From a virus, in IMG/VR virus record IMGVR_UViG_3300042731_004592, positions 1 to 25,187 of that record: DNA of 25,187 nucleotides; one strand, written 5' to 3'. Of the stretch, positions 1-25,187 are shown piece by piece. Each line of letters starts with the position of its first letter. Position 1 is the first letter of the stretch. The notes beneath the pieces were generated by a model. That model had not been told where the DNA came from. It did no database searches and worked only from the letters and a program-made list of their open reading frames with translations. The position numbers were made by a program, and so were the translations under genes.

Positions 1-856
1 CGCTAAGTTTTAATGCGCCACCAATAACATACGTAGAAGACAACATGTCTTTTGATGACACTACCCAGTTAAATCCTCCCGTGGATGCAAAATGCACAAA
101 ACATTCATTTCGTCTAAGTATAGCTACGGTCCCGGTTTTACCACCGGCTATGACTTCAATTTTAATTCCATTTGTCAGCGGACCCGATGTTGCTCCCAGA
201 TATCCTGTGCCGAACGTGATCCCGTTTGCTGCAAGAACAAATTTTATTTCCTGCAAGGAGATATCATGAGAAGAGTCAGCATTATAAGTAAACTCAACGG
301 GTGTGCTTGAACCATCAACCAGTAATGATTCATTAGTTCCGTTTTTTACAAACTCATTTTTGATAGATTCTGGATTATCCGAAACGGAGCTAAAAGCAAT
401 CGCTTCGCCATCTGGCGAATAAAGGGTAGATTTCAACCGACCCTTCCCGGCGGATACATCTAGGGTTTCTAGATGAACAAGCCCGGTCGAATCCTTGGCC
501 ACCTTTGAGTCAGATTGAAGACGGTATAACGCCCCATCGAGGACAATACCGACAACGTTTGTGCCGTCGCCAACCTTTATTCTGCCGATCCAGTTGTCCC
601 CTATCGGCAAGGCATCGGTTATTTTCTTAATACCGTCGGTATCTTTGATGCTATCTAAAACGCCATCTATCGTTCCAAGTTTGGTGTCTACATCAGATAG
701 GGTTTCTTGTGTTGCCGGGTTAATTTGTGTTCCTGCAACATTGAGAACCTTCCCAATAGACTGCAACCGGTAAACCGATCCATCCAGGACTATGCCAACA
801 GGATTTCCACTATCGTCTGTTACATAAATTGCTTGCAATGATCGCTCGGCTGACAT
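1..856 (-). CDS. Virion structural protein, C-terminus beyond window (partial)
   Basis: An open frame of 285 codons begins at ATG 856 and runs off the left edge without a stop. The start overlaps the stop of the upstream gene as TAATG, implying translational coupling. The product begins MSAERSLQAIYVTDDSGNPV and is rich in Gly, Ser, Thr and Val, with alternating beta-strand patterns typical of tail-fibre or decoration proteins. A 17-residue unit occurs twice: residues 21-37 (GIVLDGSVYRLQSIGKV) and 103-119 (GIVLDGALYRLQSDSKV), 13 of 17 identical. This suggests two copies of a small beta module. No enzymatic motif, signal peptide or membrane segment is visible. Being last in a row of small structural genes, it is probably a fibre, baseplate or capsid-surface protein; the exact role is inference. 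The family is not recognised. Confidence 0.8.
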   Translation of the reverse strand, partial: MSAERSLQAIYVTDDSGNPVGIVLDGSVYRLQSIGKVLNVAGTQINPATQETLSDVDTKLGTIDGVLDSIKDTDGIKKITDALPIGDNWIGRIKVGDGTNVVGIVLDGALYRLQSDSKVAKDSTGLVHLETLDVSAGKGRLKSTLYSPDGEAIAFSSVSDNPESIKNEFVKNGTNESLLVDGSSTPVEFTYNADSSHDISLQEIKFVLAANGITFGTGYLGATSGPLTNGIKIEVIAGGKTGTVAILRRNECFVHFASTGGFNWVVSSKDMLSSTYVIGGALKLS

Positions 857-1185
857 TATGACACCTCTACGCCGAATAGGCTAAATGACAAATCGGCCGA
901 CGAGGAATAAACGCGAACAATATCACCTGCCCCCAACGTTAACCCGATCGTTGCAAAGATCGAATCATTTTTCATCAGCGTAATATCGTAATAAATATAT
1001 TGTTTAGGATCGTCGCTGGCTCCATTAACGGCTATAGAAACCCTGAACGTTGCGTTTGATGATCCACGGTTGCAAATAGCAATAGTTGATACCGTTGCAG
1101 AAGTTGAACCAGGAACCGTATATAAAGCGGTTAATGTGGTAGCGGAAGGATTAACCTGTCCTAAAACTTTTAATGCCTCTGCCAC
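856..1185 (-). CDS. Small beta-rich virion structural protein (109 aa)
   Basis: The start is GTG at 1185, directly after the TAA of the upstream gene, with GGAG five bases upstream of the GTG. The protein (MAEALKVLGQ...) is almost all predicted beta strand. It contains the segments ALYTVPGSTSATVSTIAICN, a YIYYDI stretch and a C-terminal SFSLFGVE. This pattern is familiar from small structural proteins of tailed phages, including marine myoviruses, where the piece looks like one jelly-roll or tail-fibre-type domain. No catalytic residues are visible. The stop overlaps the next ATG (TAATG), so the two products are probably made in related amounts. Virion location is inferred from position and composition; the exact role (fibre, baseplate or head decoration) is open. 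Confidence 0.75.
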   Translation of the reverse strand: MAEALKVLGQVNPSATTLTALYTVPGSTSATVSTIAICNRGSSNATFRVSIAVNGASDDPKQYIYYDITLMKNDSIFATIGLTLGAGDIVRVYSSSADLSFSLFGVEVS

Positions 1186-1500
1186 TTATGCTCCCATTAG
1201 TAAAAAATGATGTCTCCACTTAAACGAGGTGGCCTCTTCTCCCGCCAAATCGGATAGAGTTACATCTGTGCCAATTTGCGAATCAATAAAAACCATATTG
1301 CCGTTGCTATCTCTCCAAATACCGACATTTTCATCATTGCTGGATTCATATTGCAGAACAACACCCGACGCCTCGACGGCATCTTCAGAAGGTTCAATAG
1401 GAACTCCGCCGAATTCATCCTCGTCGGCCGGGTCTCCGCCATACTCGGCGTATTCCTGCTTTACCGCCCGGACGCGGTTTAAATTTGTCGGAAAACCCAC
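1186..1500 (-). CDS. Small acidic structural or adaptor protein (104 aa)
   Basis: The start is GTG at 1500 with a strong AGGAGG four bases upstream. The N-terminus (MGFPTNLNRVRAVKQEYAEY) is basic and helical. It is followed by an acidic linker (GGDPADEDEFGG, residues 21-32) and then a beta-rich half with QYESSNDENVGIWRDSNGN and WRHHFLLMGA at the end. The family is not recognised and no enzymatic motif is visible. Its place between the fibre-like protein and another small beta-rich protein makes a virion adaptor or fibre-tip protein plausible, but this is inference. The stop abuts the next start (TAA then GTG). Confidence 0.7.
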   Translation of the reverse strand: MGFPTNLNRVRAVKQEYAEYGGDPADEDEFGGVPIEPSEDAVEASGVVLQYESSNDENVGIWRDSNGNMVFIDSQIGTDVTLSDLAGEEATSFKWRHHFLLMGA

Positions 1501-1512
1501 GCTACCTCCTGT

Positions 1513-1543
1513 AAAAAATAGTATCGGTCTTGCCTCGTACCGA
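1513..1543 (-). terminator. Weak terminator-like hairpin
   Basis: In the 87-base gap after the fibre-like gene, the minus strand shows TCGGT and ACCGA arms (1539-1543 and 1524-1528) around a 10-base loop. After a short TACTA comes a run of six T. A five-base-pair stem is weak and the T run overlaps the leader of the next gene, so at best this is a leaky attenuator. Confidence 0.22.
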
Positions 1544-1587
1544 CATGGCGACCCAAAACATCATCGCTCCCAACTATCTACGATCAA

Positions 1588-3255
1588 TTATGCGCGCCGG
1601 CCAAAATCCTTTAGCTCGACCCATAGATCATCGGCGTTCATCGCCATGCCAACATGAATCAAACGTTCGCCTGACGCAGACGGCCTTGAGGTGCCGATCC
1701 CGCCGCCGGATTGTAGCCAATAACGAGTCCCAGGGGTTGCGCTCGACAAAATACCAGCACATTGGCCAATCGAAACAATTGCCGATGTTTGTCCCACTGT
1801 GCTCTGTGCTGTTCGGGCAACGCCGAAAACATGTGATTTTGCCAGCTGTGCCGATGCAGCGTCGGCCTTTCCAACCCTGTCGCCGGTCGATGTCCAATAA
1901 ACGGGATCGGCGGCTGCAATAGCCTCGTCAACAGCGAAATCATTTTCAACCCGCTGCGCCTCGGCTGATCCAACGGCTTGCAATTGACCTGACCCGTCAA
2001 AGCTCACGGTTGTTCCGTCAACCTTGACTTCCATGCCGCTAGCACCGGTTGTCAATCCCTTGTTGGAATCATATTTGACCCCAAGCTCGTCGGTGGTAAT
2101 TTTTAACGTTGGATTTGATGCCTCGAGGTTTACCGCCAATGCCGAACCGCCGCCACCGGTCAAGCCATCACCAGCCGCCGAAGCTGCGATCCGTAAATTA
2201 GCCGATCCGTCGGCTTCCAACCCTGTTCCGGCAATGCTGTTGATATCAACGCCGACACCGTTTGCGCCAACGGTAACAGGTTCGATATTGCCGCCGGTCT
2301 CGCTGTCTGGATCAACCGATAGTGTCGATCCCGCGCCTCCCGCAATACCGTTTCCTTGCGCGGCAAGGCGAAGATTTGCCGATCCGTCGGCCTCTATCCC
2401 GGTGCCAGCAATGGCGTTAATATCCACACCAACGCCGTTCGCTGTGATATTCACTGGCTGAATATTGCCGCCGGTCTCGCTGTCAGCATCCACCGCAACC
2501 GCATCGGCCGAAACCGTAATACCATTTCCAGCACCAACGTTTAGCGTGTTTCCCGATTTGGTCAAACCCGCACCGGCATTTACGGTTCCTGCGCCACTCC
2601 ACAAAACCCAGGAGCCCGTTGGGACCGTGCCCTCAAACGTGTATCCCTGGTTTTCATAATACCCGTCATTATTTGGCGTTTGGACCAAAAACGCGGCATG
2701 GTTGACGGCCTCAGATGTATCCGTTCCGGTCAATGACGATCCGCTGAATTCAACGATTTTCCCGTCATCGGTGGCGTCGGTATATGGGGAAATTAGCGCA
2801 ACCGACGTTGAAAGAACCGCTCGCGTCCCCGCCGGCGGATATCCTCCACTATTGGTAACGACTTTGACCCATGCCGATCCGTCAAATTCAACCAAATCAC
2901 CGGCGGCAACGGATAACGATCCTGCGGTGAGGGTTCCCGCATCGGTCATGACATACGCATCACCAGCCGACGGCGATAAACCATTGATTGTTGCTACTGA
3001 GGCGTTACCGATTAAGTTCATCACGGCGCAAGGATCGGTCCATCCCAACCCATCGACTAACGAATCCACATAGGCCTTTGATGTTGCCGCCGTAGTTCCC
3101 CCTGGAGTAGAAGGCAATCCGGTAACCTCGGCCCCACCGGTTAACGCTATGTCACCGCTGGATGAAAGGCCACCAATTACGATATCGTCCGTGGTTGCCA
3201 TTTCCGAATTGAACCCGTTGGTGTCATCGAAAAAAAGTGGTTTCCTTGTTGCCAT
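1588..3255 (-). CDS. Fibre-like virion protein with tandem repeats (555 aa)
   Basis: ATG 3255 has AAGGA nine bases upstream. Three zones are visible. The N-terminal zone (about 1-200) contains GLGWTDPCAVMN and AGDLVEFDGSAWVKV, a pattern common in phage fibre or neck-appendage proteins. The middle (258-375) holds two tandem 59-residue repeats, each starting DSETGGNI and containing NGVGVDIN, IAGTG[IL]EADGSANLR and a Gly-rich turn, which looks like a beta-helix or shaft. The C-terminal domain (436-555) contains DPVYWTSTGDRVGKADA, ATPGTRYWLQSGGG and HVGMAMNADDLWVEL. That domain resembles the free-standing 135-residue protein encoded at 3880-4287. A role in adsorption or capsid/tail decoration is likely. 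No chaperone gene or catalytic motif is seen nearby, and receptor specificity cannot be read from the sequence. Confidence 0.82.
   Translation of the reverse strand: MATRKPLFFDDTNGFNSEMATTDDIVIGGLSSSGDIALTGGAEVTGLPSTPGGTTAATSKAYVDSLVDGLGWTDPCAVMNLIGNASVATINGLSPSAGDAYVMTDAGTLTAGSLSVAAGDLVEFDGSAWVKVVTNSGGYPPAGTRAVLSTSVALISPYTDATDDGKIVEFSGSSLTGTDTSEAVNHAAFLVQTPNNDGYYENQGYTFEGTVPTGSWVLWSGAGTVNAGAGLTKSGNTLNVGAGNGITVSADAVAVDADSETGGNIQPVNITANGVGVDINAIAGTGIEADGSANLRLAAQGNGIAGGAGSTLSVDPDSETGGNIEPVTVGANGVGVDINSIAGTGLEADGSANLRIAASAAGDGLTGGGGSALAVNLEASNPTLKITTDELGVKYDSNKGLTTGASGMEVKVDGTTVSFDGSGQLQAVGSAEAQRVENDFAVDEAIAAADPVYWTSTGDRVGKADAASAQLAKSHVFGVARTAQSTVGQTSAIVSIGQCAGILSSATPGTRYWLQSGGGIGTSRPSASGERLIHVGMAMNADDLWVELKDFGRRA
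2131..2484 (-). repeat. Two tandem 177-bp coding repeats in the fibre gene
   Basis: The stretch that reads attgccgccggtctcgctgt on the plus strand occurs at 2287 and at 2464, 177 bases apart. Each unit encodes 59 residues (copy 1 residues 258-316, copy 2 317-375). The copies keep DSETGGNI, NGVGVDIN, GTG and EADGSANLR, while the C-terminal third has diverged. Such in-frame units are typical of fibre shafts that can change length by recombination. Confidence 0.85.
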
Positions 3256-3279
3256 ACTACAAGATCCTTTCGCTCAAGT

Positions 3280-3297
3280 GTTCGTCGGCGGCCGAAC
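3280..3297 (-). promoter_or_regulatory. Stem-loop with GGCCGCCGA core before the fibre gene
   Basis: On the minus strand GTTCG and CGAAC can pair around GCCGCCGA, about 25 bases upstream of the fibre ATG and ahead of its ribosome binding site. A similar small hairpin carrying the same GGCCGCCGAC core sits upstream of the capsid gene. There is no T-tract, so this is not a terminator. It could be an mRNA stability or protein-binding element, or chance. Confidence 0.25.
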
Positions 3298-3299
3298 AG

Positions 3300-3803
3300 T
3301 TATGACCCTTTTGGGGTCTGTGACAAATGTTCAATGTTACGAATAATCCTAGCGTCGACATCCAATGCCATCTCGGATATGGGTATATTATACTTTTTTG
3401 AAAATCTTTTTATAAGTTGACCGTAGCTATTATTTTTAATTTTTATATCATTCTCAATAGCAGCAATACGGGCCATTCTCTTTTTACTTCGCTCTTTGTG
3501 CTGTATTTCATCCTGTTGTTGCTGAAGTGCGATAACCTGACGTTCATTAACAAGTGCTCTAATTTCGGCATCAACCCTTCCCCATGACTCAGCTTCAATA
3601 GGACTTAAGTATTTTTCACCGATACCAAGTGGTGACAGATCGTCAAATACCGAAACTTCGCTTTTTCCATTCGACTTACCATTATCGGCTTTTTTTTCCA
3701 TTTTTTTAGCGCAATCTAAACAATAATCGCCAATGCGCTTAATTTTTCTGCATCCTTTGGTTTTACATCGTTGTGGTTGTTTTTTCTTTCCCGCTTTTTT
3801 CAT
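3300..3803 (-). CDS. Basic zinc-knuckle-like protein (167 aa), unknown
   Basis: The frame is open further upstream, but the start chosen is ATG 3803. It has GGGAG eight bases upstream, and a start further up would overlap the end of the preceding gene. The product begins MKKAGKKKQPQRCKTKGCRK. It has a likely metal site C-x4-C-x10-C-x2-C (CKTKGC ... CLDCAKK, residues 13-32) within a strongly Lys-rich N-terminus. A long charged helical region follows (ERQVIALQQQQDEIQHKERS) that may form a coiled coil, then a C-terminal helical part. It may bind nucleic acid or act as a small assembly factor; neither is demonstrated. The family is not recognised. Its poly-A rich coding start contrasts with the neighbouring beta-rich structural genes. 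Confidence 0.72.
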   Translation of the reverse strand: MKKAGKKKQPQRCKTKGCRKIKRIGDYCLDCAKKMEKKADNGKSNGKSEVSVFDDLSPLGIGEKYLSPIEAESWGRVDAEIRALVNERQVIALQQQQDEIQHKERSKKRMARIAAIENDIKIKNNSYGQLIKRFSKKYNIPISEMALDVDARIIRNIEHLSQTPKGS

Positions 3804-3823
3804 TTTTTTTACTCCCAAATTGC

Positions 3824-3874
3824 CTTGCATCGATCGATGCTCCATCCGCCGAACAGAACAATCGATCGAGCAAG
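3824..3874 (-). repeat. Imperfect inverted repeat after the 135-aa gene
   Basis: Arms 3824-3838 and 3861-3874 pair over 14 bases with a single bulged base and a 22-base loop. Both arms contain the nested palindrome ATCGATCGAT. It begins a few bases after the stop of the upstream gene and precedes the ribosome binding site of the next gene. No T run follows, so it is not a classical terminator. It could be an mRNA-stabilising stem or a methylation-sensitive GATC cluster. Confidence 0.45.
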
Positions 3875-3879
3875 GACTT

Positions 3880-4287
3880 TCATGTTGACACCCGAACGGT
3901 TGCAGGCTCGATATGTAGATCAATAACATTCGAAGCCAGTGCTATACCTGCTCGTTCAATATAAACTTTAGGTGAATAATTGGGTACAATTTGTGTTAAT
4001 CTTGCCCCGGTTCCAAGACCTAAAAAGATCTGTCTACCCGGAGTAAGACCTGAATACAGATTGGTTACGTCACCGCTTTTTTGAACAGTGCATTGTGTTG
4101 GTGATTGCTTCTCCACGATCATGCCAACGGTTCGCTTGTTGTCCTCGCGAATGTCGCAAAGTCCAACCTGATAGAATCCACCGATTTGATCGCCAGAAAT
4201 GTAAACCATATCCCCAACCAAGGCTCCGCTTGGGCAATTGGCGGTAAACGTATCCTGTCGACTGGATCGACTTAAAGTAACCGCCAT
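3880..4287 (-). CDS. Capsid- or tail-decoration-like protein (135 aa)
   Basis: ATG 4287 has GAGG seven bases upstream. The protein is one compact beta domain: VGDMVYISGDQIGGFYQV (residues 24-41), VGMIVEKQSPTQCTVQKSG (54-72), SGLTPGRQIFLG (79-90) and GIALASNVIDLHIEP (114-128). The order 'GD-V-Y', 'GVI..K', 'GLTPG..YFL', 'G.AL....L.V' is common in small phage head or tail surface proteins. It matches the C-terminal domain of the fibre-like protein encoded at 1588-3255, so the two look paralogous. It probably decorates the head or a tail appendage; which one is not shown by sequence. A 76-base spacer with an inverted repeat follows it. Confidence 0.78.
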   Translation of the reverse strand: MAVTLSRSSRQDTFTANCPSGALVGDMVYISGDQIGGFYQVGLCDIREDNKRTVGMIVEKQSPTQCTVQKSGDVTNLYSGLTPGRQIFLGLGTGARLTQIVPNYSPKVYIERAGIALASNVIDLHIEPATVRVST

Positions 4288-4329
4288 TGTGCCGCCTCGT
4301 TGTTGTCATAAGGTTAAAATGCCTAGTTG

Positions 4330-4629
4330 TTAACCGCGAACCCTAAAAGCCACCGCTTCAAATGTAGAATTACCTCCCGTCGCTTTGGTATAGAAACAAC
4401 CAATCTCGGCCGGCCCTTCCCAAACTCCGCTCCCTGCGACAGTTATTCCTATCCCACTGGTGGCGTCCTCTTTGCTCGTCAGTGTTAACGTTATGGCATT
4501 GCTGCCTGTGTTCTTAAACCACAAGTAATTAGCAACACCTTTTTCGACGTTATAACCGTTGACAGTGTTCTGAATGGCGGTTTCATTTATGTGTTGGGGC
4601 AAGCCCCCACGTAAATACAATGGTGCCAC
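4330..4629 (-). CDS. Small beta-rich virion protein (99 aa)
   Basis: The start is taken as GTG 4629, three bases after the stop of the upstream gene. The Shine-Dalgarno is weak and the close junction suggests coupling. The protein begins MAPLYLRGGLPQHINETAIQ. It contains NYLWFKNTGSNAITLTLTSK and GSGVWEGPAEIGCFYTKA, a single beta-sandwich-like pattern with many aromatic and Gly residues. No catalytic or membrane features are visible. It lies in a run of small surface-type proteins after the capsid gene, so a decoration or head-completion role is plausible. The family is not recognised. Confidence 0.68.
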   Translation of the reverse strand: MAPLYLRGGLPQHINETAIQNTVNGYNVEKGVANYLWFKNTGSNAITLTLTSKEDATSGIGITVAGSGVWEGPAEIGCFYTKATGGNSTFEAVAFRVRG

Positions 4630-4632
4630 GGT

Positions 4633-4962
4633 TTATTCACTTTCCATTCCGGCCAATCTGCCAATGCAATGAATGTGAACAACTTCGGTGTCTGCGCCTC
4701 CTAGCAGACTGAACCCGCTTACCGTTTTCGTTGACTCATCCACACTTGTATCACTGGCGGTTTCGCCGTCAGTGATAACCGTGTAGTTGGTATCCGCAAA
4801 ATCCGGCAAGCTGTGATCGGCGAACGTGATGGCATGGGGCGCGGCCCCACTCAGCGTGACAGAAAAGGCGTTGATACCCTGCGCCTTTTTGCCTGACGCC
4901 AACAGCCAATCAATGCCCGCCTGCTTGAATTCTTTGAACATTTTTGAAAGTTCTTGTAGCAT
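4633..4962 (-). CDS. Small virion structural protein (109 aa)
   Basis: ATG 4962 has CGAGG five bases upstream. An N-terminal helix (MLQELSKMFKEFKQAGIDWL) precedes a beta-rich body. The body contains PHAITFADHSLPDFADTNYT, a TVITDGETA strand and a TVSGFSLLGG turn, and ends VVHIHCIGRLAGMESE. This ordering resembles small phage proteins with an H-type-lectin-like or fibre-tip beta domain, where a 'p.i.F.....p.tnY.V......' pattern recurs. That comparison rests on pattern memory, not a search. A role as a virion decoration or tail-tip protein is likely but unproven. Confidence 0.7.
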   Translation of the reverse strand: MLQELSKMFKEFKQAGIDWLLASGKKAQGINAFSVTLSGAAPHAITFADHSLPDFADTNYTVITDGETASDTSVDESTKTVSGFSLLGGADTEVVHIHCIGRLAGMESE

Positions 4963-4973
4963 TTCAACCTCGT

Positions 4974-5414
4974 TTACTGATTAGCCGCAATGATAGCCTT
5001 AACTATTTTCGGCTTTGAAAGACGCCTATCAATGGTCAATCCAAACGAAAACGCCATGTCGACAAGCTCATCCTTGGACCATGCCATCAATTCTTCGAAT
5101 CGTGACATTGTAGACGGTTTGCCATTTAAAACATTTTCCGGTTTTTCATTGGCATGATCATCCGCGTGAGTAATAAGATCGGTCACTGCTTCAACGGATT
5201 CTTCTGCCGCGTGAAAAACATGAGACAACGGATCAGTTTTTTTAAGGGGTGGGGGTTGATTTTCGCTGCTTACCCTCGACCATGTAGCCCCCTGTAAAAG
5301 TTTTTCTGCTTGCTCATCCGTAACCTCGGCAACGCCGTCTGGCCCAACGTTGATCTTTGCCTGGCCGACAATAACAATCCCTCCTCGAATTGTTTTACTT
5401 TTTACTTTAATCAT
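4974..5414 (-). CDS. Head-associated protein with C-terminal SAP/HeH-like domain (146 aa)
   Basis: ATG 5414 has AAGGA seven bases upstream, just downstream of the terminator that follows the capsid gene. The N-terminal part (about 8-45: GGIVIVGQAKINVGPDGVAE, then VTDEQAEKLLQG) matches a short beta plus helix pattern seen in small phage proteins encoded after capsid genes. The centre is a polar linker. The last 45 residues (MAWSKDELVDMAFSFGLTID, then SKPKIVKAIIAA) have the helix-extension-helix look of SAP/HeH/Rho-N domains that bind DNA or other proteins. It could be a head-tail connector or head-fibre base; the sequence does not decide. Confidence 0.72.
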   Translation of the reverse strand: MIKVKSKTIRGGIVIVGQAKINVGPDGVAEVTDEQAEKLLQGATWSRVSSENQPPPLKKTDPLSHVFHAAEESVEAVTDLITHADDHANEKPENVLNGKPSTMSRFEELMAWSKDELVDMAFSFGLTIDRRLSKPKIVKAIIAANQ

Positions 5415-5424
5415 GTATCGATCC

Positions 5425-5474
5425 TTTTTTAAAAAAATTTTCCGATCCCAACTCGAGGAGATATTGGGATCGGA
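5425..5474 (-). terminator. Intrinsic terminator after the major capsid gene
   Basis: On the minus strand CCGATCCCAA (5473-5464) and TTGGGATCGG (5451-5442) form a perfect 10-base-pair stem, extendable by one T-A pair, with a 12-base loop. AAAA and seven T follow at once. It lies 28 bases after the capsid stop and only 28 bases before the next ATG. It therefore most likely reduces read-through so that capsid mRNA exceeds that of the downstream genes. Confidence 0.85.
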
Positions 5475-5500
5475 TATATGAGCAACAAAAAAAACGAATG

Positions 5501-6937
5501 TTACGGCACGGCGTTATCTAACCCGCTGCTCCCAGGAGCGCGCCCGACGTTGCGATAAAGCAACCCTTTCCCCGGCGCGTAAACGGTTAGCGCCAGATAA
5601 AGCAATTGCATCCACCGAATACTCGTGTCGATGGTAGCCAGGGGGATTTTGACGTGTGGTGCCAATTGTTTTACAGCGAAAAATTCAAGGTTTTGTTGAA
5701 CCAAGAATGCCGTTGTTGTTCCAGGAATGCGGGCATTTAAGTCCGTTATTGCCGTGGTGGCCCCGCTCCTGGCAACCGTCACCATAAGGCGTTCGTTGCC
5801 CGTGGCCTCGTCTTTGTTGGTTCGATAGATCTCAAAGGCCGTTCCAGCCGGAGATCCGTCGGCAACCGTGAACGTGACCTTTTCTCCTGCGGCAACCGCC
5901 ACCGGGCCGGTCAATGACAACGCGGCTGATCGGCCATAGCGATTGATCGCATGGACCTTGTAATAATAATTGCCGGCATCGCTTGCCGCAAACTGGCTAG
6001 CTGAATCCGAGGCGGTAGCCGGAGCCACCGATTCGGTTGGCGTTCCGGGGATTTTGGCAGCATTTCCAACAGCCGCGCCGGAAACCCCACCAAATTGCAA
6101 AAATAAGTCGGGATTGAAACGGATAGGGCCGAATTGGGAATAAAATCCCTGAATATTCAGGCCGACCATGCCGTTTTGCCACCCTGCCGGCGGAATATTA
6201 AACCGCTCCGACGGATAAAATTGCTTCGCCAAATCGGCGTAAGCGCCGTCGGCCAAATACAGATCGGTTGCGCGCCCGTAGTTGGGCTCGCTTTTAACGA
6301 TCAGCGCGCCATCGTTCAAAACGTCCTCGGTCAATGGTTTTCCGCGAAGGTCAACCTGATTTAGGGTTGGATTTGGCGCGCCATCGGTGATCAGCTTGTC
6401 TAGCCCGTCAAACTGCTGCGGGATTAACGAGGAGTCGCCAGAAAAAAGCGCGCGCTCGATTTGCTTGAGAAGCCAGGTTGTTCCGTTGACCGTTTCCTGA
6501 GCTATGACATTGCCATGGGCTGGTCTAACCAAGCTCATAACGTGGGTAACAGATCTGGTGGTAGCAGCATACTTTATAACCGTGTATTGACGGCTATAAA
6601 TCGAATCATCGCTCTCTGGGAGATCCCCCTCGTCGATAAATGCCGCGATTCCTGACCCAACCGATTCCAGCCGATTGTATTCCTCGACGGTGTTCCAAGC
6701 TGGGAGCTTAACAAGCGCCTGCCAAAGGCGGGTGTCCTCCTGACGGTAGGTGACGACTTTTAGCGTTCTCTCCAAGGATTCCACGCGAAGCGGAAAACCC
6801 TCGCCGGCGGCAACGGTAGGAGCGTTAATGTCCTGCCCTGCGGCCAATGCTTTTTTAAGTTCGGCGACATCTTGACCTGTGCCAGTGCCGAAACCGTCTA
6901 GCCCTTGATAATCGCGCCATGAAACGAAACCTTCCAT
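5501..6937 (-). CDS. Major capsid protein with inserted Ig/FN3-like domain (478 aa)
   Basis: ATG 6937 has a strong GGAGG seven bases upstream, the best ribosome binding site in the window, as expected for the most abundant virion protein. The order protease, scaffold-like protein, this gene is the classic capsid module. The N-terminal arm (29-56) contains KALAAGQDINAP and GEGFPLRVESLE and is nearly repeated at the C-terminus of the protease. The HK97-type body follows: RQYTVIKYAATTRSVTHVMS (117-136), then ATDLYLADGAYADLAKQFYP (223-242), and the C-terminal QQNLEFFAVKQLAPHVKIPL (415-434). Residues about 296-410 form a separate beta domain with NYYYKVHAINRYGRSAAL and TAFEIYRTNKDE, a fibronectin/Ig-like pattern set into the capsid sequence. 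The C-terminus resembles capsid proteins of the SU10/DUF5309 type, judged by eye. The start of the mature protein is unknown. Confidence 0.9.
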   Translation of the reverse strand: MEGFVSWRDYQGLDGFGTGTGQDVAELKKALAAGQDINAPTVAAGEGFPLRVESLERTLKVVTYRQEDTRLWQALVKLPAWNTVEEYNRLESVGSGIAAFIDEGDLPESDDSIYSRQYTVIKYAATTRSVTHVMSLVRPAHGNVIAQETVNGTTWLLKQIERALFSGDSSLIPQQFDGLDKLITDGAPNPTLNQVDLRGKPLTEDVLNDGALIVKSEPNYGRATDLYLADGAYADLAKQFYPSERFNIPPAGWQNGMVGLNIQGFYSQFGPIRFNPDLFLQFGGVSGAAVGNAAKIPGTPTESVAPATASDSASQFAASDAGNYYYKVHAINRYGRSAALSLTGPVAVAAGEKVTFTVADGSPAGTAFEIYRTNKDEATGNERLMVTVARSGATTAITDLNARIPGTTTAFLVQQNLEFFAVKQLAPHVKIPLATIDTSIRWMQLLYLALTVYAPGKGLLYRNVGRAPGSSGLDNAVP

Positions 6938-6959
6938 AATTTTGCCTCCGTTTTTTGTC

Positions 6960-6984
6960 GTGTCCTTGTCGGCGGCCCAGACAC
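6960..6984 (-). promoter_or_regulatory. Stem-loop with GGCCGCCGAC core before the capsid gene
   Basis: Within the 70-base capsid leader, GTGTC and GACAC on the minus strand enclose a loop containing GGGCCGCCGACAAG. The GGCCGCCGA core is shared with a hairpin ahead of the fibre gene, while the flanking arms differ in sequence but still pair. A protein-binding or mRNA-stabilising role is possible. Five-base-pair arms are short, so chance is not excluded. Confidence 0.28.
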
Positions 6985-7007
6985 AGAATTATTATTTCTT
7001 GGTAGCC

Positions 7008-7970
7008 TTAGTTGGTCGGCGCACCAAGGACATTTTTGACATCTTCTAGCATCGAACGTGAAATGTGACCGGTCGCCTCGTATTGCGCCATTGCGCGATC
7101 AATCGGCTCGCCGCAAGGAGCGCGCCAGTCATTGGTTTGGCTCTTTACCATCAATTGCTCGAGGCCTTCTAAAATGTCGTCTCGGGAAAGCGCCCCCTCT
7201 TCTACTCCGCCAAAAGATTTTTTTAGCGGTTTTGCATTCGAGGACACCGCTTTTCTGCCGGCCGGCTGCCGCTCAACGATGCCCAACCGGCTGGCCAGTG
7301 CATCGTTTTGCGATTGCAGGCTTTTGATCATGTCGGCTTGTTCAACAACAACCTTCGCCACGCCCTTAAACGATTTCGCAAGCGCGCGGTTGAATGATTG
7401 TTGATTTTGCATCGACTTGTTGAGATCGGTTCGGACCAGATCCAGCGCGCCGGCGATGTTTGTCCCGAGCTTTTCGAGAAATGGCGTGACATCATAATCA
7501 TCGCCAAGTTGATCTGGCTCGGCCCATGCCTCGCTTAGCGACTTTTCGAAATCCTCCTCACCCTCCGAGTCCTCCTCGCCGATTAACGCCATCAACTCGG
7601 ATCGCTCACCCTTTTCCAGCGTGCCATTGGCCAACTTTTCGGCCAATTCTGCCCGACGATCGGGATCCCCTGAAATGCCACTGGCGATCGCCTCGAGCGC
7701 ATTCATGGATTTGATCAGATCGTTTTCATTCACTTCGGATTTTTTGACCTTTTTTTCCATTTCCTCGCCATCCTCCTCCTCGTTTTCCTCCTCGTTTTCC
7801 TCCCCCTCCTCCTCGCCCTTTACCATGGGATCCCCGGGGGCTTTTGCGGCCAATCCGCCTTCGGCTCCCATTTGGTTTTCAGGGAGATCCCCTGCTCCGG
7901 AATTTCCTTTTTTCAGCTCGCCACCGGCGGCAAGAACGGCTGCCTCGTCGGCTGTTAAACCTCTGCTCAT
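7008..7970 (-). CDS. Acidic scaffold-like protein (320 aa)
   Basis: ATG 7970 follows the protease stop by one base, with AGGAG eight bases upstream. The protein lies between protease and capsid, the usual scaffold position. It has an extreme Glu-rich tract at about 52-71 (GEEEGEENEEENEEEDGEE), long amphipathic helices at about 160-230 likely to form a coiled coil, and almost no beta structure, all typical of scaffolds. The dipeptide KS occurs eight times (77, 87, 143, 185, 199, 216, 251, 276), often as hydrophobic-x-K-S-[LMF]. The C-terminal region (255-318) contains LSRDDILEGLEQLMVKSQ and SRSMLEDVKNVLG and could be the capsid-binding helix-turn-helix found at the end of many scaffolds. It is probably degraded by the protease during maturation. 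A minor head role is the alternative. Confidence 0.78.
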   Translation of the reverse strand: MSRGLTADEAAVLAAGGELKKGNSGAGDLPENQMGAEGGLAAKAPGDPMVKGEEEGEENEEENEEEDGEEMEKKVKKSEVNENDLIKSMNALEAIASGISGDPDRRAELAEKLANGTLEKGERSELMALIGEEDSEGEEDFEKSLSEAWAEPDQLGDDYDVTPFLEKLGTNIAGALDLVRTDLNKSMQNQQSFNRALAKSFKGVAKVVVEQADMIKSLQSQNDALASRLGIVERQPAGRKAVSSNAKPLKKSFGGVEEGALSRDDILEGLEQLMVKSQTNDWRAPCGEPIDRAMAQYEATGHISRSMLEDVKNVLGAPTN

Positions 7971-7971
7971 G

Positions 7972-8766
7972 CTAACTCTCCTGTCGTTTGGCCATTGACC
8001 ATATTCGCTCTAATAGATCATGGCTAATGTTTTGGCCATATCGCGAGCGAATGAGGTCAAAAGCTTCTGCTTTTGTTAGAAATTGCTTTTTTTTCTTTTT
8101 TCGTCGCCGATTTGGCGTTGTATCGGTAACGTCAGACTCAAGGGATTCTGCCCGCAAAGGGAATCCTTCGCCTGGCGATGGACCGGGGTTGTTTATCGAC
8201 TGACCGGCCATTAAAGCTTTTTCCCATTCGCTTTCGCTGGCCGATTCAGCCGCTTGTAGGCTTTTATGTAAAAGTTCCATTCCAACGGCCGTATTAACCG
8301 GACAATTGGTAATAGCGACATTTCTAACGGTTGCTTGGGCGATAATGTTTTGCCGTGGGCCAATTCTGCGATGAATTTTACCCTCAACGGAAAAACCTAA
8401 CCGCCGATTGGTTCTCTCCAAAGCTTTTGCCAGCTTATATATTTCCTTCGCGCGATCATAGTCCTTTAGCAGATATCCCTCGACATAGGTTGCGCGTTTG
8501 CCCTTATACGTTGTTGATTTAACGAATTCTGGATACCCAACAACACCAGCTGTTTCCTTGGAGTGATTATCGTTGAACCAACCATTTTTTATAAAATCGG
8601 AAAAATCAAGGCCTGATTGTTTAATCGTATCACCCTGTCTGTCTGGGTGCTCGCTGGAAACAATACCGCCGATTCGCCACGCGCGATCGGGGTCTTCGCT
8701 AGCTTTTTCGAAAACCTCGACGGGGAATTCAACTCTAAATGGTATGCCGGTATCTGTCGGGTCCAT
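7972..8766 (-). CDS. Prohead maturation protease (264 aa)
   Basis: The N-terminal 170 residues carry the herpesvirus/HK97-type assembly-protease pattern. IGGIVSSEHPDRQGD (32-46) is the first strand and turn. WFNDNHSKETAGVVGYPE (63-80) contains the likely catalytic His68. RRLGFSVEGKI (121-131) contains the likely nucleophile Ser126, followed by IAQATVRNVAITNCPVN. The enzyme would cut scaffold and capsid arms inside the prohead. The C-terminal extension contains KALMAGQSINNP and GEGFPLRAESLE (183-210), almost the same as the capsid arm, then a Lys run (223-227) and a helical end. ATG 8766 has AGGGA close upstream. The gene follows an 82-base spacer, one of the longer gaps in the head module. 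Confidence 0.88.
   Translation of the reverse strand: MDPTDTGIPFRVEFPVEVFEKASEDPDRAWRIGGIVSSEHPDRQGDTIKQSGLDFSDFIKNGWFNDNHSKETAGVVGYPEFVKSTTYKGKRATYVEGYLLKDYDRAKEIYKLAKALERTNRRLGFSVEGKIHRRIGPRQNIIAQATVRNVAITNCPVNTAVGMELLHKSLQAAESASESEWEKALMAGQSINNPGPSPGEGFPLRAESLESDVTDTTPNRRRKKKKKQFLTKAEAFDLIRSRYGQNISHDLLERIWSMAKRQES
8059..8092 (-). other. Possible -1 frameshift site in the protease gene
   Basis: The codons AAA AAA AAG at residues 225-227 contain the slippery heptamer A-AAA-AAG in the correct phase (8086-8092). After 11 bases comes a hairpin AAAAGC-AGAA-GCTTTT (8074-8059). A -1 shift would end the protein after about ten new residues (KAISNKSRSF, then TGA), removing most of the last 37 residues. 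The hairpin is AT-rich and the Lys run alone could explain the heptamer. Confidence 0.2.
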
Positions 8767-8848
8767 GCGTCCCTGCGCGTAAGTCCCGCCTCAATCCGGC
8801 TGTTTTTGCCTGTAGGCCTCTGGGTTGGTTATGTAAGTTAATAACAGG

Positions 8849-9112
8849 TTACGGATTTGTTAATTTTTCGTCAAGTATTTTATTGGGCCGGGCTGGTTTT
8901 AACACGAGGCGGGGGGAAGGCGTCTCAAGCGCGCGTTTCAACTCAGGACCGATAGCTAGATCGATTAATAGATCTTTTCCGCATCGTTGACAAACAATCT
9001 CGGCCTTGCCATCTTTTCGAAATGATACAATTTTTGTACGAATGCGCAACTTGCCATCGCTTGATTTTTGCGCAACGCGATGGTTGCACGCTGGACAGCG
9101 AAGCGAGGTCAT
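8849..9112 (-). CDS. Small zinc-ribbon protein (87 aa)
   Basis: The start overlaps the helicase stop as ATGA. The protein has two Cys pairs, Cys6/Cys9 (CPAC) and Cys41/Cys44 (CQRC), separated by a basic beta-rich segment (KLRIRTKIVSFRKDGKAEIV). This is a typical zinc ribbon. The small Mu Com translational activator has a comparable zinc fold, but no direct homology is claimed. A role as a nucleic-acid-binding regulator of head genes, or a virion component travelling with the upstream helicase, is possible. After residue 50 the chain is helical and Pro-rich. The family assignment is confident at fold level only. Confidence 0.75.
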   Translation of the reverse strand: MTSLRCPACNHRVAQKSSDGKLRIRTKIVSFRKDGKAEIVCQRCGKDLLIDLAIGPELKRALETPSPRLVLKPARPNKILDEKLTNP

Positions 9113-12100
9113 AAATTAACTATCAGCCGCCGGGGTTTTTGGCTTTTTTTCAGATGCGTGCGCAACCATTCTTCACTTTTTTCTTTCTGTGCTGAATAGT
9201 GCGCCTGCTTTTCCGCCTTGGGTCGCAACTCAAAATTAACCCATCCTCCGCGAGCTTCTTTGAAACGATCGATATTCGTCACAGTGTCTCGCAAAAAATC
9301 CTCCCCAATTAAATACCCTCCGTTTCTGCGATCGTATACACCGGTAGGCCACAATGCTCCCCTGATTTTATACGTTTGGCCTGTGATTAGGTAAATAGGC
9401 TCGCCTGATGTTGAGTGACCATAAAACGTGGCTCGCAAATCGCGCCGCGCTAAATCGTCAATGGATTTCTCAATTTCACCGCGCTTTTCAGGATCCATGC
9501 TTTCGCTGCCTTTTAAATCAACATCCATTTTGTTGATTTTAAATTCTGCGGCTAATTTTTCCATCCCATCCGGCGGCACCATAAAAGTTAAAGTTTGCTT
9601 AGTTCCGTATGTTTTCCCAATGCCTCCAATAGATTTTTTGCGGATTGTTTTTTGATCTGTCTTTGAGAAATGATCCCCGTTTTCAATTTCAAACATGCCA
9701 AATCCCGAGCGCCAAACAACAGGAACACCGAAATGTTGGCGCATTTGTTCGGCGGCTCGTTTGGCCTCTCGAAATGCCTTTTTCCCTTTGTTTATTTGCG
9801 CCTGATCATAGCGCTCTTTAAGAAGGTTTCGCCCCTCTTTCACAACCATGGCAAATTCGCGAAAATAATCTCTCGCTGCCTGACTGTGCTCGGCTTCAAG
9901 ATCTTTTTTCTCCTTTTCCTTTTCTTCGTCGGCCTGCGGCACGCCAAATACCTGTTTTTCATCGCCAACCAATGATTCACCCTCGCCCATGTCATCTATC
10001 ATTTCAGAGATCTTTTTTATTTCCTCTGCCGCGTCATCTGTTACATTTTCTTGAGATGAAAAATCAAAATCCATTAAACTGGATGCCTCGACCGTGGCAT
10101 CGGGATTTCCTTGAGTATAACAACCCATGGATTTCAATTTTTTCGAAACGATCAGCGCCAATTTTTTTTCGCTCTCATCATCCCCGATTAACCAATGCAT
10201 CGTTGTATCGCTTTTAGATCCTAGCCTATGACTACGCCCGGCAACTTGGTTAAATTCCCGCCCGGAATATGGAAGGCTGAGATTAATCTGAACACGCGGG
10301 GATTCGCCCGTTGTATCATGAAGACTGATCCCGGTCCCTCCGCGAGCGATCGTGGCAACCACAACTTTTTTCTTACCCGCCTGATAGTCGGCTTGCTCTA
10401 CATGTGGTTTTTTACTTGTATTCCCGTGAATTTCAGCAACTTTATCCGGCCCGCCAAAATGATCAACGAGCGTTTGAATTGCCGATTTCCCCTTGGGCAA
10501 CTGATCAACATAATGTGCAATGTGATTAGCAAGGCCGGCAAGCTCCCTCGCTCGGGCTCGCCCCTGCGGTGTTCCGCTCATTTCAGCTTTATCTGCCCAG
10601 TTATAAAGCATCCTCGGGATAGCGCGCAAATGTTCATGATTGGCTAATTTGTAGGAGGTAAAAAACGCCACCTGTTTACCGTCGGCTAATGCTTGCTCTC
10701 CCGTTTTAATAGCTTGTTTAACCTTACAGATCTCCCAATACTGTTTCGCCCAACCGCTATAGAGCGCCTTGCAAATCCATCCTTTAACCCTCGTTTTTGC
10801 AAGATCGATAATGAACTCGGCCGTCGCAAAAGCCTGCCGTTCTTCTTCTGTCAATCCCTCTGGGTTTATTACGCCAAATTTAGAGGTAACCCCATCGAGC
10901 GAAGTAGATCGTTTGATGGATTTTCCTTCGACGTGTAACATTGCTGCGATCGCCGCTCGAGGTAAATAGCTCGATGGATTTTGAACAGTGCTGCCCTTGA
11001 CTTCAGCTCCGGCAAGCTCGGCCCATTTTAAAAAATCTTCATCGGTTTTAAAATAACCAAGCTTTCTTAAATAATGCATATCAGAAATATTTGTGTAAGG
11101 CGTGGCCGACATGTAAAGAACTTTGCTGGCTTTTTCTTGCAGTTCAACACTCGCCTTTCCAGTAAGCGTCCCTGGATTTTTCATATTATGGGATTCGTCA
11201 AAAACAACCGTATCCCAATTTCCCTGCATGATGGATTCGCGTAATTTTTTAACCGTTCTGCCCCGTTCATCTTTGGTAGGATTTCCCTCCGCATCGCGAA
11301 CAGGCTCCCATAGCTCATCGTAAGAAACGATAAAAGTCCCCTCGTCGGTGGGACTTAATTGATCATGTCGCTTAATAACCCGTTGCTTTCCTGTTGAACT
11401 AGTAACAACCTCTGCTCCCCTTACGTCTACGTTGTAAAGTCCTGCCGAGCGCTCCCCCATCCATTGAACCTTGAGCCCCTCCTTTCCTGCCGTAGGAACA
11501 ACAATTAAATTGCGCTTGCCCCCATGGGCCACGATCGCTGCCAATGCAGTGTTGGTCTTTCCTAGACCGGCGTCGTCTTGAAGGATTGCTCCTTCCCCAT
11601 CCGCCCACGCCTTTAAAATCCTCTGTGCGCCTTCGGCCTGGTGATCAAATAATCTCTCAATGTGCCCAACGACTTTCCCGTCTGACGTGGTTAGCGGCGC
11701 TGGATTTGGGAAATTTGCCACATGGCTCGGGATCGGCGGCAATTCTTCAAGTTGTGGCCATAGATCGGGAGCAAGGGCGATTGCCGGCGATTTATCTGGC
11801 TCTGGGATTGTCACTTTTCGGCCATCCGGGATCGCTCGTTCTGGTGGGGGAACAATCGGACCATCTTTGGTAATCTCCTCTATTGCGGTGGAAGGCTCTT
11901 TGGCTCGCGGCCCTTGGCTTTCCCCAGTTTTTTCAACATCCGGTCTACCACCCCCTTTTCCTCGTCCGGGAGCGCCCAATACTCCGGGATCGGGTTGACC
12001 AGGACTCGCGGCCCTTTTTTCGGTTTCGGCTCTGCCATGTGGTTTAACTCCCTTCTCGGCGATCTTTATCCATGTGCCATCGCCTTGTTTTTGATAAATG

Positions 12101-15100
12101 CCATCGGCCCACTCGCGCTTTTCTCCCACAACGGCCTTGCCGCGTTTTGCCGCCGGAGCCCCTTTGTGTCTAAGGTTTATTTTTAATCGTGGCCCCGTGA
12201 CCGGCTTTGGTGCTGGCTTTTTCTTTTCCTGCTTTAACTTCTCACGCGCCTCTATTTTTTCATCGTGAATTTCACCGGCGGCCCCGGCGAAATGACCAGC
12301 CGCATCGCGGACCCCGGCCCAGAATGGATCCTCGCCACTGTTTTTATATTTATATTGACCCATCGAGAGCATGGATCTGGCGGCCTTGTAAGCGTCGTTG
12401 ACATCAATACCGGCATCCCTGCCCTTGAATTCGTGGATTTTGTCTTCTGCCCATTTAACACCTTTTGCATATTGGCTGCCAGATCTAATCCTGGTTGGGT
12501 ATTTGTTGCTCTTTTTTGCCCGTTCAACCATGTCTTGTGTCGAAAATTCTGGCGGCTTTTGTTTTTCTTTTAACCCTTCTGCCATGCGAACTAATTCGTC
12601 CGGTTTTGGGGGAGCTTTCGGCGCGCTTTGGGCCACCTGATTGGCTTTTTCGCTGGTGGGGTCGGCGTTTTTTGAGGCCTCGTCTGGAGGCATTATGGGC
12701 ACTTGGTGATTGGCCGGGTCTTGCGCTATCGTTTCGGCCTCCGCGCTGGCCTCATTGGCCTGCTTGCTTTTGGAGGGATTGATCGCAACGAATGACGCTG
12801 CCAGGTGAACTTCTGCGGCTTTGTGGTGCGCGCTATATGCCGGTGATCCGATGGCATATTTGTTGGCCTCGCCGTAATGATAATCGGCTTTTTCGGTGTG
12901 TTGATACCCCATCATAGCCTCACGGGGTTTTGTTTTTACTGGCGCGCTTTTGGGTTTCGGTGGAGCTGTCGCAAACAAATCAAGCTGCCCTTCGATTTTT
13001 TTGGCGCGCGACCGCGCCTTTACCAGATCGATCACAAGTCTTCTTGATTTTGTCATATTGTCGGTCATGTATCTTAAAACCTTTTCTACATGCGGTTGGA
13101 TCTTCTTTCTGAACACATCCGGGTCAAAATAAGCACTTTCACCGTTTAAACGATCATATTTCCCATCATAAGTTACGTGGGTTAATGCTGGATTGATAAT
13201 GTTTTGATCGGCTAGTTTGTGATGCACATGTTGTTCGATAGCTCGCGCCAACACCTCAGTGCCGTTGGTGTAATACGCTTTTTTCATTTTTGAGTATTTT
13301 ACCTTATTCAGTTCCTCAGCAATGGAGAATAATGCATTGGGGTTTTTTTCGTCTTTTGCCTCAAGCCGTTGAAAGTGTCCGGTTTCCCCCAAAGCGCTCA
13401 TTAACGCCATGATCTCTTTGCCACCCGGGCGGCTAATAATCCCGGCTTCGATTTCGGCCAAGGTGCGCTTAGCTAACGGGTGATTCCAACCCCCATCAAC
13501 GCCCTCAAGTCTGCCTGGATCGCTTTTTTGGTGGGCCACCCAAGCGGCGGGAACACTAAAAAACTTCGACGTGCCGCCATCCCAATACAGATCGGTCATC
13601 TCTTTATGAAGTGCCTTTGCAATGCTGCCGTCGGGATCTTCTTTGTCAGTAAACGGTTTTTGTCCATAGCCAAATTTATCCAAAACCGTTTTAACAGCCC
13701 CCTCCATTTGCGACTCGCGATCATTGCCAATCCGCGTACCCATGCGATTATCTAAATAGTGGCTTAACTCGTGGGCCACTGATTTTTCAAACTTGGTGCC
13801 AATAGCAATATGCGGCGTGTGTTGAAGATCTTTTGGTTTTAAATCCTCTTTGCTTAATGCGGTGCGATCCAGATCCTTTTTGTCATGTGTCGGGGTATAA
13901 TGGGCGCTTGCTAAAATTGCTACACTATCGTCGGCGATAATTAGCGGCAAACCAGACAAATCAAGCTTGCTACCAGTGACTTTTTGAAAATCGTCAAGCG
14001 CGTTATAGACAGCGGTGATTGCGTTTTTCTTCGCCTCGTGCGATCGATTGACGGCTTCGCGTAGTTCGTTTAAGGCGATCTTCTCATCGCGAGTAACATT
14101 GGCATTAGGTTGAATTGCGGCAATGCCCCAGCCGGAGCGCTCCATTTTTACAATGCGCTTGGCACGTTTTTGATCTTCGGGCCGAACGTATTTCGGCACG
14201 TCTTTGGGATCAATGCCCCGCATCGTTGAAACGTCAATCCGGTGCTGCTCCCAATAGTTTTTCCCTTGGCTTAAAACCATCGGATCAATAAAATGATCAA
14301 AGGCGTTGTTCTCTAAAACAATATTGGTGCCGAATTTTTCGCTAAAAAGTTGTTTTACCTTGGATTGCTTTCGATCCACATCATTCCAGCGGTGATAATG
14401 CAATTGGGCTTCGATCTCGCTGTCTTTAAGATTGATCCGACTGGCTACATTAAACGGATTGCGCGATCCGTGCGGATCCTGCATCACGGTTTTCACATCG
14501 GCTTGGATGGCAACTTCTAGATCGGCGGCGGGTTTTTGGGAGGTAAATTTGGCCTGCGCCCACCCATGTTCGCGCAAGGCCTTAAAAGCTTTTTTAGCGC
14601 TTCGGTATTGCGATCCGGCTGACTCAAACCCAATAACCGACCGCGCGCTTTCAACGGCCAAGGCTTTGCCGTATCGATAATCATCGGATAATAACGTGGT
14701 CACCGCATCAACACCGCGAAAGGTTCGCACTTGACTGACCAGTTTTCTAGCAAGCTGATAGCCGGTTCGCGTTCCTTTGTCTTGCCCATAATAGTTTTCG
14801 TGCATGTCGTTTAACGCCGATGCTACAAAAATGGCGGCTTCTGGCGTTACTTCCATATATTTGGCCTCGAGCTTTAATTCTTCCAAGGCCATATCGTAAT
14901 TAACCACGGCTAAAACGTTCCCCCCCGATGTTTCCGAGTTACGCAGTTCCCAGTTAGCTTTAGGCATTTTACCGTCGGCCAATCCGTTCGCCGTTTTAAA
15001 CAACCACCATATATCGCTTACATTGGCCCGTCGCTCACCTAATAGATATTCGGCGCGTTTTTTATAAACGTTCAGCACTTCGCGGTTGCCTTCGAAATCG

Positions 15101-15813
15101 GCTGATGGATTTAAATTAAACCATGATGCGAGTTCATGGGCCACCAGTTTGGCCGACTGTTGCAGGTTTTTGGGCACGCTATCTGGCGCGTTTTCTTCGG
15201 TATATAGTTGCCTAAACGTTTTAATGAGCCCAGTAAAATCAACCAAGGCGTTTTTTACATCGCGCTGCTCGATATATTTTTGCGATGCGCCTGCTGGCAC
15301 CGTATCTAGATCGCTATATGGCAAATAGGTGTAAAAACTACCGAATAACTCTTTTATTTTTTTGGCCTGTTGCAGAACCCGCTTTTTTTGCTTTTCCGAT
15401 CCGTGCAACATAACCTCTTGAATACTGGTTAGCGTTTTTGAATATGCCTCGCCGATTTTTTTATCATGGTGCTTACGTAGCCGGCTGATCAGCTCGTTGT
15501 TCATCAGCTTTTCAATCTTGCCGGTCTCGTCGTGCTTTACCGTAACCGTATTGCCCGACACTTTAACAATCTCATAATGTCCACCCTCGATCATGAATTT
15601 TGCCCCCACGGCAAATTCACTCTTGTGACCCAACCCAGCACCACCAGTGACATTGTAATAATATTTGTATTTCGGGCTTTTCTTGCCGGTCAAAACCCGC
15701 CTAACATATTTGTGACCAGCGCCTTTAAATAACGATTTCTGCTGGAGATCCCACAAACAAACGCCTATTGCGTTTGGAATTTCTAACCAATTTTTAGCAA
15801 TGGTTAATCGCAT
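9109..15813 (-). CDS. Giant polyvalent protein: metallopeptidase-like + SNF2 helicase (2234 aa)
   Basis: ATG 15813 has GAGG just upstream and lies three bases after the MuF gene. N-terminus (about 60-100): small beta domain (VGAKFMIEGGHYEIVKVSG). Residues about 590-690 resemble the metallopeptidase-like domain of large polyvalent proteins, with HELSH (681-685) inside VAHELSHYLDNRMG. QLDLF (943-947) is a candidate sliding-clamp motif in a linker. A His-rich helical module (968-1007), a Pro/Lys-rich region and an REWADGIYQK module (1233-1251) follow. The SNF2/SF2 helicase spans about 1385-1900: GLGKT (1416-1420), DESH (1539-1542), MSATPYTN, ARGGTGISL and QVAGRSHRLG (1856-1865). The end resembles the accessory part of strawberry-notch/DarB-type phage helicases. 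Gene position and architecture suggest it is packaged and injected, perhaps to remodel restriction complexes or stalled forks. The delivery claim is inference. Confidence 0.9.
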   Translation of the reverse strand: MRLTIAKNWLEIPNAIGVCLWDLQQKSLFKGAGHKYVRRVLTGKKSPKYKYYYNVTGGAGLGHKSEFAVGAKFMIEGGHYEIVKVSGNTVTVKHDETGKIEKLMNNELISRLRKHHDKKIGEAYSKTLTSIQEVMLHGSEKQKKRVLQQAKKIKELFGSFYTYLPYSDLDTVPAGASQKYIEQRDVKNALVDFTGLIKTFRQLYTEENAPDSVPKNLQQSAKLVAHELASWFNLNPSADFEGNREVLNVYKKRAEYLLGERRANVSDIWWLFKTANGLADGKMPKANWELRNSETSGGNVLAVVNYDMALEELKLEAKYMEVTPEAAIFVASALNDMHENYYGQDKGTRTGYQLARKLVSQVRTFRGVDAVTTLLSDDYRYGKALAVESARSVIGFESAGSQYRSAKKAFKALREHGWAQAKFTSQKPAADLEVAIQADVKTVMQDPHGSRNPFNVASRINLKDSEIEAQLHYHRWNDVDRKQSKVKQLFSEKFGTNIVLENNAFDHFIDPMVLSQGKNYWEQHRIDVSTMRGIDPKDVPKYVRPEDQKRAKRIVKMERSGWGIAAIQPNANVTRDEKIALNELREAVNRSHEAKKNAITAVYNALDDFQKVTGSKLDLSGLPLIIADDSVAILASAHYTPTHDKKDLDRTALSKEDLKPKDLQHTPHIAIGTKFEKSVAHELSHYLDNRMGTRIGNDRESQMEGAVKTVLDKFGYGQKPFTDKEDPDGSIAKALHKEMTDLYWDGGTSKFFSVPAAWVAHQKSDPGRLEGVDGGWNHPLAKRTLAEIEAGIISRPGGKEIMALMSALGETGHFQRLEAKDEKNPNALFSIAEELNKVKYSKMKKAYYTNGTEVLARAIEQHVHHKLADQNIINPALTHVTYDGKYDRLNGESAYFDPDVFRKKIQPHVEKVLRYMTDNMTKSRRLVIDLVKARSRAKKIEGQLDLFATAPPKPKSAPVKTKPREAMMGYQHTEKADYHYGEANKYAIGSPAYSAHHKAAEVHLAASFVAINPSKSKQANEASAEAETIAQDPANHQVPIMPPDEASKNADPTSEKANQVAQSAPKAPPKPDELVRMAEGLKEKQKPPEFSTQDMVERAKKSNKYPTRIRSGSQYAKGVKWAEDKIHEFKGRDAGIDVNDAYKAARSMLSMGQYKYKNSGEDPFWAGVRDAAGHFAGAAGEIHDEKIEAREKLKQEKKKPAPKPVTGPRLKINLRHKGAPAAKRGKAVVGEKREWADGIYQKQGDGTWIKIAEKGVKPHGRAETEKRAASPGQPDPGVLGAPGRGKGGGRPDVEKTGESQGPRAKEPSTAIEEITKDGPIVPPPERAIPDGRKVTIPEPDKSPAIALAPDLWPQLEELPPIPSHVANFPNPAPLTTSDGKVVGHIERLFDHQAEGAQRILKAWADGEGAILQDDAGLGKTNTALAAIVAHGGKRNLIVVPTAGKEGLKVQWMGERSAGLYNVDVRGAEVVTSSTGKQRVIKRHDQLSPTDEGTFIVSYDELWEPVRDAEGNPTKDERGRTVKKLRESIMQGNWDTVVFDESHNMKNPGTLTGKASVELQEKASKVLYMSATPYTNISDMHYLRKLGYFKTDEDFLKWAELAGAEVKGSTVQNPSSYLPRAAIAAMLHVEGKSIKRSTSLDGVTSKFGVINPEGLTEEERQAFATAEFIIDLAKTRVKGWICKALYSGWAKQYWEICKVKQAIKTGEQALADGKQVAFFTSYKLANHEHLRAIPRMLYNWADKAEMSGTPQGRARARELAGLANHIAHYVDQLPKGKSAIQTLVDHFGGPDKVAEIHGNTSKKPHVEQADYQAGKKKVVVATIARGGTGISLHDTTGESPRVQINLSLPYSGREFNQVAGRSHRLGSKSDTTMHWLIGDDESEKKLALIVSKKLKSMGCYTQGNPDATVEASSLMDFDFSSQENVTDDAAEEIKKISEMIDDMGEGESLVGDEKQVFGVPQADEEKEKEKKDLEAEHSQAARDYFREFAMVVKEGRNLLKERYDQAQINKGKKAFREAKRAAEQMRQHFGVPVVWRSGFGMFEIENGDHFSKTDQKTIRKKSIGGIGKTYGTKQTLTFMVPPDGMEKLAAEFKINKMDVDLKGSESMDPEKRGEIEKSIDDLARRDLRATFYGHSTSGEPIYLITGQTYKIRGALWPTGVYDRRNGGYLIGEDFLRDTVTNIDRFKEARGGWVNFELRPKAEKQAHYSAQKEKSEEWLRTHLKKSQKPRRLIVNL

Positions 15814-15816
15814 TTT

Positions 15817-17991
15817 TTACCTCAAATCCGACGGTCGTAAGCTTCTGCGTTCTTTTTCTGCGATTGCTGCTCGCTCGTTTTTTTTATCATCGATCCATTT
15901 CCGATTTCCCTCTATGTGCCGATCGATGGTATCCGAAACAATGTCATAAGGTTTTTCTCTCGCCCATTGCCCGCCAGTTTTTTTGATCATGGCTTCCCTG
16001 AACTTATCCTTGGTGTTCTTTTTTATCTTGCGCTTGCGCCCCTTGTTTCGTTTTTCTCTGTTTTCCTTGGTTGCTGGATGCCCGGGATCGGGTTTTGCAA
16101 CAAACGGCTCCCCTCCTGGCGCTCGAGCGGAATCGCCACGGTTCCCACCGCTGCCAACAGGGCGATCAAGTCCAACAATTCCCGCCTGTCCTGGAAATGC
16201 CTTTAGCATCTTTCCTCGGTTTTTTCTCTCCTCGATTTTTTCCTTGAATTTTTCTAGCGACATGGTAGTCATGCTGCCAAAAAAACGAGGATCGTCAAAG
16301 TGTTTTAAATAGGCGCGCTTGGCCATGGTTTGGGTTAAAAAACCAAGCATGACTTTATCTTCATCGTATTTTTTGAATAGTGGAGCTTTAAGCTGGTGTA
16401 CTATATGAACATTAGGCGCGTCTGAGTGAGGACCGATGTAACAATCCACATGATCCCCGTCAACGCCCTCGGTTAATCTAATATACCCATACGGATAATG
16501 CATAAGGGTTTCGCCCTTGGTGTCCGTATGCGGATCATACCAATAACGTTTGGATCCCTTCCTGTTTTCAATACTGATCGGAAGGCCCTGAAATTCAGTG
16601 CGATAATGAAGTTTATGAGCGGATTTTCCCAAAAATTCTCCACTGGCAACTGTTGAAACGGATGAATCGATAACGGGCGCTGGGTTGTTAATTAAATCTA
16701 AAAAATCCGTTTTCTTTTCATTTTCTAAATAATCCTTTAATTGGCGCGTCTCCTCGGTTGTTCTCTTTTTTTGCGCCTCATAGGCTTCGCGATCTCCCGC
16801 CTCTCTGCTCTCTGTCCCTAATTTATGAACAAGCTCCACGGCTGCAATTAAATCCTCTGGTGAATTAAATGCCGGAGCCCATTCATACAGATCCCACGCG
16901 CCCGTTGTTATATATGCCCCGTAACTCAACTTTTCCCGGAGCTTTTCCATTGCACCAAAGCTTCGATCCCACTGTTTAACCGGTGAAGGTTTGGACTTTG
17001 TTTTTGTGTGCTTTTTTTCATCCCATGGAATTGTGTGTGCTGCATCTGCCCATTTGCCGCCTCGCGGCCCGATATAAGGCCCGTGGCCGTGAAATAATCC
17101 CAACTGGCCCGATATTGGTCTCGCCGCCTTGCGCGCTTTTTCGATCATCTCCTCTGGGACTAGATCCCAATTATCGTCAAACGCGAAACCATCAGGGACC
17201 GTTACCAGCTGGCATTGGCACCATGGATGCATAGCCCCCAGCACGGGTTTCCAATCCATTCGCTTTAATCCTACGTTTGATGTCCCCTGGCCTTCCCACC
17301 AGCTCGCCGGATGCACAATTGGTTTTCCATCTGGCCCTAGATATAACCGTTTACAATCATCACATGCTGTTTTTTCTGGGACTTTGGCCATCATTTGCTC
17401 GTGGCCATATTCCCTGATAGTTTGTTCAAAAAAACCCTGCTGGTGCGCTAAATGACTCTCTGTCGATGCAATACGATCCCAATCCCTGGCCCAGTCCTCT
17501 GACATTTGGCGCAATCGTGTTCGTAATTTGCTAACGCCTTCGCGATTGGCTAAGGTTTTTGCCGTTTCATCCCTGATCCCTTGCCGAAATTGCGAAGCAA
17601 GCTCGCTATCCAATCTCACTGCCTCTGTTGTTACCTCGCCAGAATATCGAGTACCTAACCCGACGCAAAAATCACCGGCACGGTTTTGGGCAGTCTGGAT
17701 GGCAAGCTTTTCCTCTGCCGAATGTTTTATCGGGTTCTTTTTTAGATAATCTTTAAATTGCCCCAATGTCATGTTTTTAGCATTGGGCAACTTTTCCATA
17801 AGCTGACCAAATTCAAACGAGTCTAAAACTAGGTTTTCGGCCTGATCGGGATCGAGATAACCTTCATCAATCAACCGTTGTAATTCATCATCGGATATCT
17901 CGATCCCCATAGTCGATATTGCAACAGCTTGCGAGGCGTCACGAATGATTTTTCTTATTTCTTCTAACTGCGCGGCCGTTAAAAGAGCCAT
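15817..17991 (-). CDS. MuF-like minor head protein fused to pyrophosphatase-like domain (724 aa)
   Basis: The start overlaps the previous stop as TAATG. Residues about 90-265 are the Mu gpF-like head-morphogenesis domain. It has RIASTESHLAHQQGFFE (173-189), a Cys/His site CDDC (210-213) with HP at 227-228, and HPWCQCQL (255-262). Residues 296-300 are QLGLF, the clamp-type motif, followed by a YIGPRGGKWADAAHTIPW module (306-323). Residues about 468-600 look like the 'InPase' pyrophosphatase-like domain of phage polyvalent proteins, with MHYPYGYIR, EGVDGDHVDCYIGP (508-521) and DEDKVMLGF. The C-terminus is very basic. The head domain would sit at the portal vertex; the extra domain may be carried into the cell. 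The target of the extra domain is unknown, and whether it hydrolyses pyrophosphate or nucleotides is not shown. Confidence 0.86.
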   Translation of the reverse strand: MALLTAAQLEEIRKIIRDASQAVAISTMGIEISDDELQRLIDEGYLDPDQAENLVLDSFEFGQLMEKLPNAKNMTLGQFKDYLKKNPIKHSAEEKLAIQTAQNRAGDFCVGLGTRYSGEVTTEAVRLDSELASQFRQGIRDETAKTLANREGVSKLRTRLRQMSEDWARDWDRIASTESHLAHQQGFFEQTIREYGHEQMMAKVPEKTACDDCKRLYLGPDGKPIVHPASWWEGQGTSNVGLKRMDWKPVLGAMHPWCQCQLVTVPDGFAFDDNWDLVPEEMIEKARKAARPISGQLGLFHGHGPYIGPRGGKWADAAHTIPWDEKKHTKTKSKPSPVKQWDRSFGAMEKLREKLSYGAYITTGAWDLYEWAPAFNSPEDLIAAVELVHKLGTESREAGDREAYEAQKKRTTEETRQLKDYLENEKKTDFLDLINNPAPVIDSSVSTVASGEFLGKSAHKLHYRTEFQGLPISIENRKGSKRYWYDPHTDTKGETLMHYPYGYIRLTEGVDGDHVDCYIGPHSDAPNVHIVHQLKAPLFKKYDEDKVMLGFLTQTMAKRAYLKHFDDPRFFGSMTTMSLEKFKEKIEERKNRGKMLKAFPGQAGIVGLDRPVGSGGNRGDSARAPGGEPFVAKPDPGHPATKENREKRNKGRKRKIKKNTKDKFREAMIKKTGGQWAREKPYDIVSDTIDRHIEGNRKWIDDKKNERAAIAEKERRSLRPSDLR

Positions 17992-18272
17992 TAGTGAACC
18001 TCTGCTAATATCGCATCAATTTTTTTCAACATGATCGCTTTTGCTAGTTTAACGTTTTTTCTCGAATTTATGACCGACGTTTCGAGCACTTTGTATTCAA
18101 GCTTTTTTGGCCCCTGTTTAATCTTGCTGTGAATATCAATTTTTCTAGATCTAGCCTTCATTAATATTTCAGATTCGCCGCAATGCTGATCGATTACATG
18201 CTCGATCACGCGCCGCAAATCTTCAGCCCGGGCGGGCAGATCCCCGGGCTTAATACTAACTTTAATTTTCAT
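17991..18272 (-). CDS. Conserved-looking small protein of unknown function (93 aa)
   Basis: ATG 18272 lies nine bases after the upstream stop with only a weak AGGCG in front. Its stop overlaps the MuF start (TAATG), so it is likely co-translated with the MuF protein. It is basic and mixed alpha/beta: MKIKVSIKPGDLPARAEDLR, then a helix RVIEHVIDQHC, a KIDIHSKIKQGPKKLEYKVL hairpin and a C-terminal helix VKLAKAIMLKKIDAILAEV. The family is not recognised and no catalytic residues are visible. Its place between portal and MuF genes suggests a head-assembly or portal-vertex role. Confidence 0.68.
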   Translation of the reverse strand: MKIKVSIKPGDLPARAEDLRRVIEHVIDQHCGESEILMKARSRKIDIHSKIKQGPKKLEYKVLETSVINSRKNVKLAKAIMLKKIDAILAEVH

Positions 18273-18281
18273 TTAAAACGC

Positions 18282-18674
18282 CTAGCCAGCAATATGATAG
18301 GTCAAAACGGCATCGGTATCACTCGACGCATTAGTGACCTTGATCTCGGTGAATTCTCCCTCCCACAAAAGCTTTGCCTTTGCCCCCGATGTTGGAGTCA
18401 ATTTGTAAGCGTCTGAATTCCCATTGAGCTTGATCGTAAGCTCTTGATCGGTTTCCATGTATAGAAATTTAGCCGTTGTCACGTCCCCCAGCGATAAAAC
18501 CTCGTCCGTCGTCGACGCTGGGATCGAGCGCGTCTGGCTCAATCCCTTGGTAAAATCCTGTCGAAGAGTTGTTGATTTAACCTCATCCTGACGCTCGAAT
18601 TCAATGAGCTTTTCATCGGAATCCAGCGCCGATAGGATATAAATTGTGTGCTTTACGCGAAAAACTGTGCTCAT
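18282..18674 (-). CDS. Small beta-rich virion protein next to portal (130 aa)
   Basis: The start overlaps the portal stop as ATGA. The protein is nearly all beta: FRVKHTIYILSALDSDEKLI (5-24), STTDEVLSLGDVTTAKFLYM (54-73), TDQELTIKLNGNSDAYKLTP (75-94) and TEIKVTNASSDTDAVLTYHI. The order 'L.LG....a.fl...TD....KLNG' is seen in small phage structural proteins. The family is recognised only as a virion-type beta sandwich. It may be a head decoration or neck component made in a fixed ratio to the portal through translational coupling. Confidence 0.7.
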   Translation of the reverse strand: MSTVFRVKHTIYILSALDSDEKLIEFERQDEVKSTTLRQDFTKGLSQTRSIPASTTDEVLSLGDVTTAKFLYMETDQELTIKLNGNSDAYKLTPTSGAKAKLLWEGEFTEIKVTNASSDTDAVLTYHIAG

Positions 18675-20314
18675 AGCTCGATCTCGTATTCGGTAATATG
18701 TGGTCGATCAATCCTGCGAACATGCGCCTTGCGCAAGGATTTCTCGACCTGTTGATATTGATTGCCGGCCGGCGCGGCCGATTCATCTTGCTCGGTTCCA
18801 CCCATGAAATGATCGTCAATTTCCCCGTCCATTTCATCCTCGTCGCCTTCCATGCCTTCCATGCCTCCTTGTTCTGCCATATCCTTTGCCTGCGAAAACT
18901 GAAGCCATGTTGGATCTAAGATGACCTCGCCTTTTCCGTCTGGTAGTGGTGGCAAATCTTCCTCAGCCCTGGCTTCATCAACTGTAATAAGATAGGAAAC
19001 GCGCTTTTTCTGATTGTCCGATTCGGATGCCACGTCCTTGGGATCAATGCCGGTAAAAATGATGCGAAAATCGGGATCAATTGGCCACAAAACATAATTA
19101 TGGAGCCAGCGTGCAAGCGAATTTAAAATCGGACGCAATCCGCGATCCTTGGAGTGTTTTATTCGGTTTTCGGTCCCTGATTGGAACATAGACTGACTTT
19201 GACCCGTGTTGCCAAATGTAAAATTGATTTCCGTTGGATCCATTTGATTGATAGCGCATGCAATTTTGATTAAAAAGTTCATCCATTCGGCATATTCCAT
19301 GTCCCGGTTTGACGTGTGCATGCTGACATATTGAAGATCCTCCGCATTGACAACCGGTGTTCTCCATGCGTTATTAATGCCCGTAATAAGGCTGTAAAAC
19401 TGCCGCCTAAATGCCTGCAAATGCTTTTCTGGAATAGATCCGCGAAAATTCAAAATCCCCTTTGTTACCGATCCTTGCGAGAAAAACTTTTTATTATACT
19501 GAAACCCCCACAACAGCGCGGTTAATACGTCAATGAGCATTTCGGATTCGCTGTATCCATACCCATTTGTTCTTATGTCAGTTCGAGGGTTTCTAATGCC
19601 AAAACATAGTTCATTGGCGGTGAATTCTGCGATAACGACCTCGTCGTAGATCTGAACGAATCGGGTTCTATCAGGATCCTGATCCGTGTCTGCACCAACA
19701 GGGACATCGGCAATTCTAAACGTCGCCGAGTCAACTGCGTAAAAGTTTGCCGGCAATCCACGTCGATCGGGCTCGACTTCAAAAACTGCCTGATCGTACT
19801 GGAGCGAATCCCTGACCAGCTTTCGCGTAAAAACCTCAAAATCATCTTTGCCAGGATACCACGAAACACCGGTATGCAAGATGAAATCCTCAAGATCAGT
19901 CATTCTCTTTTTCGCTGCCCTTGTCGGGCTTTTTTCCAAATCCCGCATGGCAATCCTAAATCCCGGTTCTCGATCATCATCTGGGACCTGGCAAAAATTG
20001 GCAACCTGGTTGATTCTGGTTGTGTGAATAGCTCCAAGAACGGGTACTCGTCGGACAATTTCAGCCAAACTATAATAGGTCAGAGATGATGGCCGATCCT
20101 TAAATCCTAGCTGATCGATCGTGGAAAACGGATCGTATAAAAGCGATTTTGGACCATCACCAGAAACGCTACTTTCTGTTGGCAATGCCGATGATCCCCC
20201 CTTGTATTGCTTTGTGGCTTTTTCCAAGGATTCGGACACAACGTTTGCCGTAAAACCTAATACGTCACCGGCAATCGTTGAGATCCCATCCCTTAACCGT
20301 TCGGCTAGCGACAT
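18671..20314 (-). CDS. Portal protein (547 aa)
   Basis: ATG 20314 has AAGGGG five bases upstream. The length and layout fit phage portals, which form the dodecameric DNA gate at one vertex. The N-terminus (MSLAERLRDGISTIAGDVLG) leads to the head-like region with RRVPVLGAIHTTRINQVANF and a DSLQYDQAVFEVEPDRRGLP strand. It continues with YGYSESEMLIDVLTALLWGF and IACAINQMDPTEINFTFGNT (the loop typical of portal wing/stem regions). The C-terminal tail (about 475-547) is strongly acidic, with MEGMEGDEDEMDGEIDDHF. Its position upstream of MuF, protease, scaffold and capsid confirms the call. I cannot assign the exact portal family by eye. Confidence 0.9.
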   Translation of the reverse strand: MSLAERLRDGISTIAGDVLGFTANVVSESLEKATKQYKGGSSALPTESSVSGDGPKSLLYDPFSTIDQLGFKDRPSSLTYYSLAEIVRRVPVLGAIHTTRINQVANFCQVPDDDREPGFRIAMRDLEKSPTRAAKKRMTDLEDFILHTGVSWYPGKDDFEVFTRKLVRDSLQYDQAVFEVEPDRRGLPANFYAVDSATFRIADVPVGADTDQDPDRTRFVQIYDEVVIAEFTANELCFGIRNPRTDIRTNGYGYSESEMLIDVLTALLWGFQYNKKFFSQGSVTKGILNFRGSIPEKHLQAFRRQFYSLITGINNAWRTPVVNAEDLQYVSMHTSNRDMEYAEWMNFLIKIACAINQMDPTEINFTFGNTGQSQSMFQSGTENRIKHSKDRGLRPILNSLARWLHNYVLWPIDPDFRIIFTGIDPKDVASESDNQKKRVSYLITVDEARAEEDLPPLPDGKGEVILDPTWLQFSQAKDMAEQGGMEGMEGDEDEMDGEIDDHFMGGTEQDESAAPAGNQYQQVEKSLRKAHVRRIDRPHITEYEIEL

Positions 20315-20323
20315 GTTAACCCC

Positions 20324-22732
20324 TTAGCGTTTAATCCGATCGGGATGTTCTCCGTTGTAGGCCATGTTTACATTAGCCTGGCCGTCCTGCGTCGACATTA
20401 ATTGCAACCGCCTGACATAGGGATCGCTGTCGTCGATGATCTTTGTTTCGGGTTCGGCCGATTTATATAAACCGTAATTTAACGGCAACCTTTCAGCGTG
20501 ATTGATCCGTTCGGCATCCTTCCACCACTCTGGAAGGCCACCGTTGCCATCGGTTCCCGCTTCGTCCAGGACTTGAATTTCTGCCGATAAACTGGCCCTG
20601 GCATTCTCCTCGCGGTTATCTCCTCCGGCAAGGCAAACGCTTTCGCCCTGGTAGATCACACCTTTTCGTAGGCTCGGCTTGCTAAAATGCTGCGCCGTTG
20701 TCCCGATTGCCAACCCGTCTTCCATTTCCTGTTCAATTTCCAAATCCATGCCTCCCATAACGATCGGCACAGATCCAAACATCATAATTTCTGATTTTGG
20801 CATTGATTTTTTTATCTCCTTTTTCTCTGGTGGCCAATTTTTTCCAAAACGGTTTTCTTTCCCTTCCGAAGTTGCGCGCACCGTGTTGTTATCAACACGC
20901 TCAAGCCACTTTGCGTTTATCAATGTATCCACATGCTTTTTTTGTGAATTACTGATATATCGAATATCTAAAGGATGGGATCCGCTGGCCAAGCTGATTA
21001 AGTCGCTTGCTGATTGTGGGAGCCGTTTTTTTTCTGACGTTTGTTTTTTTCTCGTCGGCTTCGCGCCCTTCGTCGCTTGCGACATCTCTTCTGCACGTTT
21101 CGACGCGCGATCTTTCATCTCATGGCCGTATCTGTGTGCGGCTTTTGCATCGCCGTGAGCCATTGCGGCTTTTTCGTGCGCCTCCCTTTTTTCACTTCCT
21201 TCTGGATGTTTATAGGCTAGTTTCCAATGGGATTGCATTTTTTTGTGGTGATACTCCACTTTGTCTTCGGTTTTAGGTTTTTTATTTTCTTTTTCCGCCG
21301 TTTCTTTTTGTTCCGCAATTTCCGACATTTTCCCCGCCCGATCGGCTGCTATTTCATAGCCCTCTTTGCCCTGTGCTGCCCTTGCTCGATCATGTGCGTC
21401 TGCTGCATGCGCATGCTTATAGGCGGCGTCACTCTGATTGGGCAATTTTTTTACCTTGTCGGCGTGGTACTGGCTGGCTGTTTGGTGCTTTCTATCCATA
21501 TCCTCGTACCAATAATCCCAACCCTTGCCCGATACGGATTTTCGCCGATAGCCGCCTTTTTTTCCTCCGGGGATCACTTGCCACCCTGCGCCAGGTGGTT
21601 TGGCTCCACCACTGGATCCCGAAGGCTCCTTTTTTTTAACTGCGCCTTTTTTGTCAAACAACCCCATTTGTTCGGATTTGGTCAACCACTCGTCAAGATC
21701 GTGGGTCACTGATTTTTCCATGGATTTTTCAACCGACGGTGGCCCGCTTTGTTCGGATACCTCGATTTTGTGTTTTTTTGCTGCGCTTTTTATTCTGCCC
21801 CAAATCTTTTTTTGTTCGGATACAGAATAAACGTTCGCGTTTTTTGGTTGACTAAAATAGCTAATAGCCGCCCTGACATTGTGCTCGGTGTGAAGAGGAT
21901 ATTTATAATTTTTAGGATCGGCGTAATCTGATCGCTCAGTGGCTCCTTCCTCGCGATATTCTTTGGGCGGGGTTTTGCTCTTGACTAACGCCTTTTCCAT
22001 TTCTTTATCCTCCTTATAAAATCCTAATGCTGTCAACGCACCTTCGGCATGATCGAATGTTGCACGTTTCGGCATCGAATGTTTTTTGCCATTGTGCTTA
22101 ATAGACCACTCTTTTCCATCCCGAACAAGTTCGGCTTTTTGGCCCTTATGCTCGATGGTATAACCTTTTTCGTGCTTAGTCCACGTTGGACCTTTTCCCG
22201 GCATTTTCCTCCCGCCTGACGGCTTAGTGATTTTTAATTTTGGCTTATCTGGCCTAGTTGTCTTTTCGCCCTCTTTTACTGGCGTCCATTTTCCTTCGGC
22301 AACTTTTTTAAATTTACCGCCGCGCCATTCACGGATCTCGCCTACTGGGACTCTGGCCTTTCTGAAATCGTCATAAGATAAAAAAGATTTTTCAATCTTT
22401 TTCAGTTTTTTGTAATAATTTTCATCTTCGGTCAAATGATCGATCGCGATCTCTTCGGCGATGGCCGGATCGGTCGTATGCTCCATTTCCTCCGCGATCC
22501 CATCGGCGAGCTGTTCGGGATCGAAGTCGGCGGCGGTTTTCCCCTGGCCTAATCCCCCGGGTATTTTTTCAGCTTTTCGCATGTTATCACATGACTTTTC
22601 CAAGCCTTTCATCTTTTTAAAAATGCCCATGATATAGGCATAATCTTTATCCTTGCCAGCGTTTTTGGCCAAGCCTTTGGCCTTTTCCCATAAATGCTCG
22701 TCGCGTTCGGTTTTTACCACATTTGCCGGCAT
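20324..22732 (-). CDS. Modular polyvalent-type protein with small phage domains (802 aa)
   Basis: ATG 22732 is chosen over GTG 22741 because AAGGAG lies eight bases upstream of the ATG and abuts the GTG. Modules in order: WEKAKGLAKNAGKDKDYAYI (15-34), a helical piece common in phage proteins; DUF5661-like EQLADGIAEEMEHTTDPAIA (73-92); REWRGGKFKKVAEGKWTPV (134-152); a beta domain (182-240); DUF6582-like YADPKNYKYP to GRIKSAAKKHKIEV (270-325); QMGLF (355-359), a clamp-type motif; GAGWQVIPGGKKGGYRR to GWDYWY (381-409); two His-rich helical hairpins (417-456, 493-540); a winged-helix-like segment (570-630); and a C-terminal domain of unknown type. There is no enzyme motif. It is probably packaged in or attached to the head, like its enzyme-bearing neighbours. 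The domain calls rest on recalled patterns. Confidence 0.8.
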   Translation of the reverse strand: MPANVVKTERDEHLWEKAKGLAKNAGKDKDYAYIMGIFKKMKGLEKSCDNMRKAEKIPGGLGQGKTAADFDPEQLADGIAEEMEHTTDPAIAEEIAIDHLTEDENYYKKLKKIEKSFLSYDDFRKARVPVGEIREWRGGKFKKVAEGKWTPVKEGEKTTRPDKPKLKITKPSGGRKMPGKGPTWTKHEKGYTIEHKGQKAELVRDGKEWSIKHNGKKHSMPKRATFDHAEGALTALGFYKEDKEMEKALVKSKTPPKEYREEGATERSDYADPKNYKYPLHTEHNVRAAISYFSQPKNANVYSVSEQKKIWGRIKSAAKKHKIEVSEQSGPPSVEKSMEKSVTHDLDEWLTKSEQMGLFDKKGAVKKKEPSGSSGGAKPPGAGWQVIPGGKKGGYRRKSVSGKGWDYWYEDMDRKHQTASQYHADKVKKLPNQSDAAYKHAHAADAHDRARAAQGKEGYEIAADRAGKMSEIAEQKETAEKENKKPKTEDKVEYHHKKMQSHWKLAYKHPEGSEKREAHEKAAMAHGDAKAAHRYGHEMKDRASKRAEEMSQATKGAKPTRKKQTSEKKRLPQSASDLISLASGSHPLDIRYISNSQKKHVDTLINAKWLERVDNNTVRATSEGKENRFGKNWPPEKKEIKKSMPKSEIMMFGSVPIVMGGMDLEIEQEMEDGLAIGTTAQHFSKPSLRKGVIYQGESVCLAGGDNREENARASLSAEIQVLDEAGTDGNGGLPEWWKDAERINHAERLPLNYGLYKSAEPETKIIDDSDPYVRRLQLMSTQDGQANVNMAYNGEHPDRIKR

Positions 22733-22737
22733 ATTGA

Positions 22738-25137
22738 TCACTCCTTTTCGAGGATATATAGCTTACTGTTGACCTGTGTCCCCTCTTTTTTGAAGGATTT
22801 ATCGTTTAAGGATTGTTCGTGTGTAACTAAATGTTTAAACGGCGCAATTAGTTTATCACCGCTTGGCCCCGCCGGTAAAATAAGAGCGGCTTTCCCTTTT
22901 CCTGTCCAGTGTTGATTGACGGCCTTTTCTATAATTTTTGCCGTTTCTGTTACATGCTCAACGCCTTTTGTTGTAAACGGCGGGTTCATTAATAGAACAT
23001 CTGCCCTGGAAATCGACGGATCAACCTGAAGAAAATTTGCTTGGCGGACGGTTTGATCGCCCCTGTTCGCAAACTCCTTGAGCTTGGGATCGATTTCAAA
23101 TCCCAGTGCCGATACCGCGCCCTGCTCGAGCGCATATTTTAACAAACGGCCCTCGCCGGCTGTTGGATCCAGTACGGTTTTGCCTTTAACGTCGGCTAAT
23201 TCTGCCATCTGATAGGCTACTGGATGCGGTGTGTTGAATTGCCCTAATCTGCGCTGATATTCCGTCAGCTTGGGCGCTGGTTTTGCCTGTTGCATCCGTT
23301 CAAGCTCGGCCATTCTCGCCGCGCCGGTTTTTTTAACGTCACCAACACCTGGCGCTTCGCCGGGTAACTCCTCGCCAAATTTTTTCAGCGCGCGCTCAAT
23401 TTTATCTAGCTTGCCCCTGCCCTGCCTGCGCTTACCGGTATCGGGATCATAGCCCCATTCTGATAGTAGCCGCCTCGACGTTTCGTATCCCCGCCGTTTT
23501 ATGCTGCCTAGCCGATCGGGGTCTGCCACCCCCAATACCTGATCAATTCGATACTGCGCCTCTCCGATAATCCGTTTGTACTGGGTTTTCAGTCGCTCGA
23601 TCTGCTGTTGCCGCGCCTCTTCATTGCGCTGTTTTAGCGCGGCCTCTTGCGCCTCGCTGGGTTTAATCTCGGCGGCAACCCTGCGCTGTTTGGCTAGCTT
23701 CAATAGCTCCTTCGCCGCCTCACCATCCTCGAAGGACATAACCGGCTGCCCTCGCACTTTTGTTAGAATTGCCCCTTTCAGCGTATCATAGCCGCTAAAA
23801 TGTAATAACACACCCTGCTCGTCGCCCTGCGGCTCGACCACATAAACCGGACGGCTGTGATATGTTGAGGTTTTCCATTTATTCCACGCGCCGCTGCGGT
23901 TCGTTGTGCGGGTTTCTATGCGCCAACCGTGCCCGGGTTTGTAATTCACCTTCACTTGGAGCTTTCCGCGATCGCCAAATCGACTAATCGGATAATCCGG
24001 GATCGTGTATTCATCAACGATCCGTCGATTTTTTAGATGTTCATATAGCTGTGCTGCGTCGGGATTGTTTTTAACAACGTCGGGGGTCTCGCCGCGCGGA
24101 AGTTCATCAAGGGATTGATCCGCCCTTACCTCTGCGCGCTCGGCCTCCGCTCGTTTTTCCTTAATCTCCTTTCGTTTTGAAGCGTGCGCGGCCGATGCCT
24201 TGCTTCTTAAATAATCATTAATATGGACAATAGCCCGACGGAAATTCGCCCGTGGACTATCGCTGCCGAAGCTGTGCTCATTTCCAACGTCGGCATCTGG
24301 CGGCAACTTTGAGACCTGGACCAATACGTCATACAACGCATTTTTCATCTTTTCGGCCTTTGGCCCCTTGATCCCCTTTTTGGAATAGATTTTTATCAGC
24401 TCGTCATATTCCTCTTTTACCTCTTTAAAAAACGGGTGCTCTCCTGCGCCAAGCTCCGCTTGCGCCACCTGTTTTTTTTCTGGCTTAACATATGGCTCGG
24501 GCTTTTCCGATTCATGAGCATATCCCCAGCTCACCCGCTCACCAACGCTAAACGTTGCTCTTACCATTTGACCGTTGTCGCCAAGGGTCACCTTTATGGG
24601 CTTGCGCGCCCCTTTGTATCTAACCTGATAAACGCCGTGCCCCTCGTCTTTTAAAACCTGATAGACATAATTTTCACCCTTTGGCCTGCGTTTAAGCGAA
24701 TCATATTGAGGAACCTGAAACCAATCACCAACTTTTAGCCCCTCCCAAAATTCCCGAGATGATTTTGGCTCTGGTTTGGCCTCTGGCTCTGGTTTGTCCT
24801 CGTGGTGTGGGGTCTGTGTAACTCCCTTTTCAGGATACCAATATTCCCAGCCATGGCCTTTACGTCGTCGATATCCGCCCCTTTTTCCGCCCGGGATTAT
24901 TTGCCATCCTGCGCCTGGTGGGGTTGGTTTTGTTTTAGTGGGGACAACTAGTTTTTTTGTTTTTTCTCCCGCCGGTTTGCGTGGTCCAAATAGCCCCAAT
25001 TGCTCGGCTTTTTGTAGATCGTCGGCTGATAAAACATTCATCAAAGATTTGCTAAACTGATCGTTATTTTTCAACTCAATAATCAGCCGATCCATTGCCG
25101 CGTTAACACGTTTTCGCTCTTCACTATCTGGCGGCAT
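22738..25137 (-). CDS. Polyvalent protein with N6-adenine methyltransferase domain (799 aa)
   Basis: Residues 46-50 are QLGLF, a sliding-clamp-type motif. GAGWQIIPGGKRGGYRRR to GWEYWYP (76-102) is a module shared with the next protein. A beta domain (about 128-215, VGDWFQVPQYDSLKRRP) and long charged helical regions follow. The C-terminal 160 residues are a Rossmann DNA methyltransferase: LDPTAGEG (motif I, 656-663) binds S-adenosylmethionine and NPPF (718-721) is the catalytic motif of N6-adenine enzymes. Target specificity is not readable. The stop lies just before the next ATG. ATG 25137 has only a weak GGGA upstream and the frame stays open for 16 codons to the edge, so the true N-terminus may lie outside. 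A virion-delivered antirestriction role is inferred by analogy with P1 DarB. Confidence 0.84.
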   Translation of the reverse strand: MPPDSEERKRVNAAMDRLIIELKNNDQFSKSLMNVLSADDLQKAEQLGLFGPRKPAGEKTKKLVVPTKTKPTPPGAGWQIIPGGKRGGYRRRKGHGWEYWYPEKGVTQTPHHEDKPEPEAKPEPKSSREFWEGLKVGDWFQVPQYDSLKRRPKGENYVYQVLKDEGHGVYQVRYKGARKPIKVTLGDNGQMVRATFSVGERVSWGYAHESEKPEPYVKPEKKQVAQAELGAGEHPFFKEVKEEYDELIKIYSKKGIKGPKAEKMKNALYDVLVQVSKLPPDADVGNEHSFGSDSPRANFRRAIVHINDYLRSKASAAHASKRKEIKEKRAEAERAEVRADQSLDELPRGETPDVVKNNPDAAQLYEHLKNRRIVDEYTIPDYPISRFGDRGKLQVKVNYKPGHGWRIETRTTNRSGAWNKWKTSTYHSRPVYVVEPQGDEQGVLLHFSGYDTLKGAILTKVRGQPVMSFEDGEAAKELLKLAKQRRVAAEIKPSEAQEAALKQRNEEARQQQIERLKTQYKRIIGEAQYRIDQVLGVADPDRLGSIKRRGYETSRRLLSEWGYDPDTGKRRQGRGKLDKIERALKKFGEELPGEAPGVGDVKKTGAARMAELERMQQAKPAPKLTEYQRRLGQFNTPHPVAYQMAELADVKGKTVLDPTAGEGRLLKYALEQGAVSALGFEIDPKLKEFANRGDQTVRQANFLQVDPSISRADVLLMNPPFTTKGVEHVTETAKIIEKAVNQHWTGKGKAALILPAGPSGDKLIAPFKHLVTHEQSLNDKSFKKEGTQVNSKLYILEKE

Positions 25138-25187
25138 GAAAATTCCCGCATGTTCGGGAATGCCGAGGCGCGTTCCGGCAACAAGAT

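Follow-up and report, generated by a model that had tools for sequence, protein, structure and literature searches.

Pentapeptides matching the bacterial beta-clamp-binding motif recur in linkers of polyvalent proteins encoded in phage head operons

The clamp-binding motif of bacteria is given in a 2024 review as Q-aliphatic-x-[L/M]-[F/L], with QLxLF and QLDLF as the strongest forms, and in Hda such a motif works from the N-terminus of the protein (PMC11139829). Among phage proteins, the closest studied protein of the type described here is DarB of phage P1, which is incorporated into the virion and believed to reach the cell interior; its first 30 residues are enough to target it to the capsid (PMC9024508). 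Here we describe Q[LM]xLF pentapeptides in four large proteins of a phage head operon, the recurrence of these pentapeptides in related viral contigs, and a second short signal that often precedes them.

The DNA analyzed (the window) is an entire virus record of 25,187 bases (IMG/VR IMGVR_UViG_3300042731_004592), a 25 kb fragment; the phage replication genes are outside it. The genes discussed are all on the minus strand and are transcribed in the order methylase (P0001), modular protein (P0002), portal, two small genes, MuF-like/pyrophosphatase protein (P0003), helicase (P0004), one small gene, head protease, scaffold and major head protein. The main features are as follows.

22738-25137, minus strand: P0001, 799 aa, N6-adenine methylase-like polyvalent protein (Pfam N6_Mtase weak, slightly under the curated cut-off; PHROG DNA methyltransferase)
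20324-22741, minus strand: P0002, 805 aa, modular protein (Pfam DUF6582 and DUF5661)
18671-20314, minus strand: portal protein (Pfam Phage_portal; PHROG portal)
15817-17991, minus strand: P0003, 724 aa, apparently MuF-like N-terminal region and inorganic pyrophosphatase domain (Pfam InPase, 3e-33)
9109-15813, minus strand: P0004, 2234 aa, HELSH zincin-like motif, LPD1 and SNF2/strawberry-notch helicase
7972-8766, minus strand: head maturation protease (PHROG 1028, 1.5e-40), with six hydrophobic-x-K-[A/S] sites
7008-7970, minus strand: head scaffolding protein (PHROG 15087), with eight hydrophobic-x-K-[A/S] sites
5501-6937, minus strand: major head protein (PHROG 752, 8.8e-92), with LKKALAAGQDIN near its N-terminus

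P0004 matches the Pfam families SNF2-rel_dom, AAA_34 and Helicase_C_4, with LPD1 slightly under the cut-off. The N-terminal region of P0003, 58-62% identical to portal-adjacent homologues, has no Pfam match and is assigned as MuF-like from its sequence. No domain known to act on DNA is evident among the Pfam matches of P0002 and P0003. The large proteins have several unrelated domains each and their genes adjoin virion genes, as expected of polyvalent proteins. The arrangement is not DarB-like, in that the methylase (P0001) and the helicase (P0004) are separate proteins and not one fusion.

A first-pass annotation of this DNA had placed one pentapeptide in each of the four large proteins, and all four positions proved exact, on the minus strand.

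24988-25002, minus strand: QLGLF in P0001, residues 46-50, codons CAATTGGGGCTATTT
21656-21670, minus strand: QMGLF in P0002, residues 358-362 from the GTG start, codons CAAATGGGGTTGTTT
17092-17106, minus strand: QLGLF in P0003, residues 296-300, codons CAGTTGGGATTATTT
12973-12987, minus strand: QLDLF in P0004, residues 943-947, upstream of the helicase domain, codons CAGCTTGATTTGTTT

The motif-spanning peptides of the window are AEQLGLFGPRKP, SEQMGLFDKKG, ISGQLGLFHGHG and EGQLDLFATAPP. Three of the residue ranges given previously also agree; QMGLF is at 358-362 if translation begins at the GTG at 22741, and at the earlier 355-359 if it begins at an ATG three codons on. No Q[LM]xLF was found in the other plausible genes of the window, and the sole further match, QLLLF at 1074-1088, falls in a reading frame interrupted by stop codons. 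From amino acid composition, 0.030 occurrences were expected in the four proteins and four were observed (Poisson P ~3e-8). Permuted patterns occurred 0-1 times each in the same proteins, with the exception of the overlapping form QL.[LM]F. A DNA repeat was rejected as the origin of the four copies: they are encoded by different codons, so the peptide and not the DNA is the repeated item. The first-pass annotation had argued from four independent placements. The departure from chance holds, but because P0001 and P0002 have the same module after the motif, PPGAGWQ[IV]IPGGK[RK]GGYRR, only three placements are independent.

We looked for the pentapeptide in proteins of related phages without using it in their selection. 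Polyvalent proteins were collected from IMG/VR contigs by means of three module patterns, one of them a DNA pattern matching the GPRGGKW mini-module. The corresponding modules of the window are listed here.

24829-24921, minus strand: mini-module of P0001, PPGAGWQIIPGGKRGGYRRRKGHGWEYWYPE, common to P0002, L194 and L195
21503-21598, minus strand: mini-module of P0002, PPGAGWQVIPGGKKGGYRRKSVSGKGWDYWYE, homologous to the P0001 module
17023-17082, minus strand: mini-module of P0003, GPYIGPRGGKWADAAHTIPW, the same module as found in many viral contigs

There were 29 Q[LM]xLF matches in 172 module-bearing ORFs (177,871 aa, window included), compared to 1.25 expected and a mean of 1.07 (maximum 5) for permuted patterns in the same ORFs. 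With the window excluded, 25 matches in 17 distinct contexts remained, compared to a mean of 0.96 distinct contexts (maximum 4) for the permuted controls. Chance was rejected on the basis of the permuted controls, the counts without the window and the distinct contexts. When over-represented gapped motifs were sought with no prior assumption of QLxLF, QL.LF, Q.GLF and Q.SLF ranked close to the top. Enrichment elsewhere was weaker, with four matches in other long ORFs (0.79 expected) and seven in short ORFs (2.48 expected). A few matches are in folded regions; in L024 and L098, for example, QMNLF is part of the helicase core. Q[LM]xLF is a real, recurrent linear motif. Other searches returned little: short tblastn queries against phages and a search for P0004 relatives in viral contigs found few sequences, and the module pattern was found in only two MAGs among genome contigs. 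The mini-module itself (GPYIGPRGGKWADxxHTIPW) is present in up to several copies per contig in polyvalent proteins, nearly always directly downstream of a K-[A/S/G] site.

The residues preferred at each position of the motif were determined by varying one position with the others fixed. Position 1 was clearly enriched only for Q and position 5 only for F; position 2 was L or M, position 3 mainly G, S, D or N, and position 4 L with some M and I. These preferences agree position by position with the published consensus (PMC11139829), as the first-pass annotation had supposed in likening the pentapeptides to the beta-clamp motif; those of the window fit Q-aliphatic-x-[L/M]-[F/L], of which QLxLF is the best form. 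The first-pass annotation had also named QLGLF as the clamp motif of E. coli Pol II, and the C-terminal end of Pol II is indeed QLGLF (residues 779-783).

The motifs appear to be in accessible, flexible linkers; a position in linkers had been claimed in the first-pass annotation. K and P are nearly twice as frequent in the motif flanks as at random positions of the same proteins. AlphaFold models cover P0001 and P0003; both are weak overall and show only that the motif region has no confident fold. The P0003 motif is in coil (pLDDT ~29) within a segment, residues 286-348, of pLDDT <50, and the P0001 motif is at a helix end entering coil of pLDDT <50.

Conservation of the motif above the surrounding linker, a check proposed with the original claim, gave a mixed result. 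QLxLF is kept in five homologues (L030, L047, L076, L090 and L110) in which position 3 is S, N or K and the linker varies. L123 keeps QMGLF after sequence matching P0002, and the homologue in L002 has no motif at that place; the motif is therefore gained and lost between homologues. In L194, a P0001 head with KAEQLDLFGP and the module is on a neighboring gene, apart from the methylase body, an arrangement indicating that motif and module move together. The same contig has an in-frame stop midway through an otherwise intact P0001-like methylase reading frame (L194:7935-10049). A related linker motif, Q[LMIT]xFx[FW], was found eight times (1.36 expected) in L002, L003, L062, L074, L099 and L123. 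Its forms (QIGFDF, QLRFDF, QMSFDF and QLGFGW) are in linkers of several homologues and perhaps represent an alternative clamp tag.

Upstream of all four motifs of the window there is a second signal, hydrophobic-x-K-[A/S], which the first-pass annotation did not include.

25006-25017, minus strand: LQKA in P0001, putative head-protease site two residues before Q
21674-21685, minus strand: LTKS in P0002, putative head-protease site two residues before Q
17134-17145, minus strand: IEKA in P0003, putative head-protease site upstream of QLGLF
13015-13026, minus strand: LVKA in P0004, putative head-protease site upstream of QLDLF

The signal is probably a recognition site for the head protease, judging from its distribution. 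It is present six times in the protease (control count 0.25), eight times in the scaffold (2.0), 13 times in P0002 (1.75) and twice in the major head protein (1.5), and the N-terminal segment LKKALAAGQDIN of the major head protein resembles the protease segment WEKALMAGQSIN. In module proteins, DL.K[AS] was found 67 times (10.2 expected), and DL.E[AS] and DL.R[AS] were found at about the expected numbers. A K-[A/S/G] site is located at most 12 residues upstream in 89 of 106 GPRGGKW modules and within 12 residues downstream in none of the 106. For QLxLF, 18 of the 29 motifs have a K site at most 20 residues upstream (random mean 4.2), and in 10 it is exactly two residues away. The composite K-[A/S/G]-x-Q..LF had 18 matches, and at most four when Q or K was swapped for any other residue tried, indicating that both K and Q are specifically required in the composite. 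In phage HK97, the capsid protein is cleaved after a lysine.

The composite is also present in two groups of cultivated phages, which makes its proposed role directly testable. In Bordetella phage PHB04, it is at the N-terminus of a DarB-like methylase-helicase, MIILLTKAQLALFDTP (LLTKAQLALF). The DarB-like proteins of Thermus phages Lalka8, 27a and 27b have the N-terminal composite MDLVRLYQELLAKAEQPALF (LLAKAEQPALF), followed by two QPTLWEA repeats. In these phages (L209, L212 and L211, respectively), QPALF and the two repeats are in a P/K-rich linker and may form a series of clamp tags. P1 DarB contains no Q..[LMI]F, and the clamp-type motif is likewise missing from the other giant proteins sampled from named phages, with the exception of PHB04 and Lalka. 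The possibility that the motif is a general trait of giant phage proteins was rejected, as the large proteins of 14 named-phage regions had no general enrichment.

Bacterial hosts encode DnaN, and some relatives of the phage appear to encode a clamp of their own. The Pfam DnaN cut-off was passed by none of 46 related viral records. A profile built from two weak hits detected a clamp-like protein in four of the 46, both founders included. These divergent DnaN-like proteins (in L176 and L179, and at L202:18009-19019 and L204:10770-11909) are all below the Pfam cut-off. Using phmmer against the PDB, the founders, L176 and L179, matched only beta clamps, and the L202 candidate, which rests on the profile search, had no match. 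Three of the four clamp-encoding contigs carry Q[LM]xLF in polyvalent proteins; most of the long motif-bearing contigs, which are possibly incomplete, have no visible clamp gene. Phage polymerases sharing the motif were sought in the clamp-encoding relatives and not found: the family-A polymerases of three of them are without a clear motif, and no DnaE was detected in the related records. Because clamp genes are in few relatives and the family-A polymerases of three of these lack a clear motif, host DnaN appears to be the likelier partner. Two family-A DNA polymerases, at L200:5137-8016 and L202:4601-7432, have Hint and intein-splicing matches, one with an HNH domain, and appear to be interrupted by inteins.

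We think it reasonably probable that the pentapeptides are functional beta-clamp-binding motifs, situated in flexible linkers of head-operon polyvalent proteins that are delivered with the virion and dock on DnaN. Injection of these proteins is plausible, because their genes surround the portal and MuF genes and because P1 DarB is believed to follow such a route. The precursors would enter the prohead, as suggested by gene position and by P1 DarB. The head protease would then cut after K in [hydrophobic]-x-K-[A/S], so that the resulting methylase, helicase, pyrophosphatase and modular fragments would each carry the motif 2-10 residues from a new N-terminus. These fragments would enter the cell together with the DNA, and QLxLF would dock in the hydrophobic pocket of host DnaN, or of the phage clamp where relatives encode one. 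The enzymes would be concentrated on replicating phage DNA, perhaps in competition with host clamp users. More tentatively, the two signals could constitute an address code, in which head maturation at the capsid-processing site hydrophobic-x-K|[A/S] exposes the clamp tag and the enzymes are thereby sent to the host or phage clamp.

Several findings count against the clamp reading, including the presence of the motif in proteins with no DNA-acting domain (P0002 and P0003), its loss in L002, its absence from P1 DarB, and the lack of a clear copy in the family-A polymerases of three clamp-encoding relatives. In addition, the downstream flanks are K-rich, whereas those of known clamp motifs are mostly acidic (PMC11139829). 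The close spacing of QLxLF to the K-[A/S] site, and the abundance of that site in the protease and scaffold, would fit a single encapsidation tag, hydrophobic-x-K-[A/S]-x-QLxLF, that serves in head targeting or protease recognition and involves no clamp. It would resemble capsid targeting in T4 and P1: the capsid targeting sequence of P1 DarB is N-terminal (PMC9024508), and the internal proteins of T4 have such sequences that are cleaved (PMC5694885). We consider such a tag unlikely, because K-[A/S] is far commoner than QLxLF and also occurs without it (as at the 89 of 106 GPRGGKW modules), 11 of the 29 motifs have no K-[A/S] site within 20 residues, and QLxLF is missing from the portal, protease, scaffold and major head protein. 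Moreover, the residues favored in the motif match those of a clamp motif described previously.

Other explanations accept an interaction with the clamp and differ in its purpose or its partner. The virion-delivered peptides might be decoys that occupy DnaN and inhibit host replication or repair instead of recruiting enzymes, much as the bacterial toxin SocB blocks replication via its clamp motif (PMC9690074). The presence of the motif on the pyrophosphatase and modular proteins, for which no DNA substrate is evident, would fit a decoy, but the methylase and helicase proteins of the window and the DarB-like methylase-helicases of cultivated phages bear it too, and we regard a decoy as quite improbable. 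We see only a slight chance that the partner is a phage clamp made after infection, or another phage protein, rather than the host clamp: four related contigs do encode clamp-like proteins, three of them together with motif-bearing polyvalent proteins, but the polymerases and the clamp-less long contigs described above argue otherwise. Finally, the shared module of P0001 and P0002, and the joint movement of motif and module, could reflect inheritance of one duplicated linker. That explanation, like coincidence, is scarcely credible given the 17 distinct contexts beyond the window, the different codons, and retention of the motif while the linker varies.

If the clamp-binding reading is correct, then the enzymes that some phages deliver at infection carry an address for the replication machinery from the start. 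Part of the explanation of how virion proteins with antirestriction or DNA-modifying functions act on the incoming genome could lie here, and such cargo could be recognized in uncultured phages by a simple test of sequence. Term searches of a library of open-access papers returned no earlier description of clamp motifs in phage proteins of the polyvalent or DarB-like type.

The proteins described here share features with several known systems. In T4 and SPN3US, the prohead protease cuts capsid targeting propeptides off packaged proteins, and propeptides are likewise lost from the capsid protein, the scaffold and the protease (PMC5694885); the SPN3US sites are A-x-E-like, whereas the site proposed here from sequence is hydrophobic-x-K-[A/S]. 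In the Dar antirestriction system, P1 DarB is also a large protein, a methylase-helicase that is packaged and has its capsid targeting sequence at the N-terminus (PMC9024508), but it is without the Q..[LMI]F motif. The phage polyvalent proteins described by Iyer et al. (2017) are also multidomain and encoded beside virion genes, and include MuF fusions, methylase-helicases, LPD1 and zincin-like peptidases; clamps, DnaN, linkers and linear motifs are absent from the main text of that work (PMC5512222). Compared to the bacterial beta-clamp motif, the motif described here is a candidate clamp tag on phage head-operon proteins and adjoins a putative head-protease site. It nevertheless has the same pentapeptide and residue preferences as the motifs of Pol II (QLGLF), Pol V (QLNLF), the Hda N-terminus, IS transposases and SocB and, like them, is in a region that appears disordered.
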